DNA of 56,874 bases from an uncultured Acetatifactor sp. (GTDB lineage Bacteria > Bacillota > Clostridia > Lachnospirales > Lachnospiraceae). The notes under the pieces are model-generated. The model was not told where the DNA came from and ran no database searches. It saw only the letters and a program-made list of their open reading frames with translations. The position numbers and the translations under genes are program-made. The stretch covers positions 1 through 56,874 of the forward strand of contig CANQBS010000008.1 in NCBI GenBank assembly GCA_947589075.1. The letters are read 5' to 3'. Position 1 is the first letter of the stretch. The number at the start of each line of letters is the position of its first letter. Below are positions 1-56,874 of the stretch, in pieces.

Positions 1-35
1 TGGCCGGAAACCCTCAGGGTGGGCGGCGGAGCTTT

Positions 36-65
36 ATCATAACATAACTTCTGCCTCTTTGTCAA
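36..65 (-). promoter_or_regulatory. Strong minus-strand promoter reading off the left edge
   Basis: On the minus strand TTGACA (60-65) and TATGAT (36-41) are separated by 18 bases. This is a near-consensus housekeeping promoter that would start about 28 and read out of the window to the left. The transcribed gene is not visible. It lies just downstream of cvpA, so the next gene on that strand probably has its own promoter. Confidence 0.6.
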
Positions 66-69
66 GACT

Positions 70-108
70 TTTCAAAACTTTAAATCTTCTTTCAAAACTT
101 TAAATCTT
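70..108. repeat. Two-copy 20-bp tandem repeat
   Basis: The 19-base string TTTCAAAACTTTAAATCTT occurs at 70-88 and again at 90-108, a tandem duplication with 20-bp period. It lies just upstream of the leftward promoter at 36-65 and downstream of cvpA. It could be an upstream binding element or simple slippage. No function can be assigned. Confidence 0.7.
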
Positions 109-136
109 TTTCCGTAACAGTTCAGCTGCATGGTTT

Positions 137-637
137 TTACAGGGGAATGAAAGAAATGTTATCCCTGATAGCGGCGATCCATTGAGCAAGATAATTATAG
201 CGATACAGCCACAGCAGAACCGGATTTTCCTCCGTATAAGTCAAGATCAGCTGTCCCACCGTTCCCATTCCAAAGGTCATCAAAAAGGTATATACGGTCC
301 ACAGGAGCAGCAGTGTCTCCAGGACTCCCACAACGACCCCCAGCAGCTTGTCAGCCCAGTGGATCACCGGCAGCTTGGAGATCAGCTTTGCCGAGAAAAA
401 CACAAGCCCCAGCAAATGATGTACGATCCCTATGATACACAGCAGAAAAAAAGCTACCACCATCCCCAGATATTCATGCTCTGAATAGCTCTTAAGACCG
501 CTGCCGACCAATACGGCGACCACACACAGCACGATCAGAGAGATAAAAGAAATGATCTCCTTTACCATTCCCCTGCGATATCCTTCCGACACTTTCCACA
601 ACAGTACCAGCAGCACTACGATCACTAATACATTCAT
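137..637 (-). CDS. CvpA family membrane protein
   Basis: A 166-residue hydrophobic protein with about four membrane segments. Its N-terminal helix is followed by a short charged loop (SEGYRRGMVKE), the layout of CvpA/colicin V production proteins, which are conserved inner-membrane proteins of poorly defined envelope role. The start is set at ATG 637 because AAGGAG lies about 8 bases upstream; an earlier GTG at 658 lacks such a site. It is the last gene of a minus-strand run after the LysM and DUF5711-type genes, with 64 bases between it and the latter, so the three are probably cotranscribed. The family call is good; the function is unknown. Confidence 0.8.
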   Translation of the reverse strand: MNVLVIVVLLVLLWKVSEGYRRGMVKEIISFISLIVLCVVAVLVGSGLKSYSEHEYLGMVVAFFLLCIIGIVHHLLGLVFFSAKLISKLPVIHWADKLLGVVVGVLETLLLLWTVYTFLMTFGMGTVGQLILTYTEENPVLLWLYRYNYLAQWIAAIRDNISFIPL

Positions 638-701
638 AACAAATCTCCTTTGTATCACTCATCCGGATCAGAATATTTCTTTCCGGTTATATAAACCCAT
701 G

Positions 702-1898
702 CTATTTCAGCTGAATGGTTTCCATTGACTGGCCGGTCACGATCAGATATCTTTGGGCGCCGTTCAGCGGAAGCATCCTCTTCACGCTTTTATCAAACGT
801 GCCATTAAATTTTTCTACCGCATCCAGAGTCATAACAACACATTCTTTATCATTATATACCACAAAATAATTATCCTTAAAGAAAAGATCCGTATATTCT
901 ATATTAAAATAATAAGTCCCTACCTGTTCTCCCTCTGTATTATATACATTCATTTTATATAAAGCATTTTCGGAATCGGAAAAGAAAACAAGACCAATAT
1001 AATTTTCATTGTAAAAAACAGACCGGACCTTCTCTGAATAATGGAACTGAACCATCTCCACAGGGATCTGGGCGCCTTTATACATGACCAGTCTCCCGTC
1101 TCCCACCGCAAAACTGATCTGATTGTTCATAAACTCCACGCAGGGCATCAGGGTATCCGAATAAGTATAATTGCCTACCCGAAAATCCGTTTTATTTGCG
1201 CCCACATCTCCCAGATTGTAAAAGGCAATATTAGTTTTCAATACTCCAGCGTCCAGATAAATAAATGATATCTGCCACAGCTTTCCATCAGGAGACATGC
1301 TCAGAACCATGGGTTCGCCGCTGCCGGTCATGGTAGCGCTTCCTTCGTATACCATATTGCCTTCATAGGTATAAATATTATAATGGGTTACGCTGGTATC
1401 CGCAAGAACTATGGCGACATAGCCTCCCGAAGACGTAGCGACCCTTCTGATCGGCATATTCGTGGTAAAGCTTCCCAGGATTGCGGAATCACTGACCACA
1501 TATACATCTCTTCCGTTGTATGCCGCGAGAATAGCCACATTCTCGCACACGTCTATCAAAATATCCTGTATTTCAAAGGTCTGGTTCCACAGGACATTGC
1601 CCCGCATATCCGTACAGTGCGCGCCGTCCCGGCTGTAGGTCAGGATCGCGTTTCCCAGCCGTATGTCCTGTGTCCCCCCTATGGATTCCCTCTCCACCAC
1701 AGAAATCGTCTCATAATATGTAAAAACATGATTTCGCCACTGAATATATAGTACGATCACCGCTGCCGCCAGAATAAGGACAATGCTTAAAATTCCAAAA
1801 AGCGCACTCATTCTGTGTCTGAAAATGAGAGTCTCAAACCTTTCTCTGGCACCCTTCTGCTTTTCTCTTTCCCTTAAATAGTCTCTTATCCTTGACAT
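702..1898 (-). CDS. DUF5711-type single-pass membrane protein
   Basis: A 398-residue protein with a basic cytoplasmic N-terminus (about 30 residues), one transmembrane helix at about 31-52, and a long extracytoplasmic part made of repeated beta-strand segments, as in a WD/PQQ-like propeller. The pattern matches what I recall as the DUF5711 family of Clostridia, whose role is unknown. GAGG lies 10 bases before the ATG. It sits 57 bases downstream of the LysM gene and upstream of cvpA, suggesting a small envelope operon. No catalytic motif is visible. Confidence 0.7.
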   Translation of the reverse strand: MSRIRDYLREREKQKGARERFETLIFRHRMSALFGILSIVLILAAAVIVLYIQWRNHVFTYYETISVVERESIGGTQDIRLGNAILTYSRDGAHCTDMRGNVLWNQTFEIQDILIDVCENVAILAAYNGRDVYVVSDSAILGSFTTNMPIRRVATSSGGYVAIVLADTSVTHYNIYTYEGNMVYEGSATMTGSGEPMVLSMSPDGKLWQISFIYLDAGVLKTNIAFYNLGDVGANKTDFRVGNYTYSDTLMPCVEFMNNQISFAVGDGRLVMYKGAQIPVEMVQFHYSEKVRSVFYNENYIGLVFFSDSENALYKMNVYNTEGEQVGTYYFNIEYTDLFFKDNYFVVYNDKECVVMTLDAVEKFNGTFDKSVKRMLPLNGAQRYLIVTGQSMETIQLK

Positions 1899-1955
1899 GC
1901 GGTAACGACCTCGTTGGCTTCAATGTTCAATGGTATTATATCATTCCTTTCCTCA

Positions 1956-3377
1956 TTATGGAAGTAAAATTTTCTGTCCGAAATAAATATCGTCCGGATT
2001 TGAAATATTGTTGAGCTGGCAGATTTCTTTTACCCGTTTGTCTGTGCCGTAATGGCTGACGCTGATTCCCGTCAGGGTATCGCCCTTTTGAATGATATAG
2101 GTAATGGGTGAACCAGTCGGGATCACCTCCTCGGAATTCTCAGGCGTCTGGGATTCTTCCGATTCCTGAGGCGCCTGATCCGGTTCCTGCGCTCCATCGG
2201 ATTCCTGCTGTCCGGATTGTACTCCGGTTTCCTGCTGATCAGGCTGCTTTTCACCGCTGTTCTGGGACTCTGAGCCAGCCGTACCGGGCTCATCCGTCTG
2301 TTGTTCTCCATTCTCCAGAGGATCCTCGCCTGACAGCCGGCCGTCATCCGGCTGCCCTTCTCCATCAGCCTGTCCATTTCCTGACTGCCTGTCATCCTCC
2401 GCCTCTTCCGGCAGATTTTCCGGATTCTGCTGTCCAGTACCCTGACTGCTCTGGGAAGAATTATGGTCTGCATTTTCTTTTTGCAGAGCATCCGTCAAAT
2501 GATCCTCCGTATATAACACCCCGTTTTGTCCGCCCGAATTCATTGCAGACAGCGCATCCTCCGAATCCGGAAGCTGTCTTCTGGAAAGCTGTTCCCACAT
2601 TCTGTCCGCCGCCGCCTGAATCCCATCTATCCCTCCATTGTCATACAGAGCCGCAATCCCCACGACGCAAAGGAGCAAAAACATTCCCGCCACTGAAAGC
2701 CTCATCATGTGCATTGTTCCAGAAGAAACCTGCGTCGGATTCTGCTTTGCCCTTCTGGGATTCTTTCGCTCCCCTCCGAAAGCCTTAACCGTTCCTGCCC
2801 GCTCCTCATCCCCAGCTTCTTTTCGGGATTCTCTGCTGCGGTCCGTCTGCTTCATCTGGCTCTGATATTCCTGGCGTCTTGACTGCTGGCGCGCTCTCAC
2901 CCGCTCATATTTTTCCTGATCCACCTTCTCCGGCTCCGCTTCTTCTTCGCGGGAATCCAGCATATAAGCCAGCATGGCATCATTTTTCTCATAAAAACAG
3001 GCGTAACCCGCTATGTATCTGCATATCCCCTGTTCGCAGATATAAAAGCCTTCCACCATTTCCCCATTCAGCAGGCAATAGCCCAAAAACTGATGATCCG
3101 GGAAAAATTTTTTCCGAAGCTTTTCTATTTCCTGCATTTGCGCCTGGGAAAGATGCCTTACCTCACGGGACAGCGTGTCCAAAATACATGCCCCATAAAA
3201 AAACTGGTACTTCACTTCCCCTTCTTCTTTCTGTATCCCATAGAGGGCCAGTCCCACATTTTTATTTACCGCCCGATGATTCATCTGTCTGATATAGGAT
3301 ATCACATAATCCTCCACATAAATTTTGCACCGGCGGTCAGCTTCTCCGATCTGTGTAACATTTTTTGGCAGTTCCAT
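1956..3377 (-). CDS. Membrane-anchored LysM domain protein
   Basis: A 473-residue protein. Residues 1-140 form a globular cytoplasmic domain with no recognised catalytic motif. A charged stretch follows, then one membrane helix at about 227-246, then a 170-residue low-complexity linker rich in Q, E, S, G and P. A C-terminal LysM domain (about 423-473) contains YIIQKGDTLTGIS and ends in GQKILLP, which should bind peptidoglycan outside the cell. GGGAGG lies about 10 bases before the ATG. It heads the LysM / DUF5711 / CvpA run and has its own promoter (3431-3459). The LysM call is secure; the overall role is not known. Confidence 0.8.
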   Translation of the reverse strand: MELPKNVTQIGEADRRCKIYVEDYVISYIRQMNHRAVNKNVGLALYGIQKEEGEVKYQFFYGACILDTLSREVRHLSQAQMQEIEKLRKKFFPDHQFLGYCLLNGEMVEGFYICEQGICRYIAGYACFYEKNDAMLAYMLDSREEEAEPEKVDQEKYERVRARQQSRRQEYQSQMKQTDRSRESRKEAGDEERAGTVKAFGGERKNPRRAKQNPTQVSSGTMHMMRLSVAGMFLLLCVVGIAALYDNGGIDGIQAAADRMWEQLSRRQLPDSEDALSAMNSGGQNGVLYTEDHLTDALQKENADHNSSQSSQGTGQQNPENLPEEAEDDRQSGNGQADGEGQPDDGRLSGEDPLENGEQQTDEPGTAGSESQNSGEKQPDQQETGVQSGQQESDGAQEPDQAPQESEESQTPENSEEVIPTGSPITYIIQKGDTLTGISVSHYGTDKRVKEICQLNNISNPDDIYFGQKILLP

Positions 3378-3430
3378 TTCAAAATACCTCCCACACCTTT
3401 TGCTTTCATCATAGCACTGGTGCGGAAGGT

Positions 3431-3459
3431 ATTTTAGCGTTCCTTGTCGCCTGATTCAA
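3431..3459 (-). promoter_or_regulatory. Promoter of the LysM-DUF5711-cvpA run
   Basis: Minus-strand TTGAAT (3454-3459), 17-base spacer, TAAAAT (3431-3436). The expected start near 3424 is about 47 bases upstream of the LysM gene ATG. A second TATGAT-like box lies closer to the gene but has no matching -35. Confidence 0.55.
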
Positions 3460-3479
3460 AGAACCTTTCGACATTATTT

Positions 3480-4520
3480 TCAGCAGAACCGGTAAACCGT
3501 CACAGAATCATATTCTCTGTCCCCTCCGAAAATGCAGGACTCGAAATTCTTTTCATTGGCGCTGTTGGGAAAATACTGGGTTTCCAGACAGAATCCGCTT
3601 CTCTTCTCATAAAACGCGCCTCCTTTGCCCGGCTCGGGAGTGATAAGATTCCCGGCATAGAACTGAACCCCCGGAAGCGTGGTATAACCCTTCATTTCCA
3701 GCAGACCGTCCGGGCTCTTTACCGTCCCAAAGGGACGCAGTGTGCCATCCCACCCGTCTATCGCAAAGTTATGGTCGTAACCTCCCGTCAAAAGAAGCTG
3801 CTCGCAGGGATCGTCAATCTGATCCCCGATCCTCTTCGGCGCCGTGAAGTCCATCACTGTCCCGGCAACAGGCGCGATCTCGCCGGTAGGGATCGAGCCT
3901 TCCGCCACCGGAGTATAACGGGAAGCACAGAGCATAAGTACATGATCCTCTATATTTCCCTGGTCATGTCCCTTTAAGTTAAAATAGCTGTGATTGGTAG
4001 GATTGAGCACCGTCTTCCGGTCGCTGCTGCCATGATAATGGAGAGTCAGGGCGTTCTCCTCATCCAGCGTATAGGTCACGGAAAGCTTTTTATTTCCCGG
4101 GAATCCCAGGGAACCATCCTCATCCTCTATTGTGAAGGTAACGCTTTGTTCGGAACTCTCCGCCCGCCACATTCTCTTATGAAAGCCCAGGTCCTTATGG
4201 CTGTGGAGATTATTCGGTCCGTCGTTCACATCCAGCTGGCAGACCTTTCCTTCAATCGTCACCTTTGCGTCCGCAATGCGGTTGGCGCTGGGTCCGACGA
4301 CGGCCCCAAAAAAGCTGGGGCTTTCAAAATAACCCTCTACGCTGCCATACCCCAGGACCACGTCCCGCAGTCCGCCTTTTTTGTCCGGCACAATGAGGCT
4401 CACCAGGTTTGCGCCGTAATCCGTTACGGAGACCTTCATGCCATTCCCGTTGGAAATCGTATAAAGGGACACCTTCTGTCCTTCCTTTGTTTTCCCGAAA
4501 TCTGTAATCTGTACGCTCAT
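3480..4520 (-). CDS. galM: Aldose 1-epimerase (galactose mutarotase)
   Basis: A 346-residue cytoplasmic enzyme that interconverts alpha and beta anomers of galactose, glucose and related sugars. The family landmarks are present: NRIADA near the N-terminus, the catalytic-histidine segment NPTNHSYFNLKG, the GYDHNF motif, and the C-terminal catalytic-glutamate segment FCLETQYFPNS. The last normally reads LETQH; a tyrosine stands in the histidine place here. The start is set at ATG 4520, five bases after GGAGG. The gene stands alone between the LysM run and recR, with no galactose operon around it, which fits a general sugar-metabolism role. Confidence 0.93.
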   Translation of the reverse strand: MSVQITDFGKTKEGQKVSLYTISNGNGMKVSVTDYGANLVSLIVPDKKGGLRDVVLGYGSVEGYFESPSFFGAVVGPSANRIADAKVTIEGKVCQLDVNDGPNNLHSHKDLGFHKRMWRAESSEQSVTFTIEDEDGSLGFPGNKKLSVTYTLDEENALTLHYHGSSDRKTVLNPTNHSYFNLKGHDQGNIEDHVLMLCASRYTPVAEGSIPTGEIAPVAGTVMDFTAPKRIGDQIDDPCEQLLLTGGYDHNFAIDGWDGTLRPFGTVKSPDGLLEMKGYTTLPGVQFYAGNLITPEPGKGGAFYEKRSGFCLETQYFPNSANEKNFESCIFGGDREYDSVTVYRFC

Positions 4521-4563
4521 TTCATCCTCCATTCCCGTTTTTCAATAACAATCCTGACCGCCG

Positions 4564-4663
4564 CTCTGCATCGGCGCCTGTTCTGCACCGCCGCCCTGCA
4601 TCGGCGTCCATTCTGCATCGGCGCCTGTTCTGTATTGGCTTCCGTTCTACATCGGCGTCCGCC
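4564..4663. repeat. Imperfect 17-bp tandem repeats overlapping the recR 3' end
   Basis: About six imperfect copies of a 17-base unit of the type TCTGCATCGGCGCCTGT (plus strand). The array fills the gap between galM and recR and runs into the last codons of recR. The recR stop codon lies inside a unit where CTGC has become CTAC, turning CAG into TAG. Because the period is not a multiple of three, copy-number change would alter the frame of any read-through tail. Confidence 0.75.
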
Positions 4664-5243
4664 CCTCCAGGGCGCGCAGCAGTGTCACCTCATCAATATA
4701 CTCCAGATCGCCGCCCACCGGAACACCGCTGGCTATTCTGGTAACCTTCACTCCCACAGGCTTGATCAGCTTACTGATGTACATAGCGGTAGTTTCGCCC
4801 TCCAGGCTGGAATTGGTGGCGATGATCACTTCCTCCACATCCCCCCTCAGGCGCTCGATCAGCTCCTTCAGCTTTATATCCCCGGGTCCGATCCCCAGCA
4901 TGGGGGAAATGGCACCGTGAAGCACATGATACACACCCTCATACTTCCCCGTTTTTTCATAAGCAGCCAGATCCCTGGTATTTTCCACCACCATGATCGT
5001 CCTGTGATCCCGGTTTGCATTGGCGCAGACCGGACAGACCTCGCTGTCCGTCAGGGTGTAGCATTCCCGGCAGTACCGCACATTGGCCTTTGCCTCCAGC
5101 ATTGCATTTGCCAGACGGTTCACCTTGTCCTGCGGCATATTGATCAGATGAAACGCAAGCCGCTGAGCCGACTTGCTGCCAATTCCGGGCAGCGCAGCCA
5201 GCTCTTCGATCAGCTTATTGATATGTCCGCTATATAGATCCAT
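4647..5243 (-). CDS. recR: Recombination mediator RecR
   Basis: A 198-residue DNA-repair protein that acts with RecF/RecO to load RecA on gapped DNA. It has the N-terminal helix-hairpin-helix ([17 protein letters not shown]), a four-cysteine zinc finger (CREC..CPVC at about 57-72), a Toprim core ([22 protein letters not shown]) and the C-terminal Walker-like segment. Its ATG overlaps the ybaB stop by one base (TGATG), so the two are translationally coupled. It ends in a tandem repeat (4564-4663). The length is normal for the family. Confidence 0.96.
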
Positions 5244-5590
5244 CAGAAGGGAAATCCTCCTCCCAGTCCGCCGCTCATCCTGCTCATCAGCGCTTCGCCC
5301 GCCTCCTCTGCCTTGCGCAGCGCTTCATTTGCCGCCGCCACGATCAGATCCTGCAGCATTTCGATATCCTCAGGATCCACCACCTCTTCGGACAGCTTCA
5401 CCCCTACGATCTCCTTTTTCCCGGAAACGGTCACCTCCACCGCTCCTCCGCCCGATGCGGCGGTGAATTCCTTGGTCTCCAGTTCTTTCTGGCCTTCTTC
5501 CATCTGCCGCTGCATGCGCTGCGCCTGCTTCATCAGATTATTCATGTTCCCGGGCATCGCTCCGCCCGGAAAGCCTCCGCGTTTTGCCAT
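5243..5590 (-). CDS. YbaB/EbfC family nucleoid-associated protein
   Basis: A 115-residue DNA-binding protein with the usual layout: a Gly/Met/Asn-rich start with [17 protein letters not shown] as the first helix, a central beta hairpin ([16 protein letters not shown]), and a C-terminal helical part with MSRMSGG at the tail. It lies between dnaX (28 bases upstream) and recR (one-base overlap), the standard bacterial order. AGGAGG precedes the ATG by about 8 bases. Confidence 0.95.
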
Positions 5591-5618
5591 TTCCTTTGCC
5601 TCCTGATCCTGTCGTCTG

Positions 5619-7262
5619 TTACTCTTCTTCCTCTATCTCCATATGGATCACCTGTGACAGATCCACATAATTTTGTTCTATCTCCTGCCTGTTCTCCGCA
5701 ACCTGAAAATTTACCTCCACTTCCCTGTCCGCGAACTCGGAAAGCAGACGCTCCAGCTGCTCCTTATGTCCTTCCTGTTTAAAATAATCGCTGGACAGCC
5801 CGTCCTCCAACACCATGATCAGCTTATTGTCCCCCCCAAGGCTCAGCCGGACGGACTTTAAATGGGTCTTCATGGGATTCTCTGCTTTGCCCACAATAGA
5901 GGGCCACTTTGCCACAATTTCCCTGATATCCTCAGGAACAGCCTTTGCCAGTTCCCTCTTCATGGACGCCGAAAGACCGGTTACGCCTCCGGTCCGGCCA
6001 TTCCCTCCGGAGAAACCGGTTCCGCCCGGACTTCCCTCAGGAAAACCCCCTTCACCGAACCCTGCAGGCATAGCCTGCGCGCCCTGTGCGTCCCCTGCTG
6101 AGAAGATCCCTCTTTCCACCTTTTCTTCCAGTTCCCTGATCCGGTCTAACAGGGCGTCCTGAGAAGTCTCCATTGCCGGCTTACAAAGCTTGATCAGGGC
6201 GATCTCCACCAGGATCCTCTTCTGGGAAGCATACCGGATCTGTCCGGAGAGCTCCGAAAAGATACGGATATACCGGATGATCCGGTCTGCCGTCACTTCC
6301 GACGCTTCTTCCTTCAGACGTTCCAGATTCTCCGCGGACATGTCGATCACATCCTCCAGATCCTCCGACACCTGAACCAGCATCAGATTCCGCAGATACC
6401 AGGTAAAATCCGTCACAAACTGCGTAAGCTCCCTGCCCTGCATGGTGATCTCTTCCAAAAGATTCATGCAGCCCTTTACATCCCGGGCCAGCACGAAGCG
6501 GAACAGGCGGCTGAAAACCTCTGCGTCCACGGCTCCCAGCACTTCAAGCACCTTATCATAAGTGAGCTCATCTCCAAGATGAAAGGCGATGCACTGATCC
6601 AAAAGACTTAAGGCGTCGCGCATGGAGCCGTCCGCCGTCCTGGCGATAAAACGAAGAGCCCGGTCCTCCACGGCAACCCCTTCTACAGCGGTCAGTTCCT
6701 TCATGCGGTCCGTGATGGTATCGATGGAAATCCTCTTAAAATCATATCTCTGGCACCTGGAAAGGATCGTGATGGGGATCTTATGCACCTCCGTGGTGGC
6801 AAGGATAAAGATCACATAGGAAGGCGGTTCCTCCAGGGTCTTCAAAAGGGCATTAAAAGCTCCTCCGGAAAGCATATGCACCTCGTCTATGATATAGACT
6901 TTATACCGGCCTTCCGCAGGAGAATAAGCCACCTCTTCCACAATTTCACGGATGTTGTCGACGCCGTTGTTGGAAGCGGCGTCGATCTCGATCACATTCA
7001 TGCTGGCCCCTGCGGCGATCGCCCTGCAGCTGCGGCAGGCGCCGCAGGGACCGTTTTCTGTGGGATTCTCACAGTTTACTGTTTTTGCAAAAATCTTGGC
7101 AACCGTTGTCTTGCCGGTGCCCCGGGTGCCCGTGAAAAGATAGGCATGGCCGATACGGTTCGCCCGGATCTGGTTCCTCAATGTGGTTACAATGTGATCC
7201 TGTCCCTTTACATCAGCAAAGGAATCGGGGCGAAACTTACGGTACAGGGCGGTATAAGACAT
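5619..7262 (-). CDS. dnaX: DNA polymerase III subunits gamma/tau
   Basis: A 547-residue clamp-loader ATPase. It has Walker A (GTRGTGKTT, about 45-53), a four-cysteine zinc module (CENPTENGPCGACRSC), Walker B with DEVHML, the SRC arginine-finger motif (ILSRCQRYDFKRI), then a tau-type C-terminal region after a Gly-rich linker at about 395-430. It heads the dnaX-ybaB-recR operon. I saw no obvious programmed-frameshift signal for a short gamma form, but did not exclude one. A C7 run at about 5831-5837 (plus strand) lies in this gene and is in frame. Confidence 0.96.
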   Translation of the reverse strand: MSYTALYRKFRPDSFADVKGQDHIVTTLRNQIRANRIGHAYLFTGTRGTGKTTVAKIFAKTVNCENPTENGPCGACRSCRAIAAGASMNVIEIDAASNNGVDNIREIVEEVAYSPAEGRYKVYIIDEVHMLSGGAFNALLKTLEEPPSYVIFILATTEVHKIPITILSRCQRYDFKRISIDTITDRMKELTAVEGVAVEDRALRFIARTADGSMRDALSLLDQCIAFHLGDELTYDKVLEVLGAVDAEVFSRLFRFVLARDVKGCMNLLEEITMQGRELTQFVTDFTWYLRNLMLVQVSEDLEDVIDMSAENLERLKEEASEVTADRIIRYIRIFSELSGQIRYASQKRILVEIALIKLCKPAMETSQDALLDRIRELEEKVERGIFSAGDAQGAQAMPAGFGEGGFPEGSPGGTGFSGGNGRTGGVTGLSASMKRELAKAVPEDIREIVAKWPSIVGKAENPMKTHLKSVRLSLGGDNKLIMVLEDGLSSDYFKQEGHKEQLERLLSEFADREVEVNFQVAENRQEIEQNYVDLSQVIHMEIEEEE

Positions 7263-7340
7263 CCGTTGTCAGATCCTTTCTACTATAACTTTCTTCCGTT
7301 TTACCGGATCCTACGGGAGCCCCCGGCAAAACATTTACTT

Positions 7341-8414
7341 TTATTCTCCGAAGGAGATTCCCAGCATCTCGGCCTGCTTCACAATAGCGGCGTCAGGAGA
7401 TACCATCTTCAGCTTGCCGGCCACTTCCTTCAAAGGAACCCGCACCATCTCACGGTTCTTGTAGCCAACCATATAACCATACTTGCCTTCCAGGATCATC
7501 CTTCCGGCCTCAGCGCCCAGACGGCTTGCGAATACTCTGTCATAAGGACAGGGCGCTCCGCCTCTCTGAACATGTCCCGGAATAGTAACACGCACTTCAC
7601 GTCCGCTTCTCTTCTGGATCTCCGCCGCGATCTCATAGGATACGGAAGGATAAGGACGCTTTGCCAGCTTCTTCTTATATTCCTTCTTGGAGAGCTCTGC
7701 ATCCTCTTTGGAAATAGCGCCCTCGGCTACAGCGATAATGGTGAAGCTGCTGCCGCCCTGATCTCTCTCTTCGATCTTCTGCACCACATGATCGATGTCA
7801 TAAGGGATCTCCGGGATCAGGATGATGTCGGCGCCGCCTGCCATGCCTGCGTTCAGGGTAAGCCAGCCGGCCTTATGTCCCATTACTTCCACAATGAACA
7901 CACGGCTGTGGGAAGCTGCTGTGGTATGGATCTGGTCGATGGCTGTGGTGGCGATGTCAACCGCGCTCTGGAAGCCGAAGGTCATGTCCGTTCCCCAGAT
8001 ATCGTTATCAATGGTCTTAGGAAGAGTCACAACGTTCAGCCCCTCCTCATGAAGAAGATTTGCGGTCTTATGGGTTCCATTGCCTCCCAGGATCACCAGG
8101 CAGTCCAGCTGCAGCTTATAATAGGTCTGCTTCATGGCCTGCACCTTATCCAGGCCTTCTGCGTCCGGCTCACGGATGGTCTTAAAAGGGGTTCTGGACG
8201 TACCCAGCATGGTGCCGCCCTTGGTCAGGATACCGGAGAAGTCACGGCCGGTCAGCATACGGAACTTGCTGTAGATCAGTCCCTGATAGCCGTTCTCAAA
8301 ACCGTAGATCTCAACCTTCTCCCCGCTGTTGAAAAGGCTCTTCGCAACGCCTCTCATCGCAGCGTTCAGCGCCTGACAATCCCCACCGCTTGTCAACATA
8401 CCAATTCTCTTCAT
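7341..8414 (-). CDS. pfkA: 6-phosphofructokinase, group III type
   Basis: A 357-residue glycolytic enzyme that phosphorylates fructose 6-phosphate. It opens with IGMLTSGGDCQALNAAMRG and has the catalytic PKTIDNDIWGTDMTFG and the MGHKAGWL motif. The phosphoryl-donor loop reads GGNGTHKTA rather than GGDGS, and the position before TIDND is Lys rather than Gly. Gly at the 104-equivalent is associated with ATP use, while Lys at the 124-equivalent is associated with PPi enzymes and with group III ATP enzymes. ATP use is likely but not certain. GGAGG lies 6 bases before the ATG and a strong promoter lies at 8502-8530. Confidence 0.93.
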   Translation of the reverse strand: MKRIGMLTSGGDCQALNAAMRGVAKSLFNSGEKVEIYGFENGYQGLIYSKFRMLTGRDFSGILTKGGTMLGTSRTPFKTIREPDAEGLDKVQAMKQTYYKLQLDCLVILGGNGTHKTANLLHEEGLNVVTLPKTIDNDIWGTDMTFGFQSAVDIATTAIDQIHTTAASHSRVFIVEVMGHKAGWLTLNAGMAGGADIILIPEIPYDIDHVVQKIEERDQGGSSFTIIAVAEGAISKEDAELSKKEYKKKLAKRPYPSVSYEIAAEIQKRSGREVRVTIPGHVQRGGAPCPYDRVFASRLGAEAGRMILEGKYGYMVGYKNREMVRVPLKEVAGKLKMVSPDAAIVKQAEMLGISFGE

Positions 8415-8501
8415 GTGTTTCCTCCATTCTGCTGCTCTCCGTCAGCTTCAAATTTCACCAATACATTTTTGTCGGGCCTGATTGGCTTGGCCATTAAATA
8501 T

Positions 8502-8530
8502 ATTATAACCCTTTTGGGAAAATATCTCAA
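8502..8530 (-). promoter_or_regulatory. pfkA promoter
   Basis: Minus-strand TTGAGA (8525-8530), exactly 17 bases, then TATAAT (8502-8507). The start near 8495 leaves a leader of about 80 bases. A TTGGC/GCCAA-rich segment (8481-8493) lies just after the predicted start and could be an operator. Confidence 0.75.
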
Positions 8531-8606
8531 CTTTTTTAAAAAAGAATTGTGCCGAAATATTTTCAAAAAAACTGTTGAAAACACCAAAGGAAAATGAAAA
8601 TATCAC

Positions 8607-8635
8607 TTGCCAAAAAATCCAACTTACTATAAAAT
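8607..8635 (+). promoter_or_regulatory. tRNA-Ser promoter
   Basis: TTGCCA (8607-8612), 17 bases, TAAAAT (8630-8635). It lies 26 bases upstream of the mature tRNA 5' end, a typical leader length. Confidence 0.55.
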
Positions 8636-8661
8636 AGCATAGGAGATATCTAAAACAGACT

Positions 8662-8749
8662 GGAGATGTACCCAAGTGGCTGAAGGGTCCGCACTCGAAA
8701 TGCGGTAGGCCGGCTATCCGGCGCAAGGGTTCAAATCCCTTCATCTCCG
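8662..8749 (+). tRNA. tRNA-Ser (anticodon CGA)
   Basis: An 88-base class II tRNA. The acceptor stem GGAGATG (8662-8668) pairs with CATCTCC (8742-8748) and the discriminator is G. The anticodon stem CCGCA/TGCGG encloses loop CTCGAAA, giving anticodon CGA for UCG codons. A long variable arm (GGCCGGCTATCCGGC) and the T loop GGTTCAAATCC are present. No CCA is encoded. A promoter lies upstream and a terminator downstream, so it is an independent unit. Confidence 0.96.
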
Positions 8750-8757
8750 CGATCAGG

Positions 8758-8784
8758 CTCCCTGTCCTCAGACAGGGAGTTTTT
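8758..8784 (+). terminator. Intrinsic terminator after tRNA-Ser
   Basis: The perfect 9-bp stem CTCCCTGTC/GACAGGGAG with loop CTCA is followed by TTTTT. It starts 9 bases after the tRNA. Confidence 0.9.
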
Positions 8785-8828
8785 GCATGGTTTTTTCAGT
8801 TGGAAACGTGCGCCGGGTATACGCATAG

Positions 8829-8866
8829 AAAAAGGCGCCGAAAACCTTTTCCGGATTTTCAGCGCC
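8829..8866 (-). terminator. Intrinsic terminator after the sigma/anti-sigma operon
   Basis: On the minus strand GGCGCTGAAAATCC pairs with GGTTTTCGGCGCC around a short A/G-rich loop, followed by TTTTTC. It lies about 47 bases beyond the anti-sigma stop codon. Confidence 0.85.
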
Positions 8867-8912
8867 ATTTGTTTTACCCCTAAAAGATAATTTAATTTTC
8901 ATCTGCCGTCAG

Positions 8913-10865
8913 TCAATCATCCGCTTCAATGTCCGCTTTCAGGATCTGCCCGGTATAAGCATCTATTTCATACTCATATTCCCGGCCGCCTGCCTTGAAT
9001 TCCACCTCATAGATCTCCCTGCCGTCTTCCCGGTCAAGCTTCTTCTTGACTTCCCTGACAGAGGAAGTATCTGTGATCCCGGCGTGAGTCAGGGCTGCGG
9101 ACAGAGCCGCGTCTTCACCGATATAAGCCGCTGCAGAGCTGCCGCTTCCTGCGTTTCCGGAGTTCCCGCTTCCTGCAGAGCCGGTATTGCTGCTTCCAGA
9201 ACCGCTGCCGGCATTATTTCCTCCCGTTCTCTTTCCGGAAGCGCCTTCATCCTCCACCTCATACCAGAGGACAGTTCCCGTGGCCGCTTCGATCTCATAA
9301 TCATATTCCACAGTTCCAACCATGAAATCCACATCATAGATCATCACGCCGTCTTCGGAATCCAGCTCCACCTTTTCCCTGGTAACTGTCTGAGCATCTG
9401 CGATTCCCGCATGAGCCAGGGCTGCGGCAAAGGCCGCATCCTCACCGATGTAAGAACCAGTATTGCCGCTGCCGCCTGCCGAACCGGTATTGCCGCCTCC
9501 TGCAGAACTGTTTACCGTAACGCCTTCATTTTCCACATCATACCAGATCACAGCGCCGGTGGCTGCGTCAATTTCATAATCATATTCCATGGTCCCGGCC
9601 ATGAAATCCACGTCATAAACCATCACGCCGTCTTCGGAATCCAGCTCCACCTTCTTTCCGCTGACCGCCTGGGCGTCCGCGATTCCCGCATGAGCCAGGG
9701 CTGCGGCAAAGGCCGCATCCTCACCGATGTAGGAACCAGCATTGCCGCTGCCGCCTGCTGAACCGGTATTGCCGCTGCCGCTGTTTCCTGCAGTACCCGG
9801 ATCTCCATGATGGTCGTCATGATGACCGCCGGCTGTCCCCTCATCCTCTTTGGTAAAGCGGATCACTTCCCCGGTCACAGCGTCAATATCATACTCATAT
9901 TCCACGGTTCCGGCCTTGAAGTCCACTTCATAGGTCATGACGCCTCTTTCGCTGTCAAATTCCACTTCCCTGTCATAGATATCATTTACCGATACTCCCG
10001 CATGGGCGCAGGCCTTCGCCAGGGCTTCCTCCACGCCGATATAGGCCTGGGCGCTGGCAGAGCCGCTCTGGGTGATGGTTCCCTGTCCCTGGGTCACATT
10101 GCGGCTGGAGGCGATCAGAGCGATCTCGTTAATGGTCATGGGCGCCAGGGCATCGAAGGTCAGCGAACTGTCCTGACCGATCACTTCCTGGATCAGGGAA
10201 GCCTTGCCGATAGAGATCCCGTATTCCTGTGCCAAAGCTTCCAGCTCCGTATCTTCTGCATTTACCGTCTGGCTCAGAACAGCCCCGTCCATGGAATCCG
10301 TCCGCAATGCTTCGGCGATCTGGGCGGACACCTTCTGCTTCAGTTCTTCGCCCCTTGCGGCATCCTTATTTTCAACGGAAACCAGAATGGAGTTCTGCAG
10401 ATCTCCCAGATATCCCTTCTGCAGCATGGAACCGATCAGCGCGTTTACAGCCACCTCAAGGGAGGTTCCCTTCAGATCCATGCTTCCCAGGATCTCCTTC
10501 GCATCCTCGTTCAGGGCATCCGCCGCCAACACCTTTTCCCCCTCATCCACCGACAGGGAGATGCTGGGATTCACATCCAGCAAAATAATGGAATCCACCT
10601 GTCCTCCTCTCTGTCCAAACAGAGAAAAACCACTGATACATAACATCAACGCAGCCGCTGCTGCAAACACTGCGATAAAAACCTTCTCCTTCTGCTTTTT
10701 CATCATCTTGGTACTCCTTTCTTCCTGGCTGTGCAGGACATCCACTACAGGGTCAGATTGTTCTGTACAGGAAGAAAGAATGCTCTCCAGTCTGTCGGGA
10801 GCCGCATGAGTCATTGCAGTGCGAATCCTGTTTTCACATTCCCGGTTCGTCATTGTGTCTCTCAT
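8913..10865 (-). CDS. RsgI-like anti-sigma factor with four PepSY-type repeats
   Basis: A 650-residue membrane protein. Residues 1-60 are cytoplasmic and probably bind the sigma factor. A helix at 61-84 crosses the membrane. The segment LLDVNPSISLSVD (N99-P100) matches the RsgI periplasmic domain, in which some members self-cleave at Asn-Pro. From about 270 to the end there are four copies of an approximately 70-residue unit (AYIGEDAA...HAGI, V.LDSEDGVMVYDVDF, Y.YEIDAATG), which looks like PepSY, joined by Gly/Ser/Asn linkers. Repeats 2 and 3 are nearly identical. Its ATG overlaps the sigma-gene stop (ATGA). The N-terminus lacks the recognisable RsgI domain that binds SigI, consistent with its ECF partner. 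Confidence 0.82.
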   Translation of the reverse strand: MRDTMTNRECENRIRTAMTHAAPDRLESILSSCTEQSDPVVDVLHSQEERSTKMMKKQKEKVFIAVFAAAAALMLCISGFSLFGQRGGQVDSIILLDVNPSISLSVDEGEKVLAADALNEDAKEILGSMDLKGTSLEVAVNALIGSMLQKGYLGDLQNSILVSVENKDAARGEELKQKVSAQIAEALRTDSMDGAVLSQTVNAEDTELEALAQEYGISIGKASLIQEVIGQDSSLTFDALAPMTINEIALIASSRNVTQGQGTITQSGSASAQAYIGVEEALAKACAHAGVSVNDIYDREVEFDSERGVMTYEVDFKAGTVEYEYDIDAVTGEVIRFTKEDEGTAGGHHDDHHGDPGTAGNSGSGNTGSAGGSGNAGSYIGEDAAFAAALAHAGIADAQAVSGKKVELDSEDGVMVYDVDFMAGTMEYDYEIDAATGAVIWYDVENEGVTVNSSAGGGNTGSAGGSGNTGSYIGEDAAFAAALAHAGIADAQTVTREKVELDSEDGVMIYDVDFMVGTVEYDYEIEAATGTVLWYEVEDEGASGKRTGGNNAGSGSGSSNTGSAGSGNSGNAGSGSSAAAYIGEDAALSAALTHAGITDTSSVREVKKKLDREDGREIYEVEFKAGGREYEYEIDAYTGQILKADIEADD

Positions 10866-11428
10866 TGTGCTTCTCCTTTCGCTGCTTCCCGGAGCTTCTT
10901 TAAAGCTCTGTTATACTTGGAAAGAACTGTAGAAAGATTCAATTTCAAAAGAACTGCGATTTCCCTGTGCTTCATTCCGGATACCGCATGGAGCACCACG
11001 ATCTGGCGTTCTTCATCCGTGAGGGATCCAAGAAGAGCCTTCAGCATGATCCGGTCCTCATGGTCCACAGCCGGCACATCCGCCCACATCTCCTGCCAGT
11101 CTTCGGGTTCTGCAGGCACGGTGCGCTTCTGCTCCCTCATGCGCATCAGGGCAAGATTCTTCGTGATCTCAAAGATCCAGGCCCGGGGCCTTCCCTTCGC
11201 CGTATACCGGTCAGCGCCTTTCCAGATCTGGAGATAAACATCCTGTTGTACATCCTCGGCGTCATGTCTGTTTTTCAAAATGGATAATGCGAAGCCGTAC
11301 ACTGCGGATCCTGTCAGTTCGTACAGCTGTCCCAAAGCAGACTTTTCACCCTTTGCAATTCTTTCTATGCAGTTTTCCAACTTATCCGACTCACCAGAAG
11401 AATCAGATAAGGTTGTCAGGAACAACAT
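10862..11428 (-). CDS. ECF-type RNA polymerase sigma factor
   Basis: A 188-residue two-domain sigma factor. Region 2 spans about 25-90, with NRHDAEDVQQDVYLQIWK (2.2) and GRPRAWIFEITKNLALM (2.3-2.4). Region 4 spans about 130-180, ending in HREIAVLLKLNLSTVLSKYNRALKKL, the helix-turn-helix that reads the -35. The first residue is Met with AGGAGG 11 bases upstream. The downstream anti-sigma overlaps it by four bases, the usual arrangement for a membrane-sensed regulon. The signal and target genes are unknown; the sensor suggests an envelope cue. Confidence 0.92.
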   Translation of the reverse strand: MLFLTTLSDSSGESDKLENCIERIAKGEKSALGQLYELTGSAVYGFALSILKNRHDAEDVQQDVYLQIWKGADRYTAKGRPRAWIFEITKNLALMRMREQKRTVPAEPEDWQEMWADVPAVDHEDRIMLKALLGSLTDEERQIVVLHAVSGMKHREIAVLLKLNLSTVLSKYNRALKKLREAAKGEAQ

Positions 11429-11498
11429 AACAAGCTTTTCCTCCTGTCATACATTAAATGCAGAAAAAGAGAGTTTTATTGCACCCATTACAATTTTT

Positions 11499-12623
11499 TT
11501 ACTTAATTTCTCTGCTCAGTCTTTTTACGGTCTCATTCATGGCGTCCCAGTTCTCTTCCATGTCCTTTACCAGTTTGAACTGTGTGCGGCAGCGATCCAG
11601 ATTCTGGTCGGGGCGGCTGATCTTAAAATAAACATCCCCCTCCAGATAATCCGTCAGGAAACGTATCCCGCATTCCAGAGTCATCAGTCTGGCGCCCCAG
11701 GGCAGATATTCCAGTTCCGTCTCCGTCAGGCTTCCACCAGTGCCTTCCAGGAATCCCCTGGTATAAATCTCATACAGGGGCAGATCGAACTGCACCTTCG
11801 ACATATCATGTTCATCCTCTTCGCAGTGATTCGCCCCGAAGCGGATAGAATCACCGAAATCATTGATGGACAATCCCGGCATGACCGTATCCAGGTCAAT
11901 GACGCAGATACCCTCTCCCGTATTCTCATCCATCAGCACATTGTTGAGCTTCGTGTCATTGTGAGTAACCCGCAGAGGCAGCTTTCCTTCCCGCAGCGCC
12001 TTCATCGCCACGCTGCAGTCGGCTTCACGGGCCTGTACAAAAGCGATCTGTTCCCCGCACTGTGCCGCCCTTCCCATCTTATCTTCGGAAAGCGCCTTTT
12101 TAAAGATCTCCAGACGGTTCTCCGTATCATGAAACCTCTCGATAGTCTCATACAGGGTATCCGCCGGAAAATCCCGCAGCATCCGCTGAAATTTTCCGAA
12201 GGTTCTGGCAGATTCATAAAAAAGTTCCGGAGTCTCAGCCTTCATCAGGCAGATAGAATGATCCACAAAAATATAGGAACGCCACACTCCTCCCTTATGA
12301 TCCCGGACATAACTTTTTCCATCCTTTGTCCGCAGCATATGCAGAGTTTCCCGTTCCGGATCTCCTCCGTTTTTTACGATCTCTTTCCGCAGATAATCCG
12401 TCACGCTCATCACATTGTGCATCAGCTGATCCGGATTTTTAAAAGCGTTGGTATTGATATTCTGTACAACATATTTCATGATCCTGCCGTCGTTCTCTTT
12501 GATCTTGACCCGATAGGTATCGTTGATATGTCCCGCTCCAAACGGAATCTTCTCCAACACCTCCCCCTGAAAACCATATGCGTCAAATACTTCTTTCGCA
12601 GTCGCTTCATCCAGTCCGGCCAT
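11499..12623 (-). CDS. N-acetylhexosamine 1-kinase-like phosphotransferase
   Basis: A 374-residue kinase of the aminoglycoside-phosphotransferase fold. It closely resembles what I recall of bifidobacterial NahK, which phosphorylates GlcNAc and GalNAc at the anomeric carbon. Shared landmarks include GAGHINDTYRV, VVQNINTNAF, the catalytic loop RVTHNDTKLNNVLMD, the metal site VIDLDTVMPG, and FGDSIRFGA. The start is ATG 12623 (MAGLDE), 9 bases after AGGAGG; an upstream ATG lacks this. It is divergent from the rhamnosidase. No lacto-N-biose phosphorylase or epimerase is nearby, so the exact substrate is open. Confidence 0.82.
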   Translation of the reverse strand: MAGLDEATAKEVFDAYGFQGEVLEKIPFGAGHINDTYRVKIKENDGRIMKYVVQNINTNAFKNPDQLMHNVMSVTDYLRKEIVKNGGDPERETLHMLRTKDGKSYVRDHKGGVWRSYIFVDHSICLMKAETPELFYESARTFGKFQRMLRDFPADTLYETIERFHDTENRLEIFKKALSEDKMGRAAQCGEQIAFVQAREADCSVAMKALREGKLPLRVTHNDTKLNNVLMDENTGEGICVIDLDTVMPGLSINDFGDSIRFGANHCEEDEHDMSKVQFDLPLYEIYTRGFLEGTGGSLTETELEYLPWGARLMTLECGIRFLTDYLEGDVYFKISRPDQNLDRCRTQFKLVKDMEENWDAMNETVKRLSREIK

Positions 12624-12695
12624 TCGCCCGTTCCTCCTGTTTTCCAACATACGCTCTCTATGTAAAATATTCACTTCCCCGGAATATTTCTACTT

Positions 12696-12746
12696 TTCAT
12701 TCATCAAAACCCTATTCATTCATTCTATCTTCTGCTATAATGAATG
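12696..12746. promoter_or_regulatory. Divergent nahK-like/rhamnosidase control region
   Basis: A TATAAT box (12736-12741, plus strand) precedes the rhamnosidase, but no good -35 lies 16-18 bases upstream, suggesting activation. TTCATTCAT occurs at 12696-12704 and again at 12715-12723, 19 bases apart, and its inverse AATGAATG lies at 12739-12746 over the -10. Such phased copies could bind an AraC/LacI-type regulator, but no regulator gene is adjacent. Confidence 0.4.
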
Positions 12747-12793
12747 TCAAGAACTATTCTTTGCGCAAAAATTTAAGACAGGAGGATTCTGAC

Positions 12794-15256
12794 ATGATCT
12801 GGAAGGCGAAATGGATTAAGCCCTCAAAGGATATGGGGGATATTGCTCCCGTATACGCAGTAAATTTTGTATTGAAGAAACCGATCAAACAGGCCAGGCT
12901 TTTCATCACCGCCCTGGGGGTCTATGAAGCGACATTAAACGGCAAAAGGGTCGGGGATTTTGTTTTGGCGCCCGGCTGGACGTCTTATCACAAGAGGCTG
13001 CAGTACCAGGAGTATGATGTAACCTCCCTGCTGCAGGATACTGTAGATTTCCCGCAGGATAACGTGAACTCCCTTCATGATGCAACGGATTCCCCGCAGG
13101 ATACCGTGGGTTTCCAGCAGGATGCTGTGAAGTTCCCACAGAATAACGCGAGTTTCCAGCAGGACAAAGATGCCTGCGGCGGCAGCGGGCAGAATATTCT
13201 GCAGGTCATGGTTGGAAAGGGCTGGTACCGCAGCCCCATGCCGGGCTGGGGCTCCCGGCTGCAGGACGAGCTTCGGAAGAATCCCCCCGCCCTTCTGGCA
13301 CAGCTGGAAATCCAGTTTACCGACGGCAGCGCCCAATTGATCTGCACAGACGCTGAAAACGCCGCCGCAGAACAAATAGATACTGAAAACGCGGGCTCAG
13401 AACCCGCAGGCGCCGAATCTGCTGACGCAGCATATACCGATGCGGACTGCACAGGCACAGCACACAGTAACGGGGACTGCCCCGCAGGAGAATGGAAGGT
13501 CGGGGAGAGTCCTGTCCGCTTCTCCGAGATTTATGACGGAGAAATTTACGACGGCAGTTTCACAGCTGCTCCGGAAGATTCCGTGGAAGTCTTTGACGGT
13601 CCTTTCCACACCCTGATCCCCCAGCAGGGAGAAGAGATCCGGGAACAGGAAAGGATTCTGGCGGCCCGGATCTTTACCACCCCAAAAGGGGAAACTGTGG
13701 TGGATTTCGGTCAGGAGGTTACGGGCTATGTGGAAACCGCCGTTACCGCCTCCCGGGGAGATGTGGTGGATCTGTCCTTCGCGGAAGTAATGGATCAGGA
13801 AGGCAATTTTTATACCGAGAACTACCGGGGAGCCAAAGCCCAGTATCATTATATCTGCCGGGAAGGGGCCCAGGTCTACAAGCCCAGGCTCACCTTCTGG
13901 GGCTTTCGTTACATCCGGGTCAATCAATTTCCCGGCGGGGCGGCCAGCGTCCGTCCGGAATGCTTCACTGCCGTTGCGGTTCATTCCCAGATGACGCGCA
14001 CAGGTTACCTGCGCTGCTCCAACGAACTGTTAAACCGCTTTTTCGACAATTGTGTCTGGGGACAAAAGGGCAATTTCCTGGATGTTCCTACAGACTGCCC
14101 CCAGAGGGACGAGCGTCTGGGCTGGACCGGAGACGCCCAGGTATTCGTCCGCACCGCCTGTCTGAACTACGATGCGGAAAAATTCTTTGCCAAATGGCTG
14201 GCGGATCTGGCCGCCGACCAGGGAGAGGACGGCTATGTGGGACATGTGATTCCTGACCTGCTTCACAATCCGGACGCCAGCGCGGCCTGGGGAGACGCCG
14301 CCACCATCTGTCCCTGGGAGGTCTATCTGGCATACGGCAATCCCGGGATCCTGGAGGATCAGTTTGAAAGCATGCACAAATGGGTGGATTACATCACCCT
14401 GCATACTGCTCAGCCGGGCCTCTGGACCGGCATGGATCATTATGGAGACTGGCTCGCTCTGGATGTACCCACCGAAAACTGCAGCGGAGCCAGCAGAAAA
14501 GATTTCATCGCATCCGCTTTTTACGCCCATTCCACCGCCCTGGTCATCAAAGCCGGAAAGGTGCTGGGTAGGGATATTTCCGCCTATGAAACGCTTTATC
14601 AGGAAATTGTTCAGGCCTTCCGCAAGGCTTATCCTGTCTATGAAACGCAGACGGAATGCGTGCTGGCAGCCCATTTTGGTCTGGCAGAGGATCCTGAGGC
14701 GGCCGTCCGCCAGCTGGCAGGCATGATCAGGGAATGCGGCGTACACCTGAAAACCGGCTTCGTCGGCACCCCTTACCTGCTCCATGTACTGAGCCGCTTC
14801 GGATATGCGGAACTCGCTTATTCCCTGCTGCTCAGAGAAGAATATCCTTCCTGGCTCTATCCTGTGACCAAAGGCGCCACCACCGTCTGGGAGCACTGGG
14901 ACGGCATCATGACGGACGGCGGCTTCTGGAGTCCGGGCATGAATTCCTTTAACCATTACGCTTACGGTTCCGTGGCAGACTGGGTCTATGGAGTCGCCGC
15001 AGGAATTACGCCGATAGAAGAAGCTCCCGGCTACGCAAAAGTCCGGATCGCCCCGATCCCGGACAAAAGGCTGGAATGGCTGGAGGCTTCCCTGGATACC
15101 AGGCATGGAAAAATACTTTCAAAATGGAGAAAAGCAGAAGAGCTGTGGCGTTATGAGATCACCACTCCCGTGGAAGCGGTGATCGTGATCGACGGAACAG
15201 AGCATCATGTGGAAGCGGGAACCTACTATTACTACAGCGAGCAGGGCATCTCATAG
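12794..15256 (+). CDS. Alpha-L-rhamnosidase, GH78
   Basis: An 820-residue glycoside hydrolase that removes terminal alpha-L-rhamnose. The N-terminal beta-domain begins WKAKWIKPS. The catalytic (alpha/alpha)6 barrel carries the GH78 signature DCPQRDERLGWTGDAQ with its general-acid region, WGDAATICPWEVY, and the C-terminal TTVWEHWDG. The start is ATG 12794 after GGAGG; the upstream codons are non-coding. There is no signal peptide, so it is probably cytoplasmic. Two insertions are unusual: six 21-base repeats at 13034-13159, and an Ala/Glu/Asp/Thr-rich stretch at about 13340-13490. rhaM lies just downstream on the opposite strand, fitting rhamnose use. Confidence 0.92.
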   Translation: MIWKAKWIKPSKDMGDIAPVYAVNFVLKKPIKQARLFITALGVYEATLNGKRVGDFVLAPGWTSYHKRLQYQEYDVTSLLQDTVDFPQDNVNSLHDATDSPQDTVGFQQDAVKFPQNNASFQQDKDACGGSGQNILQVMVGKGWYRSPMPGWGSRLQDELRKNPPALLAQLEIQFTDGSAQLICTDAENAAAEQIDTENAGSEPAGAESADAAYTDADCTGTAHSNGDCPAGEWKVGESPVRFSEIYDGEIYDGSFTAAPEDSVEVFDGPFHTLIPQQGEEIREQERILAARIFTTPKGETVVDFGQEVTGYVETAVTASRGDVVDLSFAEVMDQEGNFYTENYRGAKAQYHYICREGAQVYKPRLTFWGFRYIRVNQFPGGAASVRPECFTAVAVHSQMTRTGYLRCSNELLNRFFDNCVWGQKGNFLDVPTDCPQRDERLGWTGDAQVFVRTACLNYDAEKFFAKWLADLAADQGEDGYVGHVIPDLLHNPDASAAWGDAATICPWEVYLAYGNPGILEDQFESMHKWVDYITLHTAQPGLWTGMDHYGDWLALDVPTENCSGASRKDFIASAFYAHSTALVIKAGKVLGRDISAYETLYQEIVQAFRKAYPVYETQTECVLAAHFGLAEDPEAAVRQLAGMIRECGVHLKTGFVGTPYLLHVLSRFGYAELAYSLLLREEYPSWLYPVTKGATTVWEHWDGIMTDGGFWSPGMNSFNHYAYGSVADWVYGVAAGITPIEEAPGYAKVRIAPIPDKRLEWLEASLDTRHGKILSKWRKAEELWRYEITTPVEAVIVIDGTEHHVEAGTYYYYSEQGIS
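13034..13171 (+). repeat. In-frame 21-bp tandem repeats inside the rhamnosidase
   Basis: Six exact-period 21-base units plus a partial seventh encode heptapeptides such as QDTVDFP, QDNVNSL, QDTVGFQ and QDAVKFP. They sit in the loop between YDVTSLL and NILQVMVGKGWY, where GH78 proteins normally have only a few residues. Gain or loss of a unit keeps the frame. Confidence 0.9.
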
Positions 15257-15359
15257 AGACAAGAACCTGCTATTTCTACAGTAAACAGAGCCAGGGAAAA
15301 AACGGAGACCAGGCAGCATAAATTTTTTTAAACGTGCGCCAGGCGCACAACCAAAAACA

Positions 15360-15406
15360 GCGGCAGACAGATCCTGAAACAGATCCTGTCTGCCGCCCTT
15401 TTCTTT
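15360..15406. terminator. Bidirectional terminator between rhamnosidase and rhaM
   Basis: GCGGCAGACAG (15360-15370) pairs with CTGTCTGCCGC (15386-15396), with a short inner CTG/CAG stem. It is followed by CCTTTTCTTT on the plus strand and by TGTTTTTGG on the minus strand, so it can end both convergent transcripts. Confidence 0.8.
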
Positions 15407-15420
15407 CCCGGAAAAGTCCG

Positions 15421-15732
15421 TTAATCCAGATGAAATACCGTCTTTAAGTCGATGCTCACCGGGCTGTTGTCCGGATTGGTCTCCATGATATCCGCCATGA
15501 AATCCCACCATTTCCGGTTAATGGCGGTATCAGCTCCCTTGGCCCACAGCTCTTCATCCTCGATCTCAATGTATCCAAAGAGAGTCAGGGTCTCCTGATC
15601 CAGGAAAATAGTATAATTTTTCCCTCCATGCTCATGGATCATGTCCTGCATTTCCGGCCAGAGCTCGTTGTGCCTCTTCTCGTATTCGGCTTCCTGACCC
15701 GGATACAGCTTCATTTTAAAACCTTTGATCAT
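15421..15732 (-). CDS. rhaM: L-rhamnose mutarotase
   Basis: A 103-residue enzyme, the usual length, that interconverts alpha and beta L-rhamnose and so feeds free sugar released by rhamnosidases into the isomerase pathway. The family residues are clear: the N-terminal FKMKLYPGQEAEYEKRHNELWPE with its catalytic His, the central YTIFLD, LFGYIEIED, and the C-terminal KWWDFMADIM. AGGAGG precedes the ATG. It is convergent with the GH78 gene and has its own promoter. Other rhamnose catabolic genes are not in the window. Confidence 0.95.
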   Translation of the reverse strand: MIKGFKMKLYPGQEAEYEKRHNELWPEMQDMIHEHGGKNYTIFLDQETLTLFGYIEIEDEELWAKGADTAINRKWWDFMADIMETNPDNSPVSIDLKTVFHLD

Positions 15733-15778
15733 ATTCTGTAACCTCCTTCTATCCTCTGCAGAAATTTTTTCTATGTTC

Positions 15779-15806
15779 AGTATAGCATATTTTCATGGAA
15801 AAACAA
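15779..15806 (-). promoter_or_regulatory. rhaM promoter
   Basis: Minus-strand TTGTTT (15801-15806), 16 bases, TATACT (15779-15784). The start near 15772 leaves a leader of about 40 bases before rhaM. Confidence 0.5.
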
Positions 15807-15853
15807 GGGTGTGAAAAGCAGCGGCAGGAAAAACAGGAAAAACAAACTTGCAG

Positions 15854-15882
15854 TTGACTGACAGCTTTTTTTCTCCTATAAT
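15854..15882 (+). promoter_or_regulatory. tadA promoter
   Basis: TTGACT (15854-15859), 17 bases, TATAAT (15877-15882). The leader of about 90 bases contains a small GGGT/ACCC hairpin just before the ribosome site; no known riboswitch was recognised. Confidence 0.7.
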
Positions 15883-15977
15883 TCTGCATACAGACACATT
15901 TATTTTCGTTTTTCAGGCCGAAACCCCGGGTACGTTTCATTGCAGCCGGGTCATAGAACCCTGACAGGAGAAAAATC

Positions 15978-16508
15978 ATGGCAGCCATCGCAAGCGTACA
16001 GGAAAAATATATGAAAGAAGCCTTAAAACAGGCCCGAAAAGCCCTCGCCCTGGGAGAAGTCCCAATCGGCTGCGTGATCGTCTATGAAGGGAAGATCATC
16101 GGCAGAGGCTATAACCGCCGCAATACGGACAAAAACACCCTGTCCCATGCGGAGATCACCGCCATCCGAAAAGCCAGCAGATTCATAGGGGACTGGCGGC
16201 TGGAGGGATGCACCCTTTACGTAACGCTGGAGCCCTGCCAGATGTGCGCCGGAGCCATTATCCAGGCAAGGATCCCAGAAGTCGTCATGGGCTGCATGAA
16301 CCCTAAAGCAGGCTGCGGCGGCTCTGTCCTGAATATCCTGGAAATGCCCCAGTTCAATCATCAGGCCACAGTAACCCGGGGCATATTGGAAGAGGAATGC
16401 AGCGGGATCCTCAAAGAATTTTTCTCGGATCTGCGCATTCGGAACAAAGCTGAACGCCAGCAGTCAAAGGAGCAGCAGCCAATCTCTGCAGACTGCTCAA
16501 AGGAATAA
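15978..16508 (+). CDS. tadA: tRNA adenosine(34) deaminase
   Basis: A 176-residue zinc enzyme that converts the wobble adenosine of tRNA-Arg(ACG) to inosine. Catalytic motifs are HAEI (zinc His and proton-shuttle Glu) and PCQMCAGAI (two zinc Cys). The end of the fold is GCGGSVLNILEM followed by FSDLR. The tail after about residue 155 is Gln/Lys/Glu-rich and not conserved. AGGAG lies about 8 bases before the ATG. It is convergent with the hrb gene, with only 16 bases between stop codons. Confidence 0.95.
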   Translation: MAAIASVQEKYMKEALKQARKALALGEVPIGCVIVYEGKIIGRGYNRRNTDKNTLSHAEITAIRKASRFIGDWRLEGCTLYVTLEPCQMCAGAIIQARIPEVVMGCMNPKAGCGGSVLNILEMPQFNHQATVTRGILEEECSGILKEFFSDLRIRNKAERQQSKEQQPISADCSKE

Positions 16509-16524
16509 TAGACGAACAAAATGT

Positions 16525-17184
16525 CTACTGCTTTTCAAACACGCTTTTCGGCTGTCCGCAGACAGGACAGGCGTAATCCTCCGGCAATTCCTCAAAGGGC
16601 ACTTCCCCGTCATAGATATAGCCGCAAATGCTGCAGACATACTTTGCTTCTGAGGGTTCAGAAGGGGCTGCTGCCGCAGTCTGCTCCTCCGCAATATATG
16701 TAGGGGCATTCTTCGGGCTCTTTCCCTTGATCACATTATGATAATAGGCATAGGTCATGGGATCATCCTTCTTCAGCACATCCGCGTCCGTCACCCGCCC
16801 CAGGAAAACCGTGTGGGTTGAAGTCTCCATTTTATCGATCACATCGCAGACGATATAAGCGCAGGCATCCGCCACCACAGGAAGATACCCCTTGACCAGG
16901 CTCTCCACCTCATCGAACTTATTGTGATCCCTTCCGCTCTTAAATCCAAAGGTGCCGATGATCCCGGGGGCGGAATGTTCCCCCAAAATCGAAAGGGCAA
17001 ATTTGCCGGTATCCTGAATGCACTGATTCGTATAGTTGTCATGATTGATGCTGACGGCGATTGTGGCAGGATCAGAGGTGATCTGCATCGCGCTGTTGGC
17101 AGTGCAGCCCGTAGCCCGTCCCTTATCCCATGTACTAACCACATAAACCCCGTATGAAAGCTGTCTGAATGCGTTTTTGTTCAT
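16525..17184 (-). CDS. Flavin reductase-rubredoxin fusion (high-molecular-weight rubredoxin type)
   Basis: A 219-residue redox protein. Residues 1-150 form an FMN-binding flavin-reductase-like domain ([21 protein letters not shown]). An Ala/Pro/Glu linker leads to a C-terminal rubredoxin at about 182-219 with two CxxC pairs ([10 protein letters not shown] and CPVCG). The rubredoxin loop is shortened and the usual Trp before CPVCG is Tyr. Homologous fusions (Hrb) in anaerobes pass electrons from NAD(P)H to flavodiiron proteins for oxygen or NO removal. The start is ATG 17184 after GGGAGG. It is monocistronic with its own strong promoter. Confidence 0.88.
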
Positions 17185-17293
17185 GCTGAACCTCCCGAAA
17201 TCATTACTTGATATTATAAAGATGCAAACCATTTCGCCCTTCCCTGCATGATCTTATCATGCGAGTGCCAAAACGGCCTGCCCTTATGATTCC

Positions 17294-17322
17294 AGTATAA
17301 ATTTTCCACAAAACATTGTCAA
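17294..17322 (-). promoter_or_regulatory. Promoter of the flavin reductase-rubredoxin gene
   Basis: Minus-strand TTGACA (17317-17322), 17 bases, TATACT (17294-17299). It is back to back with the SRP RNA promoter; the two -35 boxes are 20 bases apart. The leader is about 100 bases. Confidence 0.75.
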
Positions 17323-17342
17323 TATGAAAATCATTCTCCCCC

Positions 17343-17371
17343 TTGACAGTCCCCTGCAAAACAAGTACAAT
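17343..17371 (+). promoter_or_regulatory. SRP RNA promoter
   Basis: A textbook TTGACA (17343-17348), 17-base spacer and TACAAT (17366-17371). The RNA 5' end predicted from its terminal stem (17378) falls exactly 7 bases after the -10 box. Confidence 0.85.
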
Positions 17372-17377
17372 AATAAA

Positions 17378-17539
17378 GCCGTACATTGTCGGGCAGCCCG
17401 GTTACAATGTTGAAATCTGGTCTCGCGCAATGGGAATCTGTGAACCGTGTCAGGTTGGGAACAAAGCAGCACTAAGCAGAATCTCCCATGTGCCGTGAGG
17501 GCGCTGGATGGAGTTGTTCCGGGTCCGGCATGTATGGCC
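17378..17539 (+). ncRNA. ffs: Signal recognition particle RNA (4.5S/SRP)
   Basis: The conserved SRP core is at about 17449-17475: GTCAGG-TTG-GGAA-CAA-AGCAGC. The TTG/CAA pair closes a GGAA tetraloop; E. coli has UCC/GGA there, so the helix is kept by covariation. The flanking stem TGGGA...TCCCA and the terminal stem GCCGTACA (17378-17385) with TGTATGGC (17531-17538) enclose about 162 bases. An extra hairpin near the 5' end (ACATTGT/ACAATGT around GGGC/GCCC) suggests an Alu-like part as in larger Gram-positive SRP RNAs. It carries Ffh for membrane targeting of nascent proteins. The 3' end is approximate. Confidence 0.92.
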
Positions 17540-17645
17540 TTTGTATATACAGCTTTTATGTATATTATGATTACAGCGTCAAAAGCTCAAACCATATTAT
17601 TTGCACATAAGCTTTCATAACCCACAATCAAGAGGAACTCCGACA

Positions 17646-18563
17646 ATGAACGAGGCAACCATGAAGGATTTACTGACCGACTGCAGTCTCTGTCCCCGCC
17701 GCTGCCACGTGAACCGCTTATCCGGTCAGACAGGTTACTGCGGACAGACTGGAGAAATCAAAGCCGCAAGGGCAGGTCTGCATCTATGGGAAGAACCCTG
17801 CATCAGCGGCAGGACGGGATCCGGTACTGTTTTTTTCTCCGGCTGCAGTTTAAAATGCGTCTTCTGCCAGAACCATGACATCGCGTTGGGCCGGGCAGGC
17901 CGTGAGATTTCCGCGGAACGGCTTTCCGAAATTTTTCTGGAACTAAAGGCCAGGGGAGCCTGCAATATCAACCTGGTAACGCCGACCCATTTTGTCCCCC
18001 AGATCTGTACCGCGCTGCGCAGGGCCAGGACAAAGGGACTCGATATTCCGGTGGTCTACAATACCGGAAGCTATGAATGGGCATCAACTCTCCGGCTCCT
18101 GGAGGGTCTGGTGGATATTTATCTTCCGGATCTGAAATATTTTTCTCCCGCCTTAAGCCAGCGCTATGCCCAGGCGCCGGATTATTTTTCCTGCGCCTCC
18201 GAAGCCATTGCGGAAATGTACCGCCAGGCAGGGGACCCGGTTTTCGACCCGGATACGGGTATGATGAAGCGGGGCGTCATTGTGCGCCATCTGATCCTCC
18301 CCGGGCAGACAGGGGATTCCAAAAAAATACTCAGATATCTTCATAATACCTATGGGAATCATATCCTTGTAAGCATTATGAACCAATATACGCCTCTCAT
18401 GCCTGCTGGGCAGTTTCCTGAGCTGGACCGGAAGCTCAGCGACCAGGAATATCAGCGCGTCCTTAAGTTTGCCCTGGAAATCGGCATAGAAAACGGCTTC
18501 CTCCAGGAGGGGGAAACCGCCGGCGAAAGCTTTATCCCGCCCTTTGACGGGGAGGGATTATAA
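17646..18563 (+). CDS. PflX-like radical SAM protein
   Basis: A 305-residue radical SAM protein of the PflX/COG1313 type. The N-terminus has a cysteine cluster (CSLCPRRCHVNR and GYCG) that probably binds a second iron-sulfur centre. The radical SAM motif is FFSGCSLKCVFCQNHDI (CxxxCxxC). Later motifs are NLVTPTHFVPQI and DIYLPDLKYFS. Resemblance to pyruvate formate-lyase activases is remote and the true substrate is unknown. The start is ATG 17646, about 9 bases after GAGGA; an upstream TTG at 17601 is unlikely. It lies about 106 bases after the SRP RNA and could partly depend on read-through from it. Confidence 0.8.
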   Translation: MNEATMKDLLTDCSLCPRRCHVNRLSGQTGYCGQTGEIKAARAGLHLWEEPCISGRTGSGTVFFSGCSLKCVFCQNHDIALGRAGREISAERLSEIFLELKARGACNINLVTPTHFVPQICTALRRARTKGLDIPVVYNTGSYEWASTLRLLEGLVDIYLPDLKYFSPALSQRYAQAPDYFSCASEAIAEMYRQAGDPVFDPDTGMMKRGVIVRHLILPGQTGDSKKILRYLHNTYGNHILVSIMNQYTPLMPAGQFPELDRKLSDQEYQRVLKFALEIGIENGFLQEGETAGESFIPPFDGEGL

Positions 18564-18567
18564 TCTG

Positions 18568-19614
18568 TCACAGATCCACCCGGATACAATAATATCCGAA
18601 ATCTCCCTGTCCAACCGGTTCCTTCCTGCATTCGAAACTTTCAAAGCCGAACATAATGGCAATCTGTCTTTCTTTCTCATAAAAGTTTCCCGGGACGCCT
18701 ACATAATACCGGATCGCTCCCGCCCGCTCCACCCTCGCTAATATCAGGTGATTATAATTATAAAATCCATGCAGGAGAAAACTGTTGGAAACCAGTTTAT
18801 GGTATTGTCTGTGCAATACCACAAAATCCGCAGGAGTGATGGATAAATATTCGCGTTCGTCATAGAAGGGCGTGATATGGGGATAAATACTGGACAGCTG
18901 CTTCCATTTATCCTCATAAAGCTGTAAACGCCTGGGGGATCTGCAGGCTTTTCTGTCAGAAGGGTTTCCGTCAGTCCTTTCTTCTGTCTTTCCCGGTACC
19001 TTCTCTCCGTTCCTGTTCTTCTCTTCTGTCTCTCCCGGCACCTTCTCTCCGTCCCTGTTTTCCTTCTCTGTCTTTCCCGGCACTCTCTCTTCTTCCTTTC
19101 TCCCCCCTTCCTGCATCTGTTCTGCCTCCAATCGTCCTGTTTCCTGGGGCAATTTCCACCCCTCTGTCCGACCTGACAATTCTCTTTGCGGTTCTTCCTG
19201 CGGCAGCTCTTCCTGCGGCGATTCTTCCTGCGGTGATTCTCCCTGTGGTGATTCTCCCTTCAACGTTTCCTTTCCCCAATTACATACAAGCTCCCGTCCT
19301 GTACCGATCACAATGACAATTTTCGCCAGTTCATCATAACGGATCCCGCTTTGTCCAAGGTTTGCCGCATCTTCCCCGCGCATCCTGAAGCTTCCTCCGC
19401 CCTCCTGCAGGGTGATCTCCCCAAGATATGTTTCCTTTTTGCCGCTTTGAATAAGGATCTTTCTTGTCAGCTTGTCCAATACAGGAAATCTGCTCACCTG
19501 CACCTGCAGATTACAGCAGTCATTTTTCACCTCTATTTTTACAAATCCGGCGTTATGAACCTTCTCCCCATTTTCCCGATATTCCAGATAACCGATCTTT
19601 TTCTCATAAAACAT
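18568..19614 (-). CDS. DUF6128-like protein with repeat-rich linker
   Basis: A 348-residue protein. The N-terminal part (about 1-125) is beta-rich, starting MFYEKKIGYLEYRENG. The C-terminal part (about 255-348) contains YPHITPFYDEREYLSI, SFLLHGFYNYNHLIL and YYVGVPGNFYEKERQIA. This resembles what I recall as DUF6128 in Lachnospiraceae; the role is unknown. The middle is an acidic linker with two repeat families: ESPQEESPQEE (15-base units, 19190-19262) and GEKVPGKTEE (about 50-base units, 18977-19090). The start is ATG 19614 after GGAGGG. No signal peptide or membrane helix was seen. It is convergent with the PflX-like gene. Confidence 0.6.
   Translation of the reverse strand: MFYEKKIGYLEYRENGEKVHNAGFVKIEVKNDCCNLQVQVSRFPVLDKLTRKILIQSGKKETYLGEITLQEGGGSFRMRGEDAANLGQSGIRYDELAKIVIVIGTGRELVCNWGKETLKGESPQGESPQEESPQEELPQEEPQRELSGRTEGWKLPQETGRLEAEQMQEGGRKEEERVPGKTEKENRDGEKVPGETEEKNRNGEKVPGKTEERTDGNPSDRKACRSPRRLQLYEDKWKQLSSIYPHITPFYDEREYLSITPADFVVLHRQYHKLVSNSFLLHGFYNYNHLILARVERAGAIRYYVGVPGNFYEKERQIAIMFGFESFECRKEPVGQGDFGYYCIRVDL
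18977..19262. repeat. Two tandem-repeat families in the DUF6128-like linker
   Basis: At 19190-19262 about five 15-base units of the type TCTTCCTGCGGCGAT (plus strand) encode (E)SPQE. At about 18977-19090 three units of about 50 bases encode GEKVPGKTEEKNR-like text. Both keep the frame and are likely length-variable. Confidence 0.75.
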
Positions 19615-19786
19615 AAGAAAACCCTCCAAACCTGTGATGGTTAAAGGCGCCGCAACATTTTCTCCAACATTTACGCACCTTCTCCATACATTGTATTCAG
19701 AGGGTTGTCTCATTTATTCCTGCAAAATCTTTTTTTGACACAAAACTTCCAGATTCCCGATCAGCACATCCTGTTTCGATCCGGAT

Positions 19787-19862
19787 TTTACCATTCCAGT
19801 ACAGGCTTTGTCACTCAAGTCCGGTCATTTAAATTCGAGTTTTATCATTCCGGCACAGGCTT
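19787..19862. repeat. Imperfect 52-bp direct repeat downstream of the CdaR-like gene
   Basis: TTTTACCATTCCAGTACAGG (about 19787) recurs as TTTTATCATTCCGGCACAGG (about 19839), both followed by CTTT. The second copy abuts the stop codon of the regulator. The 247-base gap between the regulator stop and the DUF6128-like start otherwise shows no recognisable gene. Confidence 0.6.
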
Positions 19863-20950
19863 TAATATTCCAGGCTGTCCAGATATTTCATATAATTGAC
19901 CACCATCAGGGCGATCTTAAAGGTCAGGGCGTCATCGAAGTTCCTCAGGTCTAACCCAGTGCTCTTTTGAATCTTTTCAATCCGGTACACCAGAGTATTA
20001 CGATGGACAAACAGCTGCCTGGAGGTCTCAGATACATTCAGGCTGTTGTCAAAAAACTTATTGATCGTTGTGAGTGTCTCCTCATCCAGATCCATAGGCA
20101 CATTGTCCCCGAAAATTTCCTCAATAAAAATCTTACACAAATTGATGGGGAGCTGATAGATCAGACGGCCGATCCCCAGGGTGCTGTAGGCCACCACGCT
20201 TCGCTCCGCATAGAAAATCTTTCCCACATCCAAAGCCATCTTCGCTTCCTTATAGGACTTGGACACATCCTTAAGCTCCGGAACGACTGTGCCGAAAGCG
20301 ACCCTGACGTTCAGCATTGCCTCCGTATTCATCATGGCGACGATGGTCTCCGCAATTGCAGTCAGCTCTTCATGGGCGATATCCTGTTCAACAGCCTTGA
20401 TCAGGATCACATTGCTCTCATCCACAGCCGTGATATAATCGCCGCCCTGAGGTGAAAACATTCCTTTCAAAAGTTCAGTTACGATCCCATCCTTTTCCAT
20501 TTTAGTCTCTATCAGGTAGACTACCCTTGGAACCGTAACTTCCACATGCAGCTTTTTCGCCCTGTTATAGATATCCACCAGAAGAAGATTGTCCAACAAT
20601 AGATTCTGGAAAAAGTTATTGCGGTCAAACCTTTCCTTATACGCAATGGCGAGATTCTGAATCTGACAGGCGGCAATCTTGCCCACCATATACACGTCAT
20701 CGCTCAGGCCTCTGGCTACCAGAACATACAGAAGCTCTCCTTCATCCAATATCTTCAGCAAATGATGAGGTCCTATCACCTGACTGTCCGCCGGGGACAT
20801 GGCAAAGCCAACCACCAGATGGGTGGTGATCTCCTGCATATCCGTTGTGGAGGCAACAATACCTCCATTTAAATCATATACATTTAGGTCCACCTTGGTT
20901 ATGGCTTTCAGCTCATCAATACTCGTCTGAATAATCTGACTTGAAATCAT
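19862..20950 (-). CDS. CdaR/PucR-type helix-turn-helix regulator
   Basis: A 362-residue transcription factor. Residues 1-135 resemble the sugar-diacid recognition domain of CdaR (ISSQIIQTSIDELKAITKVDLNVYDLNGGIVAST). The middle is a degenerate GGDEF-like domain with the activator segment VRVAFGTVVPELKDVSKSYKEA. The C-terminus is a PucR-type helix-turn-helix with the signature NVSETSRQLFVHRNTLVYRIEKIQ. It lies downstream of the MsmX-type ATPase beyond a terminator. Such proteins usually activate uptake or catabolic genes; the ligand here is not evident. Confidence 0.82.
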   Translation of the reverse strand: MISSQIIQTSIDELKAITKVDLNVYDLNGGIVASTTDMQEITTHLVVGFAMSPADSQVIGPHHLLKILDEGELLYVLVARGLSDDVYMVGKIAACQIQNLAIAYKERFDRNNFFQNLLLDNLLLVDIYNRAKKLHVEVTVPRVVYLIETKMEKDGIVTELLKGMFSPQGGDYITAVDESNVILIKAVEQDIAHEELTAIAETIVAMMNTEAMLNVRVAFGTVVPELKDVSKSYKEAKMALDVGKIFYAERSVVAYSTLGIGRLIYQLPINLCKIFIEEIFGDNVPMDLDEETLTTINKFFDNSLNVSETSRQLFVHRNTLVYRIEKIQKSTGLDLRNFDDALTFKIALMVVNYMKYLDSLEY

Positions 20951-20987
20951 ACTTCCTCCGTTCTGCTGGCTTCAGCATTTTATATTC

Positions 20988-21022
20988 TGAAAAAATCAGG
21001 GGCTGTGCAACTGCACAACCCC
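20988..21022 (-). terminator. Terminator after the sugar ABC ATPase gene
   Basis: On the minus strand GGGGTTGTGCA pairs with TGCACAGCCCC (20999-21022), followed by TGATTTTTTC. It separates the ATPase gene from the regulator. Confidence 0.85.
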
Positions 21023-21048
21023 TTAAGTAACTTATTATAAAGAAGTTC

Positions 21049-22161
21049 CTAGTTGGTAATGATCTGCTCGGTCTCTTTATCAAATACATGAATCTTCTCA
21101 ACGTCCATAGCGAACTTGATGGTATCGCCAGGTCTTGCTGTGGTTCTGGGATCCACTCTTGCAGTCATCGGGAAACCGTCCAGATCGAAGTACAGAAGAA
21201 CTTCAGCACCCAGCAGCTCGTATACGTTGATAGTAGAAGTAAATACGCTCTGAGGTGAAGACTCAATATACTGAGGTGAATCATAAACATCCTCAGGACG
21301 GATACCAAAGGTAACAACCTTTCCATCATAACCGCCGGCAATGATCTTCTTGGACTTTGCAGGAGGCAGAGGAATGCTGTGGCCAGCGATCTCAAGGCTT
21401 GCAACGTCGCCCTTAACAGATACGGTAGCATCCAGGAAGTTCATCTGAGGTGATCCCATGAATCCTGCTACGAACAGGTTCTGAGGAAGGTCATACAGAT
21501 GCTGAGGAGTATCAACCTGCTGGATAACGCCGTCCTTCATAACAACGATTCTGGTGCCCAGGGTCATAGCCTCGGTCTGGTCATGGGTTACGTAGATGAT
21601 GGTGGTGCCCAGTCTCTGATGAAGCTTAGCGATCTCAGTTCTCATCTGCACACGCAACTTAGCATCCAGGTTGGACAAAGGCTCGTCCATAAGGAACACC
21701 TTAGGATTACGCACGATAGCACGACCCATAGCAACACGCTGTCTCTGACCACCGGACAAAGCCTTCGGCTTACGATCAAGCAGAGCGGACAGATCCAGGA
21801 TCTTAGCAGCTTCCTTAACCATCTTATCGATCTGATCCTTCGGAACCTTTCTTAACTTCAGACCAAATGCCATGTTATCATAAACAGACATATGAGGATA
21901 CAGAGCGTAGTTCTGGAATACCATTGCGATATCTCTGTCCTTAGGCTCAACATCGTTTACAACTCTGTCACCGATCTTCAGCTCACCAGAGGAGATATCC
22001 TCCAGACCAGCGATCATACGAAGGGTGGTGGACTTACCACATCCGGAAGGCCCTACGAAAATGATGAATTCCTTGTCGGCGATCTCAAGGTTGAAGTTCT
22101 TAACAGCTTCAAATCCGTTGGGATATACCTTACAGATATTCTTTAAAGATAGACTTGCCAT
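21049..22161 (-). CDS. msmX: Multi-sugar ABC transporter ATPase, MsmX/UgpC type
   Basis: A 370-residue ATPase that drives carbohydrate-uptake ABC transporters. It has Walker A GPSGCGKST (38-46), Q-loop FQNYALYPHMSV, signature LSGGQRQRVAMGRA, Walker B VFLMDEPLSNLDAKLR, the H-loop HDQTEAMTLG, and a C-terminal OB/TOBE regulatory domain (about 240-370). GGAG lies about 10 bases before the ATG and a TATACT -10 box lies upstream. No permease or binding-protein genes are adjacent, so this is probably the shared ATPase that serves several sugar transporters, as MsmX does in Bacillus. Confidence 0.92.
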   Translation of the reverse strand: MASLSLKNICKVYPNGFEAVKNFNLEIADKEFIIFVGPSGCGKSTTLRMIAGLEDISSGELKIGDRVVNDVEPKDRDIAMVFQNYALYPHMSVYDNMAFGLKLRKVPKDQIDKMVKEAAKILDLSALLDRKPKALSGGQRQRVAMGRAIVRNPKVFLMDEPLSNLDAKLRVQMRTEIAKLHQRLGTTIIYVTHDQTEAMTLGTRIVVMKDGVIQQVDTPQHLYDLPQNLFVAGFMGSPQMNFLDATVSVKGDVASLEIAGHSIPLPPAKSKKIIAGGYDGKVVTFGIRPEDVYDSPQYIESSPQSVFTSTINVYELLGAEVLLYFDLDGFPMTARVDPRTTARPGDTIKFAMDVEKIHVFDKETEQIITN

Positions 22162-22395
22162 AACTTTATAACTCCTTTCATAATAAAGAAATGCTTTCTC
22201 TCCGACTCCTCGTCGTTTTTCTTACTGAACCTAGTATACCGAAAAACTCCTTTTTTTGCCATACCACAATTTCACAAACTTTTTTCCCATGATTGTGAGA
22301 ATTGCTTACAAAGTTATAATTTTTTTCTCGTCCTTGTCATTTTGAACAAATCTGCAAATCAAACTTGGACAAAATTAACAACGCCGCCCCACAGG

Positions 22396-23109
22396 CTACT
22401 CTTCAGGGGTATCTTCCTCAACCTCCTGCAGCTCGTCGTGGAAGATTTTCTCATCCTCGTCCTCCTGGGGCGCTTCCTCTTTAGGCTGCAGGGAACGGAT
22501 ATGATCCTCCAGCTTTTTGAAAAATTTATTATAAATCAGGGCACCGCCAAAGGCAGGGGCCGCCAGACCATACAGAAAGATAATAGGAAACAGCTGGGGG
22601 AAAAAGAAAAACAGCACCACGGGAAGCACATTCAGGATGATCATCAGGATCGTCTTGGGGAACTGCAGGATGCTCATCATAAAAGCGTTCTTAATGGTCA
22701 TGAACACCGAATTTTCAAACCTTGCCAGGGCGGGAAACAGGAAAGTGGCGGTGAGCAGCGTCAGGAAAGTCACCACTGCAATGACTACTCTTACAATGAA
22801 GGGAAAAGGAGTGGCAGAGTTGGACATGATCAAATAATCTGCACCCAGGAAGCAGATCATAAGGAGCAGGAGAAGCCAGATGATGGTGGCCTGTTTGAAA
22901 TTCTCCTTAAAGGACTTAAAAAAACCCCGGACAATGTAATAGTCCTCTCCCCTTGCCATCTTAAGCGCTATGTAGTGCATCGCCGTCAGGGAAGCGCCTG
23001 CCGTCACAATGGGGAGACAGCAGATCAAGGTCAGAACATTTAACAGCATCAGGTCGGCGATCTTGCCCAGGGCCTGCATAAAGGGGCTCTCTATATTAAA
23101 GATTCCCAT
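22396..23109 (-). CDS. YesL family (DUF624) membrane protein
   Basis: A 237-residue membrane protein with about five hydrophobic helices. The N-terminal motif MGIFNIESPFMQALGKIADLMLLNVLTLICCLPIVTAGAS and the ALKMARGEDYYIVRGFFKSFKENFKQA segment are typical of YesL/DUF624, usually found near sugar transport genes. The C-terminus is acidic. The start is ATG 23109, 9 bases after GGAAAGG; the in-frame ATG at 23118 is too close to the site. The role is unknown, but the neighbouring MsmX-type ATPase fits a carbohydrate link. Confidence 0.88.
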   Translation of the reverse strand: MGIFNIESPFMQALGKIADLMLLNVLTLICCLPIVTAGASLTAMHYIALKMARGEDYYIVRGFFKSFKENFKQATIIWLLLLLMICFLGADYLIMSNSATPFPFIVRVVIAVVTFLTLLTATFLFPALARFENSVFMTIKNAFMMSILQFPKTILMIILNVLPVVLFFFFPQLFPIIFLYGLAAPAFGGALIYNKFFKKLEDHIRSLQPKEEAPQEDEDEKIFHDELQEVEEDTPEE

Positions 23110-23150
23110 ATATACCATATCCTTTCCAACAAAAACTATGATTTCCTTTA

Positions 23151-23179
23151 ATCATAACAGATTCCGCATGGCATGACAA
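23151..23179 (-). promoter_or_regulatory. yesL promoter
   Basis: Minus-strand TTGTCA (23174-23179), 17 bases, TATGAT (23151-23156). It is divergent from the trpB-like promoter, with the -35 boxes 19 bases apart. Confidence 0.65.
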
Positions 23180-23198
23180 GTTAAAAAACAATTAAATG

Positions 23199-23227
23199 TT
23201 GACTTTTATATTGTAACGTAATAAAAT
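23199..23227 (+). promoter_or_regulatory. trpB-like gene promoter
   Basis: TTGACT (23199-23204), 17 bases, TAAAAT (23222-23227). The leader is about 78 bases. No T-box or tryptophan attenuator structure was recognised in it. Confidence 0.65.
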
Positions 23228-23310
23228 GTGAAAAGTGAATCCATAAGGGAGCAGAAAAACCGCCCCTGTCATACACTGAAATGGACCGTTTGGAAAGGAG
23301 ATTTGCTGAT

Positions 23311-24699
23311 ATGGCAAACCAAAAAGAAATTCCCTACAAGATCTATCTGGAAGAAAATGAAATGCCCCGGCAGTGGTATAATGTACGGGCGGATATGAAA
23401 AATAAGCCTGCTCCCCTGCTCAATCCCGGAACCCTGCAGCCTATGACAGCGGAAGAATTAAGCGGCGTATTCTGCGACGAACTGGTAAAACAGGAACTGG
23501 ACAACGATAACCGTCACATTGATATTCCTCAGGAAATCCTGGATTTCTATAAGATGTACCGTCCTTCTCCCCTGGTCCGGGCATATTGTCTGGAAAAGAA
23601 GCTGGATACCCCGGCAAAGATCTATTATAAATTTGAAGGGAACAATACCAGCGGAAGCCATAAGCTGAATTCCGCCATTGCCCAGGCATATTATGCAAAA
23701 AAGCAGGGACTGAAGGGCGTAACCACGGAAACAGGCGCCGGCCAGTGGGGCACAGCGCTTTCCATGGCGTGCGCGTATCTGGATCTGGACTGCAAGGTTT
23801 ATATGGTGAAGGTTTCCTATGAACAGAAGCCTTTCCGACGCGAGGTAATGAGGACCTACGGCGCCAGCGTAACCCCTTCTCCTTCCGATACTACCGCCGT
23901 GGGCCGCAGGATCCTGGCTGAACACCCGGGCACCACAGGAAGTCTGGGCTGCGCCATCTCCGAAGCGGTGGAAGTAGCCACCAGCACTCCCGGCTACCGT
24001 TATGTGCTGGGCAGCGTATTGAACCAGGTGCTCCTGCATCAGTCCATCATCGGTCTTGAGACCAAGGCTGCCCTGGATAAATACGGCATCACCCCGGATC
24101 TCATCATCGGATGCGCCGGAGGCGGCTCCAACCTGGGCGGCCTGATCGCTCCCTTCATGGGCGAAAAACTGAGAGGTGAAAAGAACTACCGCTTTATCGC
24201 CGTAGAACCGGCCAGCTGCCCCAGCCTGACAAGAGGCAAATTTGTATATGACTTCTGCGACACCGGCATGGTGACCCCTCTTGCCAAGATGTATACCCTG
24301 GGAAGCAATTTCATTCCTTCTCCCAACCATGCAGGGGGCCTGCGCTACCACGGCATGAGCTCCATCCTTTCCCAGCTGTATCACGACGGCTATATGGAAG
24401 CCACCAGCGTGGAACAAACCTCCGTATTCGAGGCAGCTCAGATGTTTGCGAGAGTGGAGGGCATCCTTCCCGCTCCGGAAAGCAGTCACGCCATCCGTGT
24501 CGCCATCGACGAGGCGCTGAAGTGTAAGGAGACCGGAGAAGAGAAGACCATCGTATTCGGTCTGACCGGCACCGGCTATTTCGATATGGTGGCTTATGAG
24601 AAGTTCAACGACGGCGTCATGGACGATTATATCCCCACAGACGAGGATCTGGCTGTTGGATTTGCAGGGATTCCAAAGTTTCCCGGAAATGAGATCTAA
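23311..24699 (+). CDS. TrpB2-type PLP enzyme (tryptophan synthase beta-like)
   Basis: A 462-residue fold-type II PLP enzyme. Landmarks are RPSPLVRAYCLEK, the PLP-lysine segment GNNTSGSHKLNSA, ETGAGQWGTALS, the phosphate-binding loop GCAGGGSNLGG and the C-terminal GLTGTGYFD. The extra N-terminal region of about 60 residues and the absence of trpA nearby point to the TrpB2 subfamily, thought to make tryptophan from indole and serine without an alpha subunit. The start is ATG 23311 after AAGGAG; the ATG at 23281 has no ribosome site. It is monocistronic, with its own promoter and terminator. Confidence 0.9.
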   Translation: MANQKEIPYKIYLEENEMPRQWYNVRADMKNKPAPLLNPGTLQPMTAEELSGVFCDELVKQELDNDNRHIDIPQEILDFYKMYRPSPLVRAYCLEKKLDTPAKIYYKFEGNNTSGSHKLNSAIAQAYYAKKQGLKGVTTETGAGQWGTALSMACAYLDLDCKVYMVKVSYEQKPFRREVMRTYGASVTPSPSDTTAVGRRILAEHPGTTGSLGCAISEAVEVATSTPGYRYVLGSVLNQVLLHQSIIGLETKAALDKYGITPDLIIGCAGGGSNLGGLIAPFMGEKLRGEKNYRFIAVEPASCPSLTRGKFVYDFCDTGMVTPLAKMYTLGSNFIPSPNHAGGLRYHGMSSILSQLYHDGYMEATSVEQTSVFEAAQMFARVEGILPAPESSHAIRVAIDEALKCKETGEEKTIVFGLTGTGYFDMVAYEKFNDGVMDDYIPTDEDLAVGFAGIPKFPGNEI

Positions 24700-24714
24700 G
24701 ATTTTAAAATAAAA

Positions 24715-24751
24715 GAAAGAGGACCTGGTTTTCCAGCCGGGTCCTCTTTTT
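24715..24751. terminator. Bidirectional terminator between the trpB-like gene and metG
   Basis: GAGGACCTGG pairs with CCGGGTCCTC (wobble included) around TTTTCCAG, followed by TTTTT on the plus strand. An A-rich stretch on the left allows use by metG on the minus strand. Confidence 0.85.
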
Positions 24752-24770
24752 GCATGTTTTATTCCGCTCC

Positions 24771-26834
24771 TCAGCAGATCTCCGCTCCCGGAGGCATATC
24801 GCTTTCCGGAACCATCAGCGCAAGATTGCCCTCCGCATCCTCCGCGCAAAGAAGCATCCCTTCCGAAACAAGCCCCGCCATCTTCGCAGGCTTCAAATTC
24901 ACCAGAACGCAAACCTTCTTTCCCACCATCTGCTCCGGAGTATAATGGGCCTTTATGCCGGACAGGATCTGCCTGACCTCAGAACCGATGCGCACCTTGC
25001 TGCAGAGCAACTTTTTGGACTTGGGAACAGCCTCGCAGGCGATGATCTCTCCCACCCGCAGCTGTAGCTTCACGAAATCCTCGTAAGCGATCTCCGGCTT
25101 CAATTCGTAATCGATCACTGCCTCCTCAGACGCCGCCTGAACCTCTCCGGTTCCGAAAATTCCGTTTTCCGCAGTCCCTGCTCCGGTTCCGGCCGCCTCA
25201 GTTTCTGCTCCGGCAGACTCTTTCTTCGCCGCCTCAGCTCTTCTGGCCTCAAACATGGCGTCCGCTTTTTCTACAACTTCCTTCACGTCCAGGCGGGCAA
25301 AGAGGATCTGGGGCTTATCCGTTACGCGATTCCCATCCGGATACAGTCCAAAGTTCTCCAAAGAATCGAACTCCCGAAGCTGCGTATTCAGCTGGGCCGC
25401 GATCTTTTCTGCGGTTTCCGGCATAAAGGGTTCCAAAAGGGAGGCTCCCATCAGGATACCCTCCGTCAGATTATAAAGCACCGTCGCCAGTCGGTCAGAT
25501 TTTTCCGGAGCCTTGGCCAGAGCCCAGGGTTCCGTCTCGTCAATGTATTTGTTGCAACGCTTGAACACCGCGAATATCTCCGTCAGGGCGTCCGCCACCC
25601 GAAGCTCTTCCATCTTCGCCACACATTTTCCATAGGCTCCGGTAACGGTCTGCTTCAGATCCGCATCAATGGCAGCGTCATTTTCCGAAAGCTGCACCTT
25701 TTTATTGCTCACCACGCCGCCAAAATACTTGTTGCTCATGGAAATGGTACGATTCACCAGGTTCCCCAGAGTGTTGGCCAGGTCTGCGTTCAGGCGCTCT
25801 GCCATCAGCTCCCAGGTAATGGTGCCGTCGTTTTCAAATGGCATCTCATGCAGCACAAAATAACGCACTGCATCCACCCCGAAGAAGTCCGCCAGATCGT
25901 CCGCATAAATCACATTGCCCCTGGATTTGCTCATCTTGCCGTCCCCCTGCAGCAGCCAGGGATGCCCGAACACCTGCTTGGGCAGGGGCTCTCCCAGAGC
26001 CATCAGGAAAATAGGCCAGTAAATGGTATGGAACCGAATGATATCCTTCCCGATCAGATGCAGATCCGCCGGCCAAAGCTTTCTGTACTGCTCTGAGCTG
26101 CTGCCGTCCGCATCGTAACCGATCCCGGTAATATAGTTGGTCAGGGCGTCCAGCCACACATAAACCACATGCTTATCGTCAAAATCTACGGGAACCCCCC
26201 ATTTAAAGGAGGTCCTGGACACACACAGATCCTGGAGTCCCGGAAGCAGGAAATTATTCATCATCTCGTTTTTACGGGACACGGGCTGGATAAACTCCGG
26301 ATGCTCATTGATGTGCCGGATCAGCCTGTCCGCATATTTGCTCATACGGAAGAAATAAGCTTCCTCCTTGGCAGGCTTCACTTCCCTGCCGCAGTCCGGA
26401 CACTTGCCGTCCACCAGCTGGGACTCCGTCCAGAAGGACTCGCAGGGCGTACAATACATGCCTTCATAAGCTCCCTTGTAAATGTCCCCCTGCTCATACA
26501 ACTTTCTGAATATCTTCTGTACCTGCTTTTCATGATCCGGATCCGTGGTCCTGATAAATTTATCATAAGAAATATTTAACAGGTCACAAAGCCTGCGGAT
26601 TTCTCCTGCCACCCGATCCACAAACTCCTTGGGGGTCACCCCCGCCTCCTGGGCCTTCAGCTCGATCTTCTGGCCGTGCTCGTCCGTTCCGGTCTGGAAG
26701 AATACATCATACCCCCTCTTCCTCTGAAACCTGGCGATGCTGTCCGCCAGCACGATCTCATAGTTATTGCCGATATGAGGCTTACCGGAAGTATAGGCGA
26801 TGGCCGTCGTAATATAATATTTTCCTCTGTTCAT
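24771..26834 (-). CDS. metG: Methionyl-tRNA synthetase
   Basis: A 687-residue class I synthetase. The HIGH-type motif is KPHIGN near residue 16. A zinc knuckle follows (CTPCESF and CPDCGRE at about 127-150). The KMSKS loop is DGKMSKSRGN at about 300. An alpha-helical anticodon-binding domain precedes an Ala/Glu-rich linker (about 545-580) and a C-terminal EMAP II/Trbp111-like tRNA-binding domain (FVKLQLRVGEIIACE to the end). The start is ATG 26834, 8 bases after GAGGTG. It lies downstream of rpe, separated by short tandem repeats and no clear promoter, so cotranscription with rpe is possible. Confidence 0.95.
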   Translation of the reverse strand: MNRGKYYITTAIAYTSGKPHIGNNYEIVLADSIARFQRKRGYDVFFQTGTDEHGQKIELKAQEAGVTPKEFVDRVAGEIRRLCDLLNISYDKFIRTTDPDHEKQVQKIFRKLYEQGDIYKGAYEGMYCTPCESFWTESQLVDGKCPDCGREVKPAKEEAYFFRMSKYADRLIRHINEHPEFIQPVSRKNEMMNNFLLPGLQDLCVSRTSFKWGVPVDFDDKHVVYVWLDALTNYITGIGYDADGSSSEQYRKLWPADLHLIGKDIIRFHTIYWPIFLMALGEPLPKQVFGHPWLLQGDGKMSKSRGNVIYADDLADFFGVDAVRYFVLHEMPFENDGTITWELMAERLNADLANTLGNLVNRTISMSNKYFGGVVSNKKVQLSENDAAIDADLKQTVTGAYGKCVAKMEELRVADALTEIFAVFKRCNKYIDETEPWALAKAPEKSDRLATVLYNLTEGILMGASLLEPFMPETAEKIAAQLNTQLREFDSLENFGLYPDGNRVTDKPQILFARLDVKEVVEKADAMFEARRAEAAKKESAGAETEAAGTGAGTAENGIFGTGEVQAASEEAVIDYELKPEIAYEDFVKLQLRVGEIIACEAVPKSKKLLCSKVRIGSEVRQILSGIKAHYTPEQMVGKKVCVLVNLKPAKMAGLVSEGMLLCAEDAEGNLALMVPESDMPPGAEIC

Positions 26835-26871
26835 TGCTGATGCACCTCGTTTCATATCCTTATTCATACAA

Positions 26872-26942
26872 ATTTCCTATATTACGGATTTCTTCTTATT
26901 GCAGATTCTTTTTATCACGGATTCTCTTTATCGCTGATTTCC
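26872..26942. repeat. Three to four imperfect 17-18-bp tandem repeats between rpe and metG
   Basis: On the minus strand the unit GATAAAGAGAATCCGT recurs as GATAAAAAGAATCTGC and AATAAGAAGAAATCCGT, filling most of the gap. No known leader element such as a T-box was recognised here. Confidence 0.65.
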
Positions 26943-26947
26943 TCCGG

Positions 26948-27598
26948 TCACTGAATCCTCAATAAAAGCTCCCTCATATTCTCAGAGATATCTCCTTTAA
27001 ACACCGCAGAACCCGCCACGAGCACGCTGGCCCCCGCCTCGGTCACAGAACGGATATTTTCCCGGGTAATGCCTCCGTCCACTTCCACATCCACCGCAAG
27101 TCCCCGCTCTTCTATCATCCTGCGGACCAGCCTCACCTTCTCAATGCAGGAGGGAAGGATCTTCTGGCCGCCGAAGCCCGGCTCCACCGTCATCACCAGC
27201 ACCATATCCACCAGCGCAAGATAAGGCGTCACCGCTTCAGCAGGAGTCCCGGGCTTGATCGTGATCCCAGCCTTTTTGCCAAGGGAACGGATCAGGCAGA
27301 TCACCGCCTCCGGGTCCTGCGCGGCCTCCAGATGAAAGTTGATCAGATCCGCGCCGCAGTCCGCAAACTCTTTGATATATCGTTCCGGTTTCTCCACCAT
27401 AAGATGCACATCCAGAAAAATATCCGTATGCTTCCGTATGGAGCTGATCACCGGCATTCCAAAAGAAATAGACGGTACAAACATACCATCCATCACATCT
27501 ATATGCAAATAATGAGCCCCTGCTTTCTGAACCGCAAGGATCTCTCCGCCAAGGTTCCAGAAATCCGCCGCAAGAATAGAAGGCGATAACTTATTCAT
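26948..27598 (-). CDS. rpe: Ribulose-phosphate 3-epimerase
   Basis: A 216-residue TIM-barrel enzyme interconverting ribulose 5-phosphate and xylulose 5-phosphate. Motifs are LSPSILAADFWNLG, HIDVMDGMFVPSISFG (metal His and Asp), HLMVEKPERYI, VMTVEPGFGGQ and VDGGI near the end. The length is standard for the family. The start is ATG 27598 after AGGGAG; upstream in-frame codons lack support. It has its own promoter (27724-27752) and lies upstream of metG. The amidase gene ends 160 bases upstream. Confidence 0.95.
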   Translation of the reverse strand: MNKLSPSILAADFWNLGGEILAVQKAGAHYLHIDVMDGMFVPSISFGMPVISSIRKHTDIFLDVHLMVEKPERYIKEFADCGADLINFHLEAAQDPEAVICLIRSLGKKAGITIKPGTPAEAVTPYLALVDMVLVMTVEPGFGGQKILPSCIEKVRLVRRMIEERGLAVDVEVDGGITRENIRSVTEAGASVLVAGSAVFKGDISENMRELLLRIQ

Positions 27599-27723
27599 AA
27601 GCTGCTCCCTTTGTCTCAGTATATTACGGTCGGCGGGCATCCCTGCCCGCAACTCCCAAGCTGCCTGTATCTTGATCTGTATCCTAATACGAAAAAAGAG
27701 CAAATCCCTCCCCAAGTACTATC

Positions 27724-27752
27724 ACTATATCAAATAAATGAACAAAGTGCAA
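27724..27752 (-). promoter_or_regulatory. rpe promoter
   Basis: Minus-strand TTGCAC (27747-27752), 17 bases, TATAGT (27724-27729). It gives a leader of about 120 bases. It overlaps the end of the upstream amidase transcript. Confidence 0.5.
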
Positions 27753-27758
27753 ATACTT

Positions 27759-28796
27759 TTATCGATCTTCCACATCTTGTTTCAATTGTTCCCAGGCATC
27801 CTCATGCTCTGTATAATACAAAGGGCATTTCTTGCCGCCGCAGTCATAGTGGCGGAGAATATCCTCACTGTCCAGGTCATAGGCGTCAAGAAGCCAGTCC
27901 AAAAGGGCGATGAGGGAATCATAGGTCTCCCGGGTAAAGGAACCGTCCTTCGCCTTATAACAGCATTCAATGGAGATGGAATCCATATTCCTGGACTTCA
28001 CCGCATAGGCGATTTCATCCAGGGGCACGATCTGCAGGATCTCTCCATCATATCCGATGATAAAATGGGAACTGACGCTGTTTTCATGGGTATCCTTCTG
28101 CTGTTCAAAATAGCTTCTGTTCTGGGCGGCAGAAGTTCCCGGGTTGGCGGTATAATGGACAAAGATATTCTTTACCTCCGTCAGAGGTTCCCCCGGCCTG
28201 GAATATTCATTGGGCGTCAGGAAATTTTCCTCCCATTCAGGATGCTCTGCAAAAACATCTGCCCTGATCCCCTGGATCAGCTCCTCTTCCGCTTTATTCT
28301 TCCCGGCTTCTCCATGATCATATCCATAATTTCCGGAACCTTCCATTTCTTCTGCCTTGCCGAAGGAAGCGGCGTCCCGGAGATTTTCTTTTCCTTCCGC
28401 CATTCCCCGCACAAACAAAGCCAGGAAAAAGCCGGTTCCCACAATACACAGGATCTCCAGCGCCGCCGTGGCAATCTGCCGGCGTCTCATATTTCTTCGC
28501 CGTCTGCTGCCTCCTGCAGAAATAGCCGTCTGCTGCCGGGAATACATCCTGTCTCTTCCGGCGGTTCCAGGATTCACGATCCTGTCATTTACTGCAGGGC
28601 TCACCGGTCTTCTGACCCTCCCGGAATTCGAAAACATGGCGGCCGACCCGGTATCTTTTGGTCTCCTGCCATATGGGGTGCAGTTCTTCCCTCCGCCATA
28701 TGCGGCGCAGTCCTTTCCCCTGCCATATGCGATTACATCAAGCCCTCCGTCCCAGTTTATTTCTCTTCTGCCCTTTTCTCCCGCCTGTTCCATCAT
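27759..28796 (-). CDS. Amidase_2 N-acetylmuramoyl-L-alanine amidase, membrane anchored
   Basis: A 345-residue protein. Residues 1-100 are cytoplasmic, basic, and contain 9-residue repeats (YGRGKDCAA, YGGGKNCTP). A membrane helix lies at about 108-130. The C-terminal two-thirds is a zinc amidase of the Amidase_2/PGRP type: VKNIFVHYTANPGTSA supplies the first zinc His, SSHFIIGYDGEILQIVP and SISIECCY are core strands, and RHYDCGGKKCPLYY supplies the distal His/Cys ligands. It should cut the lactoyl-peptide bond of peptidoglycan outside the membrane. AGGAG lies 5-8 bases before paired ATGs (28796 or 28793). Confidence 0.86.
   Translation of the reverse strand: MMEQAGEKGRREINWDGGLDVIAYGRGKDCAAYGGGKNCTPYGRRPKDTGSAAMFSNSGRVRRPVSPAVNDRIVNPGTAGRDRMYSRQQTAISAGGSRRRRNMRRRQIATAALEILCIVGTGFFLALFVRGMAEGKENLRDAASFGKAEEMEGSGNYGYDHGEAGKNKAEEELIQGIRADVFAEHPEWEENFLTPNEYSRPGEPLTEVKNIFVHYTANPGTSAAQNRSYFEQQKDTHENSVSSHFIIGYDGEILQIVPLDEIAYAVKSRNMDSISIECCYKAKDGSFTRETYDSLIALLDWLLDAYDLDSEDILRHYDCGGKKCPLYYTEHEDAWEQLKQDVEDR
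28669..28725. repeat. 27-bp tandem repeat in the amidase N-terminus
   Basis: Two 27-base units beginning CCATATGSGG (28669-28695, 28696-28722) and a partial third encode the nonapeptides (A)YGRGKDCA and AYGGGKNCT. Each unit brings one cysteine into the cytoplasmic N-terminus. Confidence 0.7.
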
Positions 28797-28832
28797 CCCA
28801 ACTCCTCACCTTAACCTTCCCGGATATCCGCC

Positions 28833-28925
28833 TTATGGATCCTGCAGCACCATGCCCGTACCACAATATCCGTATGCGAATTCTGCGCCGCAATATCCAC
28901 ACAGCTTCTGCGCCATGATATCCAT
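28833..28925 (-). CDS. Possible 30-residue CxxC micropeptide
   Basis: A short open frame between the fucokinase-like and amidase genes reads MDIMAQKLCGYCGAEFAYG followed by YCG and ends LQDP. The paired CGYCG and YGYCG text looks like a small zinc-ribbon half. No good ribosome site precedes the ATG, and composition alone could produce it, so this is weak. The rest of the 213-base gap shows nothing recognisable. Confidence 0.2.
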   Translation of the reverse strand: MDIMAQKLCGYCGAEFAYGYCGTGMVLQDP

Positions 28926-29009
28926 GTCATATTGCTAAGGTAAGAAGGATCTGTATCGGAATTGTATCAGACTCCTTATATTTTTGCATCATGTGAATCA
29001 AACTTCCCA

Positions 29010-32000
29010 TTATACAAACCTGCTCTCCCATACTGCCACCCCGGAATCCTGGAACACCTCATGGAGCCGTTCATTCAGCTGGGCCGCCGTCACGCCTTTT
29101 TTCAATATGGCCTGCAGGAATCCGCCTCCTCCGGCGCCGGCAATAAAACGCCCGGCGATCAGATCCTCACAGGAACGGAAGATCTGGTCGATACAGGTAT
29201 TGGAGGCCCCGCTGTCCAGCTGCAGGGACAGCTGCCAATGCTCGTTCATCAGCTTTGCAAAACGGTCAATATTGCCGCTCTCCAGCTCATATTTCATCAG
29301 CACGGCCACACGCTTCATCTCCTCCAGAGCCTGGACGGATTCCGGCCTGCCGCTGATATAATTCCCCACCACATCCCTGAGGAGGTTGCGGGCCAGCCTT
29401 CTTTGTCCCGTATATATGACCACAAAGCGCTCCTGCAGCTCCTGCAGACATTCCTCCGACAGTTTCAGAGATTCCACCCGGATCTGCTGTTTCAGGCCGG
29501 GTCTGCTGGTGATCAATTTGATCCCAGGGCATAAGCCCCCCACCTGATCCTGCCAGCCGCCGCCGGTACTCATGATCTGCTCCATGCGAAGCACCGTTTC
29601 GTACAGCTGGTTTTCGGAAATGCTTTCTCCAAGAAATTCATAGATCACCTTCACACAAGCTCCCGCAAGGATACTGCTGGTACCCAGGCCGGAACCCTTG
29701 GGGATCCCCACCACTCTGGTGGACAGATAAATGCCGCCCCCAAGACGCTTCAGAATATCCTGCAGGGTTTCCGGGCCGTCCGGAGAGTTCTTCTCCTTCC
29801 CCTCATTCCCGCCTTTTCCTGCGCCGGAGTTTCCCTGGTTTATCAGCCCGCAGGCGATCAGGGCAGCCTTATGCAGGGCGAAATGATCATAGGGATTCCT
29901 GCAGTCCAGAATATCCTCTATACGGTCAAAAGTTCCTTCCACTCCAATATCTTCACTGGCAAATTCTATATGATATTCCTCAAGCCTCCTTATGCAGACC
30001 TGAACCGGATCGATCCCCCGGATCTGTACAGCCGCGTTCAGCACCACCCCGCCGTTTTCATTGCAATAGGGAGGGGTATCCGTCCAGCCTCCTCCCCAGT
30101 TGACGCGGACCGGAAGGGCTGCGCTGCACTCTTCCCTCCTGATCCTGGAATCCCGTGACGGCCCCGGATTCCCCTGAGGATCTCCTCCTCCGGACTCCGT
30201 ACCGCAAAGGGTATCCTGAATGATATCGAAACATTTCTGTTCCAATCCCTGAGCAGTATTCTCCCCAAACTGCAGCCTGTTTTCCCGAAGATACCTGGAG
30301 AGAGTATTGTAAAGCCGAATTTTCAGGCTAAAATCCGCTTGATCCGCGATCCGAAGGATCTCAGCAAACTGCTCCTTCGTCATGGCTCTGTGGGAAAATA
30401 CCCGCAGCGCATCCCGATAATAACGTCTTGCCTTCAACGCATCCACCAGCTTCTCCACTGCGATCATCTTCTGCAGCTTCCGGCGCCAGCGCAGGGCATC
30501 CTCGGCTCTGGCTCCATTAAAGCTTTCATAGAGGCTCATGCGCCGGGAGACAAGCCATTTCTCCGCAGTCTGAGAAGATGCTTTCCTTTTAAAAACAGAA
30601 TAAACCTCCAGCGCTGCCCGGACAGCCTCCTCCATGGAGCTGCATACCGGATAAAGCCTGGCAAACCACAGGTAACTTCCTCCTTCCTCCTGTACCGATC
30701 CTCCCCAAATATCTTCCGGGGCAAGCCCATAAAAGGAAAGGACATCCCTGACCTTCTCTCCCAGCCAGGCCGCATCCCTCTCCAGGCAATCCTTGGGGTT
30801 GTCCTGTACGCCGAAGATACGGACAACATATTTTTCATCCGGAAGGACCAGACCATGAAGCACCACATCAGAGGGGATCTCCACATTTTCCAGGGTTACG
30901 CCCGAGACAATGCTTCCCGCGCCCAGGGATACGCCCTGTCGGATATAGCTGTTCTCAATGTAGCAGCCGGACCCGGCAGCCGCGGTTTCATGGATGGTAC
31001 TGTTATAGACGGCTGAACCCGGGAGATCCGCTCTGTTGGAGTTTACAATATTACACCAATCCAGGAACTGATAATCCGCCACATCCTCCGTCACCAGCCT
31101 GAGCAGCTCCCCTGTGGTCCCAAAATGAATAAATTCCGCCGGCGACAGGCAGAGCAGCTTCATGGAAAAAGAAGACAAAACCTGCCAGATTTCCCTGCGG
31201 CAGTCCAGCAGCTCCTGGCACATGGAGCCTTCCGGCGCCTGGGTATCATACTCTTCCAAAGTCGCTTCCGACGCCAGAGGATATAAGAAATCCCCATAGA
31301 AACTGATCCTGCTGCGCTCATTCACAAACCGGTTAAATTTCTCCTCATTATACAACAGAACCGGCCGCTTCCCCTCCTTTCGATCTTCCGTTCCCAAAGA
31401 GGCGCTGTCAGGAGCTTCCGCGGCAATGAGAGAAAACAATGCGGAAAGCAGGTCCGCATCCAGAAGCACCGCTCCCGTATCCAGGTCCACCTTATCATTC
31501 TCATTCACCGCCCCCAAAAGCCGAAGCTGTTCCTCGGACTGCTTATGAAGGAAACGCCCTACTTCATTTTCACCGTTATTCAGGAAAACTCCATGGTCTT
31601 TCCCGATTTTCACATCCGCTTTAACGGAGATGGCGGCCGCTCCCTTGAACTGAAAATCCAGCTGCAGAGGGTTAAACAGCAGCAGGACATCCCCGGAAAG
31701 CACCAGCATCCCTTCCTCGAAACGGCCGGCTACAGCGGACATGGAAATCATAAATTCATCAAACAGTGTAGAAGGACGTCCGTCCGGAAGCTGTCTGGGA
31801 ACCGGGGAAAACAGCTTGCCGCAGACGCTGTACTGGGGAATCCTTTTGCTGTCTCCGCCAGAATGAATGACCAGGATCCGTTTCCCATAGAAAACAGAAG
31901 CTGTTCCGTCCCCATATTCTTTTGAAAGATGACGCAGCACATTCAGGGTGGCGCCTCCAGACCCCACGCGTTTTCCTTCAGGATCCGGCAAAACTATATA

Positions 32001-32240
32001 CTCACATTCCGCCGGAAGATAGCCTTCCTCCAGGCGGCTTTGAATCTCCAGACGGTATCCCGCCGCCTGAGCCTCATTGGAGGCGGTTAAAACAATAAAG
32101 TCCCAGGCCGTCCCTTTTTCCAGCCAGGACTGATATTCCTGCCAGGAATCAAGATAACTCTGCCGGAGAAAAAGATTATTCAGGGATTTGTAGTTGATCA
32201 TGTCTCGGCTTCTCCTGTACTGCTGATTTTTGTTTTCCAT
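29010..32240 (-). CDS. Bifunctional fucokinase / fucose-1-phosphate guanylyltransferase-like protein
   Basis: A 1076-residue fusion. The N-terminal half (to about 560) is nucleotidyltransferase-like, with VLPDPEGKRVGSGGATLNVL, HSGGDSKRIPQYS, LSGDVLLLF and a left-handed helix tail (SYIRQGVSLGAGSIVSGV). The C-terminal part is a GHMP kinase with RVNWGGGWTDTPPYCNENGG and the ATP loop GIPKGSGLGTSS. This order matches FKP enzymes, which turn free L-fucose into GDP-L-fucose through fucose 1-phosphate. It may supply the surface polysaccharide with salvaged fucose. The start is uncertain: ATG 32240 after AGGA, or ATG 32201 after AGGAGA. Confidence 0.85.
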   Translation of the reverse strand: MENKNQQYRRSRDMINYKSLNNLFLRQSYLDSWQEYQSWLEKGTAWDFIVLTASNEAQAAGYRLEIQSRLEEGYLPAECEYIVLPDPEGKRVGSGGATLNVLRHLSKEYGDGTASVFYGKRILVIHSGGDSKRIPQYSVCGKLFSPVPRQLPDGRPSTLFDEFMISMSAVAGRFEEGMLVLSGDVLLLFNPLQLDFQFKGAAAISVKADVKIGKDHGVFLNNGENEVGRFLHKQSEEQLRLLGAVNENDKVDLDTGAVLLDADLLSALFSLIAAEAPDSASLGTEDRKEGKRPVLLYNEEKFNRFVNERSRISFYGDFLYPLASEATLEEYDTQAPEGSMCQELLDCRREIWQVLSSFSMKLLCLSPAEFIHFGTTGELLRLVTEDVADYQFLDWCNIVNSNRADLPGSAVYNSTIHETAAAGSGCYIENSYIRQGVSLGAGSIVSGVTLENVEIPSDVVLHGLVLPDEKYVVRIFGVQDNPKDCLERDAAWLGEKVRDVLSFYGLAPEDIWGGSVQEEGGSYLWFARLYPVCSSMEEAVRAALEVYSVFKRKASSQTAEKWLVSRRMSLYESFNGARAEDALRWRRKLQKMIAVEKLVDALKARRYYRDALRVFSHRAMTKEQFAEILRIADQADFSLKIRLYNTLSRYLRENRLQFGENTAQGLEQKCFDIIQDTLCGTESGGGDPQGNPGPSRDSRIRREECSAALPVRVNWGGGWTDTPPYCNENGGVVLNAAVQIRGIDPVQVCIRRLEEYHIEFASEDIGVEGTFDRIEDILDCRNPYDHFALHKAALIACGLINQGNSGAGKGGNEGKEKNSPDGPETLQDILKRLGGGIYLSTRVVGIPKGSGLGTSSILAGACVKVIYEFLGESISENQLYETVLRMEQIMSTGGGWQDQVGGLCPGIKLITSRPGLKQQIRVESLKLSEECLQELQERFVVIYTGQRRLARNLLRDVVGNYISGRPESVQALEEMKRVAVLMKYELESGNIDRFAKLMNEHWQLSLQLDSGASNTCIDQIFRSCEDLIAGRFIAGAGGGGFLQAILKKGVTAAQLNERLHEVFQDSGVAVWESRFV

Positions 32241-32267
32241 TTGGATCCTATAATCTCAGATATCATG

Positions 32268-32296
32268 ATTTTACCACTTTTCCAGGACGCACACAA
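32268..32296 (-). promoter_or_regulatory. Promoter of the fucokinase-like gene
   Basis: Minus-strand TTGTGT (32291-32296), 17 bases, TAAAAT (32268-32273). It is placed about 30 bases before the first ATG. Confidence 0.55.
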
Positions 32297-32354
32297 CCAT
32301 TAACCTGAATTATTTACGCTCATCTTTCCTGGCATCCTTCCGGGAGGGGACCAG

Positions 32355-32407
32355 CCTTTCTCCCCGTTTTCTTATCCTTTCATAAAGTTTCTCACCCTTT
32401 CAGAAAG
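32355..32407 (+). promoter_or_regulatory. Three phased CCTTTC boxes (putative operator)
   Basis: CCTTTC occurs at 32355, 32376 and 32396, spaced 21 and 20 bases, about two helical turns each. The last two are full near-palindromes, CCTTTCATAAAG (32376-32387) and CCTTTCAGAAAG (32396-32407). The array ends 6 bases before the -35 box of the surface-protein promoter, the position expected of activator sites. Confidence 0.5.
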
Positions 32408-32413
32408 TGATGC

Positions 32414-32442
32414 TTGTCCAATCAGCATATCTTCGGTATAAT
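32414..32442 (+). promoter_or_regulatory. Promoter of the GGDVS-repeat protein gene
   Basis: TTGTCC (32414-32419), 17 bases, TATAAT (32437-32442). The leader of about 80 bases contains a hairpin TCTTCCG/CGGAAGA (32464-32489) shortly before the ribosome site. Confidence 0.7.
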
Positions 32443-32527
32443 AAAATCGTACCTGTCTATTGATCTTCCGGGCGCTGCATGACGGAAGACCAAGGCCGGA
32501 ACTTTGTGTAAAAGGAAGGAGAATACC

Positions 32528-35230
32528 ATGAAAAAGAAGAAAATGAGAATCCTGTTAATCCTGTTTTGTCTGATCCTGCAGGGGCTTGTCCTGATGTATC
32601 CCGGGCCGCCCAGTCTCGCCCTTCCTGCCGACAGTCAGGCATCGTCTGCATCACCCTCGGGAAAGGTGAAAAAACTCGAGCCCGACGATCTTGCGCTGTA
32701 CATTTCTGAAAACGGAACCGCAGATATCCATGTGCGAAACGCCAACACAGGTTATCTATACGCCCTCCTGGGCAGCAACGGAAATACTCTCGGCGGCTGG
32801 AAGGAGCCGGAAGATGGCCGGGTCATATTCGAAGATCAGAAAACAGATCAGAAGTATTCCGTCGTGTTCAAACCCGATTATTGGTCCGGGGATCCGGAGG
32901 ATTGGAGTAAGACCGCAATTCATTTCGACCTTCCCGATTATGACGACGCCATAGACAAAACCTTTGTCAATCCCCAGGATGTGGAACGCAGCAAGGACGG
33001 CACCATCATCTGGATCTATTCCACACACAAAGATTGTGAGTACGCCCTGTACGATTTTTATACGGATCAGCTCGCCACGGAATGGAAGGACGGCGTAGCA
33101 GGGGTGGTGGTCTTTACCAATCTGAAGCCCTACCGGGATTATAACGTCCGCGCCCGGATCAAGGGCACGGGACCAAAACCTGAGATCATCCCCGATAAAC
33201 CCCTGCCCATGCCGGGCGCGGATGTGATCGTGGGAGAATGCTCCTTCGACGACCTGTCCGGCTACGGCCTGATCCATGTATGGGCGACCCCAGGCTATGG
33301 CTACGCCATTCTCGATCAGAATAACAAACCCATGTCACTGGAAGACATGCTGAAGTGGGATATCTTCGTGAAGGATCAATATGAGTTAGAGGTAGACCGG
33401 GGCGATGACGGATATTACCGGGGCAAGGAAGGAGGACGGATCACCTTCTCCGTACCTGCCGGAGGCACCTATAAAATGGGCGGAGTCCATCCTGACAGGG
33501 AAACCTTTGTATCCGACCAGAAATTTCAGGTAAAGTCGGTAAACAAAAATTACTGGTTTGAGTACGTGGTCCCCAAGGGGAGCGCCGACGGTTTCTACAG
33601 ACTGGTGATCTATCCGGCATGTCCTTATTCGGTTTACAAGCTGAGCGCGATACATTCTTTTATCCACTTTATAGACCGATATGGAAGGGTCCAGCCCGGA
33701 GGAGACAACAGGGTAATCTTCAGTCCCGTCAACGGTTTCCTGGAATATGTGATCACGGCACAGCCGATTCCCCTGACGCTTACAGAATCTCCGGAGGATG
33801 AACTATTTGGAAACGATCTCTGGGAAAGCGATGTATGGGGCAGCGGTATCTCTTCGGGCGATGTATCCGGCGGGGACGTGTCAGGCGGCGACGTGTCTGG
33901 TGGAGACGTATCCGGTGGGGATGTGTCAGGAGGAGACGTGTCTGGCGGCGATGTGTCCACCGGAGATGTGTCCACCGGAGATGTGTTCGTAAAATTGCCT
34001 CTGGTGCCTCCGGAACAATTCGACGAATTGACGGGCCAGGACGTAAGGCGCAGCGAAGACGGGAGAGAAATCACCGTGCAGGGATCTGACAAACAGCAAT
34101 ACGCCCTGGCAGATCCCATCACGAACATGCTCTTAGGCCCATGGCACGATACGGAAAAAGGGGAAGTGGAATTTCATTCCCTGGATCCGAAGACACCCTA
34201 TCTGATCCTGACCCAGCTTCCGGAGACAGAAAACCATACCTGCGTATTCCAGCCCGATGGAGTTTACGTGCCAGGCATAGATTCCGGCGGAGACGTGTCC
34301 GGAGGTGATGTAGATGTATCGGGCGGAGACGTATCGGATGGAGATGTGTCAGGCGGAGACTCGGGCAACGGTAACGCAGACGGCGGCAGTTCAAGCGGAG
34401 ACAGACAGGCTGTCCATGTGACATTAGAAATGTTCCAGAGTATCAACGGCGGCATTTCTTCCAACCGGGATCAATCCGTTCAGTCTGGGGACACTGTACT
34501 CTATTCCATTATTGCGGAAAACCACGGGAACAGAAAGGTTTCCAACGCCGTTATCACCGACAGCGTCCCGGAGGGCATGACATTGAGGGAAGAATCTATT
34601 TCCGGAAACGGCGTTTACGACCCGAAGACCCGCACGATCACCTGGAATATCGATCTTGACAGCGCAGACTCATGGGACGACTTCAACAGCAACAGCGTCA
34701 GCCTCCAATTCCAGGCAACGGTGGACAGGCCTCACAAAAAGACCAGCTATGACAATATGGCCTATATTGAACGGAAGGGGGCATCCATTGACTCATCCAA
34801 CATGGTTCATGCCTCCACCTCTACTATGACGATAGCCAAAAAGACCGACGGCGTCTACAAGGATCCCAAAGCTATTTTCCTCTTTACGCTGCACCTGGTC
34901 CCGCCGCAGGGAGGCGAGATCGACACGGACAAAATCGTCTGCTCTGATGGAAAGACCACTTTTGTCAAGTCAAAGAAGGAAGGGGATTACGTCGCCCGTT
35001 TCGCGCTTTTGGACGGGCAGCAGGTAAAATTCATCGGTCTTCCGCCAGGAGCAACTTATCAGATGGAAGAAAACAGCGCCAATCTGGGCAAGTATCGGAC
35101 TACGGTGACAGATTTTACGGGATCAATCCTCACGGATGATGAAGGAGGACAACGAAGCGGTACGGGAACGATTCCTTCAGACGGAACTGATACCGCCGTC
35201 TTTTTCCTGAATACAAGGAGGGAGCGCTGA
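32528..35230 (+). CDS. Secreted GGDVS-repeat surface protein with DUF11-like domain
   Basis: A 900-residue exported protein. A signal peptide covers about 1-38 (KKKK, hydrophobic core, cleavage near ALPADSQA). Two beta-rich repeats of about 80 residues (SENGTADIHV..., DGTIIWIYST...) follow. A central hinge has nine to ten SGGDV/STGDV pentapeptides (33853-33990) and a second shorter set (34283-34365). A DUF11-type domain (SGDTVLYSIIAENHGNRKVS, TDSVPEGMTL) precedes a final SpaA/Cna-B-like domain with LPPGATYQMEE. No LPxTG, membrane helix or other anchor is visible at the C-terminus (NTRRER), so it is either released or held by a partner. The start is ATG 32528 after GGAAGGAG. Confidence 0.75.
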   Translation: MKKKKMRILLILFCLILQGLVLMYPGPPSLALPADSQASSASPSGKVKKLEPDDLALYISENGTADIHVRNANTGYLYALLGSNGNTLGGWKEPEDGRVIFEDQKTDQKYSVVFKPDYWSGDPEDWSKTAIHFDLPDYDDAIDKTFVNPQDVERSKDGTIIWIYSTHKDCEYALYDFYTDQLATEWKDGVAGVVVFTNLKPYRDYNVRARIKGTGPKPEIIPDKPLPMPGADVIVGECSFDDLSGYGLIHVWATPGYGYAILDQNNKPMSLEDMLKWDIFVKDQYELEVDRGDDGYYRGKEGGRITFSVPAGGTYKMGGVHPDRETFVSDQKFQVKSVNKNYWFEYVVPKGSADGFYRLVIYPACPYSVYKLSAIHSFIHFIDRYGRVQPGGDNRVIFSPVNGFLEYVITAQPIPLTLTESPEDELFGNDLWESDVWGSGISSGDVSGGDVSGGDVSGGDVSGGDVSGGDVSGGDVSTGDVSTGDVFVKLPLVPPEQFDELTGQDVRRSEDGREITVQGSDKQQYALADPITNMLLGPWHDTEKGEVEFHSLDPKTPYLILTQLPETENHTCVFQPDGVYVPGIDSGGDVSGGDVDVSGGDVSDGDVSGGDSGNGNADGGSSSGDRQAVHVTLEMFQSINGGISSNRDQSVQSGDTVLYSIIAENHGNRKVSNAVITDSVPEGMTLREESISGNGVYDPKTRTITWNIDLDSADSWDDFNSNSVSLQFQATVDRPHKKTSYDNMAYIERKGASIDSSNMVHASTSTMTIAKKTDGVYKDPKAIFLFTLHLVPPQGGEIDTDKIVCSDGKTTFVKSKKEGDYVARFALLDGQQVKFIGLPPGATYQMEENSANLGKYRTTVTDFTGSILTDDEGGQRSGTGTIPSDGTDTAVFFLNTRRER
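33853..33990 (+). repeat. 15-bp tandem repeats encoding SGGDV/STGDV
   Basis: About nine consecutive 15-base units of the type GGCGGGGACGTGTCA encode SGGDV, the last two STGDV. Synonymous changes between units indicate age and selection on the peptide. A second, irregular array lies at about 34283-34365. Confidence 0.9.
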
Positions 35231-35244
35231 GCGCTCCCCTCCTT
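35215..35244. other. Near-perfect palindrome spanning the surface-protein stop codon
   Basis: AAGGAGGGAGCGC pairs with GCGCTCCCCTCCTT across a TGA loop, with one unpaired C. The loop is the stop codon. There is no clear U-run on either side, so it is not a classic terminator. It sits at the boundary between GC-richer DNA and the AT-rich polysaccharide locus. Confidence 0.7.
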
Positions 35245-35262
35245 CCGAGGGGGAAAAGCAAA

Positions 35263-35574
35263 TCACCAAAATAATGATTCTTCTGGATTCCCCGCACTTA
35301 TGAACTTCCCGATTTGCTTACCTATCTTTGTACTTGCGGCCCTGCATATCATAAAATTTATCACCACGCCAAACAGAATACCCACTACAGCTCCCGGAAT
35401 CGCAAGCTTAAAATTCAACCACAAGTTCTGCTCCGCAGCATAATTTTCCATTAATGTCTGTGACAACTCAGGGCTCACTAATGTTTCAATATAGGCACCT
35501 ATTACACTAAATACAGCTGCAAATGCCAGTCCGCAAAAAACAATAAAATAATAATTTTTTCTGAAATGATACAT
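35263..35574 (-). CDS. Small two-helix membrane protein, unknown
   Basis: A 103-residue protein with two hydrophobic helices (about 8-30 and 55-78) and a basic tail. No family was recognised. The start is ATG 35574, which overlaps the stop codon of the upstream GT-C gene by one base (TAATG), so the two are translationally coupled. It is the last gene of the polysaccharide locus. A partner or flippase-accessory role for the GT-C protein is possible but not shown. Confidence 0.65.
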   Translation of the reverse strand: MYHFRKNYYFIVFCGLAFAAVFSVIGAYIETLVSPELSQTLMENYAAEQNLWLNFKLAIPGAVVGILFGVVINFMICRAASTKIGKQIGKFISAGNPEESLFW

Positions 35575-37145
35575 TATGTATTTACCTCCCACAAATATAC
35601 ATTATAATATAGGAGCCCAGTCACATATACATAGTCTGAGGTATCCAAAGCATAATTTTCCGGCACGTATATGACCACAAAATTACTTGCAGTAGAACGC
35701 CCCTCTAAAATACTATCCTCCAATTGATTATGATCTATTTCACTAATCCAGATCGGTTTGAATTCATCATATTCTCCCAAAGAAAAATACAAATTATTAA
35801 TCGTTGTGGATTCAGCATCCGCTATATAGATACAATCATCAGCTTTATGTTCTTCAACAAAATCCCAATAAGTATGATAAGCAGCCTGCGACGCTCTAAT
35901 CTGCTGTACCCGGTTAAATAACGCCAAGGGATTCAAAACCATTAGAATCAATAATGCAGCCATAATAATTGGTAAATTTTGCCCACCCCCGCACAAATAT
36001 GCAGTCAATCTTTCAATCATCCACACAACCAGAATAATTAAAGGAAAAATTATCGGAGACAAATATATCCAGGAAAAACCATCCAAAGTGCCAATCACAA
36101 GCACATGAAATACTACAGGACAAAATGTCAGCAAAAACAGGGATATCCGATTTTCGGGCAACTTCATTTCTCTATGGGTAGTTACCTTTATTAAGAAGCA
36201 TCCGGCAAACAATAAGATTATCATAATGATAAAGACCGCTATTCTACCATTAAACAGATTCACATTAAAAAAATCAAATCCTGTTTTTAGGAACTCTATA
36301 TTCCACGTATGATGTATTTCATGCTTAGAATCAAGATAAATATGTTTCACCACCCATGGGTATACTATAATTCCACTCCAAAAACCCATAAGCCCAGCCA
36401 TTATATAATTTACTAGTTTATAAAATTCTTTTTTGCGCACTAAAACAATTAACATTACCAAAGACGTTCCAACCGCATATACATAAAAATAGTAATGCGT
36501 CATTTCGCCAATGAAAATAGATACCATCAGATATAATAAATATCTTTTTTTCCACACTGTATGAGATGCTAACTGAGTATGAATATAAAAATATACGAGT
36601 GATGCAAAAATTAATAACATATAACTTCGCGGATACATCATCTCGCTAAGTACCCATATTAATAAGGACGCATAGAGCATGGTCAAGCCAGCATTTATAT
36701 TAAATTTTTTCCATATCATATAAAGAATAACATCAATTCCAATAAGACATATATAATTGACAGATAAAGCAATAATCGGGGAACTGCTTCCAATAAAGAT
36801 AGAACAAAGTGTATGGATAATCGTATTGTATAAAATAGGGTGCACATCGCTCAGCTGATGGTAATACATAGCACCATAATTAAACCTGTCTTTTTCTGTT
36901 ACAGTATATGTTGATTTTAATAATTCCCCTTCAATCCAGCCGCCTATATTTTTAAATTCTTTTAAATGAGCTCCAATAAATAAACGCTCATAAGGATTAT
37001 TAGACAAGGAATAGGTAAAAATCCCGTCACCAGTTAACTGTAATTGTCCCATAAAGAGATACCAATATATCAATGACGAGAAAAAAATCCCTATTATAAG
37101 GATAAATATATTCTTTTTTTCGAGATTAATTTTATTAAATATCAT
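35574..37145 (-). CDS. GT-C membrane glycosyltransferase
   Basis: A 523-residue polytopic protein with about 11-12 helices. After the first helix a large outer loop carries GDGIFTYSLSNN and later QLSDVHPILYN, the acidic/HP pattern of PMT/ArnT-type GT-C enzymes, which use polyprenyl-phosphate sugars outside the membrane. A short soluble C-terminal domain follows. Its ATG overlaps the Wzy-like stop by one base (TAATG) and its stop overlaps the next ATG. It probably adds a side-chain sugar to the repeat unit; donor and acceptor are unknown. Confidence 0.7.
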   Translation of the reverse strand: MIFNKINLEKKNIFILIIGIFFSSLIYWYLFMGQLQLTGDGIFTYSLSNNPYERLFIGAHLKEFKNIGGWIEGELLKSTYTVTEKDRFNYGAMYYHQLSDVHPILYNTIIHTLCSIFIGSSSPIIALSVNYICLIGIDVILYMIWKKFNINAGLTMLYASLLIWVLSEMMYPRSYMLLIFASLVYFYIHTQLASHTVWKKRYLLYLMVSIFIGEMTHYYFYVYAVGTSLVMLIVLVRKKEFYKLVNYIMAGLMGFWSGIIVYPWVVKHIYLDSKHEIHHTWNIEFLKTGFDFFNVNLFNGRIAVFIIMIILLFAGCFLIKVTTHREMKLPENRISLFLLTFCPVVFHVLVIGTLDGFSWIYLSPIIFPLIILVVWMIERLTAYLCGGGQNLPIIMAALLILMVLNPLALFNRVQQIRASQAAYHTYWDFVEEHKADDCIYIADAESTTINNLYFSLGEYDEFKPIWISEIDHNQLEDSILEGRSTASNFVVIYVPENYALDTSDYVYVTGLLYYNVYLWEVNT

Positions 37146-38323
37146 TATCTTCCCCCTTCTCTTACCCTATTTTCTTGAAATAATATACCCAATATAATCG
37201 AAAGACACATTAAAACCGGCTGCGCAAATCCAGATTCTTCAATAGTAGCAACCATCATATAAATAAATACGAGCAAGCCAGCTGCATATTTATTTAAATC
37301 TATGCTATATAATTTTTGAATTTGAGAAAACAGCAAAACGAGAATAACTACTATAGCTAAGGTTCCAAACCACCCATTCTCCGCGAATACAGAGGGCCAA
37401 TAAGAATCACATATATATAATCTGGTAGCTTCTCCCAATTCTATATGAGAATCCAACTTATATAAGTAGAAAACAGGTGAATAAAATTTTCCAGAATAAT
37501 AGGAGCCAAACGTTCCCCATCCTGTCCCCAAAGGAAAATAGTCATTTGCGATTCTAAATCCCGTTTGCAGCATAAGAGATCTTGCAAATTTTCCCGCGCC
37601 CAAATAATAATAATAATAAATATCTTTCCAACCGACTGCGGCCAGACAAACTACTCCTATCGCTATCTCTTTAAACGTTATCTTTTTCTTTAACTTTACA
37701 ACATAAATATATATCAAAATAAATAAAACAATTGCTCCCATCCCTTTTGCAGTTCCACTCGTTGCCAGTATGAACAATAAAAGTGCTATGCTGATATAAT
37801 CGTATTTATTTTTTTGAAAAACTAGGAGTAATAATGCAAGCAGAAAAATTGCTTTAGAACACGAATCCCATGCGTAGACGCTATGTACTCCTTTAGAGAT
37901 CAAACCAAAAAGATAGTATAGAAAATATAAGCCAATAACAATTATAAGTGATCTTCGCAAATTTCCCTTTAGAGGAATATCCCTGTACCATTTGCATCCT
38001 ATTAAGAGGATAAAATATTTGACAGATAAAAAACTGCTTATCAGAGAAACAGGAATACTCTGATATTGATAAACCAGAGTTGATATCCACCCCACAATCC
38101 AGAACAAAAACAGGCAGGATAAAAAAACAAAATCCACTTTCTGAATTTTTTCCCCTCTTTTAATTAAATCACATATTCCCAATACAAATACCATTATTGA
38201 CAATGATTCATCAAAAATATTAAAAAAAGCAATGTATTGTTCCAACACGGACTGAAAAGTTACAGCAAATAACAATACAAAAACCACCAAATCATTTTTT
38301 TTCATCATTATGTTTTTTATCAT
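37145..38323 (-). CDS. Wzy/O-antigen-ligase-like polymerase
   Basis: A 392-residue membrane protein with about 11 helices and one larger outer loop at about 255-310 (FPLGTGWGTFGS, then SPVFYLYKLDSHIELGE). That loop text and the topology match Wzy/WaaL-like proteins, which join lipid-linked repeat units. AGGGAG lies 6-7 bases before the ATG. It is followed directly by the GT-C gene. No Wzx flippase was identified in the window, so that function must lie further upstream or elsewhere. Confidence 0.75.
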   Translation of the reverse strand: MIKNIMMKKNDLVVFVLLFAVTFQSVLEQYIAFFNIFDESLSIMVFVLGICDLIKRGEKIQKVDFVFLSCLFLFWIVGWISTLVYQYQSIPVSLISSFLSVKYFILLIGCKWYRDIPLKGNLRRSLIIVIGLYFLYYLFGLISKGVHSVYAWDSCSKAIFLLALLLLVFQKNKYDYISIALLLFILATSGTAKGMGAIVLFILIYIYVVKLKKKITFKEIAIGVVCLAAVGWKDIYYYYYLGAGKFARSLMLQTGFRIANDYFPLGTGWGTFGSYYSGKFYSPVFYLYKLDSHIELGEATRLYICDSYWPSVFAENGWFGTLAIVVILVLLFSQIQKLYSIDLNKYAAGLLVFIYMMVATIEESGFAQPVLMCLSIILGILFQENRVREGGR

Positions 38324-38358
38324 ACCAACTCCCTTCGAAGGAACAATTTGTCGTGCAT

Positions 38359-39462
38359 TTATAATTCATTCAATAAATCTGACATTTTTGAAATGGTCGC
38401 TGCAATGCTGAAACTTTCTGCTGTTCTTCTGGCTGCATGGCTGATTTCCTCATATTTTGAGTAATCTTTACATACATCTGTCGCTTTCATAAGCGTTTGG
38501 TATAAACCTTCCGCATCATTTGTATGATTCAGGAATCCATTTACTCCATCCTTTATAATTTCTGGGATTCCTCCTACCTCATTAGCCACGCAAATCCGTC
38601 CATAAGCCATTGCTTCTACTATTGAAATTCCAAATATTTCCTGACAAACAGACGGATATACAAAAATATCTGCTTTTTTCAAATAATCTCCTACATTTGA
38701 CCGTGCTCCACAAAATTGGGTTATCTCTCTTATTCCCAAAGACGTTGCCATATCTTCTAAATGCTGCCTTTCTTCGCCATCTCCGACAATGATCAACTCT
38801 AAAGAAACATTCTCTACTAAACGAGATATTGCTTCCAGAAGAAGCTGAATCCCCTTTATCTTTACCAAACGGCCAATATACAATAGCTTCAGAGATTCGC
38901 CCGGATTAACCTCTGCATTTTTCCCGTCTTCAAGCTTATCTATGCCAACCCCATTATATATAATCCGTATTTTGTTTGAATCAACATCAAATTTCTGCTT
39001 ATATGACTCATATCCCGCCTGCGAAACAAAAACAACTCTGTCAGAGACCCTCAACAGTGTAGCAATTAATTCCCTGAATATCGTTTTTTTGATTTTCCCA
39101 TATCCTTCAAACAAAATGGTTTCATCATAACAGGAATGAACCACAGCAATAAACTTTTTATCCTTCAAAAAAAATCTAAGCGCAAAATAATACATCTCCA
39201 AATAAGGATCGCCATGATGGATCAATATACAGTCATATTGTCTAGCGATTTTCAATAAACTAACGAATCTCTTCACTGATAATTTAGGATATCTGCTCAA
39301 AGAGTAAGCTGGTATTCTTTTCTCCAACATCTGATCATAAATAGGGCCTTCTCCAAAAAGAAAGCAAAATGCATTCTCAATGTCGCTATACAACCCAATA
39401 TCTCTGCACAGGATCTCTATCCCGCCATACTCTGCAGCGGTCAGTAAATTCAAAGCCCTCAT
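38359..39462 (-). CDS. Glycosyltransferase family 4
   Basis: A 367-residue GT-B enzyme. The N-lobe starts MRALNLLTAAEYGGIEILC. The C-lobe has LLYIGRLVKIKGIQLLLEAI, the nucleotide-sugar segment VGDGEERQHLE, FCGARSNVGDYLKKADIFVYPSVCQEIFGISIVEAMAYG and the EX7E pattern. It probably adds one sugar to the lipid-linked repeat unit on the cytoplasmic face. The start is ATG 39462, 7 bases after AGGAG; the upstream in-frame ATG (39534) is not supported. The 149 bases to the radical SAM gene show nothing recognisable. Confidence 0.87.
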   Translation of the reverse strand: MRALNLLTAAEYGGIEILCRDIGLYSDIENAFCFLFGEGPIYDQMLEKRIPAYSLSRYPKLSVKRFVSLLKIARQYDCILIHHGDPYLEMYYFALRFFLKDKKFIAVVHSCYDETILFEGYGKIKKTIFRELIATLLRVSDRVVFVSQAGYESYKQKFDVDSNKIRIIYNGVGIDKLEDGKNAEVNPGESLKLLYIGRLVKIKGIQLLLEAISRLVENVSLELIIVGDGEERQHLEDMATSLGIREITQFCGARSNVGDYLKKADIFVYPSVCQEIFGISIVEAMAYGRICVANEVGGIPEIIKDGVNGFLNHTNDAEGLYQTLMKATDVCKDYSKYEEISHAARRTAESFSIAATISKMSDLLNEL

Positions 39463-39611
39463 TATATTTCTCCTGTCACGCCTACAGATACAATGTTCCT
39501 GCTTTTCATTTCTATCACCTGTATATTCCTTCAATAATTTTACTACCTTATTCTGTCAGTAATCAGACCGCTTCCATCTTGCATACTGATACAACACATA
39601 CTTGAAACAGG

Positions 39612-40685
39612 TCACATCTCGCAAGTTGAACATCTATCTAAATCTTCCTTACTGACTCTGCCTTCTGCATAATCCCGCACAATCCTGTTTTCATACATGG
39701 AATATTTTTTCTTTGTCCAGAACTTTATTTTATGGCAAATTACCCACCATGCAGGTTTCCAGATATACTTATGCATAGCCGGTGAAACAGAACCGATCAT
39801 CCAGCAATTACGGTCACAGCAACGAACCTTTTTACGCACTTCCTGAGCGCTTTCGCTGTTCCAGACCTCATCCCAGCTCTTCTCGTTCAAATTTCCCATA
39901 ACTTCCTTTTCCCTCGTTCCATTACAGGGCATTACATCGCCATAAGGATCGATAAAAAAGGTATCAAAACTCATATCACAAGGCAGCAGACGCTTTTGTC
40001 CATAGATATAATTGATCAAACCATGATTGAAATATGCACGAAACCACTTTTTTGGACTCTTAGAAGCCAATAACTCGTTGACAAGCGCCTCAAAATTCTG
40101 TGCGACCATGGGGCGATCATGAATAATATTAGAATTCTCCACAAAATAAAAGCTGTTATGCAGCGAGGCAGTAGCAAATTCCATTCCCAAATCCTGGGAT
40201 ATCCGGTAAAGAGGAACCAGATCCGGCGCATTTCTATCCTGAACCGTCATTCCGAACCCTACATCCTTCATTCCCATTTCAACCAGCTTTTTTAAAGTCG
40301 TATATCCCCGGTTGTATCCATCCGGAAGTCCCCGGATCTCATTGTTGGTCTGTTCAAGGCCTTCAATTGAAATGCGAATTCCTACATTTGGAAATTCCTT
40401 TGCAAGTTCAAGAATTCTATCCGTAAAAAAACCATTGGTGGATATGACGATACGGTCGCTTTTTTTATAAAGCTCCCGGACAATTTCCCGCAGATCCGTA
40501 CGTATAAAGGGTTCTCCTCCCGTTATATTGGTAAAGTACATCGGCGGAAGCTTTCGAATTGTTTCCAGGGACAATTCTTCTTCCGGTTTAGAAGGTTCTT
40601 TATAGCGATTGCACATGGTGCATCTTGCATTGCAGCGATATGTTACAATGACTGTTCCGTTAAGTTTCTTCATATTCATAGGCAT
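39612..40685 (-). CDS. Radical SAM/SPASM enzyme of the polysaccharide locus
   Basis: A 357-residue enzyme. The radical SAM motif is VTYRCNARCTMCNRY (CxxxCxxC), followed by ITGGEPFIRTDL (GGEP) and VISTNGF. A C-terminal SPASM-like region has FIDPYGDVMPCNGTREKEVMGN and a cysteine cluster (VRCCDRNCWMIGS, later DRCSTCEM) for auxiliary clusters. Placed between two GT4 genes it may modify a sugar or amino substituent, but no substrate is evident. The preferred start is ATG 40685, 7 bases after AGGAGA; ATG 40691 is too close. It begins 11 bases after the upstream GT4 stop. Confidence 0.85.
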   Translation of the reverse strand: MPMNMKKLNGTVIVTYRCNARCTMCNRYKEPSKPEEELSLETIRKLPPMYFTNITGGEPFIRTDLREIVRELYKKSDRIVISTNGFFTDRILELAKEFPNVGIRISIEGLEQTNNEIRGLPDGYNRGYTTLKKLVEMGMKDVGFGMTVQDRNAPDLVPLYRISQDLGMEFATASLHNSFYFVENSNIIHDRPMVAQNFEALVNELLASKSPKKWFRAYFNHGLINYIYGQKRLLPCDMSFDTFFIDPYGDVMPCNGTREKEVMGNLNEKSWDEVWNSESAQEVRKKVRCCDRNCWMIGSVSPAMHKYIWKPAWWVICHKIKFWTKKKYSMYENRIVRDYAEGRVSKEDLDRCSTCEM

Positions 40686-40696
40686 AACCATTTCTC

Positions 40697-41899
40697 CTAT
40701 ACATTATATATCTTCAGTAGTTTCTGCCCATACTCTTCAACAGTATCCCATTTTTGCTCCAGACAATTCTCACTATACATTGTCGTTTTCTCTTTGTCAA
40801 GCCACATACCGATCAGCTTCTGTTTCAAATCATCCGCATTCCCGCTTTCAAACAGTTCTCCTGTCTGCCCCTCCATAATAAGCTCCGGGATCCCCCCTAT
40901 ATCAGCCCCCAAAACAGGGGTTCCGTACGCCTGACTCTCCAGAATTGAAAAAGGACAATTTTCATAACATTCAGACGGACATACGGAAAAAGAAGCTTCC
41001 TGAATCAGCCTTTTCAAGCTTTCTCCGCTCTGAAAGCCCACATTTTTTATATTGGATAGCTTGTCTATTGTATCCTCCAACGGACCAGAACCAGCAAAAA
41101 TAAAAGGAATATCCGGCAGCTTTTCACATGCCTTTATCAAGGTTTCAATTCCTTTCTCTCTGGAAAAACGTCCAAAATATAACACATAACCCTTCTTATT
41201 AATCCGCTCCGATTTTATAGGATCAACAAAATTATGCAGCACAACGGTTTTCTCTTTGAAAACTGGATTTGTATCCATTTTTCTTTTTAAAAAATACGAG
41301 CAGCAAATAATCGTATCGATGTATTTATATGTGCCCCTCGCATTCCAATACATGGCCTCCAACATACCTATTGCAGATTTAGCCCTACTCCCATGAATAC
41401 ACTTTCCTTTCATACAATTGATAAAATGACAGCCAAGGCACTTCTCGCAATTCTCATGGGATATTGGATTATTCAGCATATGATTCGGACAGATCAGTTG
41501 AGAATCATGGGCGGTAAAAATAATCCTGCAGTTATGCTCCGTTTTTTTCCGCCATTGCACTATCTCCAGGATTACAGAAGGCGTCAGCTGATAATTAAAG
41601 TTATTCAGATGACACACATCCGGCTGAAAATCATCCAGCACCTTGCGGAGCTGTATCCTTGCCTCCCGGGAATAAATAGTTTTAATCGGATAAGTCAGTT
41701 TAGAAAGCCTGCTTCCCCCATGAAAGTCCATATTTGACGTATAGCTTTCCGCACGGTTCCCCACACATCTGTCTTTATGCTCCATGCCAAAATACTGAAC
41801 CTCATGCCTCTGGCTGGTTAAATATTCCCCCAATTTCAGCATATATGTCTCTGAGCCGCCATTCGGGTATAGAAATTTATTAATCATCAAAATTTTCAT
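40697..41899 (-). CDS. Glycosyltransferase family 4
   Basis: A 400-residue GT-B enzyme: KILMINKFLYPNGGSETYMLKLGEYL at the N-terminus, HLNNFNYQLTPS, VLYFGRFSREKGIETLIKA, FAGSGPLED and the ECYENCPFSILESQAYG donor-site segment. A cysteine-rich insertion at about 133-160 (CPNHMLNNPISHENCEKCLGC, CMKGKCIHG) is seen in some capsular GT4s and may bind a metal. The start is ATG 41899. The gene just upstream appears to be decayed. Confidence 0.87.
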   Translation of the reverse strand: MKILMINKFLYPNGGSETYMLKLGEYLTSQRHEVQYFGMEHKDRCVGNRAESYTSNMDFHGGSRLSKLTYPIKTIYSREARIQLRKVLDDFQPDVCHLNNFNYQLTPSVILEIVQWRKKTEHNCRIIFTAHDSQLICPNHMLNNPISHENCEKCLGCHFINCMKGKCIHGSRAKSAIGMLEAMYWNARGTYKYIDTIICCSYFLKRKMDTNPVFKEKTVVLHNFVDPIKSERINKKGYVLYFGRFSREKGIETLIKACEKLPDIPFIFAGSGPLEDTIDKLSNIKNVGFQSGESLKRLIQEASFSVCPSECYENCPFSILESQAYGTPVLGADIGGIPELIMEGQTGELFESGNADDLKQKLIGMWLDKEKTTMYSENCLEQKWDTVEEYGQKLLKIYNV

Positions 41900-42046
41900 A
41901 TGTTTTTTCTTCTCCTGATACACAGTACCAAATATAATTCTCCGCTTTTATTGTTTCTGCGCAGGTAAAAGGAACCTTCTCATTTGGAAGTTCAAGCTCA
42001 ACTGCCCGAATAATCCGACTTTCGTGTCCATACTTTTTTCACCTTT
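41886..42046 (-). pseudogene. Possible decayed gene remnant
   Basis: One minus-strand frame reads without stop from about 42046 to 41886 and looks coding (HESRIIRAVELELPNEKV, then CAETIKAENYIWYCVSGE, ending ENFDD). It has no start codon, and a stop lies just before it; an adjacent frame upstream also looks protein-like (LDTGIRYEKGEKSMD). This suggests the 3' end of a frameshifted gene overlapping the GT4 start. No family was recognised. Confidence 0.35.
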
Positions 42047-42103
42047 TTCATAACGTATACCTGTATCTAATAACCTCTTCATCTAAAAATATTCGGATAC
42101 AGC

Positions 42104-42994
42104 TTAATTAGGATGCACTTCTTTAACTTCGCCGAGAAATTCAATGTTATAATATTGCCTATCCTCTGAGCTAAGAGAGGCATACCAAGTATTAAAATTC
42201 CCGTTGAACCATGGCATATAATTACTAAAATGATGACGCCAAGGATATACCGATTCATTTGTTACTCGGTTTTTAATGTTCCGTACATCATTAATCTGCT
42301 TTGCCGGCGTCCCGGCAACAACAGTAAAGGGTTTGACCGACTTTGTAACAACTGCACCAGCAGCTACCAAGGAATCCTGACCTATTTCTAATCCAGGCAT
42401 AATAGTAGCCGCAGTTGCAATGACAGAAAACGCTTTAACATGCACTCCAGCAAAATTTTCTGATGGCGGTGTTGGATCATTTGTAAGAACAACATAAGGA
42501 TAAATCCATACAAAGCTCTCGATTTCGGATAGCTGACCAATATGAACATTGCTATGCAAACGAACATAATCACTTATTTTGCAATTCCCCTGGATATCGG
42601 AAAGCGTTCCGATACTCACGTGACTACCTATGTGCGTCTTTTCTCTTATCGTTACATGATGTCCAGTATGAACGTCATTCCCAATATCGGATCCGGTATA
42701 GATAATGGATCCGCTACGAATCAACGCTCCTTTTCCTATGTGCAAAGAATGTTCATGACGTTGTCTATCAACACAAAAATCCATCCAATATTCGCCGACA
42801 ATACAATTAGAACCAATAAATGAGTTTGCACCTATGCTTGTATTACTACGTATTATCGAATTACTATCAATATAGGTTCCTTCTCCTATTTCAACATCAT
42901 CTTCTATAATACAATTATGACCCAATGAAACATTTTCTCCCAAATGCACATTATTGCCAATATAGCAATTCTGCCCTTTATAAAATGTACCCAT
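42104..42994 (-). CDS. Left-handed beta-helix acyltransferase (sugar N-acetyltransferase-like)
   Basis: A 296-residue hexapeptide-repeat protein. About 25 turns of the type IGNNVHLGENVSLGHNC form a beta-helix from 8 to 225; GAVVTKSVKPFTVVAGTPAKQI is the usual helix end. A C-terminal extension (SVYPWRHHFSNYMPWFNGN) follows. Next to an FdtA-like isomerase and an FdtB-like aminotransferase it is the expected N-acetyltransferase for a dTDP-3-amino-3,6-dideoxyhexose (FdtC/QdtC role). AGGAGG lies 7 bases before the ATG. Confidence 0.78.
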   Translation of the reverse strand: MGTFYKGQNCYIGNNVHLGENVSLGHNCIIEDDVEIGEGTYIDSNSIIRSNTSIGANSFIGSNCIVGEYWMDFCVDRQRHEHSLHIGKGALIRSGSIIYTGSDIGNDVHTGHHVTIREKTHIGSHVSIGTLSDIQGNCKISDYVRLHSNVHIGQLSEIESFVWIYPYVVLTNDPTPPSENFAGVHVKAFSVIATAATIMPGLEIGQDSLVAAGAVVTKSVKPFTVVAGTPAKQINDVRNIKNRVTNESVYPWRHHFSNYMPWFNGNFNTWYASLSSEDRQYYNIEFLGEVKEVHPN

Positions 42995-43024
42995 GTCTTA
43001 TCCTCCTCAAAATTCTATTAATTG

Positions 43025-43633
43025 TTAGGCGTTTTGCAAACGCTTAAATTGTTTTTCAAAAGAGGAAAGACATTCTTCTTCAACTGTACTATGGTATTCA
43101 GCGTTGCCGAACGTACTCTCCTTTCTCGCTGACTTCCACAGTTTGCTGATACCATAGATAAGAATTGATTTGAAGGGTATTGTACCCCCCCCCCCGATGA
43201 TTTCTTTCAAATCATCGGCATTAACCGTCTTATATCCATTTTTTTCGTAAAAACGAATCGCTCGGTAGTTTTCTGGGCTAACACACCAATAAACGGCTTT
43301 CAATTTTAAATCTTCTAATCCTATTCTAATCATCTCCGTCATTGCAAGCTTTGCATATCCCTTACCCATCGCAGCTTTTCGGACAACAATTGCAAATTCT
43401 GCTGCCTGATTTCTAATATTCTTTAATGAAACCGTACCCATGTATGTATCAGTATCATCAACAATTGCCAAATGCATATTTTCCCTCATATCAGAAGATC
43501 TTTCAATAAATGTATAACAATCATCAATAGTTTTAGAGGCAAAATCTGCCTGAAGTTTTCCTGATACAGATTCATCGTGCATCCATTCAAGCATGAGAGA
43601 TGCATCTTTTTTCTCCAATTTCCTAAGTTTCAT
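43025..43633 (-). CDS. GNAT acetyltransferase with poly-G tract
   Basis: A 202-residue protein. Residues 1-145 form a GNAT domain (LRKLEKKDASLMLEWMHD, acetyl-CoA loop VVRKAAMGKGYAKLAM, and WCVSPENYRAIRFYEKNGY). Right after the fold, ATC-G11-TACA encodes IGGGGT. The present G11 is in frame with a 55-residue basic/acidic tail. G10 would give a different tail of similar length, and G12 a shorter one, so slippage would swap C-termini rather than abolish the enzyme. It starts 5 bases after the aminotransferase stop. It may acylate the same amino sugar as the beta-helix enzyme. Confidence 0.82.
   Translation of the reverse strand: MKLRKLEKKDASLMLEWMHDESVSGKLQADFASKTIDDCYTFIERSSDMRENMHLAIVDDTDTYMGTVSLKNIRNQAAEFAIVVRKAAMGKGYAKLAMTEMIRIGLEDLKLKAVYWCVSPENYRAIRFYEKNGYKTVNADDLKEIIGGGGTIPFKSILIYGISKLWKSARKESTFGNAEYHSTVEEECLSSFEKQFKRLQNA
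43185..43195 (-). repeat. Poly-G(11) tract in the GNAT gene
   Basis: Eleven consecutive C on the plus strand (G on the coding strand). This length is prone to slipped-strand mispairing. The present length keeps the annotated C-terminus. Confidence 0.9.
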
Positions 43634-43638
43634 TGTAT

Positions 43639-44739
43639 TTACCTGCCGAATTCATTTATCGTCTCTATAACATACTCTACCTGGCTGTCCGTCATTCCGT
43701 AATACATCGGCAGGCTTAATTCCGTCCTGCTGATTTCCTCCGCTATGGGATATTTTCCTTCAAAATAACCTTTAAATGCTTTCTGCCTATGTATCGGAAT
43801 GGGATAATGCTTATTGGTATGAATTCCCCTCTCCAGCAAATACCTTTCCAGTTCATCTCGATTTTCCGTTCTGACCGCAAACACATGCCAGACAGGGTCT
43901 GCATATTCAGGAACTGCTGGCAATATAATACCAGGATTCCTAATCTCCGAAAGATAGCGCTTAGCCACCTGCTTTCTAAACATATTTGTTTTCTCCAACA
44001 GCGGCAGCTTTTCGTTTAAAAAGGCTGCCTGGATTTCATCCAGCCGACTGTTGTATCCCTGGTATATATGATGATATTTATAATCGGAACCGTAATTTCC
44101 CAGGGCTCTGACTTTATCCGCCGTCGTCCGGGAATTAGTTGCCACAGCGCCCGCATCTCCAAGGGCTCCCAGATTTTTCCCTGGATAAAAGCTAAATCCT
44201 GCCGCATTTCCAAAGGTTCCCACCTTTTTTCCTCTATACTTCGCCCCGTGCGCCTGTGCACAATCCTCTACAATCATCAGCTTATATTTCTTTGCAAGCT
44301 GTGTTATTTTATCCATGTCACAGGGCTGTCCGTAGAGATGAACCGGCATAATCGCTTTCGTTTTATCTGTAATGGCTTTTTCCATTTCCACAGGATCAAT
44401 ATTAAAGGTTTCAAGTTTCGGTTCAGCCAAAACCACCTTTGCGCCAAGATAAACAACTGCTAAAGCAGTAGCTATATAAGTATTGGAGGGAACTATGACT
44501 TCATCCCCGCTTTCAATCCCTAACGCCTTCAGCGACAACATCAGTGCGTCCAGACCATTCCCGCATCCAACACAGAATCTTACGCCTAAATATTCCGCAA
44601 ATGCATCCTCAAAGGCCTTATCCTCATCTCCGCCAATATACCAGCTCTTATTTAATACCCTTTCAAAAATCTCCGTCAGGTTCAGCTCGTTCTCTAACGG
44701 TTTAAATGAAACGAATGGAATATCCATGTGTCCTGTCAT
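43639..44739 (-). CDS. fdtB: DegT/DnrJ/EryC1-family sugar aminotransferase (FdtB/QdtB-like)
   Basis: A 366-residue PLP aminotransferase: [81 protein letters not shown], and the PLP-lysine segment [17 protein letters not shown]. With the 3,4-ketoisomerase directly upstream it should convert dTDP-3-keto-6-deoxyhexose to the 3-amino sugar. Its ATG is two bases after the fdtA stop, and its ribosome site (AGAGGAA) lies in the end of fdtA, so the two are coupled. Fuc3N versus Qui3N cannot be decided from sequence alone. Confidence 0.88.
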
Positions 44740-44741
44740 AG

Positions 44742-45158
44742 TTATTCATTTCCTCTCTTTACAAAAGCAAGAAATTCATTGTAATCCCTGATATAGTCCG
44801 ACTCATCATATATATCCGACGCCAGCACCATAAGCACCGTACCGCTGGAAAAGTCATACATCTCTCTCCATACATTATTCGCAATGTATAAACCTTCATC
44901 TGGCCGATTCAAATTCACAATTATCTTTTTTGTTCCGTCGTCTAATAGGACTTTACAGCTTCCCGAAACGCAGATTAAAATCTGCTGCAAATTTTTATGT
45001 GCATGTCTGCCCCTTCGGGCGCCAAATGCCGTATCATACATATAATAAACTCTCTTAATGTCAAAAGGGACACTTATCATTCCTTCCAAGGCTATCAATT
45101 GTCCCCTGTCATCCCCATGAGGATTAAACTGATACATTTTTATTCCAGATATATCCAT
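44742..45158 (-). CDS. fdtA: FdtA/QdtA-type dTDP-keto-sugar 3,4-ketoisomerase
   Basis: A 138-residue cupin of the WxcM/FdtA family. Motifs are [11 protein letters not shown], the metal/active-site segment [18 protein letters not shown], and the beta-barrel end [30 protein letters not shown]. It isomerises dTDP-4-keto-6-deoxyglucose to the 3-keto form for the next-door aminotransferase. GAGGAAGG precedes the ATG. The rmlA/rmlB genes that make its substrate are not in the window. A decayed second copy of its middle part lies at 49471-49599. Confidence 0.9.
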
Positions 45159-45188
45159 TATTTTCCTTCCTCGTATCTCAATCTATTA

Positions 45189-45586
45189 TCATTCAGCCGC
45201 CATAGATAAATCGATCATAATTCTTTCATAACTATCCTTAGCCCGCTTCTGAATGTCTTTGTAATAATCCAGATTCCCTGCACATTCATCCTGCAGGTAT
45301 GACTTTAAATCATTCGTCATGTACCGTTTTCCTGCTATCTTGGTTAATTCAATCCGAATCTTATTCATGAGTTTAAAAAGAGTATATTTCCTAATTCTCT
45401 TATTTTCATACCTATATTTCAAATCTGACAAATGTGCTCTCCGATAAACTTGCAAAATAATATTCTTACATTCTTTTAAATAATGTTATTCAGAGCTGCA
45501 GTATCTTTATCCCATTTTTCATTAATTCTTTCAGAGCTGCTTACAGAAGATTCATGCACCCTATAGAATACGCATATTTTATTCAT
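45189..45586 (-). pseudogene. Decayed 3' end of a GT2 glycosyltransferase gene
   Basis: From ATG 45586 one frame reads MNKICVFYRVHESSVSSSE and on to LNNII-stop; after a one-base shift near 45480 a second frame continues LKECKNIILQVYRRAHLSDL and runs 88 residues to DLSMAAE. The YRVHESSVSSS text is the typical end of a GT2 catalytic domain, so the pieces look like one C-terminal remnant broken by a single-base indel with the N-terminal domain lost. Its ATG overlaps the HAD gene stop. The second frame alone could be called an 88-residue hypothetical protein (45189-45455). Confidence 0.6.
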
Positions 45587-46256
45587 AAAAATAGCAATTC
45601 CGTTTCTTAAAAGCATTCAATTTACCTTGATGAATTTCATAGCACGCTCTTTCAAACGCTTTAGGTCCTGATACAAGAATACCGTCTCCACCTAAATCTA
45701 TTAATGGTTTTATATCAATGGCATATCGATCTCCTATAGAAAGTACCTCTCCTGCGTTCAAGTCATATTGATTCAAAATTTCTCGTATTACATCCTTTTT
45801 ATTAAAGGATCCTTCTCCAGGATGCTTTGTTACACAAAAAATATCATAAAAAATATCTATATCTATATCAAGCCATTTCAATGTTATTAATATATTATTA
45901 TATGTGTTAGTGGAAAGCAAAACAACCCTATAGGATTTAGCCAAATCTAAAAGAACTTCTTTATGAACAGCATGTTCTTTTTTTATCATATTAGGATGAT
46001 AATTAAATTCTCTATATGCCCTCCACTTTTCAACATTCAAACCTGATTTTAAAAAAAATTCTGTAGCGGATTTCGCTTTTACCGATTTATATGGAAAAAT
46101 TCCATTTTGATAGAAAATAGAAGCGGTTTCCTCTTTGCTAATTCCTCTTTCTTTTGAAAAAAAATTAATTTGCATCTTATAAACATCCTTTAAGATGTCA
46201 TCTATATCATATAACGTACCATCAAAGTCTATTATTATAAGTTTATAAGTCTTCAT
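45579..46256 (-). CDS. HAD-family phosphatase
   Basis: A 225-residue HAD hydrolase with motif I DFDGTLYD (nucleophile Asp), motif II VVLLSTNTYNN, a Lys in the KKDVI segment and motif IV LSIGDRYAIDI. The alpha-helical cap lies between motifs I and II. It follows the split cytidylyltransferase-kinase and may dephosphorylate or proofread a sugar- or polyol-phosphate of that pathway. The ribosome site is weak. Confidence 0.8.
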   Translation of the reverse strand: MKTYKLIIIDFDGTLYDIDDILKDVYKMQINFFSKERGISKEETASIFYQNGIFPYKSVKAKSATEFFLKSGLNVEKWRAYREFNYHPNMIKKEHAVHKEVLLDLAKSYRVVLLSTNTYNNILITLKWLDIDIDIFYDIFCVTKHPGEGSFNKKDVIREILNQYDLNAGEVLSIGDRYAIDIKPLIDLGGDGILVSGPKAFERACYEIHQGKLNAFKKRNCYFYE

Positions 46257-46340
46257 ATCATATTACCCAGCACATTGATCAGAATTCTTACTCTATTTCT
46301 TGAGATATTATTGATTAATCCAGATAATTACACAATGATA

Positions 46341-47099
46341 CTATACATTTTTTTGCAAAAATAATGTGTAATAATCTTTATCATCCATACATGCTTTTCC
46401 ATCAAAAAAAATATTTTGAATCATTTTTATCGCCCAAGAGGCTCTTTGAAAATTATCTTGTCTTGAAAAAACATATTCATTCATTTTATGCACCCAAGTT
46501 ATAAAAGAAGCAACACATAACATTCTTTTATCGCAATACTTTTCAAAATACTGGAACAATTCAATATATTTTTTCAACTGATTTTTTGTTTCCAATCTTG
46601 TCTCAACTACCAAAGCTATCGTATATTCAAATTCTTTTGGTGCAATTACACCTAATGGATCAATAGCAGTCAATTGATTTTTATCTGAAAGTATATTCCT
46701 CCGATGCAAATCCCTATGCAAAAAATATTTTTTCTCCAAAGCAAAATATTTATTCCATAAATTAACTGCCACTAATGTCATATCTTTTCGAAATTTTGCT
46801 TCAAAAGCATATTTCTCCGAAAGGTCCGCACTTTTATAAAACTCGTCCATAAATGTAGGAATTTTTAAAGAAGGATCCATTCTCTCCACGTCAATAAGAT
46901 TCCTGTTAAAATCATCAAATAAATCGGCTAATCTTGGATCTCCAATATCAAACTTTGTCTGAATTCCTGGAACTATCCTTTTTACTAACAAAACGCTATA
47001 TTGTGCATCATAATCCAATAGTCTAGCCATATGCATATTCGCACCAGATAATTGGTAATATGCCAGTTCATAAGCGAATCTACCCCCCCCCGGGTGCAT
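46341..47099 (-). CDS. APH/choline-kinase-fold kinase half, out of frame with its N-terminus
   Basis: A 252-residue frame beginning MHPGGGRFAYELAYYQ, inside the N-lobe of an aminoglycoside-phosphotransferase-fold kinase. The catalytic loop HRDLHRRNILSDKNQ and the metal motif AIDPLG are intact. The missing first strands of the N-lobe (FATCVFEATSEKYGDVIIKFHAP) are encoded in the upstream frame, across the G9 tract. With G8 or G11 the two frames join into one 544-residue protein (47976 to 46341). The isolated half lacks the ATP-clamping strand and is unlikely to be active. The substrate is probably a polyol, sugar or amino alcohol. Confidence 0.75.
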   Translation of the reverse strand: MHPGGGRFAYELAYYQLSGANMHMARLLDYDAQYSVLLVKRIVPGIQTKFDIGDPRLADLFDDFNRNLIDVERMDPSLKIPTFMDEFYKSADLSEKYAFEAKFRKDMTLVAVNLWNKYFALEKKYFLHRDLHRRNILSDKNQLTAIDPLGVIAPKEFEYTIALVVETRLETKNQLKKYIELFQYFEKYCDKRMLCVASFITWVHKMNEYVFSRQDNFQRASWAIKMIQNIFFDGKACMDDKDYYTLFLQKNV

Positions 47100-47976
47100 G
47101 AAATTTTATAATAACATCTCCATATTTTTCTGAAGTTGCCTCAAATACGCAGGTGGCAAAAGTCAATGGATTCATTTTGTATGAAGTAATATCCCACATA
47201 TTAATGACTTCATTTAAATACTTAGGTATATTTTGCAGCCACTCCCATATTTTCTGTTCATTATTATAAGATGCCTGCCATTGACTGATATTATATTTTG
47301 TTCTTTCCTGTTCAGGATTTGATATTATTTCATCATACAAGATCTCCGCAATCCTAATATCAAAGGGATAAGTAATCTTCATTGTATATGGATAATCAAA
47401 ACAATAGAACGCCTTGGAACTTGAGGGCATTTGATGGAATATATACGGAACAGGGAAATCCGCCTTATAGTTTTCATACAAGATTTTAAACTTATATGCT
47501 TCTGGTTCCATCACATGAAAATAATCTTCTCTATCAACCAATATTCCATCATATTTTGCCAATGTTGACGTTACTTTCCAAGCAGTTAACACATAATCAT
47601 ATTCATTCAGCAACATAAAATATCTATTGATTTGTTCCTTTGTCATCAAGGGACATACTGCATTTGCAATAATGATATTTTCACATATATAATTTTCCGC
47701 AACATATTTCAAACCATTGGCTAATGATTTCGTTCTATTATCACCACCACAAGTTACTGGGAATCCGTATCTGTCATGAATATATTTTACATAATCCGCT
47801 GCAGCAACAACTACAATTTCGTCAACTTCCGATGCATGTCTGCATGCATCAAAGGCATACTCAATAACCGGCCTGTTCTTCATAAGACAATATTGTTTTG
47901 GTTTATCCGCACCAAATCTACTTCCTATTCCACCAGACATAATAAGTACGATATTTTTAGCATAAATTTTACCCAT
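47080..47976 (-). CDS. IspD/TarI-like cytidylyltransferase half of a kinase fusion, truncated by G9 frameshift
   Basis: A 298-residue product. Residues 1-230 are an IspD/TarI-type nucleotidyltransferase: IVLIMSGGIGSRFGADKPKQY (CTP loop), VVAAADYV, the ANAVCPLMT metal region and YKFKILYENY. From about 262 it enters a kinase N-lobe (FATCVFEATSEKYGDVIIKFHAP) and then stops at GGG-TAG in the poly-G tract. It should activate a phosphorylated alcohol as a CDP derivative, with the fused kinase making that phosphate. The ribosome site before ATG 47976 is weak; a strong AAAGGAG about 47 bases upstream precedes an ATG-TGA. Confidence 0.78.
   Translation of the reverse strand: MGKIYAKNIVLIMSGGIGSRFGADKPKQYCLMKNRPVIEYAFDACRHASEVDEIVVVAAADYVKYIHDRYGFPVTCGGDNRTKSLANGLKYVAENYICENIIIANAVCPLMTKEQINRYFMLLNEYDYVLTAWKVTSTLAKYDGILVDREDYFHVMEPEAYKFKILYENYKADFPVPYIFHQMPSSSKAFYCFDYPYTMKITYPFDIRIAEILYDEIISNPEQERTKYNISQWQASYNNEQKIWEWLQNIPKYLNEVINMWDITSYKMNPLTFATCVFEATSEKYGDVIIKFHAPGGG
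47083..47091 (-). repeat. Poly-G(9) tract splitting the cytidylyltransferase-kinase
   Basis: Nine C on the plus strand, so CACCC-G9-TAG on the coding strand. G9 gives HAPGGG-stop; G8 gives HAPGGGRFAYELAYYQ and full read-through. The tract sits between the lysine strand and the Glu helix of the kinase N-lobe. Confidence 0.92.
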
Positions 47977-48095
47977 AATAGCTCATAACATATGATCTTC
48001 ATTATAATACAAATCACATGTCCTCTCCTTTTTATACTGTAGATCAAATCCTTTCTCAGCTTTTCATATCTGAACATTCAATATTTTATACCTAA

Positions 48096-49208
48096 TCATT
48101 CATTATTATAATCATTTATAATATACCTTACAATATTTTCCCCAATACATAAATCATCTCTTATTCCTATTTTTTTTCTTATTACTTCTTCCCGTACTGC
48201 CCGTAATGGATCAACACCTGCCTTCAATTCTTCAATATAAAATACAACCTGTCCCCAATCATTTGCTATATATACACTTTTCTTCAATTCTTCCATGGGC
48301 AACGCTTCTACATTCCCACAATATATGATAGGTTTCCCGGTTATATAATACTCAATAATCAATGAACTAAAATCCGCGAGCAGTACATCCGCCCTTTCAA
48401 ATCCCGGCAGGTAATCTTTCTGATTATCTAATGCTGCATTGCTCATGCATTTAATACTCTCTTTATATTCATCAACCTCCTCATCACTCATCAAACCATG
48501 AGCAAGATAATTTTGGAAAGCCAACGGATGTGGTCTTATCATCCAAAACTCATCCTTTTTTATTTTACACCGATCTATAATACAGTCTTTAAATTCAAAA
48601 AAAGAAGTCTCTTCACTTGTATCTTTGCTATTTACTCCTGCAACCGTCCAACGTGGTATCCACAAAATTGTAAATTCATCGTATTTTTTCCCGCTTATTG
48701 TATTTGTAAGATCAAATCTAGGGAATCCAAGGTTAACTACCTTCCGATTTTTATATTTATTTTCCTTAAAATATTCTCTACAGTAGTTTTCAACACCCTC
48801 CCAACTTGCAAAAAAAATAGACATATTCCTCAAAAAATCTGGCGGAAGAACTATGTTTAATAAATCCTCGGATTTAGTTAATATATAACCATAGGGAATA
48901 TAAATAACCTTTGCATATTCAACAGTCTGGTCGCTTCTGTAAGTATAAGGCAAGCAATTTCCGTATGGCCGCTCATATATTATATAGTCCGGTTTATACC
49001 TTTTTAAATCAAACCACGTCTTCGTCTCTTCGTCATAAGCTTTACATACATTAGAATAATTTTTCGTATAAAAATTAATATCACTATATGTCCAACTCAC
49101 ACATTTAGAATTCACCTTTACCGGCAAAATCAATAAAAGCGCCCTAATTTGCGGATTCTGTAAAGCTGCTTCATACACTGTTCGCATAGAATTCCAAAGT
49201 TCTGGCAT
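48096..49208 (-). CDS. CDP-glycerol glycerophosphotransferase (TagB/TagF)-like protein
   Basis: A 370-residue peripheral membrane transferase. Motifs are VIYIPYGYILTKSED, FRPDFLTN-type text (LGFPRFDLTN), MIRPHPLAF (the conserved RPHP) and the CDP-alcohol site ADVLLADFSSLIIEYYITGKPIIY. It should transfer an alcohol phosphate from a CDP-activated donor to the glycan, fitting the cytidylyltransferase encoded next. The ATG at 49208 has no ribosome site and lies within a conserved strand (IKIVFFAQMPELW); the true protein probably starts at 49396, beyond a one-base frameshift (next entry). Confidence 0.78.
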   Translation of the reverse strand: MPELWNSMRTVYEAALQNPQIRALLLILPVKVNSKCVSWTYSDINFYTKNYSNVCKAYDEETKTWFDLKRYKPDYIIYERPYGNCLPYTYRSDQTVEYAKVIYIPYGYILTKSEDLLNIVLPPDFLRNMSIFFASWEGVENYCREYFKENKYKNRKVVNLGFPRFDLTNTISGKKYDEFTILWIPRWTVAGVNSKDTSEETSFFEFKDCIIDRCKIKKDEFWMIRPHPLAFQNYLAHGLMSDEEVDEYKESIKCMSNAALDNQKDYLPGFERADVLLADFSSLIIEYYITGKPIIYCGNVEALPMEELKKSVYIANDWGQVVFYIEELKAGVDPLRAVREEVIRKKIGIRDDLCIGENIVRYIINDYNNE

Positions 49209-49396
49209 TTGAGCAAAAAAAACAATCTTTATTTCTTTTTTATTATCAAACCGCTTTTTTAATTCTATTTTTTTATGATAATAGTTAAAACGGCATCCCC
49301 AAAAATAAGCTTTTATCTTTATCCAGATTCCTCTAGCCTTTTTCCAAATTTTATTTGGTATGATTTTTTTAAATAAAATTTTATCTGTGCCATCAT
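49209..49396 (-). pseudogene. Frameshifted 5' end of the TagB/TagF-like gene
   Basis: Open coding sequence continues upstream of 49208 in frame (KKIIPNKIWKKARGIW, then IKAYFWGCRFNYYHKKIE, then FDNKKEIKIVFFAQ) but has no start codon. Just before it, ATG ATG at 49396 follows GGAAGGAAG by 10 bases and encodes MMAQIKFYLKK in another frame that soon stops. The two join if the A7 run (T7 on the plus strand, 49364-49370) had eight bases. The restored protein would be about 433 residues. Confidence 0.65.
49364..49370 (-). repeat. A7 tract at the TagF-like frameshift
   Basis: Seven A on the coding strand at the exact join of the two frames. A7 to A8 restores the reading frame by DNA or transcriptional slippage. 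A sequencing or assembly error is also possible. Confidence 0.6.
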
Positions 49397-49470
49397 TTTT
49401 ATTTTACTTCCTTCCAACCTTTATAGTTTATAGATATATGGGCTTACCTATACACACCTGAAAGCTTTGT

Positions 49471-49599
49471 TTCATCGTGTAATAGAATTTTACGGCTTTC
49501 CGAAACGCAGATTAAGATCTGCTGCAGATTTTTATGCGCATGTCTCCCCTTTCGGCGCCAAATGCAGTACCATACATATAATAAACTCTCTTAATGTCA
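49471..49599 (-). pseudogene. Decayed partial copy of fdtA
   Basis: About 130 bases match the middle of fdtA (44930-45062) closely: [14 protein letters not shown] and the CSR/LQQ region can be read, but one base is missing in the stretch before the conserved HAHK and in-frame stops follow. It lies between the CDP-glucose dehydratase gene and the TagF-like gene, about 4.5 kb from the intact copy. No start or end is preserved. Confidence 0.75.
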
Positions 49600-49641
49600 T
49601 AATCAGATATCAAAGCACGTTTTAATACAGCACTGTTTTTA

Positions 49642-50757
49642 TCAGGCACCATTATCCGGACACTCTTCCTTTACCGGGACTAGACTATTTCCATTCATAT
49701 ATTCTTCAATTTCACGAGACATTTCAGATGCCAGATCACCATTTTTCATCCAAACTTTAAAATAATTTACAGTCTCTTCTACAGCTTTATCTATGTGCCA
49801 GTGTAATCTCCAGCCAAACACATTTTTTATTTTACTTGTGTCAAGCTTTAAAAACATCGACTCATGCGGTGAGTTAGTCTCTGCTATACTCTTCCATGAT
49901 GCATTAGTAGAAGAATTATTTTCGTTCCATTTAGTACAAAATAAATCTACCAGTTCACCTGTAGTAATGCAATCTGCATCATCCGGTCCCACATTATAAG
50001 CCCCAGACAAAGAAATATCTTTATATTGTTCCATAGCAATATATAAATATATAAAAACAGGTTCTAATACATGCTGATACGGTCTAACAGAATGAGGATT
50101 TCTAACAAGAATCGGGCTATTACTTTTTATCGCTCTAATACAATCAGGTATAATACGATCTTTAGCAAAATCACCGCCTCCAATAACATTTCCGGCTCTG
50201 ACTGTTGAAATTGCGATTTCCCTATTCTCAAAAAAAGACTTTTTATAACTGCTGGTTACCAATTCTGAACAAGATTTTGAATTAGAATATGGATCATATC
50301 CATTCAATTCATCATTTTCACGATATCCCCACATCCATTCCTTATTTAAATAAACTTTGTCCGTTGTAACATTTATAAATGATTTTACAGATGTACTCAT
50401 TCTGATACATTCAAGTACGTTTACCGTTCCCAGAACATTTACTTCATAAGTATACACCGGGTTTTTATAAGAATCTCTAACGAGAGGCTGTGCCGCCATA
50501 TGAATTACTATTTCCGGCTGAACCTCAATAAAAACAGCCTTCAGATGCTCTAAATCACGAACATCACCATATACAGAACGAATGCTTTCTATATGACACA
50601 TTCCGTAAAAATCAGGATCCGATATGGCACTCAAAGCATAGCCCGTCACTTTTGCGCCTGCTTTAGCAAGTACCTTACACATCCACATTCCTTTAAACCC
50701 TGTATGCCCTGTTATAAGAACCTTCTTACCACGGTAAAACTCTAATATTTCGTTCAT
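49642..50757 (-). CDS. rfbG: CDP-glucose 4,6-dehydratase
   Basis: A 371-residue extended SDR. Motifs are VLITGHTGFKGMWMCKVL (NAD loop and the family-specific FKG), HMAAQPLVRDSY, NVTTDKVY (TDKVY for the SDR Thr), the catalytic Tyr-Lys in YDPYSNSKSCSE, and RAGNVIGGGDFAKDRIIPD. It makes CDP-4-keto-6-deoxyglucose, entry point to 3,6-dideoxyhexoses and other CDP sugars. The usual partners, glucose-1-phosphate cytidylyltransferase (rfbF) and rfbH, are not in the window, so the product is uncertain. GGAGG lies about 11 bases before the ATG. Confidence 0.92.
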   Translation of the reverse strand: MNEILEFYRGKKVLITGHTGFKGMWMCKVLAKAGAKVTGYALSAISDPDFYGMCHIESIRSVYGDVRDLEHLKAVFIEVQPEIVIHMAAQPLVRDSYKNPVYTYEVNVLGTVNVLECIRMSTSVKSFINVTTDKVYLNKEWMWGYRENDELNGYDPYSNSKSCSELVTSSYKKSFFENREIAISTVRAGNVIGGGDFAKDRIIPDCIRAIKSNSPILVRNPHSVRPYQHVLEPVFIYLYIAMEQYKDISLSGAYNVGPDDADCITTGELVDLFCTKWNENNSSTNASWKSIAETNSPHESMFLKLDTSKIKNVFGWRLHWHIDKAVEETVNYFKVWMKNGDLASEMSREIEEYMNGNSLVPVKEECPDNGA

Positions 50758-50857
50758 TCAATAAACATCCTCCGGCTTATTTAGCAGACTATAGATCCCC
50801 TTTTCACCGTTTCCCATATTCTTCTATCATTTCATCTAAGATCAGCATGATGCCATT

Positions 50858-51883
50858 TTATATTCCTATCTCGCTCCTAAACTTTAAAGCTCTCTCTCTT
50901 ATCATTAAAAGGTGCTCGTTTTCCGCCTCCGCCATACGTTTCATATTATCCACATAACTCTCCCAGTCCGCAGACTTCAACGCATATTTTTCCCTCCGTC
51001 GGAACAAATAATTATCAACTTTCCAATACCACGCTGACTTCATTCCAAACCTATGCTTCATTCGGAACGTAACTAATACAGATAAAAAGAGAAAACATTT
51101 AACAAATATATTCTTTTCTTTCAACATCACATATTTACGAAACTTATGAAGATCATCCAGGAACCTGATCTGACTTGTCGTATCAACGCTTCCTTGGCTC
51201 AAACTTTTAGAATGCTTTCTATATAATATCATTGGATCCGAGCATATTTTTAAAACCATATCCTCATTATTTTTTAAGATATAATAGTATGATGGATCAT
51301 CTTCAAACATTGTAAAATGTTCTACAAATTCAAAACAACCATCCGAATAATATTTTCTTCTTATACATATTTCAGGCGAAGGGAACGGTTTTCTCGCCTC
51401 TATAAGCCACAGATCCTTCTTATGGATATGTTTATGTCGTTCATAGAAAAACATATTGCAAAGATCACGATCCGTAACGTACGTACCTTCCTCTGTGAAA
51501 TGTATTGGGAAAAAGAACGTCATACACTCTGGATCTGCCTTTTCAATCTGATCAAATATATTGTGGGAAGAAATTATATCATCTCCAGAAAACATTTTAA
51601 AATATTCCGTATGGATATGTTTCATAAGAGCTACAAAATTATGAGAAATACCTCTATTCACATCACTTATTATTAATTGACAGCCTCCTGCAAACAGGTC
51701 TTTATACCTGTCAAACCATTTTTGAACCAATTCCGTTGTATGATCTGTGGATGCATCGTCAGATATCGCCAAATAAACTTTATGCCCCTCCCCATAATTT
51801 TCAATTTGATACCTTATACTCTCCAAAGCATCTAAAATATAATCTTCTGCATTATAAGTACATATTCCGAACGAAACGTCCAT
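50858..51883 (-). CDS. Glycosyltransferase family 2
   Basis: A 341-residue GT-A enzyme. The N-terminal VSFGICTYNAEDYILDALESI and the ISDDASTDHTTELV segment form the nucleotide site. FKMFSGDDIISS holds a DxD-like GDD. The acceptor side ends in MILYRKHSKSLSQGS. The start is ATG 51883 with GGAG 8 bases upstream; an alternative ATG (51901) overlaps the SGNH gene stop (ATGA). It probably adds a sugar of the repeat unit. Confidence 0.88.
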   Translation of the reverse strand: MDVSFGICTYNAEDYILDALESIRYQIENYGEGHKVYLAISDDASTDHTTELVQKWFDRYKDLFAGGCQLIISDVNRGISHNFVALMKHIHTEYFKMFSGDDIISSHNIFDQIEKADPECMTFFFPIHFTEEGTYVTDRDLCNMFFYERHKHIHKKDLWLIEARKPFPSPEICIRRKYYSDGCFEFVEHFTMFEDDPSYYYILKNNEDMVLKICSDPMILYRKHSKSLSQGSVDTTSQIRFLDDLHKFRKYVMLKEKNIFVKCFLFLSVLVTFRMKHRFGMKSAWYWKVDNYLFRRREKYALKSADWESYVDNMKRMAEAENEHLLMIRERALKFRSEIGI

Positions 51884-51897
51884 ACATTTTTCTCCAT

Positions 51898-52971
51898 TCA
51901 TTTTATCAATGTTGTCCTGGAAGATGCCCATTCGTTAGCTGACAAATAAAAATCAGCGTCATAAGCTTCATTATCAAATACTTTTTTCAGTTCCTTGCAT
52001 ACAAAATAAGAAAACTTTCTTGCACCGGAATCATTCATATGACCAGCATCCATAAAGTCATAAGCGTCGTCCTTTACATTTGAATACTCTTTGCAAAGCA
52101 TCATATTTAAATATTCTAGGTCGTATCTTTCTGCAAATTCTATATAAAAATCTCTGCATTCCTGAACCCTATTTAGAGCCAAGCCATTGTCTATTCCTGG
52201 ATATGTCATTAAAATTAATTGACAATTATTTTTTTTACATAAGTCTACTATTTTTTCAAAATATAATAAACTTTTATCGCATAATTCCGTTTCAGAAGTT
52301 AATACGCTTTCATCATATTTTATAATTGTTTTATCTATCAATTCACCATTACAGGTATCATCATTAATATATCCTTTTCCTTTATACTTCCCATATGGTA
52401 AATTCTTAATAATATTAATCCAATCCCCCGAAAGAATTCTATTTTTTGCAAATCCAAATGTAAAATTACTTCTATAATGGGATACTGAGAAAAAAGCCCT
52501 AAAATAATTATCAATAGAAAAAGCATTCTTAAAATATTCCCAATAAGTAGAACCGGTTTTCTTTAATGCATCTGATATCTGACAGTTTCCTGCTGCCATT
52601 CCCGCTACATCCCGTTCAAACCCCAACAATGTATTTTCCTGCATTTCAAGAACAACGTATTTTGATTCATGATAATTAAAATATTCCTTAAGAAGGTAAT
52701 ATCCTCCCAGCAACCCTTGACCAGATGATGTCAAATCAAAAGCCGTCATAGAGAGATTGTCCTCCACGACCTCCGGGCAAACTGAAGTATACGTTTTTGA
52801 TGAACCTAAAAATACGATATCACTATTTTCACCCGTATATACCTCATGTAACATAAGTTTCGTATAAGCAGCATAATCCGGTATCTCTACAATATAAAAT
52901 CCGCCATAAAGAATAATTCCCAATATTATTATAGCCGCAGCTGTTAATATATTTCGATTAAAAATTCGCAT
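51898..52971 (-). CDS. Membrane-anchored SGNH-hydrolase-like protein (DltD/AlgJ-like role)
   Basis: A 357-residue protein with an N-terminal membrane anchor (about 5-27) and an extracytoplasmic SGNH-like domain. Block I is FLGSSKTYTSV (Ser in GSS), block III-like text is LEMQENTLL, and block V is DFMDAGHMNDSGARKF (Asp and His). Directly downstream of an MBOAT gene it matches the DltD or AlgJ/AlgX partner that moves an acyl group onto an extracellular glycan. The start is ATG 52971 after GGGGA, overlapping the MBOAT stop by 14 bases; earlier ATGs exist at 52992 and 53004. Confidence 0.75.
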   Translation of the reverse strand: MRIFNRNILTAAAIIILGIILYGGFYIVEIPDYAAYTKLMLHEVYTGENSDIVFLGSSKTYTSVCPEVVEDNLSMTAFDLTSSGQGLLGGYYLLKEYFNYHESKYVVLEMQENTLLGFERDVAGMAAGNCQISDALKKTGSTYWEYFKNAFSIDNYFRAFFSVSHYRSNFTFGFAKNRILSGDWINIIKNLPYGKYKGKGYINDDTCNGELIDKTIIKYDESVLTSETELCDKSLLYFEKIVDLCKKNNCQLILMTYPGIDNGLALNRVQECRDFYIEFAERYDLEYLNMMLCKEYSNVKDDAYDFMDAGHMNDSGARKFSYFVCKELKKVFDNEAYDADFYLSANEWASSRTTLIK

Positions 52972-54433
52972 ATATAAATCCCCGTACTTCATTCCCTGAA
53001 TCATAAGACAATACCAACCAAGTAAAAATCAATACCAACCAAAAGGCAATGACTGTTATAGGTTTGGCCTCACTGATACGCGCTCTTATGCTTTTCTTTC
53101 TCTGAAGCAGCTCAACAAAAAAGAGCGAAGCTACACTGTATGCCAATACCGCACAATCCATATCTCCCCAGAAAACTTTTATGTTTGCAATTAATCCTAC
53201 GCTCTTATTGTTTGCCGCAAATATTGCGCCAATCATTTTGGGGAAATCTGACAGATTATTTACCCTGATCAGCATCCAGCCAATTGCCATCAAAAATAAG
53301 GTTCTTAAGATTCTTACAAAATGAATGATCTTTTCTTGGATGCCCTCTTCCTTCTCTTTATTTTTCCTGAAATTGTCAATGGAAATCAATATACCCATGT
53401 ATGCGCCAAAAACTACATATTTCCACCCAGCCCCGTGCCATATCCCATTTACAATCCAAACGACAAACGTGACAGCACTGGTTGTTACTGTTTTCGCCAC
53501 CATGACCCCGTATTTGCTTTTGAGTTTACCGTATATTTTATTATTTAATCTCGACATGGCAAGGGGCATATATATATAATCCTTAAACCAATTGCCCAAA
53601 GAAATATGCCAACGGCGCCAAAATTCACTCACAGACTCCGAAAAATAAGGTTGTCTGAAATTCTCTGGCAAGTCAATGCCCAACATCTTCCCATATCCAA
53701 TAATAATATCAATACCTCCGGAAAAATCACAATAAAGCTGTATCATATAACCTATGACTGCAATCGGAATAATGAGTCCTGAATAAGTCTCATAATCATT
53801 GAACACACCATTCACCAGAGGACATACTCTATCTGCTATTACCAGCTTTTTAATCCCCCCCCCGAGTGCCAAAATGAGACCAGAAACAACATTGTTAATG
53901 TTAAAACAGTTATCTCTGTATAAAGACGTCCGAAGCTTTTTATACCGCACAATTGGTCCCTGTGTCATAATAGGGAAAAAGCACAACAACAAACTAAATT
54001 TGCAAATATTGCCTTCAGCTTCGCCTCCTTTGTAAACATCCACAATGTACCCTATTCCCGACAATGTATAAAAAGATATTGCCAAAGGGAACATTGTATT
54101 AGGTACAAATTTATAGAACAAAAGCAATCCCAAATTTACACCAATTATTATCAACAATATAATTCTGCTTTTTCTCTTATATTTTTTTCTCTCCGGCGCA
54201 CCCTTTTTTAAAATTTTAATATTACGATTGGTTTTATCTAGGTACAAGCTTCCAAGCCATAGAGTCGCAGCCGAAATAACCATAGGACCAATATGCCAAT
54301 TTGACACATAGCCATAATAAAAATAACTTGCTATACAAAGGACTATCCATTTATGCTTAGGAATTATATAATATAGAACTATTACCAGGGTTGCAAATAT
54401 AACAAAAGAAAAACTTGTAATCGATAAACTCAT
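52958..54433 (-). CDS. MBOAT O-acyltransferase (DltB-like) with poly-G tract
   Basis: A 491-residue multispan enzyme with about 11 helices. MBOAT signatures are QGPIVRYKKL, LYCDFSGGIDIIIGYGKMLGI, ENFRQPYFSESVSEFWRRWHISLG, and the catalytic-His segment VNGIWHGAGWKY. The poly-G tract encodes the GGG of LGGGIKKLVIADR, where related proteins read GLFKKVVIAD. G9 is in frame; G8 or G10 gives a stop within nine codons. It should take acyl groups from the carrier protein and pass them outward to the SGNH partner. The start is ATG 54433. Confidence 0.88.
   Translation of the reverse strand: MSLSITSFSFVIFATLVIVLYYIIPKHKWIVLCIASYFYYGYVSNWHIGPMVISAATLWLGSLYLDKTNRNIKILKKGAPERKKYKRKSRIILLIIIGVNLGLLLFYKFVPNTMFPLAISFYTLSGIGYIVDVYKGGEAEGNICKFSLLLCFFPIMTQGPIVRYKKLRTSLYRDNCFNINNVVSGLILALGGGIKKLVIADRVCPLVNGVFNDYETYSGLIIPIAVIGYMIQLYCDFSGGIDIIIGYGKMLGIDLPENFRQPYFSESVSEFWRRWHISLGNWFKDYIYMPLAMSRLNNKIYGKLKSKYGVMVAKTVTTSAVTFVVWIVNGIWHGAGWKYVVFGAYMGILISIDNFRKNKEKEEGIQEKIIHFVRILRTLFLMAIGWMLIRVNNLSDFPKMIGAIFAANNKSVGLIANIKVFWGDMDCAVLAYSVASLFFVELLQRKKSIRARISEAKPITVIAFWLVLIFTWLVLSYDSGNEVRGFIYANF
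53855..53863 (-). repeat. Poly-G(9) tract in the MBOAT gene
   Basis: Nine C on the plus strand, G on the coding strand, between CTC and ATTAAA. The present length is in frame (predicted ON). Confidence 0.92.
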
Positions 54434-54465
54434 ATTCTTCCAACAATCCTTCAGAAAATTCTCGA

Positions 54466-54693
54466 TTATTTCATTTGATATTCTTGAATCAGAGCCCAAA
54501 TTGCGCCAACCGAGTTAAAATTCTTTGCCTCTAAGTCTTCCGGATCCAGTTCAATTTCAAATACATTATTAATTTCCATAATAATAGAAATAATATCCAT
54601 AGAGTCCAATACTTCCCCATCAATTAAGTTAATCTCATTTTGGAAATCAACATCTGGTCTTGCTTCTTCTAAAATCTTCATTAATTGTTCCAT
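54466..54693 (-). CDS. Acyl/aminoacyl carrier protein (DltC-like)
   Basis: A 75-residue carrier protein, the usual size. The phosphopantetheine serine is in DGEVLDSMDIISII. Helix 3 and the end (FEIELDPEDLEAKNFNSVG AIWALIQ) match acyl and D-alanyl carriers. The start is ATG 54693 after AAGGAG. Placed between the GNAT gene and the MBOAT, it should be loaded by the AMP ligase at the start of the operon. Confidence 0.88.
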   Translation of the reverse strand: MEQLMKILEEARPDVDFQNEINLIDGEVLDSMDIISIIMEINNVFEIELDPEDLEAKNFNSVGAIWALIQEYQMK

Positions 54694-54715
54694 TTTTTTC
54701 TCTCCTTGTTGTTTT

Positions 54716-55150
54716 TTAGTAAGGTTTTCCATTAATCCACATTCCCATTCCTGAACCATTTATAAGATTCGGATACCTTTTGAAACCAAGGGTTTTATAA
54801 AAAGGTTCAACATCAGACGTAACTGCAAGTAATACTATTTGCATCAAATAATCACATCTGTCTTTATAATGGCTAATCACTTTCTCCATCATGGTCTTGC
54901 CGATATTATTGCCTCTAAATTTGCTGTGCACGACGACATCATAAACATAAGTCATATATACATCGTCACTTAGGCAACGTGCCATCCCTATAATTTGATC
55001 CTGTTTACGAACAGTAATACTATAATTACAAGCGTCTATCGACTTCCTTATTTGTTCATCCGGAATGGGCTTCCACCCAGCATCCGTCCTTAATATTTTA
55101 TACTCTTCGACAGAAAGATCGTTTTCCCCATATGTCAGTCCATCAATCAT
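54716..55150 (-). CDS. GNAT N-acetyltransferase in the Dlt-like cassette
   Basis: A 144-residue GNAT protein: SITVRKQDQIIGMARCL, YVYDVVVHSKFRGNNIGKTMMEKVI (acetyl-CoA loop RGNNIG) and PFYKTLGFKRYPN at the end. It overlaps the AMP-ligase gene by 8 bases, so it is coupled to it. Canonical dlt operons lack such an enzyme; it may N-acylate the amino acid or acceptor before or after transfer. The substrate cannot be read from sequence. Confidence 0.85.
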   Translation of the reverse strand: MIDGLTYGENDLSVEEYKILRTDAGWKPIPDEQIRKSIDACNYSITVRKQDQIIGMARCLSDDVYMTYVYDVVVHSKFRGNNIGKTMMEKVISHYKDRCDYLMQIVLLAVTSDVEPFYKTLGFKRYPNLINGSGMGMWINGKPY

Positions 55151-56690
55151 TTCCCTTTAAATAGCTCTCCTTTAAAAGTTTTCGATTTATTTTCCCATTT
55201 GCATTTAATGGTATTTGATTTCTATAAATAATGATATTGGGAATCATATATTTAGGCAATTTCTTTTCCAGCTCCTTCAAAATTGCGGCAATCGCTATTT
55301 CTTCTTCCCCATCAACCGTTGTGTATATTGCAACAATCTTATCCTTTTCATCATCTAAAAAGCAACATACTCTATCAATTCCTGCGATTGCATTAAAAGA
55401 ACTTTCAATTTCACCCAATTCAATTCTGTAACCCATGTGCTTAATTTGGGCATCTTTTCTACCCACATAAATAATCTCATTTCTTTCATTCACTCTGACA
55501 AGATCACCACTTCTATATAACAATTCAGGATATTTTGTATTTAAAGGATTCTGAATATATGCTTCATTTGTTTTTTTAGCATCTCCAAAATATCCCATTC
55601 CAAGAAAAGTTCCTCTAAAAAACAACTCGCCAACTTCTCCATCCTGCACTTCTTTCAAATCATCGTTCAAAATCAGCACACCTACATTGGCACATGGACT
55701 TCCAATCGGAACAGGTTCATCATCTCTAAGTTCTCGGTTAACGATATAATAAGTTCCTATATCCGTTATCTCTGTTGGTCCAAAAAGATTGGCATATAAA
55801 GAATCTGGCATTTTACTTATCCAGTAATTAAGCTGTTTTGTCGGCATCACTTCACCTGCAAACAGTATTTTATTGACATAATCTAATGGGCACTTATCCA
55901 ACACACGAAATTTCGAAATCAAACACAATGCTGAGGGTACCCAATATAAAGTGTTCACTCTATTATCGTTCAGATAATTAATCAGTTTTACCGGCTGCAT
56001 AAATAACGGTTTAGGAATGATTATCAAAGATCCAGCACACCTCAAAATAGAATACAAATCGAGAATTGACATACTAAAATATAATGGGGTTTGATTTCCT
56101 AAAACAGTTGTCCTGTTAAACCCAAATGTCTCAACCACCCATTGTGAATAACTAAGTACAGACCTATGATTACAGATTACTCCTTTAGGCGTTCCTGTTG
56201 AACCTGATGTAAATAAGGTATACAAAGGATCTGTATCTATTATCCGGGCTTTAACAGAATCTATCATTCCCTCATCAATTACATCTGTTTTAAGTTCATC
56301 AAATACATATATCTTAGTACAATCCCCACCCACCATTTGGGCCTTTTCCAGCATTTCTAAATCACACAACAGAGTCTCTGACTCTAACGCGTCTAATATT
56401 GTACGCATTCTTTCAACTGGCATCTTTTCGTCAATCGGCACATAAAAATTACCCGTATATGCTACTGCCCAGAAAACGCATATCTCATTTACGGATTTCT
56501 TCATCAACACTGGGATCGGACTATTTGAATTAGCCGTACAAATTCGTTGTTCAAGAAAAGTTGTTGCCAGACCCTGAACTTTATCTGCCACCTCTTTCCA
56601 CGTATAAGAAGTGTTCTTATCAGCCAATGCCAACCCAGTTGGATTATTATTTCTATTATCTGTCACAAATTCCAGAACATTATTTACCAT
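55143..56690 (-). CDS. AMP-dependent amino-acid ligase (DltA-like)
   Basis: A 515-residue adenylating enzyme that should activate an amino or carboxylic acid and load the downstream carrier protein. ANL motifs are YTLFTSGSTGTPKGVICNH (P-loop), LYFSMSILDLY, LFGPTEITDIGTYY, LYRSGDLVRV and the C-terminal NANGKINRKLL with the catalytic Lys. The size and closeness to a DltC-like protein suggest a DltA relative, but D-alanine specificity is not established. GAGGA lies 10 bases before the ATG, and the operon promoter lies about 67 bases upstream. Confidence 0.87.
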   Translation of the reverse strand: MVNNVLEFVTDNRNNNPTGLALADKNTSYTWKEVADKVQGLATTFLEQRICTANSNSPIPVLMKKSVNEICVFWAVAYTGNFYVPIDEKMPVERMRTILDALESETLLCDLEMLEKAQMVGGDCTKIYVFDELKTDVIDEGMIDSVKARIIDTDPLYTLFTSGSTGTPKGVICNHRSVLSYSQWVVETFGFNRTTVLGNQTPLYFSMSILDLYSILRCAGSLIIIPKPLFMQPVKLINYLNDNRVNTLYWVPSALCLISKFRVLDKCPLDYVNKILFAGEVMPTKQLNYWISKMPDSLYANLFGPTEITDIGTYYIVNRELRDDEPVPIGSPCANVGVLILNDDLKEVQDGEVGELFFRGTFLGMGYFGDAKKTNEAYIQNPLNTKYPELLYRSGDLVRVNERNEIIYVGRKDAQIKHMGYRIELGEIESSFNAIAGIDRVCCFLDDEKDKIVAIYTTVDGEEEIAIAAILKELEKKLPKYMIPNIIIYRNQIPLNANGKINRKLLKESYLKGND

Positions 56691-56756
56691 CTAAAATTTT
56701 TCCTCGCGAATGTGTAATCTTAATGAAACGGATTCATTCTTCTTTACTGCCTTTGT

Positions 56757-56785
56757 ATTTTATCATGCCTAAATTCATTTTTCAA
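56757..56785 (-). promoter_or_regulatory. Promoter of the polysaccharide locus
   Basis: Minus-strand TTGAAA (56780-56785), 17 bases, TAAAAT (56757-56762). It lies about 67 bases upstream of the DltA-like ATG. No other convincing promoter was noticed down to 35.26 kb, so it may drive a transcript of about 21 kb. The region to the window end (56786-56874) shows no recognisable gene. Confidence 0.6.
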
Positions 56786-56874
56786 TAGTCTATATCGCTC
56801 GAGTTTCCGCAGTTCTGTCCACCGGCACTGCATTACTTATGAACATCTTTGAAAAATCTCAAAAAAATAAGGAA

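Follow-up and report, generated by a model that had tools for sequence, protein, structure and literature searches.

Many poly-G loci of Campylobacter, Neisseria and Helicobacter are intragenic tracts of G8 or longer in glycan enzymes. In Campylobacter jejuni, Neisseria and Helicobacter, each genome is reported to hold several surface-structure genes that are switched when the length of a repeat tract changes (PMC6321876, PMC8437040). In Helicobacter canadensis, a late poly-G tract is reported to alter the C-terminus while expression is kept, with ranges of tract length found in reads (PMC2823697). Two other reports concern the Bifidobacterium breve pilus switch, in which a length change in an intragenic G tract joins two ORFs, as followed by deep sequencing and in mice (PMC9187656), and the pneumococcal capsule acetyltransferase gene wciG, in which frameshifts are tied to the coat variant of serotype 33H (PMC11934437). 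No report of poly-G contingency loci in Lachnospiraceae was found among the listed titles and abstract beginnings of a mostly open literature. To our knowledge, the coat variation of gut Firmicutes has mostly been sought as invertible DNA.

The window analyzed here, the whole stretch of 56,874 nucleotides from a likely relative of the gut bacterium Acetatifactor, invites comparison with these systems. Like the Campylobacter, Neisseria and Helicobacter loci, it presents several repeat tracts in predicted surface-structure genes of one genome. Unlike them, it belongs to a Gram-positive Lachnospiraceae host known here from sequence alone; among its tract genes, a bifunctional cytidylyltransferase-kinase is split and a sugar GNAT has three open frames. 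The late tract of the GNAT gene, which changes the C-terminus, recalls H. canadensis, but here one GNAT family extends over many metagenomic contigs and its shifted tails are longer than those of tract-less relatives. In the B. breve switch, too, a gut commensal carries the G tract inside a gene and several combinations are possible, whereas that switch concerns pili rather than glycans, in another phylum. As in wciG, a predicted coat acetyltransferase gene of a Gram-positive is frameshifted, although the gene and lineage are different. Slippage in three poly-G tracts probably shifts the frame of each of three predicted glycan-modification genes, so that the enzymes would switch separately and produce several coat forms. 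Slippage phase variation is the best explanation of the tracts, and GNAT is its best supported site.

All three tracts lie inside minus-strand genes and read as G in the coding direction:

43185..43195, minus strand: G11 tract in the GNAT gene (C11 on the plus strand)
47083..47091, minus strand: G9 tract at the domain junction of the cytidylyltransferase-kinase (C9 on the plus strand)
53855..53863, minus strand: G9 tract in the MBOAT gene, in frame (C9 on the plus strand)

A run-length count over the window confirms the sites, lengths and strand that the first-pass annotation had given for these tracts, and also its claim that the longest other G/C run is seven. The C11 and the two C9 are the only G/C runs of at least nine, the next longest is a C7 at 5831-5837, and on the plus strand of the whole window all G runs are shorter than 6. 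After training on the window minus the tracts, Markov models of order 1, 3 and 5 (100 simulations each) predict 0.69, 0.10 and 0.06 runs of at least nine, where three are observed. Features of homopolymer contingency are present: the tracts are longer and commoner than chance, a length change shifts a gene's frame at all three, and the out-of-frame sequence past the tract is intact. With tract lengths as given in the assemblies, the present frames leave the GNAT with a non-canonical tail, divide the cytidylyltransferase-kinase in two and keep the MBOAT intact.

The same annotation had confined the tracts to one locus, which does not hold for the 3.15 Mb assembly: runs of at least nine Gs occur at 7 sites (3 in the window), exact G8 at 8 and exact G7 at 10. 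Unlike those of chance runs, these counts do not fall with length, which sets the long runs apart as a separate class. At 14 of the 15 sites with at least eight Gs, the run reads as G in the direction of the gene that contains or adjoins it, as judged from the ORFs, and TA directly follows the run at 8 of the 15, compared with 55 of 764 runs of G4-6. Elsewhere in the genome, the family matches at these sites comprise, among others, two family 2 glycosyltransferases, an Acyl_transf_3 protein and a TylF methyltransferase, while three of the 15 sites lie in membrane proteins without a family match and three are unrelated to glycan. A purely glycan tract class was therefore rejected, with exceptions at an MBL-fold gene (contig C75), the 5' side of an ABC transporter gene (contig C72) and an unplaced site (contig C9).

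Two of the tract-bearing genes lie in the following part of the glycan cluster:

37145..41923, minus strand: remaining glycan cluster, with the four genes of the next three lines
37145-38323, minus strand: Wzy-like membrane protein (weak Wzy_C match, below cut-off)
38359-39534 and 40697-41923, minus strand: glycosyltransferases
39612-40691, minus strand: radical SAM protein
42104..42994, minus strand: hexapeptide-repeat acyltransferase (Pfam Hexapep)
43025..43633, minus strand: GNAT N-acetyltransferase, 202 aa at present, with a non-canonical tail after the tract (Pfam Acetyltransf_3)
43639..44739, minus strand: DegT/DnrJ sugar aminotransferase (Pfam PF01041)
44742..45158, minus strand: FdtA-like sugar ketoisomerase (Pfam PF05523)
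45579..46256, minus strand: HAD-family hydrolase (Pfam HAD_2)
46341..47099, minus strand: kinase half, intact, in another frame (49% identity to the second half of P0242)
47080..47976, minus strand: IspD-like cytidylyltransferase half, ending at the tract (Pfam IspD; 72% identity to the first part of P0242)
48096..49208, minus strand: CDP-glycerol glycerophosphotransferase-like protein, a possible user of the CDP product (Pfam Glyphos_transf)
49642..50757, minus strand: CDP-glucose 4,6-dehydratase (TIGR02622, above cut-off)
50858..51931, minus strand: family 2 glycosyltransferase (Pfam PF00535)

From their common strand and close packing, the three tract genes plausibly form one operon; gaps of about 420 and 430 bases are found at 45159-45578 and 49209-49641. 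The DegT/DnrJ enzyme is the likely source of the amino sugar that would serve as the GNAT's acceptor. The GNAT itself was rejected as PseH (TIGR03585, 39.7 bits against a cut-off of 93.1).

The GNAT gene presents the clearest frame differences. P0002, on a separate 2454-base contig, is identical to the window GNAT in its first 149 residues and past residue 149 follows the window DNA in the next frame, bar one Q-to-K change; we infer a tract of G10 there, against G11 in the window. The canonical tail is still encoded in another frame of the window DNA. The proposal of slippage switching is well supported in this case by natural frames that differ, even for the same gene on a second contig. Among the best 120 of 2304 GNAT relatives, 117 are classifiable by tail: the canonical WY tail is present in 77 and absent from 40, and a GG motif marks the junction in 38 of the 40 but only 24 of the 77.

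Tail pairs were compared in 36 proteins chosen by hand from the 117; these belong to groups that share a body (single linkage at 80% identity), and their G-rich junction can be read. P0031, P0051, P0086, P0103, P0105 and canonical-tail-only groups were among those left aside, and pairs were unscored if the tails were alike (50% or more) or under 12 residues. Within groups, where bodies are alike but the paired tails differ, 83 of 100 pairs are compatible with two frames of a single DNA and 17 are not, while between groups 5 of 475 are. The tails of P0013, P0015 and P0038 fit three frames of one sequence.

Past the tract, all three frames are open in the window GNAT, for 28, 55 and 53 codons, and in the L077 GNAT for 16, 38 and 31. 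Shifted tails (n=39, P0001 and P0002 included) span 31-79 residues with a median of 46, significantly longer than the 8 of tract-less controls, in which the junction was approximated as 10 residues before the xWY motif. The gene shows one mark of C-terminal phase variation: a late tract past which every frame is open, so that alternative tails result. As all three frames are open, an ON/OFF description is probably too simple for GNAT, and the frames suggest that its tract acts as a three-state C-terminal selector. In the predicted structure of the window's shifted tail, a strand at 158-163 is still drawn, at low confidence.

A larger reading of this selector is possible, though tentative. Selection would keep the three frames open and so maintain three acetyltransferases with a common catalytic body and a differing C-terminal segment at the site of the last beta-strand. 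Such selectors may be spread in gut Clostridia, hidden in metagenome fragments, and beside the on/off G tracts of the same operon they would make the coat switches a mixture of three-state and two-state. In named genomes, the tract is present at 2 of 77 readable GNAT loci (80 fetched; L092, L096 and L108 are unreadable by tail motif, with no run of 7 or more in any), and of 397 family genomes searched with a strict DNA pattern for GNAT plus tract, only the window's own gave a match. This indicates that the GNAT device is rare in reference genomes. L182, the only tail-readable GNAT locus of the genus search, has no tract.

The cytidylyltransferase-kinase departs from the single tract-bearing gene of the first-pass annotation: an IspD-like cytidylyltransferase and an APH-like kinase do not form one unbroken protein in the window, where the gene is split at the tract into two ORFs, 47080-47976 and 46341-47099. 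A TAG stop directly follows the G9 in the present frame, and the off-frames stop after 0 and 32 codons past the tract. All 119 other relatives (444-619 aa; best 120 of 226) are unbroken through the tract position. The kinase half aligns with P0242 over 243 residues without a gap and retains the HRDLHRRNIL motif. Alone, it has no Pfam match, and PF04655 matched 2 of 4 relatives scanned; tyrosine-kinase matches in a PDB search were weak and rejected as noise. The first domain gave profile matches to ribitol-5-phosphate and MEP cytidylyltransferases. Slippage switching of this gene is supported by its anatomy, split exactly at the tract with the second half intact. No second tract length was seen for it; of cluster P0241 (4 members, 2 contigs), the split representative alone was covered. 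A first scan of the genome collection found no close cytidylyltransferase-kinase relative, and no close cytidylyltransferase relative was found in other congeners (138 genomes including its own; best 35% identity).

The third tract gene and its neighbors are:

51898..53004, minus strand: unassigned downstream neighbor of the MBOAT, placed where a DltD-like partner would be (no Pfam or NCBIfam match)
52958..54499, minus strand: MBOAT acyltransferase, DltB-like (Pfam MBOAT; DltB model 151.5 bits against a cut-off of 375)
54466..54759, minus strand: carrier protein, likely MBOAT partner (Pfam PP-binding)
54716..55150, minus strand: second GNAT, without a long G run (Pfam Acetyltransf_1)
55143..56690, minus strand: adenylation enzyme, DltA/NRPS-like, likely MBOAT partner (TIGR01733 and TIGR01734, NCBIfam, both below cut-off)

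The MBOAT aligns without a break with its relatives, the tract lying opposite LxxWGxxKK-like segments, and in nine close relatives the first tract codon corresponds to a Trp. Its off-frames stop after 1 and 5 codons past the tract, and no second tract length was seen; the MBOAT relatives listed are the best 120 of 7991. The switching proposed for this gene, which is in frame, would follow from those early stops. Membership in DltABCD was rejected, with DltA (TIGR01734) at 285.9 of 559.85, DltB at 151.5 of 375 and DltC at 31 of 68 (NF003464) and 19.2 of 52.35 (TIGR01688). The set may still work like DltABCD despite these scores.

One gene broken at its run and another with a presumed length variant make it likely that the runs are switches. 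Replication slippage would add or remove Gs in a tract and shift, reversibly, the reading frame of the host gene. At the GNAT tract this would pick one of three tails, the canonical one, with the predicted last beta-strand of the fold, or two longer ones, while the cytidylyltransferase-kinase and MBOAT tracts would act as plain on/off truncations. The enzymes are predicted to decorate a surface polysaccharide through amino-sugar N-acetylation, CDP-activated group transfer and Dlt-like acylation; if the three sites act independently, the population would contain several coat forms.

Slippage of RNA polymerase or the ribosome on the G run would also give several products, while the DNA length may stay constant. 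It, too, would need the second half of a split gene to be intact, and open shifted frames are compatible with mixed products. P0002 and the three-frame groups, however, imply DNA-level differences that it does not need, which makes it unlikely; expression slippage may nonetheless act on top of replication slippage. Poly-G is also error-prone in sequencing, and errors of sequencing or assembly could create frame differences in genes that are in fact constant. The G runs at contig ends of several congeners resemble artefacts, and the L075 GNAT contig terminates in a G17 run. Yet the window genes are canonical, shifted or split with the coding sequence past each run intact, GNAT relatives from many contigs display all three frames, and errors leave the excess of long runs and the openness of the shifted tails unaccounted for, so that this explanation is quite improbable.

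Decaying pseudogenes, with the tracts as hotspots of the first break, would account for the split cytidylyltransferase-kinase and the non-canonical GNAT tail. No second lesion was seen, however: the kinase half is gapless over its 243 residues with the HRDLHRRN motif present, the MBOAT alignment is free of breaks, the canonical GNAT tail is encoded in the other frame, and natural GNAT relatives occur in every frame. Decay is thus very unlikely. A reading in which GGG glycine codons came to be strung together by chance, without a role, is hardly credible: the in-frame MBOAT run does read Gly-Gly-Gly and GGG makes up 57 of 306 glycine codons in 15 neighboring tract-free genes, but three runs stand against at most 0.69 expected, counts are steady from G7 to G9 and longer, Trp occupies the first MBOAT tract codon in the nine close relatives, and TA is far more frequent after G8 and longer runs (8/15) than after G4-6 (55/764).

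If G-tract switches are common in gut Firmicutes, each population would combine cells with different coats. Phage attack, recognition by IgA and the tracking of strains would all be affected, and in assemblies from short reads the G-tract genes would be missed or put in the wrong frame. The open shifted GNAT frames also pose the question of whether the tract is selected to choose protein tails rather than to turn the gene off. G9 is absent altogether in 16 of the 36 congeners searched. In congeners, the genes that contain or adjoin a tract belong to the MBOAT, cytidylyltransferase, Acyl_transf_3 (two), hexapeptide, FkbH, glycosyltransferase and glycerophosphotransferase kinds; several tracts of other genomes are at contig ends and resemble sequencing artefacts. 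In the mismatch-repair search, no MutS_I domain was found in the assembly. Only the last third of mutS is present, cut by the end of contig C13, which reflects either an assembly gap or a real loss, and mutL is intact.

The three long G tracts in the window are a true, non-random feature: exactly three G/C runs of at least 9 occur across the whole window, against 0.06–0.69 expected under Markov models, and the next longest run is a C7. All three fall within genes on the minus strand of a predicted glycan cluster at roughly 37–57 kb.

43185–43195, minus (coding) strand: G11 tract (C11 on the plus strand) in the GNAT gene
47083–47091, minus (coding) strand: G9 tract (C9 on the plus strand) in the cytidylyltransferase-kinase
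53855–53863, minus (coding) strand: G9 tract (C9 on the plus strand) in the MBOAT gene

This cluster also encodes glycosyltransferases, a sugar aminotransferase, an FdtA-like isomerase, a CDP-glucose dehydratase, a glycerophosphotransferase-like protein and a hexapeptide acyltransferase, and its MBOAT gene is accompanied by genes for an adenylation enzyme and a carrier protein. Nearby, at 29010–32240, an FKP-like gene fuses fucose-1-phosphate pyrophosphorylase to a GHMP kinase. Phase variation is the best reading of the tracts; it is well supported at the GNAT site, is backed by gene anatomy at the cytidylyltransferase-kinase and is only plausible at the MBOAT. The first-pass annotation had described a switching system confined to this one locus, which is too narrow, as G runs of at least 8 also lie outside the window in the same genome. 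Plain on/off switching is probably the wrong picture for the GNAT, where all three frames are open past the tract.

The host is likely a Lachnospiraceae bacterium close to Acetatifactor: its genus group contains a genome (G062) with a GNAT locus that has DNA in common with the Acetatifactor muris DSM 23669 record, and two more (G099, G101) with DNA in common with Lachnospiraceae records. The 3.15 Mb assembly (163 contigs) contains 10 exact G7 runs, 8 exact G8 runs and 7 sites of at least G9. Within fetched stretches of this genome, which were chosen for the presence of long runs, counts drop from G3 (2277) through G4 (605), G5 (138) and G6 (21) to G7 (2), then climb to 15 at G8 or longer; long runs are therefore a separate class. 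Those outside the window were placed on contigs (C) of the assembly as follows.

C1: tracts of at least G8 in two family 2 glycosyltransferases, one Acyl_transf_3 and one Asn_synthase-like gene
C18: a TylF-like methyltransferase gene
C18: just past the stop of a CpsD-like ATPase (AAA_31)
C7, C27 and C103: three multi-pass membrane proteins without a Pfam match
C75: an MBL-fold gene, an exception to the glycan pattern
C72: the 5' side of an ABC transporter gene, also an exception
C9: a site not placed in a gene, also an exception

Locus L005 (C1:118000–137960) holds four tracts of at least G8 inside about 9.5 kb and forms a second tract-rich glycan cluster. On C103 (L004:2801–4352), the membrane protein gene is broken into two frames at a G9, like the cytidylyltransferase-kinase. 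The mutS gene is truncated by the end of contig C13 (L201), mutL is intact, and a domain search of the assembly returned no MutS_I domain; the missing portion may be an assembly gap or a real loss.

Natural copies of the GNAT occur in different frames. The relative P0002, from another contig, is identical to the window protein over its first 149 residues; beyond the tract it matches window DNA read one frame on, apart from a single residue, and its residues imply G10 versus G11 in the window. Most tract-less relatives end in a WY-motif tail, which the window DNA still encodes outside the current frame. Among the best 120 of 2304 relatives found, this tail is present in 77 of 117 classifiable proteins and absent from 40, and a GG motif marks the junction in 38/40 of those without it versus 24/77 of those with it. 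When proteins with like bodies were grouped (80% identity, single linkage), a single DNA read in two frames could account for both of two differing tails, leaving no more than 10% of residues unsatisfied, in 83/100 within-group pairs versus 5/475 between groups. The tails of three relatives, P0013, P0015 and P0038, are compatible in every pair with zero misfits. P0013 and P0038 align with one and the same body, from which P0015 departs at a few residues; each of the three frames of what is nearly a single gene thus exists naturally. In a Clostridia MAG, the contig carrying the GNAT breaks off within a G17 at the homologous site (L075:3427–3443); a further run, G12, lies at 586–597 of this locus.

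Past the window tract, 28 (canonical frame), 55 and 53 codons are open; past the G11 of an uncultured Dorea locus (L077), the values are 16, 38 and 31. Shifted tails drawn from the same best 120 of 2304 relatives (n = 39, including P0001 and P0002) span 31 to 79 residues with a median of 46, whereas 139 shifted frames of 70 tract-less control genes have a median of 8 and reach 35 codons in 14 cases (Mann-Whitney p = 3e-16; 8e-11 with related proteins collapsed to 22). Ranking bias is an unlikely cause, because shifted forms with unalignable tails are also listed. Structure comparison identifies the window protein as a GNAT with SpeG nearest and PseH at rank 42. Its model has a confident body and a tail of pLDDT below 60 from residue 151, still placing a strand at 158–163 with little confidence; in the canonical tail of the relative P0004, the block scores 77–90 and the terminal β-strand 158–163 averages 92.5. 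The tract may thus select among C-terminal segments, and the tail variants may differ in activity.

The CYTIDYLYLTRANSFERASE-kinase is out of frame at its current G9: the first half ends directly past the tract and the second resumes in a different frame. No break occurs at this point in any of the 119 other relatives compared (444–619 residues; best of 226 found). Compared with the corresponding parts of one relative, P0242, the first half shows 72% identity and the second 49%, the latter ungapped over 243 residues. Matches of the first domain to ribitol-5-phosphate and MEP cytidylyltransferases, and of the second to PF04655 (APH-like kinase family) in 2/4 relatives scanned, point to an enzyme that would phosphorylate and CDP-activate a small alcohol, its product perhaps serving the adjoining glycerophosphotransferase. 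The MBOAT is in frame at its present G9, and its shifted frames close after 1 and 5 codons. Nine close relatives (53–69% identical) show xxWGxxKK at the tract versus LGGGIKK in the window, and no second tract length appeared among the relatives listed.

Campylobacter, Neisseria and Helicobacter are the classical hosts of poly-G contingency loci. The literature search, covering titles and abstract openings, gave no report of such loci in Lachnospiraceae among the matches listed. Late G tracts of Helicobacter canadensis are proposed to switch C-termini, with read-level length ranges (PMC2823697), Bifidobacterium breve pili are switched by a G tract (PMC9187656), and a 2025 review names Clostridioides for invertible promoters, the string "Lachnospir-" being absent from it (PMC11868660).

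Among 36 congeneric genomes besides the window's own, 20 contain a G9 and 16 do not. Nine of the 20 were searched further, yielding 37 places and 30 fetched loci. Pfam scans of genes hand-picked from these loci placed tracts in or beside an MBOAT, a cytidylyltransferase-like gene, two Acyl_transf_3 genes, a hexapeptide protein, an FkbH protein, a glycosyltransferase and a glycerophosphotransferase. The remaining loci either are artefacts at contig ends or hold genes that, by eye, have no glycan role, DNA methyltransferases among them. In L016, L017, L018, L024, L026, L027 and L032, the long G runs lie close to or at the end of a contig; they look like sequencing artefacts and inflate simple tract counts.

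Long runs also share a 3' signature. Across the window, L003–L010 and L012–L041, TA directly follows 8/15 runs of at least G8 versus 55/764 of G4–6 in the window's genome (p = 5e-6), and 9/24 versus 43/821 in congener loci (p = 4e-6). A stop codon lies immediately past the run at 9/41 sites versus 1.9 expected, an arrangement that would give a clean off state. In two congener loci, L037 and L041, genes that by eye resemble DNA methyltransferases contain G9 and G11 tracts and may form a phase-variable methylation system.
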